DNA from: a virus
DNA length: 44,366 nucleotides
Direction: 5' to 3' (one strand)
Virus record (IMG/VR): IMGVR_UViG_3300025909_000001
Span: 1-44,366 of that record
In this document: positions 1 through 44,366 of the stretch, piece after piece
How positions within the stretch are numbered: position 1 is the stretch's first letter
Layout of the letters: the number at the start of each line of letters is the position of its first letter
Notes under the pieces: model-generated
What the model saw: only the letters and a program-made list of their open reading frames with translations
Database searches by the model: none
Told to the model about the DNA's origin: nothing
Program-made: the position numbers and the translations under genes

Positions 1-127
1 AGAATCAAAAACAAGAAGTTGCGAAAACCGAAGGATCCGAACTGGCGCATCTCCTGGCAGTTCCCTCGCCGGATCACGACCGATAACGGCAACGACCACG
101 CCGCGCGCCTGGCGAACCTGGCCGCAG
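1..127. repeat. Terminal direct repeat, left copy (circular contig)
   Basis: The first 127 bases are identical to 44240-44366. The repeat lies wholly inside the portal gene and keeps its frame. A length of 127 is a usual assembler k-mer overlap, so it most likely marks a circular or circularly permuted molecule rather than a biological terminal repeat. Confidence 0.95.
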
Positions 128-456
128 GCGCGACCACGCTCAAAGACGAATACGGCGACCAGGGCAAGAACTGGATCCAACAGACGCGGCAATGGATCAA
201 TGAGCCGATCAAGTTCCTCGAGATGGCGAAGGACCAGCTCGCGCAATCCGGTCTGCCGCCGGAGATGCAGGAAATCATGCTGCAACGCTGGGCGCAGAAT
301 CTTCCGCTTTGGCGCGTGGGCATGCCTGGCGCCACCGGCGGCGCCGCGCCGGCTGCACCGGAAGACGACACGCCCGGGAAGACGAAGAAGGACAACAAGC
401 CGGCTGCGCCGAGCACGCCGCCCCCCAAGCCGGCCGATGAGCCCAAGAAGAAATAA
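1..456 (+). CDS. Portal protein, C-terminal part (rest at 43028..44366)
   Basis: This is the 3' end of the portal gene cut by the contig ends. Bases 1-127 equal 44240-44366, and position 19 here is in frame with the ATG at 43028, so the whole protein is 555 residues, normal for lambda-type portals (Phage_portal_2, gpB family). The tail of the protein is low-complexity (Ala, Pro, Lys, Asp) and ends in a KKK tract at 454-456. Portals of this family form the dodecameric ring at one capsid vertex through which DNA is packaged. The protease gene starts 3 bp downstream. The open start at base 1 is an artefact of linearisation, not a truncation. Confidence 0.9.
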   Translation, partial: RIKNKKLRKPKDPNWRISWQFPRRITTDNGNDHAARLANLAAGATTLKDEYGDQGKNWIQQTRQWINEPIKFLEMAKDQLAQSGLPPEMQEIMLQRWAQNLPLWRVGMPGATGGAAPAAPEDDTPGKTKKDNKPAAPSTPPPKPADEPKKK

Positions 457-459
457 GCC

Positions 460-1311
460 ATGCGCTACGATCAACTTTTCACGAAACTGTTTTGCCAGCC
501 GCTCCTGATCGAACCTGGATATCGCGTGGGCCTGGAGCTCGCGCTCGTCTCGATGATGCAGGGGCGGCCCGTCGAGCCGCCGCAAATGCGCAAAGTCGAT
601 GAAGATCGGCAAATGGCGCGAAGCGACCAGCTCCTGGAGATCCGCGGCGACACGGCGATCATTCACATCGACGGCGCGATCGATAAGAACCTCTCCTGGA
701 TGGATCGGCTGTGTTTTGATGCCACGGACCTGCGCGACGTGGATAAGGCGCTCGCTCGCGTGGCGAGCGACCGGTCGATTGCGAATGTGCTGATCGCTCT
801 CGATTCGCCGGGCGGGAGTTTCCCCGGCGTTCCGGAGACGGCCGGCCGCGTGGCCGCGCTTTCGAGTGCCGGCAAGAATACGATCGCGTTTTGCAACGAC
901 ATGGCGTGCAGCGCGGCCTATTGGATCGCGGCGCAGTGCGACCAGGTCTTTGCGCCGGCCAGTGCCAGCGTGGGATCCATCGGCGTCTATCTGGCCATTA
1001 TCGACCAGTCCAGGCGTCTGGAGGAAATGGGCCTGAACGTCCAGGAGCTGAAAAGTGGCGACCTCAAAACTGCCGGAGCACCTTGGAAGCCGCTTACCGA
1101 ATCCGAGCGCGACCACCTCCAGGAGCGCGTGGACCACATCGGAGCGATGTTTCGCGCGGCCGTGACCAGCAAACGCGACGTGCCGGACGATGCGATGGAG
1201 GGGCAAAGTTTCATCGGCGACACGCCTGGTGAAGACTTCCGGAGCGCGCTCACGGCCGGACTCATCGACGCGATCGTGCCGACGATGGAGGACGCTCTGG
1301 ACGAGTTCTAG
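460..1311 (+). CDS. Prohead protease, peptidase family S49 (SppA/lambda gpC type)
   Basis: The 283-residue protein has the S49 core: DSPGG at residues 115-119, the putative nucleophile Ser151 in ACSAAYW, and the putative general base Lys203 in SGDLKTAG. The 52-residue spacing of the dyad fits the short, single-domain phage form. In lambda-type heads this enzyme matures the procapsid by cutting scaffold, portal and sometimes capsid termini. It lies between portal and scaffold/capsid, the conserved order. The ATG is 3 bp after the portal stop, with a weak AAGAAG upstream. Family assignment is strong; its substrates here are inferred. Confidence 0.9.
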   Translation: MRYDQLFTKLFCQPLLIEPGYRVGLELALVSMMQGRPVEPPQMRKVDEDRQMARSDQLLEIRGDTAIIHIDGAIDKNLSWMDRLCFDATDLRDVDKALARVASDRSIANVLIALDSPGGSFPGVPETAGRVAALSSAGKNTIAFCNDMACSAAYWIAAQCDQVFAPASASVGSIGVYLAIIDQSRRLEEMGLNVQELKSGDLKTAGAPWKPLTESERDHLQERVDHIGAMFRAAVTSKRDVPDDAMEGQSFIGDTPGEDFRSALTAGLIDAIVPTMEDALDEF

Positions 1312-1337
1312 GGCGTTGACAAGGCGCGGCGGGCACT

Positions 1338-1913
1338 ATGAGTCCGTACTCCCGCCTCTTCACCCGCGCCCAGGCTTTCGGTTTCTTTCTCGCTCCGGAG
1401 GGCGCTGGCGGCGGTGGCGGCGGCGGTGGCACGCTGAAGGAAAAGCTCACCACGGCCCAGGCAAAGGTCACTGAGCTCGAAGGCAAGATCTCGGACCTCG
1501 AAGGCGATAAGGAATCGCTGGAGGGCGACGTGAGCACGCACCAGGCGACGATCAAGCGTCTCGAGTCCGAAAAAACCAAGCTCTCCAAGGAGCTGAACGC
1601 TGAGAAGGAAAAGGTGACGACCCTGGAGGGCGAAAAGACGCAGCTCACGAAGGACCTGGCCGCGGAAAAGGCAGAGGTCACCAAACTCAAAGGAGAGGCC
1701 AAGGATGCCGACGAGCTGGCTGGGGAAAAGGCAGCGGCCAATGGCCATCCGCCCACTCCGACCGATGCGGCCAAGACCGGCGGGAAAGCCAAGGACGGCG
1801 CCGCCCTCAATGCCGAGTACGAAAAGCTGAAGGGCCGGGAGCGCACCGCATTTTTCCGCGAACACGAGAAGGCCCTCATGGCCTACGCGAAGGAACTCGA
1901 AAAGGCCGGCTGA
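1338..1913 (+). CDS. Putative scaffolding protein (long coiled coil)
   Basis: The 191-residue product has a run of eight Gly near residues 25-32, then about 110 residues of heptad-rich Lys/Glu/Leu sequence that should form a long coiled coil, a Pro/Gly linker and a basic-acidic helical tail. Its position between protease and major capsid gene, and its composition, fit a head scaffold. No specific family is recognised. There is no Shine-Dalgarno site; TTGACA begins at 1316, 22 nt before the ATG, the recurrent start-site box of this genome. The Gly run is encoded by a GGC/GGT simple repeat around 1405-1430. Confidence 0.6.
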   Translation: MSPYSRLFTRAQAFGFFLAPEGAGGGGGGGGTLKEKLTTAQAKVTELEGKISDLEGDKESLEGDVSTHQATIKRLESEKTKLSKELNAEKEKVTTLEGEKTQLTKDLAAEKAEVTKLKGEAKDADELAGEKAAANGHPPTPTDAAKTGGKAKDGAALNAEYEKLKGRERTAFFREHEKALMAYAKELEKAG

Positions 1914-1963
1914 TTGACACGCCCGGAAACCGAAACCGCTCCGCTCACAAAGCCGCCCAATTT

Positions 1964-3037
1964 ATGAAACTCTTCCGACTCGCCGTTCTCGCGATCCTCG
2001 CTCTTTTGTTCGCCGTCTTCGCCACACAAACGCCGCTCGCCCAATCCAATCCGGCGAGTGCGCTCGTGGCGGCGGCGGTTATTGCCTGGGGCGTCTCGCT
2101 CGCGTTGAACGACGTTCGCTCGCCCCTCTGCCGCGCGGTCACGGTTCCCGATGGCCTGAAGCTCGATCGGATCCTGAACACGGCGCTGGTCGCCTTGAAG
2201 CGCCGGCTGCTCCCGATCATGGCGTTCAGCACGGTCTTCCGCGATGTGATGCTGCAGGGCACCGATATCGTCCAGGTGCCGTTCGTGCCGCTGGACCAGA
2301 CGGCCTCGCTCGATTTCGACTATGACATCGGCTACGAATCCGGCGACGGCACGCTGGAAACCCGTCCGGTGCAGATCAACCGGCGCAAGTATCAGCCGCT
2401 GGCGATCACCGGCCAGCAACTCGCCCGGCAGCCGATCCTCGAGCTCGAGAAGATCATGGTCGCGAAGGCGAACCAGCTCGCCGAGGACATCATCAACGAT
2501 ATTTTCTCGGTGGTCACCCTCGCGAACTTTGGGGCGGCCGTGTTCACGGGTGCTTCGAGCGGGTTCGACAGCGACGATATCATCACGATCCGGAAGGCGC
2601 TCGAAAACGCGATGTGGCCGGTCAACGGACGCTCGCTGATCCTGAACACGGATTACGATGCGGCGCTGCTCACCGATAGCGCGGTGAAGGCCGCGTATGC
2701 CTTTGGTGGCAGCGAAGCGATCCGCGAGGGCAAGGTGCCAAAGATCCTCGGCCTCGACTACTACAGCGCGCCGATTCTGCCAGGCAACGCGGAGAACCTG
2801 GTCGGCATCGCCTCTCTACCGTTTGCGATTCTGATTGGCTTCGCGCCGATCGAACCGCCGCCCGGCGCCCGCAAAGTGATGGTCGATTATCGGACGGTGT
2901 CCGACGACAACGGTCTCACGCTCGAGTATCGGGAATTCGGCGACGCCAAGGGCGACACCGATTACCGGATCATCGAGTGCAACTATGGCTTCGCGAAGGG
3001 CGACGCCGCGCAGCTCAAGCGCCTGACCTCCGCGTAA
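1964..3037 (+). CDS. Major capsid protein with an N-terminal signal-peptide-like segment
   Basis: A 357-residue protein in the capsid position after protease and scaffold. The body (about residue 65 onward) is alpha/beta and reads like an HK97-fold coat protein: an extended acidic segment, a long helix near 155-175 and a beta-rich C-terminus. Residues 1-27 look like a Sec signal peptide (MKLFR, a Leu/Ala/Val core, then PLAQS), followed by a second hydrophobic stretch near 30-48. The only alternative start seen, TTG at 2105, has no ribosome site, so I keep the ATG at 1964, which also lacks one. The hydrophobic leader is unusual for a capsid protein and may be removed in maturation. Capsid assignment is by position and length; the fold is inferred. 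Confidence 0.75.
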   Translation: MKLFRLAVLAILALLFAVFATQTPLAQSNPASALVAAAVIAWGVSLALNDVRSPLCRAVTVPDGLKLDRILNTALVALKRRLLPIMAFSTVFRDVMLQGTDIVQVPFVPLDQTASLDFDYDIGYESGDGTLETRPVQINRRKYQPLAITGQQLARQPILELEKIMVAKANQLAEDIINDIFSVVTLANFGAAVFTGASSGFDSDDIITIRKALENAMWPVNGRSLILNTDYDAALLTDSAVKAAYAFGGSEAIREGKVPKILGLDYYSAPILPGNAENLVGIASLPFAILIGFAPIEPPPGARKVMVDYRTVSDDNGLTLEYREFGDAKGDTDYRIIECNYGFAKGDAAQLKRLTSA

Positions 3038-3041
3038 TCCC

Positions 3042-3350
3042 ATGCGCCGCGCGATCACCATTGGCATCCGGCACGGAAAGGATCTCCCTGAGATCATGAC
3101 CGGCCCGGACATGCCGCTCAAAGAGCACACCGCCGGTTTCAAGAAACTGCGCGAGACTCGGTCCCATCCGGACTTCCAGCGCGTGGAGATCTGGCACTCC
3201 GATAGCGGCCTGGTGCGCAAAGCCCGTTTTCTGACGCCTGACGGCGCGGTGGCCGCGGAAGCAAAGGAAGCCGCGGAGAAGGCGCAGACCGCCGCCGCAC
3301 AACCCAAGCCGAAGCCCGCCAAGCCTAAAAAGGAAAAGCCGGCCAAATAA
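3042..3350 (+). CDS. Small hypothetical head-module protein, Lys/Pro/Ala-rich tail
   Basis: Product of 102 residues. The first 70 residues are mixed alpha/beta with no family I recognise. The last 30 form a disordered, basic Ala/Lys/Pro tail that could bind nucleic acid or a capsid surface. It starts 5 bp after the capsid gene and precedes the head-fibre-like gene, so a head role is likely from context only. Confidence 0.6.
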   Translation: MRRAITIGIRHGKDLPEIMTGPDMPLKEHTAGFKKLRETRSHPDFQRVEIWHSDSGLVRKARFLTPDGAVAAEAKEAAEKAQTAAAQPKPKPAKPKKEKPAK

Positions 3351-3382
3351 ACTTTCGCGACCGTTCCGCAGCAAAAACCGTT

Positions 3383-3913
3383 ATGAAACCCAAAATCCCA
3401 ATCATTCTCGCCCTTCTCGCCTCCGGTCTTGTTTGCCTCGCCGGTACCAAGGTCGTCAATTCACACCTCGGCTTCCAAATCGGCTCCGCGGCCACCGAGC
3501 TTGTTGGTTTCTGGGGAGCGACGCCTGTCGTCCAGCCCACGTCGGCCAACCAGGCTGCGTTGACGGATTCCACCGGCGGTTCGGCCAGCAATACGACACT
3601 GGCGGCCGTAACTGCGCCCTCGGCGATCACGGACAGCACGGGCGGCAGCGCGGGGACCACGCTGGCGGCAATCACCACCTTTACGCCTTCCGTGGCCTGG
3701 AACGGATCGAGCGTGTATCCGAGCGCGGCCGATGCGACTGCGATCGCGGCCGCGATCACCTCGGAGAAGAATTCTTTGGCCAGTCTGGCCGCACGCCAGG
3801 CGGAGGACCGCGCGGCGATCGTTGCTCTGACGGATGCGACTGCGAAGGAAACGAAACTCCTGAACGCGATCCGGAGCGCCCTCGTCGCCGCCGGCCTGAT
3901 CAAAGGCTCGTAA
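3383..3913 (+). CDS. Head-fibre/decoration-like protein with signal peptide
   Basis: The 176-residue product starts with a hydrophobic leader (MKPKIPIILALLASGLVCLA) and then carries two copies of a DSTGGSA...TLAA repeat (about residues 53-95). It ends in a helix LLNAIRSALVAAGLI. The DSTGG repeats plus the terminal xLxAAGLI helix recall phage head-fibre proteins (Phage_fiber_2 type), which sit on the capsid outside and trimerise. It follows the capsid gene, as expected for a decoration protein. No Shine-Dalgarno site precedes the ATG. The signal-peptide-like N-terminus matches that of the capsid and tail-fibre genes. Confidence 0.6.
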   Translation: MKPKIPIILALLASGLVCLAGTKVVNSHLGFQIGSAATELVGFWGATPVVQPTSANQAALTDSTGGSASNTTLAAVTAPSAITDSTGGSAGTTLAAITTFTPSVAWNGSSVYPSAADATAIAAAITSEKNSLASLAARQAEDRAAIVALTDATAKETKLLNAIRSALVAAGLIKGS

Positions 3914-3931
3914 TCTTTTTCCGGTTGGTGG

Positions 3932-3965
3932 GAGAGCCGGTGGGTCCGCAGGGCCGCCGGCTCTC
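3932..3965 (+). other. Strong intergenic hairpin
   Basis: The arms 3932-3943 and 3954-3965 pair over 12 bp with one G-U, around a 10-nt loop (inner arms GAGAGCCGG and CCGGCTCTC). No T-run follows on either strand, so it is not a textbook terminator. It lies between the decoration and 181-residue genes and could stabilise the capsid-gene mRNA end or attenuate read-through. Confidence 0.55.
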
Positions 3966-3984
3966 TCCATTTCCAGACGTCCCT

Positions 3985-4530
3985 ATGGCCAAGAACCCCG
4001 AACTGATCCCGCACAAGCTCGTCGCGCAACTTTACGACCTGGACGCCCAGATCGAGGAGCTGAAGGACAGAAAGGCCGCGCTCGAGACCGAACTGATCGA
4101 CTGCGGAGAAGGTCATTACGTCGAGATCGAGGAGCGATCGCCGGGCGCGGGCAAGCGCAAGGCAGTCGTCGTTAAACCGTCCGCGCCGAAGCCGACCTAT
4201 ACTCTCTACCCCGATGCGCTGAAAAAGGCTTTCCTCGAGGCCAGGGAAGCAAAGAAGGCCACACCGGAGCTCCTCGAGGCATTCGCTGCCGATCAGGAAG
4301 CGAAGGCCCGCAAACTGGCGGGAATCAATTTCGGCATGATGTTTGACCGTGTGGTCGTCTATCGTCCGGCGCCGGCGTTCGCCGACCTGGTTACCAGGCT
4401 AATGGGCAAGGCGACGGCCACCCGCGATAAGTTGCTCCTCCTGTGCCAGGTCACGAAGAAGGCGGGAGCCGATCACGTGAAGCTTCTGGACAAGCCGAAG
4501 AAACAGGAGGCGGCAGACGAGGAGGAATAA
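3985..4530 (+). CDS. Hypothetical head-module protein (181 aa)
   Basis: No family recognised. Residues 10-40 form a short charged coiled coil, followed by a Lys/Pro linker and an alpha-helical C-terminal half ending in an acidic tail. The frame is open further upstream to 3433, but that stretch only shadows the preceding gene. The ATG at 3985 lies just after the 3932-3965 hairpin. The gene overlaps the next by TAATG. Confidence 0.65.
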   Translation: MAKNPELIPHKLVAQLYDLDAQIEELKDRKAALETELIDCGEGHYVEIEERSPGAGKRKAVVVKPSAPKPTYTLYPDALKKAFLEAREAKKATPELLEAFAADQEAKARKLAGINFGMMFDRVVVYRPAPAFADLVTRLMGKATATRDKLLLLCQVTKKAGADHVKLLDKPKKQEAADEEE

Positions 4531-4745
4531 TGGAAGGCGAGCCCAAAGCGTGGTGGGAAGAGCTGGCGGAGGGCTGGGAACGCATCGCGAATCGCCTCGA
4601 AGCCAAACCCAAGGGCGATGCCTCCCCGACCGCTACAACGAACAACACGGCGCGCGCCGTGGCCGTCACCGCCAAATCGCTTGCTGCCGGGCTCAGGGCA
4701 GCGGCTCGTCGCGCTGACACCGGGATAGGGAATGGCCAGACTTGA
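4530..4745 (+). CDS. Small hypothetical protein (71 aa)
   Basis: The ATG overlaps the previous stop as TAATG, with a good GGAGGA ribosome site inside the upstream gene, which decides this start over earlier in-frame codons. The product has a Trp-rich amphipathic N-terminus and an Ala/Arg-rich helix. Function unknown; context is head-tail joining. Confidence 0.6.
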   Translation: MEGEPKAWWEELAEGWERIANRLEAKPKGDASPTATTNNTARAVAVTAKSLAAGLRAAARRADTGIGNGQT

Positions 4746-5082
4746 TCAATTGCAGGGGCGGGGATTCCGCTTTCTCGTCAATAACTCCAACGCCCCGACG
4801 ATCTCGACGAAGGGCGGGACGGCGAAGCTGCTCAGCTCGCCGATCGGCATGGGCGCGACGATGCAGGAACACGGCTACTGGCCGAAATTTAACGGAGTGG
4901 TGGAATTGAGCCGGGCGGATTTCATCAAGCTCAGGATCAAGGACCGGACTGTGGTGGAGTACCGCAACAACGCGGCGAACAAGCTGAAGGTGGCCCTCAG
5001 AGTGATCGGGATCGAAGACAACGGCGCGAGCGCCACCGTGAAGCTGACCTTGGTGTGGGAGCCTGGCGGAAAGGAAGGGTAG
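4732..5082 (+). CDS. Hypothetical head-tail junction protein (116 aa)
   Basis: Overlaps the preceding gene by 14 bp, indicating coupled translation. The protein is predicted to be largely beta-stranded with no recognised domain. Between capsid/decoration and tail-completion genes, a head-closure or adaptor role is plausible but not shown by the sequence. Confidence 0.6.
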   Translation: MARLDQLQGRGFRFLVNNSNAPTISTKGGTAKLLSSPIGMGATMQEHGYWPKFNGVVELSRADFIKLRIKDRTVVEYRNNAANKLKVALRVIGIEDNGASATVKLTLVWEPGGKEG

Positions 5083-5087
5083 CGTTT

Positions 5088-5867
5088 ATGAGCGCGAGCT
5101 CGCTCGATATCGAGGGATGGGTGGCGATGTGCCAGGAGCTTTCCCGAATGTCGGGCAAAGACTTCCGCGAGATCATCGTCCCGGAGGTGGGGCAGCTCCT
5201 CCGGGCTTGTGTGCGCCGCATGGGGCCTCGGCGCCCAGACGGGGTGATCGCGAAGCGGGTGAGCGCGCATGGGTCGTATATCGAATTTGCGGACGGCACC
5301 AAGATCAACACCTGGAAAAAGAGCGACCATGCGGAGATGTTCCTCGATGACTCCACCTATCCGCTGTACGCGGCACGGTGGCCGAAGAAGAGCCGGATCC
5401 CGCCGATGGAGGCCGGGAAGAGCTGGCACGCGATGAACGACGCGAACAGGCACTGGTCGGGGCCCCGCTTCGCGAAGTTTGAAAAGCTGGATGCGGAGCG
5501 AGTGGCCGTAATGAATCGGCGATATCTGGAGGCCCTGAGTGCGCGTGGGCTCGCGCACAAGACCTGGAACGAGATCGCGGAGCTGCTCGGGCTCAGCCTC
5601 GATATCCCGAAGTGGGTGAAGAACGCGAAGGACCCGAAAGGGCGGCACTTCCAGGAAGCGCTCGCCACGACGATTATCGACCAGGCGGTGTGCATCGTGG
5701 AGTTTGTGAACTCCAATCCGCTGGTAGTGGGCAGGCTGAGAGGCGAGGAGGTCCTCGCCGGCGCGCTGCGCGATCGGGAGAAGGCTTTCATGATCGATAT
5801 GCAGAAAGGCGTCTTCGACGATGTGGTACGCCGGGCACAGCGATATCCGGGCGTGTTCGTGAATTGA
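5088..5867 (+). CDS. Hypothetical head-tail joining / minor tail protein (259 aa)
   Basis: No family recognised with confidence. The product is helical and basic, rich in Arg/Trp in its first half. The ATG at 5088 follows the prior stop by 5 bp. The stop TGA lies inside the TTGAC box that precedes the next gene. Position suggests a neck or tail-completion protein. Confidence 0.6.
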   Translation: MSASSLDIEGWVAMCQELSRMSGKDFREIIVPEVGQLLRACVRRMGPRRPDGVIAKRVSAHGSYIEFADGTKINTWKKSDHAEMFLDDSTYPLYAARWPKKSRIPPMEAGKSWHAMNDANRHWSGPRFAKFEKLDAERVAVMNRRYLEALSARGLAHKTWNEIAELLGLSLDIPKWVKNAKDPKGRHFQEALATTIIDQAVCIVEFVNSNPLVVGRLRGEEVLAGALRDREKAFMIDMQKGVFDDVVRRAQRYPGVFVN

Positions 5868-5882
5868 CGTCCCGCTGACGGT

Positions 5883-6353
5883 ATGCCCGCTCCCGATCTC
5901 GCCTCGCTCCTGGACCCGACGACACTCGTCGAGGCCGCGGTGAAGAAGCTTTTGACCAAGCCACCGAAGACGGTGGACGCGTTTGTCTCGAGAGAGAGCG
6001 GGACGCTGACGGCCGAGCGGGTGAACATCACTTTCACACTCGGGAAATGGAACGGGCGATGGTTCAAGGACCGCGGCGGGAAGTGGCGGCATTCGTGCTG
6101 GGAATACACTTTGCAGCTCGATATCTGGACGAAGCGCCTCGCGAAGGACAAAGGGCGCCATGCCTTCCTCCGCGGGAAGCTCCCGGCGCTGCTCACGGAC
6201 GCCGTGCTGGATCCCAAGTTTCTGGCCTGGCACACGCTCGCCTCGCTGAATGAACTGGGCGGATCGGAAAGCATCCAGGCGGGGGATGACATGGACACTT
6301 CGTTCCTGAAGTATGGCGGGCTGGTGACGGTCCGGAGCGATTCCTGGCCGTGA
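5883..6353 (+). CDS. Putative tail terminator / minor tail protein (156 aa)
   Basis: The 156-residue alpha/beta protein sits where lambda-type phages encode the tail terminator. Residues 100-155 (LLTDAVL, a WHTL helix, then a FLKYGGLVTVRSDSW strand) fit that fold loosely; the call is by synteny. No Shine-Dalgarno site; TTGAC starts at 5864, 19 nt before the ATG. Confidence 0.5.
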   Translation: MPAPDLASLLDPTTLVEAAVKKLLTKPPKTVDAFVSRESGTLTAERVNITFTLGKWNGRWFKDRGGKWRHSCWEYTLQLDIWTKRLAKDKGRHAFLRGKLPALLTDAVLDPKFLAWHTLASLNELGGSESIQAGDDMDTSFLKYGGLVTVRSDSWP

Positions 6354-6375
6354 TTGACAAGGCGGCGATGGCACT

Positions 6376-6861
6376 ATGCGCCCGCCACTCCGTCTCCTCT
6401 CGCTCGCCCTCGCTTGTGTCCTCGCGTTGCCGTTCGCCGGCCGCGCAGCCGACTACACCGTCACCGCGGCCAATGTCGTTCCGAGCGCGGATGCTCAGCT
6501 CGCGCGCGGCACGGCCGGGACCTCGATCACCGCGGGCATGGCTCTCGCCAAGGATTCGACCGGACTGCTCCAACCGTATGACTCCAACAGCGGCACGGCG
6601 CTCCTCCGCGTCTTTGTGGGGATCGCATGCGGCGGCGGTGCGACGGGCCAGCCGATCGTCTACTGCACCCAGGACCTGACGGGCTTCACGCCTGGTTTCA
6701 CGGTGGCGGCCGGTGCGATCGTGATTGGATCGGCGACGGCAGGACTGCTTTGCCCGGCCGCGGATCTCGCGACCGGGAACTATCTCACGATCGTCGGCGT
6801 GGGGATCGGTTCGAACAAAATCAAGTTTTCGACTTTGGCGGCGGGCGTGGCCACGCCGTAA
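6376..6861 (+). CDS. Decoration-like virion protein with signal peptide
   Basis: Product of 161 residues. Residues 1-26 form a signal peptide (basic MRPPLR, Leu/Ala core, AGRA-A end). The mature part is Gly/Ala/Thr-rich beta sequence with the pattern seen in phage cement or DUF2190-like decoration proteins: AGTSITAGMALAKDS, VGIACGGGATGQP and PAADLATGNYLTIVGVG. Such proteins coat the capsid or tail surface. TTGACA at 6354 is 22 nt before the ATG, with no Shine-Dalgarno site. The export signal on a virion protein is the oddity here. Confidence 0.6.
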   Translation: MRPPLRLLSLALACVLALPFAGRAADYTVTAANVVPSADAQLARGTAGTSITAGMALAKDSTGLLQPYDSNSGTALLRVFVGIACGGGATGQPIVYCTQDLTGFTPGFTVAAGAIVIGSATAGLLCPAADLATGNYLTIVGVGIGSNKIKFSTLAAGVATP

Positions 6862-6893
6862 CCGGAGAGCGTTGACACCCACGCGAGGCACCT

Positions 6894-7124
6894 ATGGCGA
6901 ACGCTCAACTCCAACAGACCTACGTGCGGCTGCAGCGGGAGATTGCCGATCACGACCGGCAGATCAAGGAGCTCACGGAAATGCGCGCCTCGAAGGCTGA
7001 GGCGCTCGAGCAACTGAAGGCGCACGCACCCACTCGGCCCGGCGAAGCGAAATCAGAGGCACCCAAGGCGCCGACGCCGACACCGCCCGCCGAAGCTAAA
7101 CCACCGGAGACACCCAAGAAGTAA
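6894..7124 (+). CDS. Small coiled-coil protein with Pro-rich tail (76 aa)
   Basis: Residues 5-42 form a charged coiled coil and 45-76 a Pro/Ala/Lys disordered tail, resembling a shortened version of the scaffold at 1338. TTGACA at 6872 is 22 nt before the ATG. It lies just before the tail tube candidate; role unknown. Confidence 0.6.
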   Translation: MANAQLQQTYVRLQREIADHDRQIKELTEMRASKAEALEQLKAHAPTRPGEAKSEAPKAPTPTPPAEAKPPETPKK

Positions 7125-7127
7125 GCC

Positions 7128-7508
7128 ATGAGCGATCCCGCAAAAACTTTTAACGACGGGGGAATCAAGTTCAACCGTCAGACGGTGAGCCTGAAGGACA
7201 CCGATGGAACGCAGACCGACTACGTGCTCAAGAAGGGGAACCTGAAGGCGGGCGTGAAAAAGGTGACGTCGGACAACCAAAACGGCGTCGAATACAAACA
7301 GGCCGGCATGGCCAAGATTCCGGAAGGAAAGTTCAGCCTGCAGTACATCAACCCGACCGACAAAGTGCCGGCGCAGATGCAGTACTTCACGGCCCAGGAT
7401 AGCGGCGGAAACACGCGCAACCTCGTTTTGTGGGAAGTGGACGATCAGTTCGGCGCCGGTGAGGAAGCCGTGATCGAGTGCGACGTCTCGGAGAAGCAGG
7501 CCCAGTAA
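7128..7508 (+). CDS. Putative major tail tube protein (126 aa)
   Basis: Small, soluble, predicted all-beta protein located immediately before the chaperone-position and tape-measure genes, where long-tailed phages encode the tube subunit. Length is at the short end for tube proteins. No sequence family is recognised, so this is a synteny call. The ATG is 3 bp after the previous stop. Confidence 0.5.
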   Translation: MSDPAKTFNDGGIKFNRQTVSLKDTDGTQTDYVLKKGNLKAGVKKVTSDNQNGVEYKQAGMAKIPEGKFSLQYINPTDKVPAQMQYFTAQDSGGNTRNLVLWEVDDQFGAGEEAVIECDVSEKQAQ

Positions 7509-7535
7509 GAGGGGCCCCGCGCCCCGATCGCGCGC

Positions 7536-8273
7536 ATGCTCCTTGATGATATCCCAGGGCTGAAGCGTGCGGTGGCCCGCGCGCGAGCGAAGGAGGCGAT
7601 GATTCGCGAAAGGGCGTATCTGCCTTGCTGCCTGCGCATTTCCGGGATCGACGTCCATCCGTTTACCCCGCGTCACTATCTTCTCCTGGACGCCGCGCGA
7701 TCGCCGCTGATCGGCTACCCGGGCGAGGTGCTCCCCGAGCACGTGGCGCAATTTCTGTGGATTATCTCGACGGCTTTCGTCCTGCCGTCGCACCAGATGC
7801 CTTTGAGGGAGGTGAAGAAGATCCGGGCGAAGTTTGGCGAGCGGGTGCGCCGCGTTCACTACCTTCCCGCTCGAAAACAGATCCGGGCGTATATTGACGA
7901 AGCGTGGTTTGATGCGCCGCCGGTCAACCACACAACCGAGGACGCTCCTCATGCCAGTTTCGCCGCGACGCTGGTCGAGCGGTTTTTGCCCCGACCGGTG
8001 GCGACGTTCGACTCGCGCGGCCAGCCAATCATTGGCGGCGGGACGTTGGACACGCCCTTCTCTCAACTCTTCCAGGTCCTGCGCTTGATGAATCGGCGCG
8101 CGGACCCGGATTGTTTCCTGAGCAACCCGCTGAGCGATCGCGTGGAGCGCGAGTGTGTCCGGCGGTATTTCAACCGGAAGAAGGCCCGGAAGGCGGCGCG
8201 GGCGGCGAAAGCAGCCGCGGCGAGAGAATCCCAGGCGTCTGGAAATCGACAAGCGGAGGGGGGGAAACCATGA
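7536..8273 (+). CDS. Putative tail assembly chaperone-position protein (245 aa)
   Basis: Lies between tube and tape measure, the place of tail assembly chaperones. The first 115 residues carry a HYLLLDAARSPLI segment and hydrophobic helices; the C-terminus is a basic Lys/Arg/Ala helix. The 3' end holds a G7-A3 run just before the tape-measure ATG; it may serve as part of the ribosome site. One copy of the genome's 16-bp near-palindrome lies at 8229-8244, inside the disordered C-terminus (coding SQASG). Confidence 0.5.
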   Translation: MLLDDIPGLKRAVARARAKEAMIRERAYLPCCLRISGIDVHPFTPRHYLLLDAARSPLIGYPGEVLPEHVAQFLWIISTAFVLPSHQMPLREVKKIRAKFGERVRRVHYLPARKQIRAYIDEAWFDAPPVNHTTEDAPHASFAATLVERFLPRPVATFDSRGQPIIGGGTLDTPFSQLFQVLRLMNRRADPDCFLSNPLSDRVERECVRRYFNRKKARKAARAAKAAAARESQASGNRQAEGGKP

Positions 8274-10309
8274 GCGGCCAAAACGCCATCATCGCCCGCA
8301 TGGGCATCGATCTGAACGGGCTGAAGGGCGACCTCACGTCCGCGGAGAAGCTGGCGGTGCGCGCCGCGAACCAAATGGCCTCCGAGCTGAACAGGGCCGC
8401 CAAGGGCGGCGGAGGTGGCGGCGGCAAGGGCCATGGGCACGGCGGCGGGGGTAATGCGCGCATCTTTGGCGATCCGATCAACGCGGCCACGGGCACGACG
8501 GGCAACGTGAGCAAGATCGGCATGCTTTCGCACCTCACGGGAGCAGCCGGCCCGGCGGCCGGCTTGCTCCTGGTCGCACAGACCATCAGCGGCATCGCGA
8601 AGGCGATGATGGAGCTCGAGGCCTCCACGAACGAGATCCGGAAGGTCCGCGGGAAGGGAACGCAGAGCTGGTCCGACAAGCTGCTTCCATTCAACCTGCA
8701 GCAGGGCGTGCAGGCCGGGGATGCGCAGGCGACTTCCGTGGAGGGCATGCGCGCCCAGAGCGACAAACTCGGCAAGGTAGCCTCCAAACCGCTGGAGCAC
8801 GGGTTCATGGCCTCGCTGGGCGCGATGATCGCGCCGGCGCTGGTCAATCCCATCGTCGACAAGCACGAGGAGGAGAAGCGCGGCGCCCTGGACGATCAGC
8901 TCAAGATCTCGCAGAAGATCGCCGAGGCCACGAAATACGAGGCCGAAGCGAAGGAAGAAGCGGTCCACCAAAGCGAGCGGCAGGGCGAGCTCGATCTCGC
9001 GCAGTTTGAACACACCCAGCGGATGGCCGCCATTGCCGATCGCCAGGCGAAGGGCGAGAAAGGGGAAGAGGGCGGCATCCTCGGGCCGGAGGCGGTCGCG
9101 CTGAAGAAGGCCGAGGTGGAAAGCTTCGAACGCGCGAAGGAGGCGATCAACCTCAAGCACGCCGCGATCGCGCGGGAAATCGCGATGCAGAACACGCTGA
9201 CCTTTCTGCGCGAGAAAGGGGATGACGAGGGCGTACAATCCGCCGAGGAGCGCGTGCGCGCCGCCCAGGCTGAAGTCGAGGCCGCGGCGGCATTGACGCA
9301 GGAGGCGCAAGATAAGGCGGCTGCAAATCTGAAATCCGCGCAGGCCGACCTGCTGCTTGCGACCCGGCACCGGGATGTGGTCCGCGCGGAACAGCAGTCA
9401 CAGATCTCGATCGCGAACATGCAAGTGAGCGCGGATGAGAAGCACCTGGCGGCGCTCGCAGCCGAAAGGAAAAATTTGGAGGAAGAGCGGGCGCACGCTG
9501 ACGCGGACCGGCAGAAGCAAATCGACGTCGCGCTGGCGAAGAATGACGAGAGCACCCGCGGCGCCAAGAGCACCCTCACGAGCGACGCCTTTGGCGAATC
9601 CAATGCGCGGATCGATGCGGGGCAGGGCGTCGGGCAGAGTGAAGCGCAGCGCGCAGCCCTCGGCCACATCGGCGAGGAGGAGGACCGCCTGAAGGAGATG
9701 AATCGGGACAGGGAGCACTATTCGGATCAAGACCGAGCTCAGCAGGCGGCGAAGATCCAGGGGATGAGGCGCGCGTATGACGACGTTGATCACAGCATTC
9801 GCATGGGCAATGAGGCCGCGAAGGCGCAGACGGGCGAGATGGCGATGCAACTCGATCACCAGACGACGCTCGCGGACGCGGTCAGAGAACAATTCGAATA
9901 CGCGCAGAAAATCGCGGAGGCGCAGCGCAACGGGAACGATGCTCTCGTGGCGCAGCTCAAAACGCAAAAGGATCTGGCGCTCGCGTTATCGGCGCAGCGG
10001 GCTGATGAAGCGAAACGGGAGAAGCGTGGACTGACACTTGGAGACCTGGCCAAAGATGGCGGCACGTACGGACACCGCGCCCGCCAGGTCAACCGGTTGG
10101 AACAGCGGGCAGACCGGCTGCGAGGGCATGGGCGGATCGCGGAGAGCGACGCCCTGCATAACCGCGCGGACGCGGCGCGCCGCGGTCTCGAGCGGTCGGG
10201 CGTCCTGAAGCCGAGCGAGGCGAACAAGGACATGACGGCGGCTCTCGACAAGTCCGAGGTGCTGAAGGCGATCAAGACGAACACGGAGAACCTGGGCAAG
10301 AACCGATGA
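8270..10309 (+). CDS. Tape measure protein
   Basis: The 679-residue protein begins at the ATG overlapping the previous stop (ATGA) behind GGAGGGGG. It has a Gly/His-rich linker at about 44-62, a hydrophobic segment near 88-112 (Gly/Ala/Leu/Val-rich), then roughly 400 residues of Ala/Glu/Lys/Arg coiled coil. That is the make-up of tape measure proteins, which set tail length and help DNA entry. At about 0.15 nm per residue it would set a tail of about 100 nm, so a siphovirus is likely. Confidence 0.85.
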   Translation: MSGQNAIIARMGIDLNGLKGDLTSAEKLAVRAANQMASELNRAAKGGGGGGGKGHGHGGGGNARIFGDPINAATGTTGNVSKIGMLSHLTGAAGPAAGLLLVAQTISGIAKAMMELEASTNEIRKVRGKGTQSWSDKLLPFNLQQGVQAGDAQATSVEGMRAQSDKLGKVASKPLEHGFMASLGAMIAPALVNPIVDKHEEEKRGALDDQLKISQKIAEATKYEAEAKEEAVHQSERQGELDLAQFEHTQRMAAIADRQAKGEKGEEGGILGPEAVALKKAEVESFERAKEAINLKHAAIAREIAMQNTLTFLREKGDDEGVQSAEERVRAAQAEVEAAAALTQEAQDKAAANLKSAQADLLLATRHRDVVRAEQQSQISIANMQVSADEKHLAALAAERKNLEEERAHADADRQKQIDVALAKNDESTRGAKSTLTSDAFGESNARIDAGQGVGQSEAQRAALGHIGEEEDRLKEMNRDREHYSDQDRAQQAAKIQGMRRAYDDVDHSIRMGNEAAKAQTGEMAMQLDHQTTLADAVREQFEYAQKIAEAQRNGNDALVAQLKTQKDLALALSAQRADEAKREKRGLTLGDLAKDGGTYGHRARQVNRLEQRADRLRGHGRIAESDALHNRADAARRGLERSGVLKPSEANKDMTAALDKSEVLKAIKTNTENLGKNR

Positions 10310-10911
10310 GCGATCCCATAGGCACACTCTACGACGGCGACCACGAAAAGCCGTTCATCTGCGGCCCCATCGTGACCTGGGTGGACGAGGAGACGCGGGC
10401 AAAGATGACGAAGATCCCGTATCGTGTCCGCGCGCCATTCTACAAACCGCTTCCCCGGGGTGCCCGCAATCCGCTTGCACCGCAAGCTTCGCTCATCGAG
10501 CAGCCGAAGCCGAAAATCGTCGTGGGCGATCTCTACGAATACGATTTGATTTTCGCGACGGTACCGCAGCGGCCTGACGAGCCGCTGCCTTACGTGATGA
10601 ATTATCAGATTTTCGTGCGGGCGAACTTTACCGATCCTCTGCAGCTCATGGAGCTCGCGATCCCGCTGACCGCCACGGTGAGTTGGACCTACTACAACAC
10701 GACAACTCCGGAGAAAATCAAACTGCGTGAGGCCTTTCGCGTGGTCGAACTCGCGGGAAGGTTCTACGGCATCGGGACTCAGCCGAAGCCTACGGATCCG
10801 ACATGGCTGGCCGAAAACGAAACCCTCACTCGCAAGTGGGAGGGCGGAAACATCTGGGAGAAAAAGTCGATCATCGTGCCGGCTCCGGGCAAAGCGAAAG
10901 CGATCACCTGA
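10306..10911 (+). CDS. Hypothetical tail-tip protein (201 aa)
   Basis: Overlaps the tape measure by ATGA. Predicted mostly beta, no recognised domain. Position after the tape measure points to a distal tail or tail-tip component. Confidence 0.65.
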   Translation: MSDPIGTLYDGDHEKPFICGPIVTWVDEETRAKMTKIPYRVRAPFYKPLPRGARNPLAPQASLIEQPKPKIVVGDLYEYDLIFATVPQRPDEPLPYVMNYQIFVRANFTDPLQLMELAIPLTATVSWTYYNTTTPEKIKLREAFRVVELAGRFYGIGTQPKPTDPTWLAENETLTRKWEGGNIWEKKSIIVPAPGKAKAIT

Positions 10912-10912
10912 T

Positions 10913-11218
10913 ATGGCCGCCGATTATTCCATGCGGCTTAAGGCGGGCGAAAGGTCGCCCTCGATGCAAGAGGCAGAAACGGTCAACAAGCAGGTCCTTG
11001 AACCGATCGAGGCGATGGTGAAGATGTCGTTCATTCCGGCCGACGCGGTGGTGCTGACCATCAATGGGGCGAAGGCGACTATGGATTTCACGAAGCTGAA
11101 GAAATCGATTCTGAGCGGTGACGGCGGCAAGAATATGATCTCTGGCGTTTACGTGATGGTGAACGGGACGCGCTACCTGACGAACATCCTGACAGACGGA
11201 ACCCTCAACCCAGCATGA
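10913..11218 (+). CDS. Hypothetical tail protein (101 aa)
   Basis: The ATG at 10913 follows the previous stop by 1 bp; the frame is open upstream but only as a shadow. Small alpha/beta protein of unknown family in the tail-tip operon, overlapping the next gene by ATGA. Confidence 0.6.
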   Translation: MAADYSMRLKAGERSPSMQEAETVNKQVLEPIEAMVKMSFIPADAVVLTINGAKATMDFTKLKKSILSGDGGKNMISGVYVMVNGTRYLTNILTDGTLNPA

Positions 11219-11973
11219 GTGCCCCGGTGATCATCGGGTTTGCGAACTACTCGGGCGATGCGCTCGATAGCTCGAAATTCAGCGGGCAATTCACGCCGTT
11301 CCTCCGGGACAAGAGTCTCGACGCGGCGGCGTTTCCCGTGGGTGTGGCACTCGATGTCGTGGATAAGTGGTTTCACCGCGCCCGGATTTGGAGTCTCTCG
11401 ACGGATGCCAAGGTTTCTGGAGGCGGCGGCAGTGTGGCCTTCGTTCAGGGCGTCCAGGCTCCGAGCGCGTGCGATGCCGCCGGTACTCCGATGGCGAGCG
11501 AGAAGGATCACGCGGCCGTAGGGGCGGCAGTGCTGTGCAACGCGGTGCCCGATATTGTGCCGGCGTCTGGCTACACGATCAGCGGCTTGCTCGCGATATC
11601 GCTCTTCCGCTCAACGGGCTACGCTGTGCCAGCGATCTACTACAACGGGACCGACTACTTCCCGGCCATCGGGATCGGCGCCAATCTCTCGCTCGATAAC
11701 GGGACAAATGCCGGGCAGCTCGAGTTGAGCTCGGATCCCGCCTCGTTCTCTCCCGCGACGGGCAGTATCGACGCTACGATCGATGGGGTGACCGTGCCTC
11801 TCTACTACAAGTTCACGAGCAACGGCACGGGCGCGATGACCCTCACGCATTTCGACCTGACGATCGCCTCCTACTGGCCGTACAACGCAAAGGACGGAAC
11901 CCCGATTTACGACGTCACGAACGGGCTCCAGCTTCAGGACCCGCGGGTGGATCTGCTGCCGAAGGGCGATTGA
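11215..11973 (+). CDS. Hypothetical tail-tip protein (252 aa)
   Basis: Beta-rich, Gly/Ser/Ala-rich protein with no recognised family. It is coupled to the upstream gene by ATGA, and its stop TGA sits inside the TTGAC box of the next gene. Likely part of the distal tail by context. Confidence 0.6.
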   Translation: MSAPVIIGFANYSGDALDSSKFSGQFTPFLRDKSLDAAAFPVGVALDVVDKWFHRARIWSLSTDAKVSGGGGSVAFVQGVQAPSACDAAGTPMASEKDHAAVGAAVLCNAVPDIVPASGYTISGLLAISLFRSTGYAVPAIYYNGTDYFPAIGIGANLSLDNGTNAGQLELSSDPASFSPATGSIDATIDGVTVPLYYKFTSNGTGAMTLTHFDLTIASYWPYNAKDGTPIYDVTNGLQLQDPRVDLLPKGD

Positions 11974-11988
11974 CACGCACCGGCGAGC

Positions 11989-13389
11989 GTGAGTCTCGCT
12001 TCGCTCGATTTTGTCGTCAATTGCCAGGACACGACCAGGAAAGGACGCCTGGTGTCTTTTGACGCCCAGGGCGTAGACGATTCCGGGCAGCTCCTTATGC
12101 GCCATGAAACCGTCACGGTGAACCTGCGGCCCGTGAAGCCCGGTATCTCGACAGACTGGGTGGATCTCGACGTCGAAGCGGCCCGCGCGGCGAATGGCGT
12201 GCGCCTGGGGGTGGGGGAATTCGACAAAGCGCCGGCGACGGGGTCCTGGCCGCTGGCTCTGAATGGCGATAGCACCGGCCTGACCGCGCTCGATGGATCG
12301 ATCACCGCCGATGCACTGAAGGCGTTGCTGATTGCAAATCCGGCCGTGGTGGCCGCCGGGGGGATCTCGGCCGTGACTTTGACGGGCAGGACCTACCGCA
12401 TCTACTACACGACGACGGGGGCGAAGCCGGATTTCACGACGACCGACAATGATCTTTTGCCGCTCTCGGCCGTTTCGATCTCGCGGGCGGTGGTGGGCGA
12501 TGACACGCACAAGGAAGTCGTGGCGATCACGGTCAAGCGGCGGCCGTATGCGTACTGTGACTCGTGGACGGCCGCGCCGGCGGCGAACGTGAGTTGCGCC
12601 ATCACGATCGCTGGGGCGGCCGTGGATCCGAAGGCCGATTGCGTGCAGACGATCACGCTGACACCTGGCTGCTATGACGGGCGCTACTCGATCCCCGTGG
12701 TGCTGCCAAACACGGGAACTGGCGACGGGGGTACGAACATCACGCAAGCGATCACGTTTTTTGCGACGGATGACGCTGACGCGATGCTCGCCCGGCTCCA
12801 GACGCATCCGGAGGTGGTCAAGGATGGGACGAGCGGCGTGTCGGTGACGGGCGTGGCCGGAGGACCCTACACAGTGACGTTCATCAATCACTTGGGAAGC
12901 CTGGTGATCGCGGAGATGGTGCCGGCCAATATCGACCTGGCGGCGCCGCGAACGCTGACGGGCGACCTCGATCTCAACCAGGATGGCATGGCCGAATTTT
13001 TCGACACGGTCACCGGCGACACGGCGAGCCTGGTCGTGGAGCTGGAGATTCAATTCCCGGGCGGGAGCCCGGCGAAGCCGTTCCAGGACGCGTGGACCTT
13101 TGGGCGGGATCTCTTCGACAACGAGACGCTGCGGCCGCGGACGGATGCGACTTTTCCGACGAACGGGGAGATTGTCCGTTATCTGCGGGACATCACGGAT
13201 TTTGCCGGGCTTTCGGCGATCGATACGGCGGGAGGCAGCGTGCAGTGCGTGGTGGTGAGCATCGCCGGTGCACCTCGAATGTGGGAACTTGTCGCCGGCA
13301 CGGACGCCACCGACACGGCCAGCGGAATCCAACGGCCGGATGACTTCGACGCGGATACGAATGCCTACGTGTGGAAATCGGTTTTCTGA
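11989..13389 (+). CDS. Large tail-tip/baseplate protein (466 aa), GTG start
   Basis: No recognised family. The protein is beta-rich with repeated Ig-like-looking segments and a C-terminal stretch (SGIQRPDDF...AYVWKS) typical of tail proteins that bind a fibre. The start is GTG at 11989: no Shine-Dalgarno site is present, but TTGACA lies 19 nt upstream at 11970, matching the other TTGAC-led genes. It is followed by the tail fibre gene. Confidence 0.6.
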   Translation: MSLASLDFVVNCQDTTRKGRLVSFDAQGVDDSGQLLMRHETVTVNLRPVKPGISTDWVDLDVEAARAANGVRLGVGEFDKAPATGSWPLALNGDSTGLTALDGSITADALKALLIANPAVVAAGGISAVTLTGRTYRIYYTTTGAKPDFTTTDNDLLPLSAVSISRAVVGDDTHKEVVAITVKRRPYAYCDSWTAAPAANVSCAITIAGAAVDPKADCVQTITLTPGCYDGRYSIPVVLPNTGTGDGGTNITQAITFFATDDADAMLARLQTHPEVVKDGTSGVSVTGVAGGPYTVTFINHLGSLVIAEMVPANIDLAAPRTLTGDLDLNQDGMAEFFDTVTGDTASLVVELEIQFPGGSPAKPFQDAWTFGRDLFDNETLRPRTDATFPTNGEIVRYLRDITDFAGLSAIDTAGGSVQCVVVSIAGAPRMWELVAGTDATDTASGIQRPDDFDADTNAYVWKSVF

Positions 13390-13401
13390 CCTCTTTTTCT
13401 T

Positions 13402-14565
13402 ATGAAAACTCTACGCCTCTTTTTCCTCTCGCTTTACCTGGTGCTGCACTCCTGCACGCCGATTTTTGCGCAAACCCAGGCAGTCACGATCAACGTCGGC
13501 ACGAAGCGGATTCAACAGGCGTCGATCAAGCTGCCAAGCAGCGGCCTGTTCACCGTTGAGAGCGGGGGCACGCTTTCAATCGCCGGCGTGATCAGTGGAA
13601 CGCCTAGCGGGGGCACGCTAAATCTCGGCGGCTTGACCCTATCGCTCGGGACGCCGGCAGCCGGCACTCTTACCAACTGCACCGGCCTGCCGATCTCAAC
13701 CGGCGTATCCGGTCTTGGCACTGCAGTGGCCACCTTCCTGGCGACTCCTAGTTCGGCAAACCTGGCCGCTGCGATCACCAATGAGACGGGAAGTGGCGCC
13801 TTGGTTTTTGCGACGTCACCAACGCTCGTCACTCCGATCCTTGGCACGCCCACGAGCGGAACTCTCACAAACTGCACCGGGCTCCCGATCGGGAGTGGTG
13901 TTTCGGGGCTGGGGTCGGGCGTCGGCACTTTTCTAGCGACGCCGACATCGGCGAATCTTGCCGCCGCGCTCACCGATGAGACGGGGACCGGTGCCGCCGT
14001 ATTCGCCAATACGCCGACGCTCGTTACTCCAAACATCGGCGTAGCCACTGGAACAACTCTTACCGTGACCAACGCGGGCGACCAGCTCAACTTCAATTAC
14101 GACTCCTCCCATCGTTACAAGGTGGCCTGCTCACAATTTGGAGTTCTCCAATTCAACGGGCTCGACGCCGGCCTTGTGCAATTCCAGGTCGCCGGCACGA
14201 CTTTCTTTTCGGTCGGAAACAACGCGGCCGTTTATTCGGGCCAGTTCGTCGGGTTCCACTGCAACAATACGAACTATGTCGCGGGCCGTTCGCGATTCGG
14301 TGTCTCTGGAGCAGACGCGGCCGCTGCGCCTGGACTGAGTGACGGCGGCGCTGCTGACACGATTGGGTTTTGCATCGGCGGAACTGATTACGGAAAGATG
14401 ACCACATCGCTTCTCAATCTGAGCGTCGGCGTCGCCGTGCCGACGCACACGCCATCCAGCGCGAGCGACACCGGCGTCGCTGGAACGATCACCTGGGACG
14501 CGTCCTATCTCTACGTGTGTACCGCAACGAACACGTGGAAGCGCGTCGCGATCGCGACCTGGTAA
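13402..14565 (+). CDS. Tail fibre protein with signal peptide and internal repeats
   Basis: The 387-residue product opens with a Sec-type signal peptide (about residues 1-24, ending IFAQ). Residues 60-215 hold two clear copies of a unit containing GTLTNCTGLPI, SGVSGLG, FLATPSSANLAAA and PTLVTP, a widespread tail-fibre repeat that forms trimeric beta-structures. The C-terminal 170 residues are Gly/Ala/Thr-rich and probably bind the receptor or tip protein. The DNA repeats at 13660-13830 and 13845-14030 make this a likely recombination site. A fibre with an export signal is unusual. No Shine-Dalgarno site. Confidence 0.8.
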   Translation: MKTLRLFFLSLYLVLHSCTPIFAQTQAVTINVGTKRIQQASIKLPSSGLFTVESGGTLSIAGVISGTPSGGTLNLGGLTLSLGTPAAGTLTNCTGLPISTGVSGLGTAVATFLATPSSANLAAAITNETGSGALVFATSPTLVTPILGTPTSGTLTNCTGLPIGSGVSGLGSGVGTFLATPTSANLAAALTDETGTGAAVFANTPTLVTPNIGVATGTTLTVTNAGDQLNFNYDSSHRYKVACSQFGVLQFNGLDAGLVQFQVAGTTFFSVGNNAAVYSGQFVGFHCNNTNYVAGRSRFGVSGADAAAAPGLSDGGAADTIGFCIGGTDYGKMTTSLLNLSVGVAVPTHTPSSASDTGVAGTITWDASYLYVCTATNTWKRVAIATW

Positions 14566-14569
14566 CTCT

Positions 14570-15004
14570 ATGATACGCATCAAACCCGGAGCTCGCCTCC
14601 GCCTCATCCAATCGACCGACGCCACGCCGGTCCCGATCGCCAACGGAATTGGCGGCATCCTCAACAATCCGGACGTCGAGCAATACTCGACGTTTCCGGC
14701 AAGTCCATTCGACGCGAACAAGAACTTCATCGCGCCGCAAGCCGGATTCTTCCGCTTCAACACCGCGGCCGAAATCCAAACCGGCGGCCTGTTGCTCGTC
14801 TCGATCGCAGACGCACGACGTGGGCAGCAATATGACAGCGCGGTCCAGGGCGCCCAGAACCTCTCCGGACGTCTCGACGTCACGCTCTATTTGGAAAAGG
14901 GCGACGCCGTGCAGCGGTATATCTCGCTCTATGACGGGACCGACACGACCGTCTTTCCACGTGCCAACAGCAATTTCTACGAGATCGAGTATCTCGGGCT
15001 GTAA
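14570..15004 (+). CDS. Tail-fibre tip protein, C1q/TNF-like jelly-roll candidate
   Basis: The 144-residue product has the strand order and motifs of small C1q-like receptor-binding domains: FIAPQAGFFRFNTA near the start, then a LYLEKGDAVQRYISLYDG strand pair, and a final YEIEYLGL. Such domains trimerise at fibre tips. It follows the fibre gene by 4 bp and ends the virion operon before the terminator. The fold is inferred from pattern only. Confidence 0.55.
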   Translation: MIRIKPGARLRLIQSTDATPVPIANGIGGILNNPDVEQYSTFPASPFDANKNFIAPQAGFFRFNTAAEIQTGGLLLVSIADARRGQQYDSAVQGAQNLSGRLDVTLYLEKGDAVQRYISLYDGTDTTVFPRANSNFYEIEYLGL

Positions 15005-15024
15005 GGCGATCTAAACTGTCGAAT

Positions 15025-15062
15025 ACGCCGACGCCGGCCTCCCGGCGTCGGCGTTTTCTTTT
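15025..15062 (+). terminator. Intrinsic terminator after the virion genes
   Basis: Perfect 13-bp GC stem (15025-15037 with 15042-15054), 4-nt loop CCTC, followed by TTTTCTTTT. This is the clearest plus-strand terminator in the window and separates virion from lysis genes. Confidence 0.95.
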
Positions 15063-15094
15063 GAACGGCGAGTTGATTGACATGCCGCAGGGGC

Positions 15095-15403
15095 GTGACT
15101 CCGATCCTCGATACTGTTCAAGAATTTGCCGATCGCCATCCGTTTGCGACCGGGTCGATCGGGACAGGGAGCGGCGTGGCCGCGGCGCTACTGAGGGAGA
15201 TCCATTCGGTGGCCGGCCTGGCTGCGGACCTGGGCATCATCTTCGGTTGCGTGGTGTCGTTCCTTACGGGGATCATTCTGAGCGGCCGCCTGGTCGTGGC
15301 GATCGCGGCAATGCTGCAACGGCGCCGGCGCAATATGCTGCAGCGCCGCCGGCATGCGAAGGACACGGGGCCGGAAGAGGACATCGACGAGCTGGTGCCG
15401 TGA
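15095..15403 (+). CDS. Putative holin (102 aa, two membrane segments), GTG start
   Basis: Two hydrophobic segments (about residues 24-42 and 46-70) separated by a short turn, followed by a strongly basic tail with repeated QRRR. This is the shape of a class II holin, which makes holes in the inner membrane to release endolysin. I take GTG at 15095 as start: TTGACA lies 18 nt upstream (15077), as in the other TTGAC-led genes, rather than using the TTG inside that box. First gene of the lysis module after the terminator. Confidence 0.6.
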   Translation: MTPILDTVQEFADRHPFATGSIGTGSGVAAALLREIHSVAGLAADLGIIFGCVVSFLTGIILSGRLVVAIAAMLQRRRRNMLQRRRHAKDTGPEEDIDELVP

Positions 15404-15422
15404 TTGACAGCGCGTGACCGGT

Positions 15423-15911
15423 ATGAATCGATTCCTCACGCTCGTTTTCGGAATCTGCCTGCTCTGCGCGGGCTGCTCCACGCCCGGCGAAAAGCAATTC
15501 TGGCATAACGCCGGGACCGGCGCGGCAACGGTCTGGCACGCCGCCGGGCCCGCCGCGCTCACGGTCTCCCAAGTCGTCGCCAATGCGGTCCTCACTGGGG
15601 TGTTCATGAAGGCGGAGAGCACTCAGGATCTGCAGGACAAGGGGGACAAGCTGGACAGCCTCGCGGCTGGCTTGCGCACTCTCCAAACCGACACGGGCGG
15701 CGTCCTTAGCCCTCAGGTAATCGCGGCGACGGTGCTGCCGTTCACCGATCCAACGAAGACGCATTGGTCGGTGCTCGCGAATTCGGTGGCGACGGCCGTC
15801 ACGACTTCGCCTCTGCCGCAGAACCAAGCGCTCGAGCAGGCGGCGACCACTCTCAACACGATGGCGGCCGCGACACGGCCGCCCGCAGTTCCGACCACTC
15901 CACAATCATGA
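15423..15911 (+). CDS. Small lipoprotein of the lysis module (162 aa)
   Basis: N-terminal signal (MNRFLTLVFGICLLCAGC) with a lipobox-like CAGC at residues 15-18; the -3 position is Cys rather than the usual Leu. The rest is Ala/Thr-rich and helical with no known domain. The ATG at 15423 is 19 nt after TTGACA (15404). It could be an outer-membrane lysis factor or a surface protein; it is larger than typical Rz1-type spanins. The stop overlaps the next start (ATGA). Confidence 0.6.
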   Translation: MNRFLTLVFGICLLCAGCSTPGEKQFWHNAGTGAATVWHAAGPAALTVSQVVANAVLTGVFMKAESTQDLQDKGDKLDSLAAGLRTLQTDTGGVLSPQVIAATVLPFTDPTKTHWSVLANSVATAVTTSPLPQNQALEQAATTLNTMAAATRPPAVPTTPQS

Positions 15912-16309
15912 AATTCTTCGACTTCCTTCCCGGGCCGATCCGCGATCGGATCATCCAGTTTCTCGTCTCGAAGGCTGGCGGCTACCTGGCGCTTGCGATC
16001 ACTGGCGCCGTCGCCTGGTGCGTGGCCCAGCTCACGCCCTTCATGCCGGAGGCCGTGAGCACGATCGATCAATCGAAGATCGTGTCATTTGTGTGGCTGG
16101 CGCTGATGGGGCTCGTAAACTACGCCACGAATCACTGGCTGACCAAATACGCGAAGCCGATCCAAGCGGCCCTAGTGAGCGTCGGCGCGGATTTGCACGT
16201 GGACGGGTGGATCGGCGACAAGACCGTCGAGGCGTTTGAATTCCATACCGGGATCCCGGTGCGAAAGGCCATCCCGATTGAGCCGCCTGCTGCCAGCCCT
16301 GGCCAGTAG
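15908..16309 (+). CDS. Membrane protein with C-terminal peptidoglycan-binding domain
   Basis: Residues 20-75 contain two hydrophobic segments. Residues 85-122 match the peptidoglycan-binding pattern (PG_binding_1): I-Q-x-A-L, VDGWIGDKTVEAF, then a final F-x-x-x-TGI. This joins a holin- or anchor-like membrane part to a cell-wall-binding domain, which I do not know as a standard lysis protein. It may tether to the wall or control lysis. Overlaps the upstream gene by ATGA and the next lipoprotein by 32 bp in another frame. Confidence 0.65.
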   Translation: MKFFDFLPGPIRDRIIQFLVSKAGGYLALAITGAVAWCVAQLTPFMPEAVSTIDQSKIVSFVWLALMGLVNYATNHWLTKYAKPIQAALVSVGADLHVDGWIGDKTVEAFEFHTGIPVRKAIPIEPPAASPGQ

Positions 16310-16541
16310 CCTGGTGCTGGCCGGCTGCGCGGGCATTCCGCTGCCGGAAGTGTCCACGCTGCCGACCGACGTCCAGGAGGAGATCCGGGCCAACGATCCG
16401 CGCCTGGAGGCCCTCTACGAGAAATATCATCCCGTGCCGGGGCCTGGACTGCATCTCCGCAGCGAGGTGCGCAAAGTGACCGACCAGCGGAGGAAAGAAG
16501 TCGCGGGTGAGTTTTGGGTATTCGTTTCCGGGTCCTGGTAG
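16278..16541 (+). CDS. Small lipoprotein embedded in the upstream 3' end (o-spanin candidate)
   Basis: Starts at TTG 16278 inside the preceding gene and gives MSRLLPALASSLVLAGC, a perfect lipobox with Cys17. The 70-residue mature part is charged, with a Glu/Arg helix and a Pro/Gly turn. A tiny lipoprotein overlapping a membrane-protein gene in the lysis cassette recalls Rz/Rz1 spanins, but the partner has a PG-binding domain instead of a long periplasmic coiled coil. An upstream in-frame ATG (16236) would spoil the signal peptide. Confidence 0.6.
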   Translation: MSRLLPALASSLVLAGCAGIPLPEVSTLPTDVQEEIRANDPRLEALYEKYHPVPGPGLHLRSEVRKVTDQRRKEVAGEFWVFVSGSW

Positions 16542-16555
16542 GTCCGGGCGGGCGA

Positions 16556-16571
16556 TTCCAGACGCCTGGGA
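16556..16571 (+). repeat. 16-bp dispersed near-palindrome, intergenic copy
   Basis: TTCCAGACGCCTGGGA, the only clearly intergenic copy of the dispersed motif, immediately upstream of the TTGACA box of the glycosyltransferase gene. Other copies: 8229-8244, 21462-21477, 23497-23512, 29086-29101, 31464-31479, 41621-41636; degenerate copies at 27486-27501 and 36556-36571; a left half at 3971-3980. Confidence 0.85.
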
Positions 16572-16592
16572 TTGACACGCGGGCGGAAGCCT

Positions 16593-17354
16593 ATGCTGGA
16601 ATATCACCGGAACGCGGCCGCCATTGCTTCCGAGTCGCTCCGCCTCGAGGCGGTGACCGCCTGCGTCGGATTCGACGATCTGCTCGACGTGACCCTCGGG
16701 CTGAACCATCCGCACCTGGACACGATGATCGTCGTGACCAGCCACGACGACCGCGCGACCCATCTTTGCGCCCGGAAACACGGCGCGATCTGCGTGCAGA
16801 CCGATCTCTTCAAAAAGAACGGCCGCAATTTCAACAAGGGGGCGGCGCTCAATGCGGCGATGGGGCGGTTCCAATTCCACGGCTGGCGGCTGCACCTGGA
16901 TTCTGACATCGTGCTCCCCGATAATTTCCGGCGCGTGCTGTTCAATCACACGCACCTCGACCCGCACTGCATTTACGGCGCCGACCGCATGGACGTGGTG
17001 GGACTCGAGGAGCTGCGCGATATTCTCGCCGCGGGTCCGCAGCACACGCACAGCGCCTTCATTCACCCGCGGTCCCAGCGGCCCATCTCGCCGCGCTTTG
17101 TGGATCCGCTCCGCGGATACTTGCCGATCGGGTTCTTCCAACTCTGGCACGCGGCGTATCAAAAGCCTTACCCCTACAGCCTGGGGACGGCGGCGCACGA
17201 TGACACGATGTTTTCCGAGCAGTGGGCCACTGAGCACCGGCGACACCTCGCAACCGTGCTGTGCTATCACCTTTGCACCCAAGAGCCGAGGCTCGGCGAG
17301 AATTGGGAAGGGCATCGCGGCCAGCCGCGGCTGAAGAAAGGGAGGGCGAAATGA
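16593..17354 (+). CDS. Glycosyltransferase, GT-A fold (GT2-like)
   Basis: The 253-residue protein shows a GT-A core: an N-terminal nucleotide-sugar-binding region (TMIVVTSHDD near 49), FNKGAALNAAMG, and HLDSDIVLP with the metal-binding DSD motif near residue 100. Related enzymes transfer sugars to surface glycans or other acceptors. TTGACA at 16572 is 21 nt before the ATG. It sits between lysis genes and overlaps the endolysin start (ATGA), an odd place unless it alters cell-surface sugars as a lysogenic-conversion factor. Acceptor unknown. Confidence 0.7.
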   Translation: MLEYHRNAAAIASESLRLEAVTACVGFDDLLDVTLGLNHPHLDTMIVVTSHDDRATHLCARKHGAICVQTDLFKKNGRNFNKGAALNAAMGRFQFHGWRLHLDSDIVLPDNFRRVLFNHTHLDPHCIYGADRMDVVGLEELRDILAAGPQHTHSAFIHPRSQRPISPRFVDPLRGYLPIGFFQLWHAAYQKPYPYSLGTAAHDDTMFSEQWATEHRRHLATVLCYHLCTQEPRLGENWEGHRGQPRLKKGRAK

Positions 17355-17899
17355 GCCCGGCTTTCAACATGGCGGGACAGTTTATTCTTCCGCACGAGGA
17401 AGAGTTCGCTCGTGGGCACTGGGGCGATGAGAATTTCGTGGTCGCGGAAAATGTCAGTGGAGATTCCGGCGGCGTGACGAAATACGGCATCGACCAGGCG
17501 AGCCACCCGGGCGTGGATGTGGCGAATCTGACCCGCGACGAAGCAGTCGCGATCTATGCCCAGGAGTGGGAACAGCATGGGCTCGACGCTCTCCCGGATC
17601 TGATCGCGATCGCGATGTTCGATGTCTGGGTGAACGGCGGTCACGCGGTTGCCTGGCTGCAGGCGGCGCTCAACCAGGCTCGGCCGACTGGCGTGCCGGA
17701 GCTGGTGGTCGATGGAGATTTGGGCCCCGCGACGATCAGCGCGGCTCGACTTTGCGATCAGAAGAAGGTGCTCCGGATCTTCATCGACGAGCGGGATGCG
17801 CGTTTCAAGGCCCTGGCCCAGAATCCTTCGCGGGCGAAGTTCCTGGCCGGCTGGGAGCAGCGGGACCGGGACCTGGCTGCGTTTCTCGGAGTTAGTTGA
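17351..17899 (+). CDS. Endolysin, glycoside hydrolase family 108 with PG-binding C-terminus
   Basis: The 182-residue protein has the GH108 pattern: an N-terminal acidic helix (HEEEF), ENVSGDSGGVTKYGI, LTRDEAVAIYAQEW, LPDLIAIAMFDVWVNGG, followed by the C-terminal PG_binding_3-like VVDGDLGPATISA. It cuts the peptidoglycan glycan chain. No signal peptide, so it needs a holin for release. ATGA overlap with the glycosyltransferase and GGAGGGCGAA ribosome site fix the start. Confidence 0.9.
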   Translation: MSPAFNMAGQFILPHEEEFARGHWGDENFVVAENVSGDSGGVTKYGIDQASHPGVDVANLTRDEAVAIYAQEWEQHGLDALPDLIAIAMFDVWVNGGHAVAWLQAALNQARPTGVPELVVDGDLGPATISAARLCDQKKVLRIFIDERDARFKALAQNPSRAKFLAGWEQRDRDLAAFLGVS

Positions 17900-18708
17900 A
17901 AGAGTTTGCGTCGCTGCACTTTTCGGGCAAAAGATTTCGCCCGATGAGCGGCGACCTGAAGAAGTTTGGCGGTAACGTCTATAGCCAGAACGGCGAGGAC
18001 GGGATACTCGCGGAAATTTTCCACCGTCTCCAGATCACTGAAGGATTCGCCGTAGAGTTCGGGGCGTGGGACGGACGCTATTTGAGCAACGCGTTCAATT
18101 TGATCGAGAATAAGCACTGGAGAGGCCTGTTCATAGAGGGAGATCCGATGAAGTATTCGGCGCTCCTCAAAACCGCTTCTGCTTTTCCCGGGATGCAAAC
18201 GATGTGCGCGATGGTTGGCTTCGAGGGAGATTCATCGCTAGACCGTTTATTGGCGCAGGCCGATGTGCGGAGAGATTTTGAGATGTTGTCGATCGATATC
18301 GATTCCTACGATCTCGAGGTTTGGAGGGCGCTCGAAACTTACAGGCCGAAGGTAGTCGTCATAGAGAGTAACGCGGCGCTCGGACCCCGCATCGTTTCGA
18401 CCCATCGACCGCCGGAAAGTTTGTACGCAAGTTTTGCCGCGCTGCTGGAAGTCGGGAAGGCGAAGGGCTACGAACTGGTGTGCCACAATGGGAATTGCTT
18501 TTTCGTTCTCGGTGAACTCGTGCCCGCTTTGGGCCTGGACCAAGCGCTTTTGGCAAATCCAGAGCGACTTTTCGACTATCGGAAATGCCGCAAGGAGCGG
18601 TTGATCAACCTGCTGAGAAAATTGATCCCGCAACGCTGGCTCTATGCCGCATTCAACTTTTCCGATCGCATCAAAGAGGCGAGGAAAAGAGAGCGGCGGG
18701 CGAACTAG
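17896..18708 (+). CDS. FkbM-like SAM-dependent methyltransferase (moron candidate)
   Basis: A 270-residue protein with YSQNGEDGILAEIF and a SAM-binding VEFGAWDGRYLSN motif, followed by FIEGDP and a SIDIDSYD motif, as in FkbM-type methyltransferases of glycan clusters. The TTG at 17896 overlaps the endolysin stop; ATG at 17944 is the alternative start. It is visibly richer in A/T than its neighbours and lies between endolysin and attP, the usual site of horizontally acquired cargo genes. Together with the glycosyltransferase it may modify host surface polysaccharide. Confidence 0.65.
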   Translation: MKEFASLHFSGKRFRPMSGDLKKFGGNVYSQNGEDGILAEIFHRLQITEGFAVEFGAWDGRYLSNAFNLIENKHWRGLFIEGDPMKYSALLKTASAFPGMQTMCAMVGFEGDSSLDRLLAQADVRRDFEMLSIDIDSYDLEVWRALETYRPKVVVIESNAALGPRIVSTHRPPESLYASFAALLEVGKAKGYELVCHNGNCFFVLGELVPALGLDQALLANPERLFDYRKCRKERLINLLRKLIPQRWLYAAFNFSDRIKEARKRERRAN

Positions 18709-18966
18709 GAGTCCTCCCATGACGCTCCATGGCGCTGGAGCCTATCTCTGTTCCTGCTGTCACGTTTTTGTCACGTTTTTCGGCCAATCGCCCGGGGACC
18801 CGCATAAACACTAACGGATGGGGGGGGATTCGAACCCGTTCCGGCCCTAATCGAGATACAGGGTAACTCGCCCTCATGGAGTCGGTTTCTCTGTGTCGGT
18901 GAAAAATCCCACTTTCGATGCGCGCGGTGAAACCTCGGTGGGGAATTCGATCCGCGTCACGTTTCG
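18709..18966. other. attP region: tRNA-3'-end-like core with flanking integrase arm repeats
   Basis: This 258-bp gap next to the integrase holds no gene. Read on the minus strand, 18815-18838 looks like a tRNA 3' end (GGGTTCGAATCC, then C-rich acceptor strand and ATCC); only 3 bp of the T-stem pair, so the phage carries the end, not a full tRNA. An 11-bp tandem repeat GTCACGTTTTT lies at 18759-18769 and 18770-18780, and GTCACGTTTC with a second GTCAC at 18956-18970 on the other side. Core plus repeats on both sides matches a tyrosine-recombinase attP. Confidence 0.75.
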
Positions 18967-20403
18967 TCACGCGGTTTTCGCGACCGGGAAGGGGACGATG
19001 GTCGCGTGCTTTTTTGGGAAGATCGAGAACCAGGCGCGGGCCTGACTCTTGGGCCGCGGGTTGTTGTAGTGCCGCGCGCAGATCGCGGGACTGTTGCCCA
19101 TTTCGGCCGAAAGCTTTTGCAGGTCGCCCAAGATTCCCATGCGGTAAGAACCGTAGCTGTGGCGAAGCGCGTTGTTGCGCCAGGCAAACTCGGTGAGGAG
19201 CGGCAGCGGCTCCTCAGCGATGCCGGCCATCTGGAGCTGCACCGGGCGTTCATTGGCGAGGAGCGGCGCTTTTTTCAGCGCGGCATTGATGGCGCGCTCG
19301 AGTCTGGCGCCCTTGCCGAATTCGCGATCGGGACGCAGGCCCTTCGGTACGACGTAGCCGGTCTCGCGGCGGTGCGGGACCAGCCATTCGAAGGCGTTGT
19401 CGAGAATCGGGATCGTACGCGGCCGGCCGACCTTCGAGGTGACGTCGCGCATGAGAATCTCGCGCTCGTCGAAATCGAAGTCATCCCAGCGCAATGGGTC
19501 CTTCGACTGCTTTGCGTCTTTCGAAAGGGCGAGCTCGCCGGTCCTGGGCCCGCAAAAGCAGGCGAGGACCACGAACGGCAGCCACTCCTCGGCGACGTGC
19601 TCGAGGATGAGGCGCATTTCGACTATCGTGAAATAGCTGATCGGTCCGCCCTGCTTGTAGCGCATCGGGACCTGGCGCGCGGCGCTGATCTCGTCGGGCA
19701 GGTATTTGCGCAGCCGTGCGAATTGGAAGCCCTGCCGGATCTCGTCGAGAATGTTGTCGCGTCGGCGGAGGCCGAGCAGCTCGCCGTTGCTCTTGCGCAG
19801 GCCGCCAATGCGTTGGCGGGTGGCCGCGTCGATCTCGCCATCCAGGAGCGTCTCGAGCTGGTGCGCGGTCACCTCTCGAATGTCGCATTTGAAACGCGAT
19901 GCCATCAGCTCCCACGTGCTCCGGATTCCGCGCTTGTACCGCCTGTCGAGGTTTTGGTCGGTCTCCTTGCTATTGATGAACTCGACCGCGACGTCGGGAA
20001 CCAAGTGCGGAGTCCGGAGCAAAGATTCGAGTCCGGCCTCTATGACGGCCGCGCGTGAGAAGCCACCGGCGCGGATCTGCTTTTCCTCCTCGCTCCATGA
20101 CGCTGTGGCGACGTGGACCGCGATGCCAAATGGCGCGACATCCTTTCGCGCCTGGCTGTAGTCCGCGCGATCGGCGCTCGTGAAGATCTGCGCTTCCGCG
20201 CCGCCGTTGTGCAACTCGCGAGCGATGCGCTCGGCCTCGGCGTTCCCTTTCTTGTGGTTTACGAACGTCTGGACTTTCCGCGGGTTGTCCTTCCACGGAT
20301 ACCAAATGGCGAGGCGGCCATCGGCGTAGATGCATCGCGAAATCGAAACGTTCCCGACCTTGATCGGGGGGAGAGTTTTCTGGCCGGCTCTTTTGCTTTT
20401 CAC
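18967..20403 (-). CDS. int: Tyrosine recombinase integrase
   Basis: A 478-residue integrase. The first part (about 1-140) is a DNA-binding region with an unusual YADGRLAIWYPW segment; then a core-binding helical domain; then the catalytic domain with Arg in GPRTGE, Lys in TSKVGRPRT, Arg in NNALRHSY and the Tyr nucleophile in ARHYNNP. The His before LRH and the GH of the last box are Asn here (NALRH and GNS), a variant I associate with verrucomicrobial integrases. It reads leftward from the RHH operon toward attP and would carry out integration and, with a directionality factor, excision. Confidence 0.9.
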   Translation of the reverse strand: MKSKRAGQKTLPPIKVGNVSISRCIYADGRLAIWYPWKDNPRKVQTFVNHKKGNAEAERIARELHNGGAEAQIFTSADRADYSQARKDVAPFGIAVHVATASWSEEEKQIRAGGFSRAAVIEAGLESLLRTPHLVPDVAVEFINSKETDQNLDRRYKRGIRSTWELMASRFKCDIREVTAHQLETLLDGEIDAATRQRIGGLRKSNGELLGLRRRDNILDEIRQGFQFARLRKYLPDEISAARQVPMRYKQGGPISYFTIVEMRLILEHVAEEWLPFVVLACFCGPRTGELALSKDAKQSKDPLRWDDFDFDEREILMRDVTSKVGRPRTIPILDNAFEWLVPHRRETGYVVPKGLRPDREFGKGARLERAINAALKKAPLLANERPVQLQMAGIAEEPLPLLTEFAWRNNALRHSYGSYRMGILGDLQKLSAEMGNSPAICARHYNNPRPKSQARAWFSIFPKKHATIVPFPVAKTA

Positions 20404-20464
20404 AGACGATGGAATTTGACGACGGCCATGAGGAACACGGATAGGCAGCAGAGAAAAACGCGCT

Positions 20465-20878
20465 TTAGCCTTTGGCGGCCTTTGGGCTGACGATGCGGCG
20501 AATTCCTGGCGCGGTGCTTCTTGGGCGCGGCGTTCCTTTCGCGCGAGCGGGAATGACGGGTGCTATCTCGACCGGTGCGTCGGGATCCGTTTCGTTTACG
20601 CCGTGGGGCGACGATTGCCGATAACCCGTTTCTGGGTTTGCGCCTCGCGCAGCCTTGGCAGATGTCCGACCAGAGACCCGCTGCTCCGCCCCAGCCGGAG
20701 CTTTTTTTGGAGGTCCAATGTCTTCCCTCGCGAGCTTTTCGAGAACCGCGTCGCGCATCCATTTCGAGAAATTCAGCTCTCGGTCCTCGCTGTTTTCACT
20801 TTGGCGGCGCTCAATGATTGCGTCGATGCGTTCCTTTTCTTCGGGCTCGATCGCGAAGCTGACGATCTTCTTCGCCAT
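20465..20878 (-). CDS. Ribbon-helix-helix-type regulator with long disordered tail
   Basis: The 137-residue product starts with MAKKIVSFAIEPEEKERID and a helix ending LNFSKWMRDAVLEKL, the strand-helix-helix layout of RHH DNA-binding proteins (about residues 1-52). Residues 55-137 are Pro/Ala/Arg/Lys-rich and probably disordered. It is 3 bp downstream of the other leftward RHH gene and upstream of int, so it probably regulates lysogeny genes. Confidence 0.6.
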   Translation of the reverse strand: MAKKIVSFAIEPEEKERIDAIIERRQSENSEDRELNFSKWMRDAVLEKLAREDIGPPKKAPAGAEQRVSGRTSAKAARGANPETGYRQSSPHGVNETDPDAPVEIAPVIPARAKGTPRPRSTAPGIRRIVSPKAAKG

Positions 20879-20881
20879 CGG

Positions 20882-21073
20882 CTAAGCAGCGGCCTGCAAG
20901 GCTGGCTGGGGGGCCTGGGCGCGTGCTGCCTCGGCTGCTTGAAAACGACTGAGTTCCTCGCGAAGGCACTTCCGGAAGTATTCGCTGCGCGTCATTCTCT
21001 CTTGCCGCATGCGGACCTTGGCCGCCTGTTCCAATTCTTCGCACAGACTGATCGAGATCGGTTTCGCCTTCAT
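20882..21073 (-). CDS. Small ribbon-helix-helix (CopG/Arc-like) repressor
   Basis: A 63-residue protein with an RHH domain: strand MKAKPISISLCEEL, helix with MRQERMTRSEYFRKCLREELSR split over about residues 20-42, then an Ala/Gln tail. It is the first gene of the leftward operon RHH-RHH-int. A perfect 19-bp palindrome at 21083-21101 lies 10 bp upstream of its start and is a likely autoregulatory operator. Confidence 0.7.
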   Translation of the reverse strand: MKAKPISISLCEELEQAAKVRMRQERMTRSEYFRKCLREELSRFQAAEAARAQAPQPALQAAA

Positions 21074-21082
21074 CGGTTTTCA

Positions 21083-21101
21083 GAAGACTTAATAAGTCTT
21101 C
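21083..21101. promoter_or_regulatory. 19-bp palindromic operator in the divergent control region
   Basis: Perfect 9-1-9 palindrome (arms GAAGACTTA and TAAGTCTTC) in a short A/T-rich island (21075-21175). On the minus strand it overlaps the -10 side of a TTGACC...TATTAA promoter-like pair. A second core copy CTTATTAAG lies at 21154-21162 on the rightward side after TTGACG (21136). This suits a repressor that controls both divergent promoters, most likely an RHH protein. Confidence 0.7.
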
Positions 21102-21174
21102 GTGAAAGGTCAAACGGAAAACTTTGAAAATGCCGTTGACGAACATCATAAACCTTATTAAGCCTTATGAAGTC

Positions 21175-21372
21175 ATGCCAAGCACATCCCCAAAAACCGA
21201 AACGGACAACCGGAAGTTGTTCGACTCTCCGGAGACCGTGAGTTTCCAGCTCGAGAAGAAGGAAGTGACCAAAGTCCGCAGCGTGGCGCGTGGTCGCAAG
21301 ATCCCCGTCTCGCAATGGCTTCGTGAGGCGGCTCGCGAAAAGCTCGACCGGGAAGAAAAACAAGCGGCCTGA
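21175..21372 (+). CDS. Small RHH-like protein, first gene of the rightward operon
   Basis: The 65-residue product has a strand-helix-helix stretch (TVSFQLEKKEVTKVRSVARG, then IPVSQWLREAAREKL) compatible with an RHH regulator. I chose the ATG at 21175 because the 45 bp before it are A/T-rich and carry the operator core CTTATTAAG and a promoter-like TTGACG; TTG 21124 and ATG 21130 would make that control DNA coding. It faces the leftward RHH operon, like a two-sided lysis-lysogeny switch. Confidence 0.6.
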   Translation: MPSTSPKTETDNRKLFDSPETVSFQLEKKEVTKVRSVARGRKIPVSQWLREAAREKLDREEKQAA

Positions 21373-21384
21373 AAACGCACGGCC

Positions 21385-21741
21385 ATGCACGGGTCTCCCT
21401 CCATCCTCTCCGACGCTGCAGTGACGGTGAGTTTGTCGCTGCCGGTGACGGCATCGGAGCTTTCCAGACGTTTGGAAGAGGCGATCGCGGCCGCGGCTGA
21501 GCGCGGGGTGGCGCAGAAGCTCGTGGATGAGCGGGTGATCTCGCTCGCGGAGGCAACGGCTATGACACCCTGGACGGAGAATGGTTTCAAGCGCGTGGCG
21601 GACCGGGAGAATGTGCCGTGGATCAAAGGCCCGCACAAAGCGACCAGGGGCTACAAGCTCGGCGCGGTGATCGCGATGCTCGATCGATTGCAGGTCTGGC
21701 CGCATGGCCGGCCGGTGGAAGCTTTCAAAGCGGTCGCGTGA
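21385..21741 (+). CDS. HTH/excisionase-like small protein (118 aa)
   Basis: The C-terminal half (ISLAEATAMTPWTENGFKR, then a wing-like GYKLGAVIAML segment) looks like a MerR/Xis-type winged helix. It lies second in the rightward operon next to the lysogeny switch, where directionality factors are often found. It contains one copy of the 16-bp near-palindrome (21462-21477). Function is inferred from shape and place. Confidence 0.5.
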   Translation: MHGSPSILSDAAVTVSLSLPVTASELSRRLEEAIAAAAERGVAQKLVDERVISLAEATAMTPWTENGFKRVADRENVPWIKGPHKATRGYKLGAVIAMLDRLQVWPHGRPVEAFKAVA

Positions 21742-21744
21742 AAT

Positions 21745-21876
21745 ATGATCGACCGCGAGCCCCAGGATATTTCGAGCGAGGACGGCGAGAACGGATGCGC
21801 CTGGCTGTGCATCACACTCTTCCTTTGGGCCTTCGTGCTCGTGGTCGCTGCGGCGATCGCAACCGCAATTTCGTGA
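21745..21876 (+). CDS. Very small membrane protein (43 aa)
   Basis: ATG at 21745, 3 bp after the previous stop. An acidic N-terminus is followed by one hydrophobic helix (CAWLCITLFLWAFVLVVAAA). No ribosome site is obvious. Small single-pass proteins at this place may act in superinfection immunity, but nothing proves it. Confidence 0.5.
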   Translation: MIDREPQDISSEDGENGCAWLCITLFLWAFVLVVAAAIATAIS

Positions 21877-21881
21877 CGCAG

Positions 21882-21918
21882 AAAAAAAGGCCCGCGCCGG
21901 CTGTAACCGGACGCGGGC
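21882..21918 (-). terminator. Minus-strand intrinsic terminator
   Basis: Stem GCCCGCG-CCGG (21890-21900) pairs with CCGG-A-CGCGGGC (21907-21918, one bulge) and is preceded on the plus strand by A7 (21882-21888). Read leftward this is a GC hairpin followed by T7. No leftward gene lies to its right, so it would stop an antisense transcript before it reaches the lysogeny switch. Confidence 0.7.
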
Positions 21919-21936
21919 GAAACTGAATCAAGACAA

Positions 21937-22356
21937 ATGACGACTAACACTGAACGGACCGAAGAGCAACTGACGGAAGGCGACAAGAACTGGTGCGCGC
22001 AAAAGCTTCCCCGCTATCGCTGGTGCCTGGCGCGGAAGGTTGAGGATCTCCGCTCCGCATGGGCGAAGAACCTGCAGGGCATTGAGGAAGCGCGGGCGCT
22101 CGACCGGCTGAATCCTGGAGACGGACCGCGGCGCGATCGGTGGACCGCCGATAGTTTGATCTTCGCCCGCGAGTGCGCCGGCCGTTCGCTGGAGTTTCGC
22201 CGGGAGATGGTGCAGCGCTGCCGCCGGTCGATCGCGCAATATCGCGAGGCGATCCGGATCGGCGAAGCGGCGCGCGCGGCGATGGTGCCGGCCGTGGTCG
22301 CCGAGGTGATCGTTGTGGATTTTCGCGGTGAGCAGGAAAGCGAGGTGGCGGCGTGA
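21937..22356 (+). CDS. Hypothetical early protein (139 aa)
   Basis: Charged, mostly helical protein rich in Arg/Glu/Ala with no recognised domain. It follows the hairpin at 21882-21918 and overlaps the next gene by GTGA. Confidence 0.6.
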   Translation: MTTNTERTEEQLTEGDKNWCAQKLPRYRWCLARKVEDLRSAWAKNLQGIEEARALDRLNPGDGPRRDRWTADSLIFARECAGRSLEFRREMVQRCRRSIAQYREAIRIGEAARAAMVPAVVAEVIVVDFRGEQESEVAA

Positions 22357-22604
22357 TCTCGATCAAGAAGCGGATGGAGGCCGCGATCAAAGCGTCCTAC
22401 ACTGCCGCGCAGAAACTCGACACGATCGGGATGCCGGTAGTCGTGGAGCGGGACAACGGCCAGATGGAACACTCGAAGCTCAGGTCGCTGCCGTGGACAT
22501 TGGGGCACGGCGCCTGGGTTGCGAAGGTGGAAGGAATTTCGGGCGGGTACGACTGCGCGCGCATTAAGCCGCTCGCTCAAATCAGCGCACATGAACCAAT
22601 CTGA
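22353..22604 (+). CDS. Hypothetical early protein (83 aa), GTG start
   Basis: Starts at GTG overlapping the previous stop (GTGA). Small alpha/beta protein; no family recognised. Confidence 0.55.
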   Translation: MISIKKRMEAAIKASYTAAQKLDTIGMPVVVERDNGQMEHSKLRSLPWTLGHGAWVAKVEGISGGYDCARIKPLAQISAHEPI

Positions 22605-23019
22605 CGCCGGGAGACAGCCCGACCAAAAGACCACGCCGGCGGAGGCTCTGGGGGGAACTCCGCCGGCGTGTGGTCTGGTCGATCCGATGCTCGAAGGTTT
22701 GGTGAGTGAGTGCGCGGGCATGGTGGACGCGGGCCTGGCGCCGCTCATAGCGCGCGAGCTGGTGCACCCGGATGTGGCGGACGTGTTCGCGGCGGATGTG
22801 CGTCGCTCGCTCTTTGAACTCTTCGGTCGCGTGGGAAGGGCGTGGAATCTGCCGCGAATGGACGAGGCGATCCGGATCGTTCGTGACCGATCTGCAATTT
22901 TGGGCGTTCCCTTCGATGATGACAGTCTTCCGTGCATGGTGTGCGGGCAGATGAACTCGCGCGGTGTCGTCACGTGCGCGCGGTGCGGCAGGGATCTGAC
23001 GAAAGGAGCCGGAGCATGA
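22591..23019 (+). CDS. Early protein with C-terminal zinc ribbon
   Basis: Residues 112-135 carry CMVCG...CARCG, a four-Cys zinc ribbon. The middle is helical. The start is uncertain: ATG 22591 overlaps the upstream gene by 14 bp, but 22628-22676 forms a large hairpin like the intergenic ones nearby, so ATG 22687 (110-residue product) is a real alternative. Function unknown; a small nucleic-acid-binding or regulatory role is possible. Confidence 0.55.
   Translation: MNQSDAGRQPDQKTTPAEALGGTPPACGLVDPMLEGLVSECAGMVDAGLAPLIARELVHPDVADVFAADVRRSLFELFGRVGRAWNLPRMDEAIRIVRDRSAILGVPFDDDSLPCMVCGQMNSRGVVTCARCGRDLTKGAGA
22628..22676. other. Long GC-rich hairpin near a gene start
   Basis: Arms ACGCCGGCGGA (22633-22643) and TCCGCCGGCGT (22659-22669) pair perfectly over 11 bp and extend past a 2-nt bulge with AGACC/GGTCT. 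No T-run follows. It lies at the 5' end of the zinc-ribbon gene and may mean the true start is downstream. Confidence 0.6.
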
Positions 23020-23339
23020 TCGAAGCGCCCCCTCCAGAAACGGCGGAATTGATTGAGCAGCTCCGCGCGACGGAATGTTACTCGTCGATCCGCGCGGCGG
23101 ATGACGGCAGCCAGCTCGTGGCCATGCGGCAAATGGTTTTCACCTGGGCGATTTTCGCGGGCCTGGACGAGGCCGGGTACGAGGATCAATGGTGCTTCGA
23201 ATCGGCCACGGCCGCGGCGATGGCCTTCGTCGCGTGGAGCGGGAATATGGGAACTGAGCCCGATGGATGGATCCGGCACCCAAAGAGCGGACGCCGGCGG
23301 CCGGGCGGGGACGCAACCAGGGAGTACGTGGCGCGATGA
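23016..23339 (+). CDS. Hypothetical early protein (107 aa)
   Basis: ATGA overlap with the previous gene and AAAGGAGCC upstream fix the start. Helical with several aromatic residues (FTWAIFAGL, then CFESATAAAMAFVAW); no family recognised. Confidence 0.6.
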   Translation: MIEAPPPETAELIEQLRATECYSSIRAADDGSQLVAMRQMVFTWAIFAGLDEAGYEDQWCFESATAAAMAFVAWSGNMGTEPDGWIRHPKSGRRRPGGDATREYVAR

Positions 23340-23569
23340 TCGCCGTCCTCACCATCGGAGCAAGAGCCGCCATGGTCCTCGGCCTGCCGGCCGCGATCGG
23401 GTTGCTGATTTTCGCGAGCTGGCTCTCGATTCGCGCGGTGCGGGAGCGAAAGCGGCTCGACGCGATGGCGGCGGATGCCGCGAAGCGGGCGCGAAATTCC
23501 GGACGCCTGGAAACGACTCACCCCGGCGCGAGCCGGACCAACGCAGCAGCCACCAAAAGCAAATCCTGA
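23336..23569 (+). CDS. Small single-pass membrane protein (77 aa)
   Basis: One hydrophobic helix (about residues 5-30) followed by a basic, then Ala/Ser/Thr-rich tail. ATGA overlap with the upstream gene. A copy of the 16-bp near-palindrome at 23497-23512 codes the tail. Role unknown. Confidence 0.55.
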   Translation: MIAVLTIGARAAMVLGLPAAIGLLIFASWLSIRAVRERKRLDAMAADAAKRARNSGRLETTHPGASRTNAAATKSKS

Positions 23570-23571
23570 CC

Positions 23572-24438
23572 ATGGACCTACTCATCGACACGCGGAACTC
23601 CCGCATTCTCAAGCGCACCATCTTCGACGGCTTTTCCCGAGCCGCCAAGCCCCCGGAAATCCCGCGCGCATACCTGGACCTCCTAGCCAGCCGACCGCAC
23701 TTGTTGCGCACGCCCAGCGGGCTCCAGGTCCCGGCGATGTATGCGCCGAGCTTTCACATCGGCAGGTCGCAGAAGCCGAAGAGCCTGGTCGAGTACCTCG
23801 ATATGCCGGAAGGGCGCGAGGAGATCCGGACGGCGTTCGAGCGCGACTTACACCGGGCGTTCCAGGAACGACTCGAGCGCTCGGTGCTCGGGATCATCGG
23901 CGCGAACTTTCGCGACGCGACGACGGCGACAGCGGCGAGATCCGAGAAGATTACATTCATGGGTTTCGACGTCGAGCTGGACGAGGACGCGGGTGTGCCG
24001 GCTTGGGTGATCGATAGAGCGTTCGGGCGGGCGCATCGAGAGGCTGACGTCAGCCCGCGGTTTGCGCCCTCGTTTACGGCTTTCAAGTGCCACCGGGAAA
24101 CCGGGCGGTGGGGCGAGTTGGACGGGATCTATCTCATTCACCGGTACGAAATGTTCCGGATCGGAATTCCTGCGGGTACGGTCTTCGGCTTCGTGCAATT
24201 GAACGTGGAGCGGATGTGGAGCGGGTCCTGCCTCAGCGGATCCTTCGGCCCCGTGGGATTCGCGCGCGGGCAACGCCTGATCTCCGGCGAAATCCCGGCC
24301 GGAACACGGCGCGAACTCGTGGCCTTCGATCGCTCCAAGGGCCTCTTCCACTGCGGCGGCCGGGAAGTGATTGGCGCTCAGTTCATCGAACTGCTGCCGA
24401 ACTGCCAGGCGGTCGCGCATAACCCGCACTTCGTCTGA
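23572..24438 (+). CDS. Hypothetical early protein (288 aa)
   Basis: Largest gene of this stretch, with no family recognised. The N-terminal half is helical and charged. The C-terminal half (about 160-285) is beta-rich with many aromatics and conserved-looking FGPVGFARGQ and FHCGGREVIG segments. The ATG is 2 bp after the previous stop. It ends a gene cluster before a 255-bp intergenic region. Confidence 0.6.
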   Translation: MDLLIDTRNSRILKRTIFDGFSRAAKPPEIPRAYLDLLASRPHLLRTPSGLQVPAMYAPSFHIGRSQKPKSLVEYLDMPEGREEIRTAFERDLHRAFQERLERSVLGIIGANFRDATTATAARSEKITFMGFDVELDEDAGVPAWVIDRAFGRAHREADVSPRFAPSFTAFKCHRETGRWGELDGIYLIHRYEMFRIGIPAGTVFGFVQLNVERMWSGSCLSGSFGPVGFARGQRLISGEIPAGTRRELVAFDRSKGLFHCGGREVIGAQFIELLPNCQAVAHNPHFV

Positions 24439-24693
24439 CCACGATTTCACACGATTTCACCAACCGGAAAGGAGGCATCTAACTACCAACACACCGCAGG
24501 CAGGGCCTGCCGCTCAAGGGCTGCGCGATCATGAAGCGCGCGGTCCGGTTAAACAAGAAAACGAGCCGGCGGCGGGTGGAAAGATTCGCCGCCGGCTCCT
24601 CGAAAGATGAACCACCGACCAGATGATTTTCCCTCGACTATTTCGCGGCGTTAATAATACGCACACTCAACAATTTGCAAGGAGACGGCACTC
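24439..24693. promoter_or_regulatory. Intergenic control region before the replication operon
   Basis: Holds a perfect tandem 10-bp repeat ACGATTTCAC (24441-24450, 24451-24460), an orphan AAAGGAGG (24468-24475) with no start codon behind it, a strong hairpin (24563-24598) and an A/T-rich stretch with TTAATAATAC (24651-24660) just before the GTG start and AAGGAG site of the next gene. I read it as the promoter region of the replication operon; no clear -35 box is seen. Confidence 0.5.
24554..24598 (-). terminator. Hairpin with minus-strand T-rich tail
   Basis: Perfect 12-bp stem (24563-24574 with 24587-24598; arms GAGCCGGCGGCG and CGCCGCCGGCTC), 12-nt loop. On the minus strand it is followed by GTTTTCTTGTTT, so it would stop leftward transcription, as at 21882-21918. 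On the plus strand no T-run follows. Confidence 0.55.
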
Positions 24694-25065
24694 GTGAAGA
24701 TGCCGCGCTTCCTCGTTCGCGTGGGTGGCCAGGACTTCGTCGTCGCCTCGAAAGAGGGTGTCGGGGCACTGACTGAATTGCTTGCTGATGCGTTGCCGGT
24801 GAGCGCCGATCTCCACCGCGAACCGCCAGAGATAGAGCTGACCTGGCTGGACCGGCCGGAGATCATCACGATGCTGCAGCAGGTGCGGTGCGTGCGGATT
24901 CCGCACAATGTGGTGTGGAAGCAAAAGACGAAGGAGGGCGAGGTGGTGGAAGTGAAGCCGGTGCAGAAAGCGCCGAAGGCCCTGAAGCCAGCGCCCCGGA
25001 AGGCGCTGCGCGGGCCGGAGCGGCTGGCGTTGCCACCGACGAATCCACAGCTCGCTTTGCTATGA
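24694..25065 (+). CDS. Hypothetical protein, first gene of the replication operon (123 aa)
   Basis: GTG start behind AAGGAG; an in-frame ATG follows at 24700. Residues 1-85 are alpha/beta; the last 40 are basic and Pro-rich. No family recognised. Ends with an ATGA overlap. Confidence 0.6.
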   Translation: MKMPRFLVRVGGQDFVVASKEGVGALTELLADALPVSADLHREPPEIELTWLDRPEIITMLQQVRCVRIPHNVVWKQKTKEGEVVEVKPVQKAPKALKPAPRKALRGPERLALPPTNPQLALL

Positions 25066-25367
25066 GCCGCCTCGAATCTGAATTTGGAGTACTGCGCGGC
25101 CGCGGCGCGGCCGCGGCGCGGTCCGAGCGGATCGACCTCGGGCTGACGCTGCTGCAGATGTGTGCGATTTACGGAATGCCGCTGACACGCAAGGACCAGG
25201 CTGCGTGGTCTGAGTGTGGAGAGTCGGCAATCTGGTGCATCGAGCAGAAGGCGCTCAAGAAGCTGAGGGTCCGCTTTCGGATCATGAAGGACGCGCGGCT
25301 CGTGGAGGCGATCGACATTTTACTGCGGCACGATCGACGGCCCGCGAAGCGGGCGGAACTGCTATGA
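25062..25367 (+). CDS. Small HTH protein with sigma-region-4-like motif (101 aa)
   Basis: Residues 28-72 (LLQMCAIYGMPLT, then AIWCIEQKALKKLRVRF) resemble the helix-turn-helix of sigma-70 region 4, whose hallmark is IExxALxKLR. It could be a small transcription factor. The 5' end carries a 12-bp GC direct repeat (around 25095-25120) coding RGRGAAAAR. Start fixed by ATGA overlap. Confidence 0.5.
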   Translation: MSRLESEFGVLRGRGAAAARSERIDLGLTLLQMCAIYGMPLTRKDQAAWSECGESAIWCIEQKALKKLRVRFRIMKDARLVEAIDILLRHDRRPAKRAELL

Positions 25368-25702
25368 CGTACCGCGAGGCATTGGCGACGGCGATCGACG
25401 CGATCCGCGGGAGTGCGACTGAATGCCCAGTGCAGCTCGCGGCCGCGAAGTGCCTGGAGCGCAAGTTGACGAGGTTGCGGGCGAAGGAAACGCCAAGGAT
25501 CGACTCGCAGAATTACTGCGAGTGCGGGCTGCGGAAGCGCCGTGAAAACCATTTTTGCGATCCGTGCTACGCGGCGTTTCCGGTGGCGATGGTGCAGCAG
25601 TATCACCTGGGATCCATCCGCCAATCGGCGCGGGCCTGGCGGAACATGAAAGCGATCTCGGCGTCACGGATCGGCGTCGAGCAACTGAGGACCGCGGCAT
25701 GA
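25364..25702 (+). CDS. Zinc-ribbon protein (112 aa)
   Basis: Residues 51-69 contain CECG...CDPC, a compact four-Cys zinc site between a helical N-terminus and a basic C-terminus. ATGA overlaps on both sides. Probably nucleic-acid-binding; no closer family. Confidence 0.6.
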   Translation: MTYREALATAIDAIRGSATECPVQLAAAKCLERKLTRLRAKETPRIDSQNYCECGLRKRRENHFCDPCYAAFPVAMVQQYHLGSIRQSARAWRNMKAISASRIGVEQLRTAA

Positions 25703-25995
25703 CGGTCACGTTTCAATCCGAGGACGAAGCGACGAATTGGGCTCTCGCCTGGCTGCGCGATCGGAGCTTTCTCTCCTTCCACGTGGACAGCCGCGACTGG
25801 ATGACTCCGAAGGAGCTGGCCGGCCGCGCTGGAATCAGCGCGCCGGCGCTCTGTGTTCGCCTGGCGCATCCCGACTGCCCGCAAACGCCCAGGAAGCAAG
25901 GCCCCACTGGACGGCTGATCAAGATCGTGGTGAACGACGCATTGCTGTTCTGGGTGAGCAGCCCGGTGCGACCTGGAAAGGCGGTGGCCTCGTGA
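25699..25995 (+). CDS. Small winged-helix-like protein (98 aa)
   Basis: Residues 35-90 (MTPKELAGRAGISAPALCVRL, basic loop, then IVVNDALLFWV) look like a short HTH with a wing, as in excisionase-type proteins. ATGA/GTGA overlaps link it to its neighbours. Confidence 0.55.
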   Translation: MTVTFQSEDEATNWALAWLRDRSFLSFHVDSRDWMTPKELAGRAGISAPALCVRLAHPDCPQTPRKQGPTGRLIKIVVNDALLFWVSSPVRPGKAVAS

Positions 25996-26333
25996 GCGAT
26001 CTCCTGATTCCTCCGGCCTACCTAGGGCCGCAGGGCCTGCCGCTCGCGTGGGCCTCCGAAGAGACCGGCGTGCTTCGCGCTGCGATCATGGCCTATTACG
26101 ACCAGGTCCTCGGCAAGGGGGAGATGACCGTCGAACAGTTGCTCTTTTTGCGGGCGTATCTCGTGCACGTGATCAACGCGCCGTGCTGGCTGGAGAAGAA
26201 TCCGCACGCCGATCTCAAGATCGCGCTGAACATCGGAGATCTGCGGAGGCGTGCGGCGAAGATGACCACGGTTAAGGAGGTCACCGCATTTCTGGATTCC
26301 GCCTGGGAGACCGCGGACCTGGACCTTTTATGA
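25992..26333 (+). CDS. Hypothetical protein before the initiator (113 aa), GTG start
   Basis: Helical protein without a recognised domain, coupled by GTGA to the gene before and ATGA to the initiator after. A loader-like or accessory replication role is possible from position only. Confidence 0.6.
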   Translation: MSDLLIPPAYLGPQGLPLAWASEETGVLRAAIMAYYDQVLGKGEMTVEQLLFLRAYLVHVINAPCWLEKNPHADLKIALNIGDLRRRAAKMTTVKEVTAFLDSAWETADLDLL

Positions 26334-27430
26334 GCGAACCCCTCGACTATCAGAAACTCGCGATTGTTTGCTGGCGCGCACTGTTCCGGCACGATCTGAG
26401 CGAAAATGAAATGGTGATCGCCGGCACCGTGATCCGCCTTTCGTTTGAGATCGGCGAGCCGTGCGTGCGGCTGACTTACGCGAAGGAGTTATCGGACGCG
26501 ACGGGGATTCTGAAAAGCGCGGTGAGCACGACGGTGAAGAAGTTGCATCGGAACAGGGCGCTCCAGGTGAGCCAGGACCGGTGCGTGTACACGTTCCTCC
26601 CGCCCTCGAAGAGCTGGCCCTGGGTGTACGAGATGCGGGCGGATGCGCGGCTGGCGGATGAAACTGAGCGCGGGATCATCTGGGCGAACAAGGGAGAGCA
26701 GCAGGCGGAATTTTTCAGCCCGCCGGTGGAGCAGGAATTCGGGGAGGCCCTGGCCATGGAACGCGCTCGCGAGAGCTTGCTCGAGTTCCACAATGCCGCC
26801 GCGGCGCGTTACGCCGGCGGCTCAATCTTTCCAGCAACGGATCGCTTACCAACACCGGCGCCGGCTCCCCACGAGCTGAGCAGCCGTGAGGGACCAGCGC
26901 GACCGCTGGGAACCGCGGGGCGCGGAGAAACACCCTCCGCGGCATCTTTGGCAGTACGACCGGAGGAGGCGAGCGATTTGTCCGCCCCGCGGTCTTTTTC
27001 TATGCCCTGCGAGTTCACGAATCGTGAACCGGGTTCACGAATCATGAACGCTCCTTTAAGAGACTTTAAAGATTCAGAGGGAGCTAAAGCTCTTAAGCCT
27101 TTGAAAGCTCTGAGAGCTGAGTTCACGAATCGTGAACCGCTCGAATCTCTCGATCCCGGCGCGAACGAGGAGCAAATCATGGCATTCCTGCTCGTGGCGC
27201 TCGGCAGGCCCACGATGGAGAAATTCGGCGGCTGGTGGCGGCTGCGTGTCCGCGAGAGCAGATGGGCGGCGATCAACCTCTGCATGGAGCTGCGCTTGCG
27301 GCTCACGGACCAACACCTGAAGCCGCTCCGCAACGCCGGAGGATGGGCTCGCGATCAGTATTTCAAAATCCGCGGCGAGGAGTCCGATGGGCTCGCCGCT
27401 CACACCAACCAAGAAAGGCAACAACCATGA
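26330..27430 (+). CDS. Replication initiator candidate (winged helix), containing the putative origin
   Basis: The 366-residue product starts with a winged-helix domain (about 1-100; recognition region SDATGILKSAVSTTVKKLH), like lambda O-type initiators. A long low-complexity linker follows (about 165-280), then a helical C-terminus (MEKFGGWWRLRVRESRWAA). The linker DNA holds three copies of a 17-bp palindrome (27013-27137) around an A/T-rich 70-bp segment, as lambda ori lies inside gene O. The first two repeats code EFTNREP and SRIMN. The gene is ATGA-coupled to parB. Confidence 0.65.
   Translation: MSEPLDYQKLAIVCWRALFRHDLSENEMVIAGTVIRLSFEIGEPCVRLTYAKELSDATGILKSAVSTTVKKLHRNRALQVSQDRCVYTFLPPSKSWPWVYEMRADARLADETERGIIWANKGEQQAEFFSPPVEQEFGEALAMERARESLLEFHNAAAARYAGGSIFPATDRLPTPAPAPHELSSREGPARPLGTAGRGETPSAASLAVRPEEASDLSAPRSFSMPCEFTNREPGSRIMNAPLRDFKDSEGAKALKPLKALRAEFTNREPLESLDPGANEEQIMAFLLVALGRPTMEKFGGWWRLRVRESRWAAINLCMELRLRLTDQHLKPLRNAGGWARDQYFKIRGEESDGLAAHTNQERQQP
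27013..27137. other. Putative replication origin: three 17-bp palindromic iterons
   Basis: GTTCACGAATCGTGAAC at 27013-27029 and 27121-27137, and a one-base variant (GTTCACGAATCATGAAC) at 27033-27049. The first two are 20 bp apart; the third follows after 71 bp of A/T-rich DNA containing GAGCTAAAGCTC. Perfect 8-1-8 symmetry. Either initiator-binding iterons or, because parB is next and TTCACG..CGTGAA resembles parS halves, ParB sites. Confidence 0.7.
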
Positions 27431-29139
27431 AATCACCAGGTAATGCGGGTTCCGCGCTCACGCGCGCGGCTCAGAAAACGGACGCCCCCGGGCGTCTGAA
27501 AAAAGCGGCGGCCGTCGCGCCGCGCGGAAAAGCGAACACGACGACCGCCAGCTCAAGTACGACCCGGAGCGAAGACCAGGCTAAATCGGAGCACGGACGC
27601 TTTTCAAGAGAACGTCCTGCAATCATCGTCAAATCGCCATTCAACCGGAAGAACTTCGACCCGGCGAAACTGGCGGAGATGACGGAAAATGTGCGCCAGC
27701 ATGGCGTGCTGGAGCCGCTCATCGTGCGGCCAGTGAAGACGGGCGAGTGGTTTGTGGAGGCGTGCCGGTTGAGCGGTGAGGATGGATTCTGGGTGGTGAG
27801 CCGCGGTTACCTGGCGTGGTCCAGCCGGTCGGTACCGACGGAACCGCATCCCGGCGATGCTTACTGGGCGAAGTTTGTGCCGCCGTGGTTCAAAACGGAA
27901 CGCGAGGCGACCTACCACTTGCCACAGTATGAGATCGTGGCCGGGGAGCGCCGGTGGCGCGCGGCGACGGCCGCTGCGGTGGAAGATGTGCCGGTGATCA
28001 TCCGGGATCTGGACGATCGCCAAGCAATCGAGTTCCAGATTATCGAGAACCTGCAGCGGGAGGATGTGCAGCCTCTGGATCAGGCGCGGTCATATAGGCT
28101 GCTGCTCGATTTCGGCCTGAGCATGGACGATGTGGCAAAGAAAGTGGACCTGGGGAAATCTACGATCTATGAGCGGCTGAAATTGCTGGAGCTGCCCGAT
28201 GCTGCGCAGGTCGCGCTGGAGAGTGGTAAATTGCCGCCGAGCCACGCGGGGCTGATCACGAAGGCAAAGACGCCGGAAGTGAGGGAGCACCTCGTGGGAC
28301 TGTTACTCAAGCCGGTGGACGTTTATGCGGGCGACGGATTCAAGAAAGATATGATCGCGTTTCGCGATGCGGAGCGGCTTGTGGAGGAAGCGGTGCAGGA
28401 GGAAAAGAAGGAACAGGCCTGGCAGGTGCAGGCGAAGGAGTTCCTCGAGAAGGGTTACAAGGTGCTGACGCGGAAGCAGAGCGCGAGTGTGTTTCGGTAC
28501 GGGTCACTGGCCGCCGGCTACGTGGGTGTAGGCGATAAGTGCGAGTACGACGAGAAGGGCAGGACCTGGAAGGTCGTGCTCGGGGATAAGGCACCACAGG
28601 CGATGGCGGCGATCGATAACTGGAGCTCGAAGCCGCGGGTGGTGTATCCCAAGAAAGCGGCGACCCGGGCCGCGAAGGATTTGGGCCTAAAAATCGACGT
28701 GGATCCGAAAGTATCCAGGGAGCAGGCCGAGGCGCGGCGACGGGAAGAGCAGGCCCGCGAGCGCGAGGAAGCGTATGTGTCGGCGGCGATCGATATCGGG
28801 GTCGTAGTGAAGGCCGCTGAGTCGCGGGAGCCGAATGCGGATTTTTTCCGGTTCATCATCGAGGGTCTTACCGACAGTCGCCTCGAGGAAAACCTCCTGC
28901 GGCGCCGCAATATCGAAGTGGATAAAAAGCACGGCCACCTCGCGGAAGAGAAAGCGTTCCGGGCCTTCTTCGAGAAGGCGGACGGAAAGACGCTTCGCGG
29001 CTTACTGGTTGAAATGTTTCTGTGGAGCTGGGAGGAGGCGGATGAAGAGATGCTCGCGGCCGCTGCGAAGCTCTTTAAGGTGAAGCTCCAAGCGTCTGGA
29101 AAAAAGAAGGGCAAGAGCGGAGAGGAGGACGTGGGATGA
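27427..29139 (+). CDS. ParB-family CTPase/DNA-binding protein with an internal insertion
   Basis: The 570-residue protein has a disordered basic N-terminus (1-65), a ParB N-domain with GERRWRA at 173-179 and ENLQR at 207-211 (the CTP-binding motifs), and an HTH domain (about 228-262, LSMDDVAKKVDLGKSTIYER). About 60 residues are inserted between LIVRP (near 104) and YEIVAGERR, making the N-domain unusually long. The C-terminal half (about 330-570) is charged and helical. ParB clamps load at parS sites. No ParA is visible in the genome, so plasmid-style segregation is doubtful; it may regulate replication or transcription. A 16-bp near-palindrome lies at 29086-29101. Confidence 0.85.
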   Translation: MKSPGNAGSALTRAAQKTDAPGRLKKAAAVAPRGKANTTTASSSTTRSEDQAKSEHGRFSRERPAIIVKSPFNRKNFDPAKLAEMTENVRQHGVLEPLIVRPVKTGEWFVEACRLSGEDGFWVVSRGYLAWSSRSVPTEPHPGDAYWAKFVPPWFKTEREATYHLPQYEIVAGERRWRAATAAAVEDVPVIIRDLDDRQAIEFQIIENLQREDVQPLDQARSYRLLLDFGLSMDDVAKKVDLGKSTIYERLKLLELPDAAQVALESGKLPPSHAGLITKAKTPEVREHLVGLLLKPVDVYAGDGFKKDMIAFRDAERLVEEAVQEEKKEQAWQVQAKEFLEKGYKVLTRKQSASVFRYGSLAAGYVGVGDKCEYDEKGRTWKVVLGDKAPQAMAAIDNWSSKPRVVYPKKAATRAAKDLGLKIDVDPKVSREQAEARRREEQAREREEAYVSAAIDIGVVVKAAESREPNADFFRFIIEGLTDSRLEENLLRRRNIEVDKKHGHLAEEKAFRAFFEKADGKTLRGLLVEMFLWSWEEADEEMLAAAAKLFKVKLQASGKKKGKSGEEDVG

Positions 29140-29441
29140 TCCGGGGCACAGCCATCGACTTCGCGTTGGGTTTGATGTTGGCGCTTCGTAAAAAGCACTT
29201 CGCTAACTCACGCGCGACTTTTAGTGCTCGTACGATTGCGGAAGTGGCGAACCTGTTGCATGAGGAGGGTTTTGGCTGCGGGACGGTTCGCCATCAGGAT
29301 ATTTTTTACATCGAAACCATCGCCCTTCGGGACTATGCGAAGGCGCTGCTTCCTTTCGCCGACGAGGAGACAGCAGCACAGTTGCGATCTGCGCTGAGAC
29401 GGAATACGCGATTCTTTGTAGCGGGAGGGAGAAGACGATGA
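29136..29441 (+). CDS. Hypothetical protein between ParB and HerA-like ATPase (101 aa)
   Basis: ATGA-coupled on both sides with a GAGGAGG ribosome site. Basic alpha-helical protein of unknown family. Its tight position suggests a partner of the ATPase. Confidence 0.6.
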   Translation: MIRGTAIDFALGLMLALRKKHFANSRATFSARTIAEVANLLHEEGFGCGTVRHQDIFYIETIALRDYAKALLPFADEETAAQLRSALRRNTRFFVAGGRRR

Positions 29442-31186
29442 TGCTTAAAATCTCAGACGACCTCGAATTGCCGATCGAGGCCGTGACGCAAAAGCTGGCG
29501 TTCCTCGGCCGGACGGGATCCGGAAAGAGTTACGGCGCGACAAAGCTCTGCGAGCTGATGCTGGAGGCGAAGGCGCAGGTGATTGCGCTCGACCCCGTGG
29601 GCGTGTGGTGGGGACTGCGCACAGGTCCTCGCAAGGGTGGGGGATTCCCGATCCTGGTCTTTGGCGGATTGCATGGCGACGTGCCGCTCGATCCAGAGAC
29701 CGGTGCGCTGATCGCAAACCTCATTGTCGATCGCAATCTTTCCGCGGTCCTGGACGTCTCGCAGATGCTCGTCAGCGAGCAACACGAATTTGTGACGGAT
29801 TTCGTCTCGCAACTGTTCCAGCGCAAAAAGGCGGCGCCGGCGGCGATGCATATCTTCATCGAGGAATGCCAGGAGTTCGTGCCGCAGAACGTCGGCAAGG
29901 ACGAGACGCATATGGTCCACGCGTTCGAGCGGCTGATCAAACTCGGTCGCAACTTCGGGATCGGCGCGTCGCTGATCTCGCAGCGTCCGCAGGAAGTGAA
30001 TAAAAAGGCGCTCAACCAGACGGAATGCCTGTTCGCGTTCCAGATGACGGGACCGCATGAACGAAAGGCCATCGAGAGCTGGGTTTCAGAAAAGGGTGCG
30101 GAGCTGGATATCGTCGAAGTCCTGCCCAAGCTCAAGGTGGGCGAGCCGCACGTGTGGAGCCCGCAATGGCTTGGCATTTCGAAAACGCTCCGGATCGCGA
30201 AGAAAGTCACCGCGGATGTCTCGAGTACTCCGAAGCACGGTGAGAGCCAGGCCAAGCCGCAACAACTGACTAGCGTGGACCTGGAGGAATTGCGATCGCA
30301 GATGGCGAGCGTCATCGAGAAAGCGAAAGCCGAGGATCCGAAGGAATTGCAAAAGCGCATCACTGAGTTGGAAAAGCAGCTCGGCAAATTGCAGCGGAAG
30401 GATGCAAATGTGCCGACAAAGCCGCTCTTGGATGACGCGTTGCTCAAAGAGATCCGCGACGCGAAAAATGACGCGTTCGAAATGGTGTCACAGCTCCGCG
30501 GGTTAGCTTCGAAACTGGACGAATACCGCGAGGCGTTGAACAAATCGGCGTGCATTCTCGATCGAGTGCAGTGGAACGCCAGCGCGGCCAAGTCGAATGC
30601 AAATATGCAAATTCATTTGCATAATCCGGTCGGCCCAGCGACACCCATCCTACTTCCAAAAACACGAGCCGGAACAGTGGCACAGCGCGCGCGTTCCTCC
30701 GGCGCCGGGACCACTGGCGGCGCCGGAGTCGTGTCGGGTGGGATGAGACGCATGATGATAGCCTTGGCTCAGAGGCCAGGTCTGAATGCGCGCCAGCTCG
30801 GAGTGCGTGCTGGTCTGTCGAGCAATAGCGGGACGTTCAGCACTTACTTGGGCAAGCTCCGTAGCCAAGTGTGGATTGCAGGAACGCGCGATCGCATGGA
30901 ACTGACCGAAGCGGGGATCGAGGCGCTTGGTTCATACGAACCATTGCCGACTGGTCGCAAGCTGCTCAGCTATTGGCTGGGGGAACTCGGCAACGGAGGC
31001 GCATCGCGAATGCTCGATGCGTTGGCCTCGGTGTGGCCAGCAACGATGACCAAGGAGGAGTTGGGAAGATCCGCAGAAATCAGCCACGTGAGTGGGACGT
31101 TCAGCACATACCTTGGGAAGTTGCGCACGCTGGAGCTCGTGCAGGGCAGCAGGGAACTGAAAGCCAGCGACGAACTCGGTGAATGA
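29438..31186 (+). CDS. HerA/FtsK-like ATPase with tandem winged helices
   Basis: 582 residues. Walker A GRTGSGKS at 24-31, Walker B-like MHIFIEECQEF near 140-150 with the tandem Glu of HerA-type ATPases, then SLISQRP (sensor-like) and a FAFQMTGPHE motif. Residues 285-395 form coiled coil. The C-terminus has two related winged-helix units sharing the motif SGTFSTYLGKLR (near 465-480 and 550-565). HerA proteins are hexameric DNA translocases; the tandem motif may target or grip DNA. No NurA partner is seen. It may act in replication, recombination or defence. Confidence 0.8.
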   Translation: MMLKISDDLELPIEAVTQKLAFLGRTGSGKSYGATKLCELMLEAKAQVIALDPVGVWWGLRTGPRKGGGFPILVFGGLHGDVPLDPETGALIANLIVDRNLSAVLDVSQMLVSEQHEFVTDFVSQLFQRKKAAPAAMHIFIEECQEFVPQNVGKDETHMVHAFERLIKLGRNFGIGASLISQRPQEVNKKALNQTECLFAFQMTGPHERKAIESWVSEKGAELDIVEVLPKLKVGEPHVWSPQWLGISKTLRIAKKVTADVSSTPKHGESQAKPQQLTSVDLEELRSQMASVIEKAKAEDPKELQKRITELEKQLGKLQRKDANVPTKPLLDDALLKEIRDAKNDAFEMVSQLRGLASKLDEYREALNKSACILDRVQWNASAAKSNANMQIHLHNPVGPATPILLPKTRAGTVAQRARSSGAGTTGGAGVVSGGMRRMMIALAQRPGLNARQLGVRAGLSSNSGTFSTYLGKLRSQVWIAGTRDRMELTEAGIEALGSYEPLPTGRKLLSYWLGELGNGGASRMLDALASVWPATMTKEELGRSAEISHVSGTFSTYLGKLRTLELVQGSRELKASDELGE

Positions 31187-31335
31187 TCTCTGTAAACTCT
31201 ATGGATATTCTCAATAATGATTGTTTCTCAGATATGAGGCCCCCCACCCAAGGAATCTCTTTTATGAGACCCCCCATCCAGCAGTCTTGGCGACTCCCAG
31301 CACTTTCGTATCCATGACCAAATCCCGAACTTCCC
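31187..31335. promoter_or_regulatory. A/T-rich intergenic region with a 30-bp-spaced direct repeat
   Basis: Between the ATPase and the accessory region. Two 17-bp units, ATGAGGCCCCCCACCCA (31234-31250) and ATGAGACCCCCCATCCA (31264-31280), lie 30 bp apart with two mismatches. The first 45 bp are A/T-rich and could hold a promoter. The repeat spacing equals 10 codons and an ORF (31234..31317, 27 aa) spans it, but I favour binding sites. Confidence 0.4.
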
Positions 31336-31440
31336 ATGAAAAGCGCCCGCGCCAAAAAACACTTTCTCCGCGGCCTGCTGCTGCTCGCGTTCGTTCTCTG
31401 GCTGATCGTCGAAGCCCTGAGGCACCCGCATCTCCCATGA
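31336..31440 (+). CDS. Very small membrane protein (34 aa)
   Basis: A basic start (MKSARAKKHFLRG) precedes one hydrophobic helix (LLLLAFVLWLIVEAL). ATGA overlap with the next gene supports translation. Function unknown; it is coupled to the ParB-like gene. Confidence 0.6.
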   Translation: MKSARAKKHFLRGLLLLAFVLWLIVEALRHPHLP

Positions 31441-32225
31441 GCTCGCCACGACGAAAGACAGACGCCCAGGCGTCTGGAATTCCGGTGCACTGCCACTTCG
31501 ACAAGATCATGCCGGCCTCGGAGTTGAAGCTCTACCCGGGCAACTACAAGAAGCATCCGGCAAAGCAACTCGACCGCATGCTCGCCGTGATCCAGGGCAC
31601 GGCAAAGAAGCCTGGCAACGGGTACCGGCGTGCGGCCGTGGTCTCGCTCCTGAGCGGTTGCGTGACGAAAGGCAACGGCCTGGTGCAGATGGCGCAGCGC
31701 AGCGGGCTCGACGTGCCGATCGAGTTCCAGACCTACCGCAATCGCGCCGAGGAGATCCGCGACTTGATTGCCGACAACAAGCTCGCCGCGCTCGCTCAGG
31801 ATGACGACAACGCGCTGCGCAAATTGCTGTCGGAGCTCGACGCCGGCGAGGTCGAGTTTGCCGCTGTCTCAAGCGACGAGCTGGAGCAGCTCCTCCGCGA
31901 TGCCGACATCCCCGAGGCGGAGTTTCCGATCACCGCGAAGCTCGGCGAGTCCTACGACTACGTGCTCATTTTCACCAACAACGCCACCGAATATGCCTTC
32001 CTCCAAAACCTTGTCGGCCTCCGGCCGGAGCGCAGCTACAAGAAAACCGGCGTCGGCCTCGGCCGCGCGATCCCGCTCGAGCGAGCCCTCGCCGCCTTAC
32101 GTGCGAATCGTCATTCCCTCAATGTCCAGGGCGCAAACGATGACCACCCACAAACTTCTCCCCGAGGCCATCGTGTTCGTGCCGGAAAGCCAGCGGGAGG
32201 AGTACGCGCGCGTCGTCGGAAGTGA
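31437..32225 (+). CDS. ParB-like N-domain protein coupled to a glycosyltransferase
   Basis: 262 residues. Residues 25-150 match the ParB/sulfiredoxin-like N-domain of phage and modification-system proteins: ASELKLYPGNYKKHPAKQLD, GNGLVQMAQRSGLDVPIEF and IRDLIADNKLAALA. The HTH of true ParB is missing. The C-terminus has a beta segment and a disordered basic tail. Related domains accompany DNA modification enzymes. The 16-bp near-palindrome (31464-31479) lies in its N-terminal linker (DAQASG). It overlaps the glycosyltransferase gene by about 86 bp. Confidence 0.65.
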   Translation: MSSPRRKTDAQASGIPVHCHFDKIMPASELKLYPGNYKKHPAKQLDRMLAVIQGTAKKPGNGYRRAAVVSLLSGCVTKGNGLVQMAQRSGLDVPIEFQTYRNRAEEIRDLIADNKLAALAQDDDNALRKLLSELDAGEVEFAAVSSDELEQLLRDADIPEAEFPITAKLGESYDYVLIFTNNATEYAFLQNLVGLRPERSYKKTGVGLGRAIPLERALAALRANRHSLNVQGANDDHPQTSPRGHRVRAGKPAGGVRARRRK

Positions 32226-32871
32226 TCACATCCGCACGCATCCCGATGCGGTGAAAGGTCTCACACCGAAGCTCAACTACATGCTCGAGGCCTTCGATAA
32301 TTACAAATTCGCTGGGAACGCTGATGCGCTTGTCTTCGTGGACGACGACATTCTCAGCGTGCAGCGGTGTTTCACCGAGAAGGGCGAGCCCGCCACCATT
32401 CGGGATCCGGAGCTCATCGAGGCGATCATCACGAACACGGCGCGCCTGGCTCGCGACGTGGGAGCGTTCTATTTCGGTTGGGAGGCCAGCAACGGCGCCC
32501 TGCGCTACTACACCGGCCTGAAACCATTCATGCTCACCGGCTACATCAACGGCTGCGCCATGGGTTTCATGCGTGGCCACGGGCTCAGGTTCGACGAGCG
32601 GATCGTCGCGAAGAACGATTTCGATATCGCGGCGATGAACGCTTGGAAGCACCGGCTCTGCGTGAAGGATTGCCGGTACACGTTCTGCCAGAAAGAGACT
32701 TTCACCGGCCGCGGTGGCCAGGCCGCGTTTCGCACGTCGCAGACGGAGAAACGCGACGTGGAGCTGCTCCGCAAAAAGTGGGGCGATATCTTCCGCTTCG
32801 GCGGCCACAGCGGCACGCGCAAACGCGACTACGCCGGTGTGCAGAAGATCACGATGAACCTTCCCTTCTGA
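32140..32871 (+). CDS. Glycosyltransferase, TET-associated (TAGT)-like
   Basis: The 243-residue protein has a GT-A core: IVFVPESQREEYARVVG at the start, ALVFVDDDILSVQR with the DxD triad near 65, GCAMGFMRGHG, then a NDFDIAAMNAWKH acidic motif and a FTGRGGQAAFRT tail. This order fits the TET-associated glycosyltransferases that decorate hydroxylated DNA bases in phages. ATG 32122 is an alternative start. No TET oxygenase or base hydroxymethylase is visible in this complete genome, so the acceptor is unclear. Confidence 0.6.
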   Translation: MTTHKLLPEAIVFVPESQREEYARVVGSDHIRTHPDAVKGLTPKLNYMLEAFDNYKFAGNADALVFVDDDILSVQRCFTEKGEPATIRDPELIEAIITNTARLARDVGAFYFGWEASNGALRYYTGLKPFMLTGYINGCAMGFMRGHGLRFDERIVAKNDFDIAAMNAWKHRLCVKDCRYTFCQKETFTGRGGQAAFRTSQTEKRDVELLRKKWGDIFRFGGHSGTRKRDYAGVQKITMNLPF

Positions 32872-33164
32872 TGGTCGCCACCGAGATCCCGGCAATCACC
32901 GATCCGATGGGCGCGCATTGGCGGCAGCCGGACCGCGCGCAAATCTTAATCGACGAGAAACACGCGGTAATGACCGCGAACACGCTCCGCGAGCTCGCTG
33001 ATTACTCCTGCAGCATGCCGACCGCCGTCTACCCGGGGAAAATGTGGCGATGCCGGCGGAACTACGATGACGAAAGCAAGGGGTGGTTACTCCGCTGGTA
33101 CGGCTATTCCCCAGAACCTGGCTATTGCTCGAACCATCAACGCTTGATTCTGGTGATCGCATGA
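32871..33164 (+). CDS. Hypothetical protein after the glycosyltransferase (97 aa)
   Basis: TGATG overlap with the upstream gene shows coupling. Contains three Cys and many aromatic residues (CRRNYDDE, WLLRWYGY). No family recognised; perhaps an accessory to the glycosyltransferase. Confidence 0.55.
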   Translation: MVATEIPAITDPMGAHWRQPDRAQILIDEKHAVMTANTLRELADYSCSMPTAVYPGKMWRCRRNYDDESKGWLLRWYGYSPEPGYCSNHQRLILVIA

Positions 33165-33439
33165 ACGGTCTTTCACGATTGCAGATGGCGCAGCGGGAAC
33201 GGACCCGCGCCGTCATTAGCCAGTTCGACCTGACACAAATCGCCGATCTCGTCGGCGCGCATTACGCGGCCTGCGCGTCGCTCGGCGCTGCATTGCGTTC
33301 GCTCGCGCGAGCCGGTCGGCAACTCCATTCCGCTCGGGACAGTTCTGTTGCTGACGCTGAGCGGTTTGTCTTGGAGCAGATCGAAAAGCGGTTCGTCGAA
33401 GACTTCGGGATCGATCCACCATGGAGAATTCCGAAGTGA
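33161..33439 (+). CDS. Hypothetical helical protein (92 aa)
   Basis: ATGA overlap. All-helical, Arg/Ala-rich, with no recognised domain. Last gene of the 31336-33439 operon. Confidence 0.55.
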   Translation: MNGLSRLQMAQRERTRAVISQFDLTQIADLVGAHYAACASLGAALRSLARAGRQLHSARDSSVADAERFVLEQIEKRFVEDFGIDPPWRIPK

Positions 33440-33452
33440 ACTAAGCACAACC

Positions 33453-33485
33453 GGGATGCGCCCGACCCGACCAAACAGGGCACCA
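33453..33485 (+). promoter_or_regulatory. Repeated leader box, copy 1
   Basis: Shares GCCCGACCCGACCAAACAGG and following GCACCA with copies at 34219-34251 and 35357-35387. GCCC and GGGC can pair around an A-rich loop. In all three the box ends 5-7 nt before the ATG. Confidence 0.75.
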
Positions 33486-33490
33486 GAAAC

Positions 33491-33721
33491 ATGGCCAAGA
33501 AAAAGAAAGTGGAAGCCTTGAAGCTTCCCGACCAGCTCCTCGTCCGGTATTTCCGCGAGGGTGAGATTGAAAACATTGCGACCGTTTCCATCGGGGATGG
33601 CAAGCCGGGCGGCGACGGGAAGGTCTGCGTCCTGTTGAAGTTTCCGAAGGGCCCGCGGATCGATCATTGGACCGATCTCGGCGGCGGCCTGGGCTTCGTG
33701 CCCGACGTCACTGGGGATTGA
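33491..33721 (+). CDS. Small basic protein with leader box (76 aa)
   Basis: Starts MAKKKKVEALKLP; alpha/beta, no family recognised. Its ATG follows the repeated leader box, so it is probably co-regulated with the genes at 34257 and 35394. Confidence 0.6.
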   Translation: MAKKKKVEALKLPDQLLVRYFREGEIENIATVSIGDGKPGGDGKVCVLLKFPKGPRIDHWTDLGGGLGFVPDVTGD

Positions 33722-33752
33722 CGCGAGACGTCGATTCTCTCTAAAAGGCGGC

Positions 33753-34076
33753 GTGAGTGCTGCCAATGCCAGGGATGCCGCGGAAACGTGGATCGCCGAG
33801 AAAGCGATCCCGGAGGAGCTGCGCGGCCGTAAGGTGCAACTCGCGATTTTCACGAGCGAGGAGAACTGCCGTTTTTTCTATCCGCGCCGCGCGCTCAAAT
33901 GGCAGCAGCAGGTCAATACCTACATTTCGCGACTGTGTCGTGGACGGCACGCGAAGATCGAGCGCGTGGAGCTGACGCCGGCGACATACGACGCCTGGCG
34001 TTCGGAACACGGCCGCGATGACGGCGAGGCGGTGCGGCGGGAATACGCGGACAGCTTCCAGCGGCTCCTGGAATAG
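33753..34076 (+). CDS. Hypothetical protein (107 aa), GTG start
   Basis: GTG behind AAAAGG. Alpha/beta with an aromatic NCRFFYPRRALKWQQQ segment. Unknown family. Confidence 0.55.
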   Translation: MSAANARDAAETWIAEKAIPEELRGRKVQLAIFTSEENCRFFYPRRALKWQQQVNTYISRLCRGRHAKIERVELTPATYDAWRSEHGRDDGEAVRREYADSFQRLLE

Positions 34077-34165
34077 GGGGCACAGCGGCGGCTTGATAGC
34101 ACCGGGTTTGCCAGCGTGAGGAAAAGTGTGGGCACGATTGGTTTCGCGCGACGTCACGACTGGCG

Positions 34166-34206
34166 GTGACGAAAGTCACATTGTCCGGCGGGGCAGTTCC
34201 CGCCGG
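34166..34206 (+). promoter_or_regulatory. Structured leader upstream of the DUF2786 gene
   Basis: Two adjacent stem-loops: GTGAC-GAAA-GTCAC (34166-34179, a GNRA tetraloop) and CCGGCGGG/CCCGCCGG (34185-34192 with 34199-34206). GTCAC at 34153-34157 could instead pair with GTGAC, giving alternative folds. The 180-bp gap 34077-34256 holds no gene; the leader box follows at 34219. Confidence 0.45.
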
Positions 34207-34218
34207 CAAGAAACCAAA

Positions 34219-34251
34219 GGGAAGAGCCCAACCCATCCAAACAGGGCACCA
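34219..34251 (+). promoter_or_regulatory. Repeated leader box, copy 2
   Basis: GGGAAGAGCCCAACCCATCC followed by AAACAGGGCACCA, matching copies 1 and 3; ATG follows at 34257. Confidence 0.75.
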
Positions 34252-34256
34252 CTAGA

Positions 34257-34988
34257 ATGCAGACACCGCAGCAAGTTATCGAGAAGCTCCGCAAGCTTCT
34301 CCGCCTCGCCACCGACAAAGCGGCCAGCCAAGGCGAGGCCGAGGCAGCGATGGCCAGGGCGCAAGAGATCGCGCTCCGTTACAAGATCGAGCTCGCCGGC
34401 ATCGAGCACGCCGAGCGGCCGGCCGAGGAATACACGCAGGACGTGCAGGTCCGCAGGAAGACGTTCCAAGCGAAGTACGTCGAGTGGATAGTCCGGAAGC
34501 ACTTCAATGTGCAGATGGTAATGGGCCATGGCGGTGAATTGTTCGTGATCGGGAAACCGACCGATATCGCTTTCGCCCGCTGGGTCATGGAGTTTCTAGA
34601 GGGAGAGTTTCCGCGACTCTGGACTGCATACCAGCGGCAAACGCAGTGCGGCCAAGGGGCGCGGGTCAATTACTTCTTCGGCGTCTATCAGGGCCTCGAC
34701 GCGAAGCTGACGGAAAACAAACAGCGCGTGGAGGCGGAGGCGATCATCGAAGCGGAGATGAACGGCGACAAGCGGATCGCGGCGAACTACCAGCTCGCCG
34801 TCGTGAACGAGGAGAAGGGCCTCAGCGAAGCGGTGCGCCGCTTCTTTCCCAACCTGCGCCGCGGCGGCCGTGCGAACATCCGGATTCGCCACGAGAGCGC
34901 GATCGATGCCGGGCGCCGGGCCGGCCGCGAAATCAACATCAATCGGCCGCTCGGTTGCGGCGCAACTTCGGCGAGGAGGCTGAGCTAA
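34257..34988 (+). CDS. DUF2786 protein
   Basis: The 243-residue protein opens with VIEKLRKLLRLA, EAEAAMARAQEI and LRYKIEL, the DUF2786 signature found in phage and plasmid proteins. The C-terminal two thirds are alpha/beta, with a basic end. Biochemical role unknown. It is led by the repeated box and TAATG-coupled to the next gene. Confidence 0.8.
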   Translation: MQTPQQVIEKLRKLLRLATDKAASQGEAEAAMARAQEIALRYKIELAGIEHAERPAEEYTQDVQVRRKTFQAKYVEWIVRKHFNVQMVMGHGGELFVIGKPTDIAFARWVMEFLEGEFPRLWTAYQRQTQCGQGARVNYFFGVYQGLDAKLTENKQRVEAEAIIEAEMNGDKRIAANYQLAVVNEEKGLSEAVRRFFPNLRRGGRANIRIRHESAIDAGRRAGREININRPLGCGATSARRLS

Positions 34989-35287
34989 TGATCTCGATCG
35001 CCTTTGCTGAAGCGAAGTTTGAACGCGGCCGTCTCCTGATGACTCGGGCGATTGCCGACATGCTGGCCCGCCAGCCGGACGCGGCCGGGACCATCACGCT
35101 CTGCCTCACGCGCCACTTGTCCGGCGACTGCGGCGATATGTGCGAGGACGATGTGCTGGCCAATCTGCACGCGATGCTGAACGGGGAACGCATCTTCTCA
35201 TCCTACCAAACCGCCTACGGCAAAATCTGGATCATCACGGAAGCCGACCGCTCGGCGACCACGGTCCTGTTTCCAGAGGATTACTGA
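34988..35287 (+). CDS. DUF3768-like plasmid/phage protein (99 aa)
   Basis: Contains LTRHLSGDCGDMCEDDVLAN and KIWIITEADRSATTVLFPEDY, typical of a small family common on plasmids and mobile elements, often annotated without function. TAATG overlap fixes the start. Note both the CGDMCEDD and ITEADRSATTVL blocks are intact. Confidence 0.7.
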   Translation: MISIAFAEAKFERGRLLMTRAIADMLARQPDAAGTITLCLTRHLSGDCGDMCEDDVLANLHAMLNGERIFSSYQTAYGKIWIITEADRSATTVLFPEDY

Positions 35288-35296
35288 TCGTTCCCG

Positions 35297-35326
35297 ATCT
35301 GCCCGTCGCCGATCGCGGCGGCGGGC
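35297..35326 (+). other. Intergenic hairpin
   Basis: CTGCCCGTCGCCG pairs with CGGCGGCGGGCAG over 13 bp with one wobble, loop ATCG. No T-run follows; it precedes the third leader box. Confidence 0.55.
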
Positions 35327-35356
35327 AGCGGGGAGCAATCACGCTCCACCAAACAC

Positions 35357-35387
35357 GGAAGAGCCCAACCGACCAAACAGGGCGCCA
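35357..35387 (+). promoter_or_regulatory. Repeated leader box, copy 3
   Basis: GGAAGAGCCCAACCGACC followed by AAACAGGGCGCCA, 6 nt before the ATG at 35394. One base shorter in two places than copy 2. Confidence 0.75.
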
Positions 35388-35393
35388 ACGAAA

Positions 35394-35747
35394 ATGAAAA
35401 CCGCACTCACCACCATCCGCAGCATCGCTATCGGCAAGGCAAACAGCCTGGCCCGCGTTCACCGCCACATCGACGTGCTCCGCCCGGCGTTCGCCGAGTG
35501 GGGCGCCGGCGAGATCTACGTCTGCAAGAAGACGGCGACCTACCGCTATCGCTTCGGCGCTCTCTCTAAGTCAGTTACCGCCTGGGATCCGATCGTTCGC
35601 GAATTGTTCGCCACGCCGGAGGCCTTCGCCTTCGCGGCCATGGTCCTCGGCGCTGAAAAGCCGATGGAATTGGCCGACAAACCGGAATCGGAAGTGACCC
35701 CTCGCGCGGAATCCAAGCGCGCCAACGTCGTCAGCCTCGCCGCCTGA
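35394..35747 (+). CDS. Hypothetical protein with leader box (117 aa)
   Basis: Alpha/beta protein without a recognised domain; acidic/Ser-rich C-terminus. Co-regulated with genes 33491 and 34257 by the shared leader box, and 3 bp upstream of the SymE-like gene. Confidence 0.55.
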   Translation: MKTALTTIRSIAIGKANSLARVHRHIDVLRPAFAEWGAGEIYVCKKTATYRYRFGALSKSVTAWDPIVRELFATPEAFAFAAMVLGAEKPMELADKPESEVTPRAESKRANVVSLAA

Positions 35748-35750
35748 GCC

Positions 35751-35918
35751 ATGAAGACTCTCACCATCTCTTCGCTCTATCAGCCGCGCCGCCGCGGCGG
35801 GACGACGGCGCCGCATCTCCGGCTCACCGGGCGCTGGCTCGAAGCCGCCGGATTCCCCGCTGGCGCGCGGGTCCGCGTGCAGGTGCAGCAGGGCCAGCTC
35901 GTCATCACCACCGCATGA
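35751..35918 (+). CDS. SymE-like protein (55 aa)
   Basis: Short gene matching the SymE family: LTISSLYQPRRRG, PHLRLTGRWLEAAGFPAG, then RVRVQVQQGQLVIT. SymE-type proteins have an AbrB-like fold and some are toxins of type I systems. ATGA overlap with the AAA gene that follows makes translational coupling likely. No antisense RNA can be seen by eye. Confidence 0.8.
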   Translation: MKTLTISSLYQPRRRGGTTAPHLRLTGRWLEAAGFPAGARVRVQVQQGQLVITTA

Positions 35919-36544
35919 AGACTTCGAAGGCAAAACTCTTCGGCCCCGCCGCCTCCATCCTGGAGGCGGCGCGGGCGGTGGCGGCGAAGCGCGATCGCGT
36001 GGCCTTGCTGCTCGATGGCGACCCGGGCATCGGGAAAACCGAATTGGCAAACATCCTCGCGGGCGAGCTCACCGGCTCGCCGTTCGCGGTCGAGACGCTC
36101 AACGGCCAGAGCGTGGGCGTGGACGTCGTGCGGCAGTGGCGGGAGCGATGCTATTACGGGAACCTGTTCAGCGACTGGACCGTAAAACGGATCGACGAAC
36201 TCGACCAGATGAGTGGCTCGGCCATGAGCGAAATGCTCACTTACCTGGACCAGCTTCCCCCGCGGCACGCGGTCCTCGCGACGACCAACGAATTCACGAA
36301 GCTCCGCCAGATGACCAAGGGGCGGCTCGAGTCCCGATTCATCCGACTGCCGGTAGACGCTCCCACGGTCAAGGAAACGGCGCGCGAATTGGTCCGAAGG
36401 TATTCCATCCCCGCCGACAAGGCCCAGGCGATCGCGCGCGGCGCGGTGCCCGATGGGATCCTCGACGGGTGCAACGTCCGGACGGCGTTTCACGACGCGG
36501 AGGCGTTCGCGGCCGTGCGATCGGTGAAGAGGAGGGCGGCGTGA
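35915..36544 (+). CDS. AAA+ ATPase, N-terminal half of a split RarA/MgsA-like clamp loader
   Basis: 209 residues. Walker A GDPGIGKT at 35-42, Walker B RIDELD near 92, sensor-1 VLATTNE, arginine-finger-like LESRF. These are the AAA+ motifs of the RarA/RFC class. The protein ends where RarA would go into its C-terminal domain, which is encoded by the next gene. RarA acts at stalled forks with SSB. Confidence 0.75.
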   Translation: MKTSKAKLFGPAASILEAARAVAAKRDRVALLLDGDPGIGKTELANILAGELTGSPFAVETLNGQSVGVDVVRQWRERCYYGNLFSDWTVKRIDELDQMSGSAMSEMLTYLDQLPPRHAVLATTNEFTKLRQMTKGRLESRFIRLPVDAPTVKETARELVRRYSIPADKAQAIARGAVPDGILDGCNVRTAFHDAEAFAAVRSVKRRAA

Positions 36545-37101
36545 CGTTCTCCGAAATCCATACGCCTGGAGGCTACACGTGCGGCGAGGTTTCGAGCGCG
36601 ATGCAGAAGTGCATCCGCCGAGGCCTCGCCGATGACGCGCTCTTTTGGGCCACCGAGCTCGATCTCGCCGGCTTCGGGGAATACGTCTTCAAACGCCTGG
36701 TCATCATCGCGAGCGAAGACATCGGCCTCGCCGATCCGCAGGCCTGCGTGCGCGTGGCCGCGCTGCGCGAGGCTTGGCGGGACCAGAGGAAGAAGAAGGA
36801 TTCGCGGCACGCTCCGGAGCGGCTGTTCCTCGTGCAGGCGGTCCTCGACGTCGCGCGGGCACCGAAATCGCGAATGGTCGATCACGCGCTCATCGTCATG
36901 TATGAGGGCCAGCGGGAGAAGCGGCCGGTACCAGACTTCGCCCTCGACAAGCACACCGCGCGGGGCAGGGCCAGAAAACGCACGTGGAAGCACTTCTGGG
37001 AGGAAGGGGCTCGCCTGGAGAATCGGGCCCCAATAGACGACCCCTACGAAGCGCCGGCCAGGGCTATCCGCGCAGATCGGCAGATCGAAATGGACTTCTA
37101 G
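36541..37101 (+). CDS. RarA/MgsA C-terminal domain protein, second half of the split
   Basis: The 186-residue product carries the MgsA C-terminal signature: EVSSAMQKCIRRG, ALFWATELDLAG, FKRLVIIASEDIGLADPQA and APKSRMVDHA. This domain makes the tetramer in RarA. GTGA overlap with the AAA gene implies equimolar production. The C-terminus is basic. The 16-bp near-palindrome variant is at 36556-36571. Confidence 0.8.
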   Translation: MTFSEIHTPGGYTCGEVSSAMQKCIRRGLADDALFWATELDLAGFGEYVFKRLVIIASEDIGLADPQACVRVAALREAWRDQRKKKDSRHAPERLFLVQAVLDVARAPKSRMVDHALIVMYEGQREKRPVPDFALDKHTARGRARKRTWKHFWEEGARLENRAPIDDPYEAPARAIRADRQIEMDF

Positions 37102-37127
37102 GTCGTTCCGGTCTATTCGATCGAGCC

Positions 37128-37367
37128 ATGCAAAAAGGCGTGCTGCAAGCGGCGGTTTTGGACGTGCTCAACGATTTCGAAGTGGCCGTTCCTGAACGGA
37201 CAATTGTCTTGGCGATGCACACGCTCCTTCGCATCTCGATCACATACACCGATTTGCGAATTCTCCTCAAGACTATGGAGGAGAAGCATCTGGTCGCGGG
37301 TACGGCCAGCGAAGAGCTCACCGTTTGGGTGATCACTCCTGATGGTCGTTTGCTTTTAGGAGCATAA
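37128..37367 (+). CDS. Small winged-helix-like protein (79 aa)
   Basis: Helices plus a TVWVITPDGRLLL wing-like hairpin suggest a small winged helix, possibly a regulator before the packaging genes. No close family. Confidence 0.5.
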   Translation: MQKGVLQAAVLDVLNDFEVAVPERTIVLAMHTLLRISITYTDLRILLKTMEEKHLVAGTASEELTVWVITPDGRLLLGA

Positions 37368-37394
37368 TCGTCCGATTGACGCGGCTACGATGGC

Positions 37395-38582
37395 GTGAAG
37401 CTCACGCCAGAAGACCAGTCCAAGCTCCGCGATCGCGAGCTCGCCAATATCATTCGAAAGCTCCACGCCGGGAAGACGCTCACGGCGCGGGAGCAAGCCA
37501 AGCTCGACGCGGCGACGGCCGCGCCTGGCGTCGATCCCACCGGCTACGTCGGGACCTGGGACGAGCTCGCGGGCCGGCTGGGCGTGACGCGAAAGGCGAT
37601 CCAGAATTGGCGAAGTGATCCGCGCTACGGGCCGGAGATCGAGCGGCGGAAGAATTTGCTCGAGCGCGCGGATGGGCGGCATTGCGTCGCGGCCTGGCTC
37701 GGGTTCATGGACGAGTTTCGTCTGAACCGCGGGAAGGGATCGGGAGAAGTCCAGGACGAGCCGGAAAACGATCGCGACGACGAACCGGGGGTTATCAGGC
37801 CCCCTTCCATCGGAGGCACGCAGAGCGAATGGCAGAAGGCCATCTTGCACGAAAACTATGAGAAGGCGCGCGCGAGCCGGCTCACGGTCGAGGAGACGCT
37901 CCTGGTCGCGGCGGAGCTGGCAGGACCTCTCGGGGCGTTCCTGGCCGCGTTGCAGGCGAAGCTCAACCAGTTCCCTGATATGGCGGCGCGCCGGGTGTGC
38001 GGTATCGCGGACGAGGCCGAGTGCCGGGAGCATTTGCGCGACGAGGTGGACGCGATCGCCTCGGATCTGAACCTTGGGCGCTATTCGGCCGAGGATGCGG
38101 TGCAGCGCGCCGTTGCTGAGGTGCCTTTCGATGACTCGACGAAATCCCTGTGCGAAAAACTCCTCTTCGACGGTGCCGACCGCACCGCGCTCCTGGAACT
38201 CGCCGGCGCGATCGCACTCCAGGCAATCAGCCGGATCGGACAAACCGCGATCGGCGTGGCCCGACGCAAATCTGATGAAGATCCTATCGAGGACGAGGAA
38301 GGCGCAGAGCTCGCGGCTTCTTCCATCGAAATCGATCCTTCTTCCGCTGATGGCGAAGTCGCGCCCGTTCCTCCGGGGAAAGTGTCCGGTAGTAAAGTCT
38401 CATCGCAAACCAAAGCGACACCTGAGCCCAGCGGAGTCGCGCCTGAAAAAGGGAATCATCCAGCCCGAAACGGACAGAAACGGAGGAAGAAGGCACGGCC
38501 CCAGCCTACACCGCCGCCGCCGGCAATCGAGGCTGCTATCGTCAATCATCGGACGAAGGCGACACGGCGCCGGCGGAAGTGA
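37395..38582 (+). CDS. Terminase small subunit candidate (395 aa), GTG start
   Basis: Directly upstream of and GTGA-coupled to the large terminase. An HTH near residues 52-75 (TWDELAGRLGVTRKAIQNW) matches Nu1-type DNA recognition. The long C-terminal half is charged and disordered, ending in a basic tail; the protein is longer than usual small terminases. Start GTG is set by TTGAC at 37376, 19 nt upstream, with no Shine-Dalgarno site. Confidence 0.7.
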   Translation: MKLTPEDQSKLRDRELANIIRKLHAGKTLTAREQAKLDAATAAPGVDPTGYVGTWDELAGRLGVTRKAIQNWRSDPRYGPEIERRKNLLERADGRHCVAAWLGFMDEFRLNRGKGSGEVQDEPENDRDDEPGVIRPPSIGGTQSEWQKAILHENYEKARASRLTVEETLLVAAELAGPLGAFLAALQAKLNQFPDMAARRVCGIADEAECREHLRDEVDAIASDLNLGRYSAEDAVQRAVAEVPFDDSTKSLCEKLLFDGADRTALLELAGAIALQAISRIGQTAIGVARRKSDEDPIEDEEGAELAASSIEIDPSSADGEVAPVPPGKVSGSKVSSQTKATPEPSGVAPEKGNHPARNGQKRRKKARPQPTPPPPAIEAAIVNHRTKATRRRRK

Positions 38583-40852
38583 AATCCCATCGTTATCTCG
38601 ACGCGCGGCTGTGGTTCCGCGGCATGGTGCGCGCGATCATTCGGCCGCGGCCGCGGATGCGTCTTTGGCGCTGGCTGGACAAACACGTCCGAATCCCGGA
38701 GTCGAGCGGCGGCCCAAATCCGGGCGCGATGCGCACCGGGCGCTTCCCGATCTTTCGCGGCCTCTATGATCTGGCGAGCCAGAAGCACGTCCACTTCCTG
38801 ACGCTTTGCTCGAGCGCCCGGGCGGGCAAGACGCTGTTCTGCATTTGCCTCGTGCTCTATTGGATCTCGGAACGGTTCGGCTGGGTGGCCTGGCTAGATC
38901 CCTCGCGCAACTCCGCGCGAAAACTTGTCCGCGACGAGCTCGACGACTTCCTCCTGGAGTGCAAGCCGGTGCGTGCGCTCGCGGTGGCGGCGCCGCCTGC
39001 TCCTGGTTGCAAAAAGTGGTGGACCACGCTGGAGAAGGCGTTTCGCGGAAAGCGATTCCGTATCATCGGTTCCGGGGCCGAGGCGGATCTCCACGGGTTC
39101 AACGCCGAGCTGGTGGTCACCAATGAGCTTGATGCATGCAGGGCCAGCACTGACAAGAGCGCGGCGAGTACCGATAAGCTGGAGGCGAGGACTGCGCTGT
39201 TTGGCAACTCGCGCCTGGTTGTCCGGAACTCGACGCCCCAGGAAGGCGAATTCGGGCCGACCTGGACGAAGTTTCTCAGCGGCACGCAGCATCACTGTTA
39301 TTTGCCGTGCCCGCACTGCTCGGACGAACGTTCGCGGGATCCGCAGCTCGGTTACCTGGTCACGACGCCATTTCAGCCGCCGGCGGAAGAAGACTGCCGC
39401 CCGGGCTGGTCGCCGGCGAGCTACGATCCGCGGCTCGCGGGGTGGCAGAGGTTCACCTTCTTTACGGAAAAGGTGAAAGTGCCTTTCGACGCGGAACTCA
39501 ATCCGCTCGTCGATGCGGACGGGGTGCTGCTGCCGCGTGACCAGTGGCGGGAGGAGACTACTGGCCAGGCCAACTTCGAACGGTTCGCGGTCTACCAGGA
39601 CAGGCAGCGGAACGATGACCCCACGCAAATGGAGAGGGTGCGCGTCGGATGGAACATGAAGCGCGTGAGGAAAGGGGCCACCTATCAGTGCCCGTATTGC
39701 GAGAAGGATATCGAACAAACGGCGCACCAGACCTGGATGCTGGCCCGGTACCGCTGGATGGCGCACAATCCCGATCCCGAACCATCGCTGGAGGACGACG
39801 AGAGCGAGGACGAGGAAGACGCAAAGACAGCGTCGATGCCAGGCGAAGAGGACGAGCACGTGAGCGCGCACGTGTGGAGCTGGTACTCGCCTTTCGAAAA
39901 GTGGGGCGTGATCAGCGCCAAATTCCTTCACGCCCGGCGCGACTTCGCCAAGCTGATGACGTTCTGGGTTTATCACCTCGGCCGGCCGCTGCCGCACAAT
40001 GGCGCCCAGCTCAAGGAGAGCGATATCGAGCGGTGCATTGGGCGTTGCCCGGTGCGCTATCTCCAGGGGCAGATTCCGCTCGAGGCGGAAATGCTGACGA
40101 TGTGCATCGATCGCCAGGGCACCGAGCTGTGGTTTTCGATCCGAGCTTGGGGCATCCTCTGGGATCATCCGGATTGGCCGACCTGGACTGCGCTAATCGA
40201 TTGGGGCGAGCTCGCGAGCGAATCGCAGATCGCGGAGAAGGCTGGCCTGGCGCCAGACGCACAGGGTCACTTACGCCGTTTCCGCTTTACGCGGCCGGAC
40301 GGCACGGTGCGCGAATACGCTGTGACGGCCGGGCTTTACGATTGCGGTTTCGAGCAGGCGACTGTGTTCGATTACTGCCTGGGGCAAACGCACTGGCTGA
40401 GTCCAAGCAAAGGCGGTGGCCCGGAGAAGACGGGTGGCAACCCGATCCGGATCAACGAGGGCATCATGGACGGGCAACTCGACCTTATCTGGTTCTGGAG
40501 CGATCTCTTTGCGGCGAATCTCTATTACGACTGCATCCTCAACGGCTCCTCGAATGGAGTGCCCATCAACTGGTGGCTGCCGGCTAATATCGATGCCGAG
40601 TACAAGAAACAGATGTGCGATGAGCACAGAACCGAGGAAAACGGAAAGCCGGTGTGGAAGCGCCGGGTAAAGAATGATATCGGCGACACCGAGAAAAATC
40701 ACCGAGTGCTCTCTGGGGAAATCGAGGAGACCCTCGATAAAATCCGGGACGCCAGGACGGCCGCGGAAGCCGAAGCCGCAGAGAAGCCCTCGACCGAACT
40801 GATTAAGCGGCGCATCCGGGCTTTGCCGTTATTGTCGGAAGGGAAGAAATGA
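38579..40852 (+). CDS. Terminase large subunit, GpA type
   Basis: The 757-residue protein fits the lambda GpA family: a Walker A-like SSARAGKT near 78-85, later acidic ATPase motifs (VVTNELDACR), two Cys pairs CPHC (244-247) and CPYC (371-374), and a nuclease half beginning near CIDRQGTELWF. An acidic, Asp/Glu-rich linker lies near 405-435. It packages DNA into the prohead, and the family usually cuts at cos sites. GTG start overlaps the small subunit stop. Confidence 0.9.
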   Translation: MKSHRYLDARLWFRGMVRAIIRPRPRMRLWRWLDKHVRIPESSGGPNPGAMRTGRFPIFRGLYDLASQKHVHFLTLCSSARAGKTLFCICLVLYWISERFGWVAWLDPSRNSARKLVRDELDDFLLECKPVRALAVAAPPAPGCKKWWTTLEKAFRGKRFRIIGSGAEADLHGFNAELVVTNELDACRASTDKSAASTDKLEARTALFGNSRLVVRNSTPQEGEFGPTWTKFLSGTQHHCYLPCPHCSDERSRDPQLGYLVTTPFQPPAEEDCRPGWSPASYDPRLAGWQRFTFFTEKVKVPFDAELNPLVDADGVLLPRDQWREETTGQANFERFAVYQDRQRNDDPTQMERVRVGWNMKRVRKGATYQCPYCEKDIEQTAHQTWMLARYRWMAHNPDPEPSLEDDESEDEEDAKTASMPGEEDEHVSAHVWSWYSPFEKWGVISAKFLHARRDFAKLMTFWVYHLGRPLPHNGAQLKESDIERCIGRCPVRYLQGQIPLEAEMLTMCIDRQGTELWFSIRAWGILWDHPDWPTWTALIDWGELASESQIAEKAGLAPDAQGHLRRFRFTRPDGTVREYAVTAGLYDCGFEQATVFDYCLGQTHWLSPSKGGGPEKTGGNPIRINEGIMDGQLDLIWFWSDLFAANLYYDCILNGSSNGVPINWWLPANIDAEYKKQMCDEHRTEENGKPVWKRRVKNDIGDTEKNHRVLSGEIEETLDKIRDARTAAEAEAAEKPSTELIKRRIRALPLLSEGKK

Positions 40853-40878
40853 CCTGGGTGTGATAAGGTGCTCGGCGA

Positions 40879-41199
40879 TTGAGCCTTCGCGATGCCCCTG
40901 AACTGCTGACGCGCAAAGAGGTTTGCTTCCTTTTCAAGCGTGACCGTACGACCGTCTGGAGATGGGAGCAGGAAGGCGCGCCGTTCGTCGACGGCCGGAT
41001 CTCCGGCTCGGTGCTCGCCTGGTGGCTGGAGCGTCGCGATGCGGCCAAGCGGCTCGGGATGACGCCCAGGGCATTTTTTGCGAAACCGCGGCCGGTCCAG
41101 GAGAAGCTCCTCCAGGCGGCGCTCTTGAATGCAACACTTTGCAACATTTCCGGCGTGGACGGGGAAGCACGTAAAAGGCGACGGTCGCGGGCATGTTGA
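40879..41199 (+). CDS. HTH protein after the terminase (106 aa), TTG start
   Basis: Residues 10-50 (LLTRKEVCFLFKRDRTTVWRW, then VLAWWLERR) form a MerR/Nu1-like HTH. TTG is the only start available in frame. Possibly a packaging accessory or regulator. Confidence 0.55.
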   Translation: MSLRDAPELLTRKEVCFLFKRDRTTVWRWEQEGAPFVDGRISGSVLAWWLERRDAAKRLGMTPRAFFAKPRPVQEKLLQAALLNATLCNISGVDGEARKRRRSRAC

Positions 41200-41227
41200 C
41201 ACGCTCCTCGACTCGCTTGGCACGGCC

Positions 41228-41258
41228 GCGGGTCAGCCTCTTCGAGTCCCTGACCCGC
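41228..41258 (+). other. Hairpin upstream of the 193-aa gene
   Basis: Perfect 9-bp stem GCGGGTCAG/CTGACCCGC (41228-41236 with 41250-41258), 13-nt loop containing TTCGAGTCC. Not followed by T-run. Confidence 0.5.
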
Positions 41259-41284
41259 GCGCTGCTGCCGGGCGCCATCTGATC

Positions 41285-41866
41285 ATGTTGCGCCAAGACA
41301 CGTCGGACTCATCCATCGCCAGCTACTGGCCCGATACCGAGGGCAGCGCCGATTCGCTCGAGGATCGGATCCGCGAGAAGGCCTCGACGTATGACGGCAA
41401 AATGCCGGGCTCCGTTCGCGAGCTGACGGACACCTTGTTTTTGATCCTGAAGGCGGCGCTGCTCGATGCGGACTGGAAGGAGCTGGAGCGGCGCGCGGCG
41501 TCGCGCGAGGACGAAGAGGTGACGATCCGGCTCCTGGAACTGATGTCCCGCGACACGGACCGCCACTACCGCATGCGGGCGCTGTGTCTCCTGCGCCTCA
41601 TGGGTCGGGAAGGGCGCAGTTTCCAGACGCTTGGAGACCTGCTCGGCACGCGGCGAGCGACCGTGCACAAGTGCTACCGGCAGCTTCAGGCACGGCTGGG
41701 CGATCTCCGGGGCCGCGGCGATAAGTCGCCCGAGGCCCGCGAGAAGTACCGGCGCCGGCGCATCGGTCAGACGCGGGACCGTGGCGACTCCGATTTCGCG
41801 GGCGCGTGGGCGGGGACCTTGCGGCAGATCTTCCTCCCCCCGCCACCGGTGGCCGCCGCGGCATGA
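41285..41866 (+). CDS. HTH-containing hypothetical protein (193 aa)
   Basis: Helical N-terminal two thirds and an HTH near residues 113-135 (SFQTLGDLLGTRRATVHKCY), then a basic tail. I use ATG 41285; the open frame upstream runs through a hairpin. The 16-bp near-palindrome at 41621-41636 codes FQTLG. Confidence 0.55.
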   Translation: MLRQDTSDSSIASYWPDTEGSADSLEDRIREKASTYDGKMPGSVRELTDTLFLILKAALLDADWKELERRAASREDEEVTIRLLELMSRDTDRHYRMRALCLLRLMGREGRSFQTLGDLLGTRRATVHKCYRQLQARLGDLRGRGDKSPEAREKYRRRRIGQTRDRGDSDFAGAWAGTLRQIFLPPPPVAAAA

Positions 41867-42402
41867 AGCTCACGCTCTCCACAATCACCGCGGGATTGCG
41901 CGAGGAACGCTTGTGGGAACGCGTGGTCGAATATCACGGCACGGTGCAGCAGTCGCGCGACGCCTGCCTGGCGTGGGCCCGCCAGGGGCTCAAGGCGCTG
42001 ATCGCCGCCGGCGAGCTGCTCATCGAGGCGCGCGAAAAGCTCTCGGGTGACTTCGAGGACTGGCTGGAGGCTCAGATTGCTTCGCTTCCGGAAGAGGCAA
42101 GGTTTTCGCGGAAAACGGCCGGGAACTACATGCGCGCCGTGCGCTTCAAGGAAAGCCTCGAGGACGACGACCCGGAGTTTGCCAGCGTGAAAGAGCTGTA
42201 TATCGCGGCGGGGATTCTGCCATTGCCGCCTCCGGGCGGCCAGGGCGGGTCCGGATCGGCGCCGGTCTACACGCTCTCGCTGAAGCTCAACGCGCCGGAG
42301 CCGGAGAAGTGGGATCCCATGGACCGCCGCGAATTTTTGCAGAAGGCGAAACCCATCATTGATCTCTACGAACGCGTGAAGGCGGCGGAGGCGGCCTCTT
42401 AA
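41863..42402 (+). CDS. DUF3102-like protein (179 aa)
   Basis: Residues 38-100 (GLKALIAAGELLIEAREKL, DFEDWLEAQ, TAGNYMRAVRF) resemble DUF3102, a family of phage and mobile-element proteins of unknown action. A Pro/Gly linker separates a beta-helical tail. ATGA coupling. Confidence 0.6.
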   Translation: MKLTLSTITAGLREERLWERVVEYHGTVQQSRDACLAWARQGLKALIAAGELLIEAREKLSGDFEDWLEAQIASLPEEARFSRKTAGNYMRAVRFKESLEDDDPEFASVKELYIAAGILPLPPPGGQGGSGSAPVYTLSLKLNAPEPEKWDPMDRREFLQKAKPIIDLYERVKAAEAAS

Positions 42403-42404
42403 CT

Positions 42405-42635
42405 ATGGACATCAAAACCGAACTTACGAAGCTCACCGCGATTGGCGGGAAGGCTCGACTGACCGCGATGGAAAAAGCGGAGATGATCGGGACTCTGGCG
42501 TTGCTCTCGGCGGTCTCAGCCGACGACGATGCCGAGGTGGCCGCGGACGTTTTTGAAGCCCTCGACAATGCCGGCCGAAAATTGGCTCTGGGCGGCTTGG
42601 CGTTCATCCTAATGCAGGTCCTCGATCAGAAGTAG
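42405..42635 (+). CDS. Small hypothetical protein (76 aa)
   Basis: Helical product, 2 bp after the previous stop, with no recognised family. Its stop begins an inverted-repeat region. Confidence 0.55.
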   Translation: MDIKTELTKLTAIGGKARLTAMEKAEMIGTLALLSAVSADDDAEVAADVFEALDNAGRKLALGGLAFILMQVLDQK

Positions 42636-42698
42636 CCTGATTCCCCGCGCGTAAGTCGCTCGTAATCAGGCAAACCATTGGCAAGTGCTTGCCAATGG
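42635..42698. promoter_or_regulatory. Control region with two inverted repeats before the virion operon
   Basis: GCCTGATT/AATCAGGC (42635-42642 with 42664-42671), then an 11-2-11 perfect palindrome with arms CCATTGGCAAG and CTTGCCAATGG (42675-42685, 42688-42698). No T-run follows. Placed before the first virion-operon gene, it is a candidate late-gene operator or terminase site. Confidence 0.65.
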
Positions 42699-42734
42699 CG
42701 TCAACCGGGGACCATTGACACGCGGCGGCGGGCG

Positions 42735-43031
42735 ATGTCTGCCGCCTCTGTCACTCGCTTCACAAATTATCTCGTCAAGAAGAGCGAGAGGGAAGGGAAC
42801 ACTGATTTCGTCAAGCAGCTCGCGAAGCTGGCCGAGGATGAGATCGTCGCGGGCAATGGCGCGGTCGGGTTCCTGCAGACGTGCTCCGGGAACGGAACGA
42901 GTGCCACGCAGGCCGAGGCGCTGAGTTGCGATGAGGTGGGTTACGCGTGCGAGCGCGCGTTCGAGATCATCGCCGACACACCCGGGGGCGGCGCGATCAC
43001 GTTCCCAGACTTCAGCAAAATGAATCTATGA
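42735..43031 (+). CDS. Hypothetical protein in the gpW position (98 aa)
   Basis: Sits directly before the portal gene, as head-completion gpW does in lambda, but no gpW motif is visible. Helical, with two Cys. TTGACA at 42715 is 20 nt before the ATG; overlaps the portal start by ATGA. Confidence 0.5.
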   Translation: MSAASVTRFTNYLVKKSEREGNTDFVKQLAKLAEDEIVAGNGAVGFLQTCSGNGTSATQAEALSCDEVGYACERAFEIIADTPGGGAITFPDFSKMNL

Positions 43032-44366
43032 GCCGCGCGCCGAAGGGCAGCGCGCTCCCCAATCTGACGCGCACCGGAACTGAACGGCCCTTTCCAGGAG
43101 GCAAGGCGAAGGCCGGTTCCGTTGGTGGAAGCAGTAGCGTTGCCTTTCGGGAGACGATCATGGGATCGCCGGATCGCGGCAATGTCATGTTTCTTTTGCC
43201 GAGCGACTCCCGTTTTTACCTGAACGGCTGGACCCGGTACCGGATCAATCAAAAGGTTGAATGGCTCTGGCAACAGTTTGGCCTGTTCAAGGAGATCGGC
43301 GCCGGAACCGCGCGGCACGTGGTGGGCAAGGGAATCACGCTCGTGATCGATTCGAACGACCACGAATTCGCGCAGGAAGCGGAAGACGATTTCGGCGAGT
43401 GGGCGAGGACGCCCGATCGCTGCGATATTGCTGGCCGTCGTGACCTTTACGACTACCAGAATTTTAACGTGCAGCAGTTCTTGTATCGCGGCGAGGCGTT
43501 CGCGGCGCACGTGGATAATCCGCGCTGGAAAGGAGCGCCGGCGTTCCAGGTCTTTGATTCGCAGGAAGTGGTCTCGCCCGAGACCACCGAGGAGGACGTC
43601 GTGGACGGCGTGAAGGTCGGAAAGTTTGGCGAGGCGTTGAAATATTTCGTGCAGAGCTGCGGCGAGGAAATAACGCCGATCCCGGCCTCACAGATGATGC
43701 ACTGGTTTCGCGCTCACGTGGCCAACCAGGTCCGCGGGATTTCCGAATTCGCGCAGGCGGTCAACCCGCTCGTCGATATCCACGAGATCCGGCAGATGGT
43801 GAACCGCAACATCAAGGCGAAGCAGCTCCTGGGGATGATCCTGAAGGGCGTGGAGAAGAAGCGCGGCCGCGGCGCGGTCGGAGCGATCAAGAATGCATGC
43901 GCCCAGGACAAGGCGACGGCGACGGGCGACACCGCGCAGATGGAGAGTATCTATGGCGCGGCGGGAGCGGGGATCGCTTACCTGGACGAAAACGGAGAGG
44001 TGAAACTCATCGAGCCAAACTCGCCCGGGCCGAATCTGGAGGAGTGGATGACGCATTTCCTCCTGCGCGATGTGTGCCTGGCTCCCGGCGTGCCGATGGA
44101 GTTTTTCTGGAACATCAATGAGGTGGGGGGCGCGAATACGCGTTTCATCCTCTCGAAGGCGGATCTGTTCTTTCAAATCCTGGCCGATGACGACACGAGC
44201 CGGATGTGCACGCCTCTGGCGTACCGGTACCTGCAATGGAGAATCAAAAACAAGAAGTTGCGAAAACCGAAGGATCCGAACTGGCGCATCTCCTGGCAGT
44301 TCCCTCGCCGGATCACGACCGATAACGGCAACGACCACGCCGCGCGCCTGGCGAACCTGGCCGCAG
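43028..44366 (+). CDS. Portal protein, N-terminal part (continues at 1..456)
   Basis: Open from ATG 43028 to the window end and in frame with base 1. Carries the lambda-portal hallmark MMHWFRAHVANQVRGISEFA, then a helix with VNRNIKAKQLLGMI, and NEVGGANTRFIL. The full protein is 555 residues with a flexible, charged C-terminus. The portal forms the DNA entry ring and binds terminase. The break is caused only by where the circle was opened. Confidence 0.95.
   Translation, partial: MSRAPKGSALPNLTRTGTERPFPGGKAKAGSVGGSSSVAFRETIMGSPDRGNVMFLLPSDSRFYLNGWTRYRINQKVEWLWQQFGLFKEIGAGTARHVVGKGITLVIDSNDHEFAQEAEDDFGEWARTPDRCDIAGRRDLYDYQNFNVQQFLYRGEAFAAHVDNPRWKGAPAFQVFDSQEVVSPETTEEDVVDGVKVGKFGEALKYFVQSCGEEITPIPASQMMHWFRAHVANQVRGISEFAQAVNPLVDIHEIRQMVNRNIKAKQLLGMILKGVEKKRGRGAVGAIKNACAQDKATATGDTAQMESIYGAAGAGIAYLDENGEVKLIEPNSPGPNLEEWMTHFLLRDVCLAPGVPMEFFWNINEVGGANTRFILSKADLFFQILADDDTSRMCTPLAYRYLQWRIKNKKLRKPKDPNWRISWQFPRRITTDNGNDHAARLANLAA
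44240..44366. repeat. Terminal direct repeat, right copy
   Basis: Exact copy of bases 1-127, inside the portal gene. Shows that the contig is circular (44,239 bp unique). Confidence 0.95.

Follow-up and report, generated by a model that had tools for sequence, protein, structure and literature searches.

Tailed phages are assumed to build their particles entirely within the cell, apart from the export machinery, and secretory leaders on their shell proteins are therefore unexpected. Four virion genes in a 44,366-nucleotide viral sequence (IMG/VR record IMGVR_UViG_3300025909_000001; the window, meaning the whole stretch analysed) nevertheless appear to encode such leaders, which raises the question of whether they are real and, if so, what they do. 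The window is a complete genome and has a direct terminal repeat of 127 bp. In what follows, other phages are denoted by G or L numbers.

Four virion genes begin with Sec-type leaders

An earlier note on this DNA had reported signal peptides on four outer virion proteins and none on interior proteins. Sequence features of a Sec-type leader were indeed found at the ATG of four open reading frames, those of the major capsid protein (MCP, 1964), a head-fibre-like protein (3383), a cement-like protein (6376) and a tail fibre (13402). The features discussed are as follows.

460 to 1311, + strand: S49-type head maturation protease, not a leader-specific peptidase (phrog_53, E=3e-59; Peptidase_S49, E=7e-24)
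1338 to 1913, + strand: scaffold-like coiled-coil protein with no leader (position and coiled-coil composition)
1964 to 3037, + strand: MCP with hydrophobic N-terminal leader (phrog_283 major head protein, E=2e-20; profile matches to solved MCPs)
1964 to 2134, + strand: MCP leader, residues 1-57 (leader rule; the P8625 homologue and those at 79 viral loci start near residue 57)
3383 to 3913, + strand: head-fibre-like protein with Sec-type signal peptide (leader rule; G067 homologue)
3383 to 3442, + strand: predicted signal peptide MKPKIPIILALLASGLVCLA (leader rule)
6376 to 6861, + strand: cement/decoration-like protein carrying a signal peptide (both homologues found retain the leader; marginal profile matches)
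6376 to 6447, + strand: predicted signal peptide MRPPLRLLSLALACVLALPFAGRA (codon position 2 best conserved between phages; A24 invariant)
13402 to 14565, + strand: tail fibre carrying a signal peptide (match to phrog_17312 tail protein, E=5e-11; the G011 and G060 fibres at this locus also have leaders)
13402 to 13470, + strand: predicted signal peptide MKTLRLFFLSLYLVLHSCTPIFA (leader rule)

In all four leaders a basic n-region is followed by a hydrophobic core, with 10-residue Kyte-Doolittle means of 2.66-3.31, and by small residues around a potential cleavage site. Leaders were called with our own sequence rule, which recognised 10/10 textbook E. coli signal peptides. At a core score ≥2.6, the rule matched a single ATG among 5,036 open ATGs in Markov-random sequence and none of the 160 on the minus strand; at ≥2.4, no leader was called in the 486 genes around leaderless relatives of the window's MCP. 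The remaining plus-strand matches comprised the lipoprotein-type leaders of two probable lysis genes (15423 and 16278), a single short ORF at 23336 and some weak internal starts.

By the same rule, no leader was present at the own starts of the scaffold and tape measure, as the earlier note had stated, nor at those of the protease and tail tube. The earlier view that leaders mark outer virion proteins is supported. GC content by codon position within the leaders agrees with coding sequence. No Shine-Dalgarno sequence was found at the leader-bearing starts, an absence that is uninformative because only 2 of 24 genes examined show one. With the rule, the random controls and the homologues described below, the case for four leaders emerged stronger than first reported, and by comparison with relatives the leaders are almost certainly real and translated.

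The capsid protein leader precedes an HK97-type core

The HK97-fold assignment of the MCP is based on profile matches to phrog_283 (E=2e-20) and to the solved MCPs 8zdh (E=2e-8) and 8e16 (E=8e-8). Its leader of ∼57 residues contains two hydrophobic stretches, whose 17-residue peaks start at residues 3 and 32, with charged residues before (K2/R5) and after (R52/R57). Leader-bearing MCPs were found in six phages (the window, G060, G063, G067, G069 and G071), and their leaders contain either one or two transmembrane-length hydrophobic stretches and no decisive cleavage site. With its length and two such stretches, the window's MCP leader appears to resemble a membrane anchor more than a classic cleaved signal peptide.

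The MCPs of G063, G067, G069 and G071 are 40-47% identical to that of the window and have hydrophobic leaders of 45-65 residues. The G060 MCP, which is unrelated to the window's, carries a 53-residue leader that ends at the methionine where a 75%-identical leaderless homologue starts, and its leader ATG lies 35 nt past the scaffold gene. Homologue pairs with and without a leader are 47-75% identical (G060/G007; window/L251-type MCPs). Since 79 of the 80 fetched MCP homologues, relatives at similar distance, start at the core, the leader is evidently dispensable to the fold. The earlier note had named homologues starting after the hydrophobic segment as evidence against its reading. That expectation was borne out by half: these 79 do so, while several others keep the leader and the G063 MCP has no start codon between a GTG at residue 40 and the core. 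Structures predicted with AlphaFold for 6376 and the MCP were of too low confidence for interpretation (pLDDT 39 and 40).

The earlier note also saw no well-supported alternative start in any of the four genes. This holds for 3383, 6376 and 13402, whose leaders contain no second in-frame ATG, but not for the MCP, which has weak internal starts at GTG 2066 and TTG 2105. Internal MCP starts also occur in G060 (a retained ATG), G067 (ATG) and G071 (GTG), and with such starts the MCP could be made mostly without its leader, the leader-bearing form being minor.

Fibre and cement leaders resemble cleavable signal peptides

Features of Sec/signal peptidase I substrates (a basic n-region, an uncharged hydrophobic h-region and small residues at -3/-1) are present in 3383, 6376, 13402 and their homologues. 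All four leaders, that of the MCP included, are probably membrane-targeting. For the head-fibre-like protein, the G067 homologue begins at the residue matching T22, directly after the predicted leader cut; none of the ten nearest relatives of the 3383 repeat has a leader. Because the leaders are positioned exactly where leaderless homologues begin, they look grafted on.

The best profile match of 6376 is decorator protein D of YSD1 (YSD1_16; E=0.017), and its G011 homologue matches Phage_cement_2 (PF09956) at E=0.025 and 15.4 bits, below the cut-off of 24. Marginal matches and position make the cement-like and head-fibre-like proteins putative virion components. Unlike these decoration proteins, the 6376 family has a signal peptide; known phage cement proteins are, to our knowledge, cytoplasmic. 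Both 6376 homologues keep the leader, with identities of 38% and 29% within it versus 67% and 60% downstream. Across the three phages, the hydrophobic pattern and the alanine at -1 persist despite sequence divergence, and codon position 2 is the best conserved. Leader character kept while the sequence diverges argues that the 6376 leader is translated.

Tail fibres at the locus matching 13402 also have leaders in G011 and G060. The 13402 repeat is common to hundreds of phages, and among ∼60 ORFs inspected a convincing leader was found only in L063. In this unrelated phage (L063/G012), the MCP is leaderless, the next gene has a leader, and six consecutive leaders occur in the tail region; runs of leader-bearing fibre genes were seen in unrelated phages. 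In a separate fibre family, 17 homologues matched the rule and eight were discarded for a low score or a position inside the domain, leaving leaders in 9/69, directly ahead of the domain where leaderless members begin. Contigs of these leader-bearing fibres were enriched in other leader genes (12/116 versus 23/1055, Fisher 6e-5). On the MCP, leaders are confined to a few relatives; fibres carry them outside the lineage as well.

A cysteine or disulfide reason for export was considered and rejected. Leader-bearing proteins contain 0.78 versus 0.98 cysteines per 100 residues (p=0.44), and this lack of enrichment counts against exported accessories needing oxidation.

Comparison with known systems

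In filamentous phages, all structural proteins are membrane-anchored (PMC3185693). The Inoviridae proteins pVIII and pIII are, like those of the window, virion proteins with Sec-type leaders, and are set in the inner membrane before assembly. However, Inoviridae are not tailed, have no HK97-fold shell and no procapsid or terminase packaging, and are extruded without lysis, whereas the window encodes a terminase (38579-40852, resembling annotated terminases), a portal, a head protease and an HK97-type MCP. The T4 prohead provides a tailed-phage head that assembles on the internal membrane (PMC3185693). There, membrane contact is made via a connector chaperone protein rather than by a hydrophobic leader carried on every MCP subunit. 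The HK97 delta domain and the T4 gp23 pro-peptide are likewise extra N-terminal MCP pieces, of about 50-100 residues, but they are hydrophilic or helical and scaffold-like; the window's is hydrophobic and of membrane type, and its scaffold-like gene (1338-1913) is separate.

By MCP, the nearest cultured phage is Verrucomicrobia phage P8625 (26-27% identity), whose MCP starts at the core and whose genome paper describes no signal peptide in any protein (PMC4642752). The cultured Bacteroidota phages B124-14, 11b and P12024L were rejected as precedents, having only lipoprotein- or lysis-type leaders or none. Querying phage records with three fibre or head proteins that bear leaders yielded no cultured relative of use, and neither the MCP nor the terminase matched any of the bacterial genome contigs scanned. 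No account of leaders on virion proteins of tailed phages was found in the literature searched, which included few subscription journals.

A membrane-assembly model and its alternatives

The best explanation overall, which we give about an even chance, is that genuine translated leaders have been added ahead of ordinary virion proteins, with Sec export of the accessories and tethering of the MCP. The head fibre, cement and tail fibre would enter the host Sec pathway, be cut by host signal peptidase I so as to share the N-terminus of their leaderless homologues, and be kept in or beyond the inner membrane until joined to nearly finished particles at lysis. That accessories join late and from the far side is a tentative part of the model, somewhat less likely than not. 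Wholesale export of the MCP is impossible because DNA packaging takes place in the cytoplasm. The longer MCP leader would more probably tether the capsid protein to the inner membrane on its cytoplasmic side, where heads would assemble, and would be removed or buried later. Both ends of this leader are predicted to lie inside, given the two hydrophobic stretches and the arginines after the second. Such tethering seems plausible, if slightly short of an even bet, and the earlier suggestion of a membrane-assembly tag stays the best reading of the MCP leader.

Among the alternatives, exported fibre and cement could act at the infected cell surface, for example by blocking receptors against superinfection or against re-adsorption to debris, with a leaderless internal-start form building the virion. 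It is established that fibres recognise receptors at the surface, where an exported fibre could then act, and internal MCP starts do exist (G060 ATG, G071 GTG, window TTG). Yet the head fibre, cement and tail fibre, whose leaderless form the virion would need, have no second in-frame ATG within the leader, and the cement protein and MCP have no obvious receptor role, which makes this an unlikely account.

Less likely again is that the leaders are pro-peptides cut by the head protease, as in T4 gp23 or the HK97 delta domain. Trimming of MCP N-termini by phage proteases is well established, and a lambda gpC-like S49 protease (Pfam PF01343 domain) sits just upstream, beside the portal and MCP. 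However, searching with the window's protein showed a related protease equally beside leaderless MCPs (G004/G009, G006, G010, G011, G065 and G066). The leaders are hydrophobic rather than scaffold-like, and tail fibres and cement would be unusual substrates. Leader removal by the adjacent SppA-family protease, which the earlier note had offered, was consequently abandoned, as the gene is an ordinary head protease that does not track with leaders.

A role in synthesis, in which the leader slows or localises translation of abundant late proteins, delays premature assembly and is then inert, is also improbable, and slightly more so. The first 30 codons of the G069 and G071 MCPs match at 29/30 at the DNA level while the core differs at 139/293 codons, which could mean an RNA constraint but would also be explained by recombination; cement-family leader DNA is not conserved, and its position-2 pattern points to peptide hydrophobicity. 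Finally, wrong start codons, with the hydrophobic stretches as untranslated in-frame sequence, would fit the later starts of most MCP homologues and the missing Shine-Dalgarno sequences, but this is very improbable and, like chance, was rejected on leaders kept in homologues with position-2 conservation, MCPs without a usable later start, a random expectation of 1 in 5,036, and tight upstream gene spacing that fits the leader ATG.

The membrane-assembly model can be stated more broadly: tailed dsDNA phages may build heads on the inner membrane from leader-tethered HK97-fold subunits, Sec-exported and signal-peptidase-trimmed cement and head and tail fibres may coat the particles at lysis, and leaders may have been repeatedly grafted and lost, both in several families of fibres and in two MCP families unrelated to each other. 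In this full form the proposal, built on sequence comparison, is speculative and rather unlikely. If true, part of a tailed virion crosses the inner membrane or is retained there, with consequences for where and how heads form and for how fibres avoid premature binding, and the phage may need the host factors SecA, SecY, YidC and signal peptidase I. For annotation, there is a risk that genes with such leaders are labelled as secreted proteins of the host or that their starts are trimmed.

Leader sequences on four virion proteins

An earlier note had read Sec-type leaders on four virion proteins, and all four open reading frames were flagged at their ATGs by a sequence rule requiring a positive n-region, ten uncharged high-hydropathy residues, and small residues by a possible cleavage site. 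The genes concerned, together with the other features discussed, are as follows.

460-1311, + strand, S49 head maturation protease (phrog_53)
1338-1913, + strand, scaffold-like gene
1964 (start), leader-bearing major capsid protein (MCP)
3383 (start), leader-bearing head-fibre-like protein
6376 (start), leader-bearing cement-like protein
13402 (start), leader-bearing tail fibre
15423-15911 and 16278-16541, two genes with a lipoprotein-type leader (..LLCAGC or ..LVLAGC), presumed lysis region
18967-20403, - strand, weak tyrosine recombinase match

The rule recognised 10/10 textbook signal peptides and flagged one of 5,036 open ATGs in composition-matched Markov-random sequence (core score at least 2.6), none of 160 on the minus strand, and none of 486 genes around leaderless relatives of the window MCP (loci of at least 9 kb; core score at least 2.4). 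The earlier observation, odd for cytoplasmically assembling proteins, thus holds, the signals standing above both random and locus controls. Beyond the four, the rule picked out the two lipoprotein-type leaders, ordinary ones on probable lysis genes that are probably spanin-like, together with a single short ORF and, here and there, a weak internal start. Shine-Dalgarno sequences are almost missing from this genome, so their lack before the leaders is uninformative.

The window is a complete, circularly read phage genome: its 44,239 bp are followed by a direct terminal repeat of 127 bp (positions 1-127 recur at 44240-44366), and the portal gene appears to span the repeat junction. By MCP, the closest cultured phage is Verrucomicrobia phage P8625 (26-27% identity). 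The minus-strand gene matches tyrosine recombinases no more than weakly (PF00589, E=0.24), which might point to a temperate phage.

The hexamer TTGACA occurs ten times on the plus strand (1316, 1914, 6354, 6872, 11970, 15077, 15404, 16572, 41196, and 42715) and never on the minus strand of the window; its total number is not above chance. Copies often coincide with the stop codon that ends the preceding gene (TGATTGACA) and stand 19-22 nt ahead of the next start. The strand bias, in a genome nearly without Shine-Dalgarno sites, recurs in related contigs G067 (9/0, plus/minus), G071 (10/1), and G010 (9/0).

Leaders on two capsid protein families

The MCPs of P8625, contig G011, and others begin at the conserved core, and the window leader at first seemed unique. 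A scan with a terminase alignment uncovered further relatives, among them contigs G063, G067, G069, and G071, whose MCPs are 40-47% identical to that of the window and all carry a hydrophobic leader of ~45-65 residues ahead of the core motif L-[KR]-L-D-[KR]. In G063, the last start codon ahead of the core is a GTG at residue 40, which falls inside the second hydrophobic stretch. Another scan gave 80 loci of this MCP family, one being G063; a clear start eight or nine residues ahead of the core was found in 72, and the remaining seven belong to one group, of which the four members checked start as the 72 do. The MCP tree separates leader-bearing proteins from their leaderless close relatives with modest support, and P8625 sits on a very long branch of unsure placement.

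The MCP of G060 belongs to another family and is 75% identical over its length to a leaderless protein of G007, but carries a hydrophobic extension of 53 residues that runs up to the very Met at which the G007 protein begins. The upstream ATG of the G060 gene is 35 nt past the scaffold gene, and codon-position GC in the leader is coding-like. Two MCP families inside a single terminase lineage have therefore come to carry leaders.

The first 30 MCP codons of G069 (L219:14151-14240) and G071 (L221:12155-12244) are identical at 29 positions and the ~30 nt upstream are likewise near-identical, unlike the core, where 139 of 293 codons differ. The leader thus behaves like a module that recombines or is constrained at the RNA level.

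Conserved character of the cement-like leader

Homologues of the cement-like protein in G010 (L110) and G011 (L111) are 67% and 60% identical to it after the leader, versus 38% and 29% within it. The leader plan is nonetheless the same in all three, an Ala directly precedes the conserved mature start (A/S/T)-D-Y in 3/3, and codon position 2, the position that determines hydrophobicity, is best conserved in all three pairwise comparisons. Such a pattern marks a leader that is translated and in which selection acts on character, not on sequence. Matches of the three-member profile to decorator protein D of phage YSD1 (E=0.017) and of the G011 member to Phage_cement_2 (E=0.025) are marginal, and two of the four leader proteins are assigned to the virion by position and marginal similarity.

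Leaders on fibres and in other phages

The head-fibre-like leader ends where the G067 homologue starts (window T22 aligned with T2). Tail fibres at the 13402 locus are leader-bearing in G011 (MQTRLIQLVLFFVLALSAGA) and in G060, where the fibre gene directly follows the same tail gene as in the window. In G009, a fibre-like protein behind a leaderless MCP carries a leader; 9 of 69 homologues of its domain have a convincing leader directly ahead of the domain, with the junction at the point where leaderless members begin (G009 ...FSAFA followed by ISGVLKQSTA, versus MEGFLKQSTA in leaderless L114). Other genes bear leaders more often on contigs with a fibre leader (12/116) than without (23/1055; Fisher 6e-5). 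In L063/G012, an unrelated phage, the MCP is leaderless, the head gene after it has a leader, and so do six successive genes of the tail region. Among ~60 inspected tail-fibre ORFs sharing the window's repeat, L063 alone had a convincing leader, and none was found on genes annotated as structural in P8625 (PMC4642752) or the Bacteroidota phages B124-14, 11b, and P12024L.

A minor head gene behind the MCP of G065 (L213, 20538-21032) has a weak leader-like extension, MNILRNLFGPLAFAGIFHGA, ending exactly at the start point of its G066 homologue (L214, 14867-15307; both in whole-contig coordinates). Between head protease and scaffold, G009 (L017:11486-11761) and G004 have a small ORF that carries a leader and contains Thr/Pro/Ala repeats.

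Possible routes of assembly

The "SppA-family" protease beside the MCP, suggested earlier as one possible means of removing the leaders, is the head maturation protease; a related protease is equally common beside MCPs with and without a leader, so it is not a dedicated leader peptidase, and it could still trim the MCP. Because the leaders precede complete, otherwise normal proteins, removal of the leader by host signal peptidase would leave the N-terminus that such proteins usually have. Several decoration and fibre proteins of other phages attach late to finished heads or tails, and a coherent route for the cement, head fibre, and tail fibre proteins would be export to the inner membrane or beyond it, with attachment to the particle upon lysis. 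The MCP needs a separate reading because packaging is cytoplasmic. MCP leaders contain one or two transmembrane-length stretches, and those of the window are flanked by K2/R5 and R52/R57; by the positive-inside rule, a hairpin is predicted that would tether the MCP at the cytoplasmic side of the membrane. In the literature searched, with its partial coverage, no description of leaders on HK97-type MCPs and cement proteins was found, and to our knowledge the combination is undescribed. Filamentous phages also place leader-bearing virion proteins in the membrane, and head assembly is likewise membrane-associated in T4, whose heads form on the inner membrane (PMC3185693). Export, late attachment, and MCP tethering are proposed steps, read from sequence, by which these phages may build their virions.
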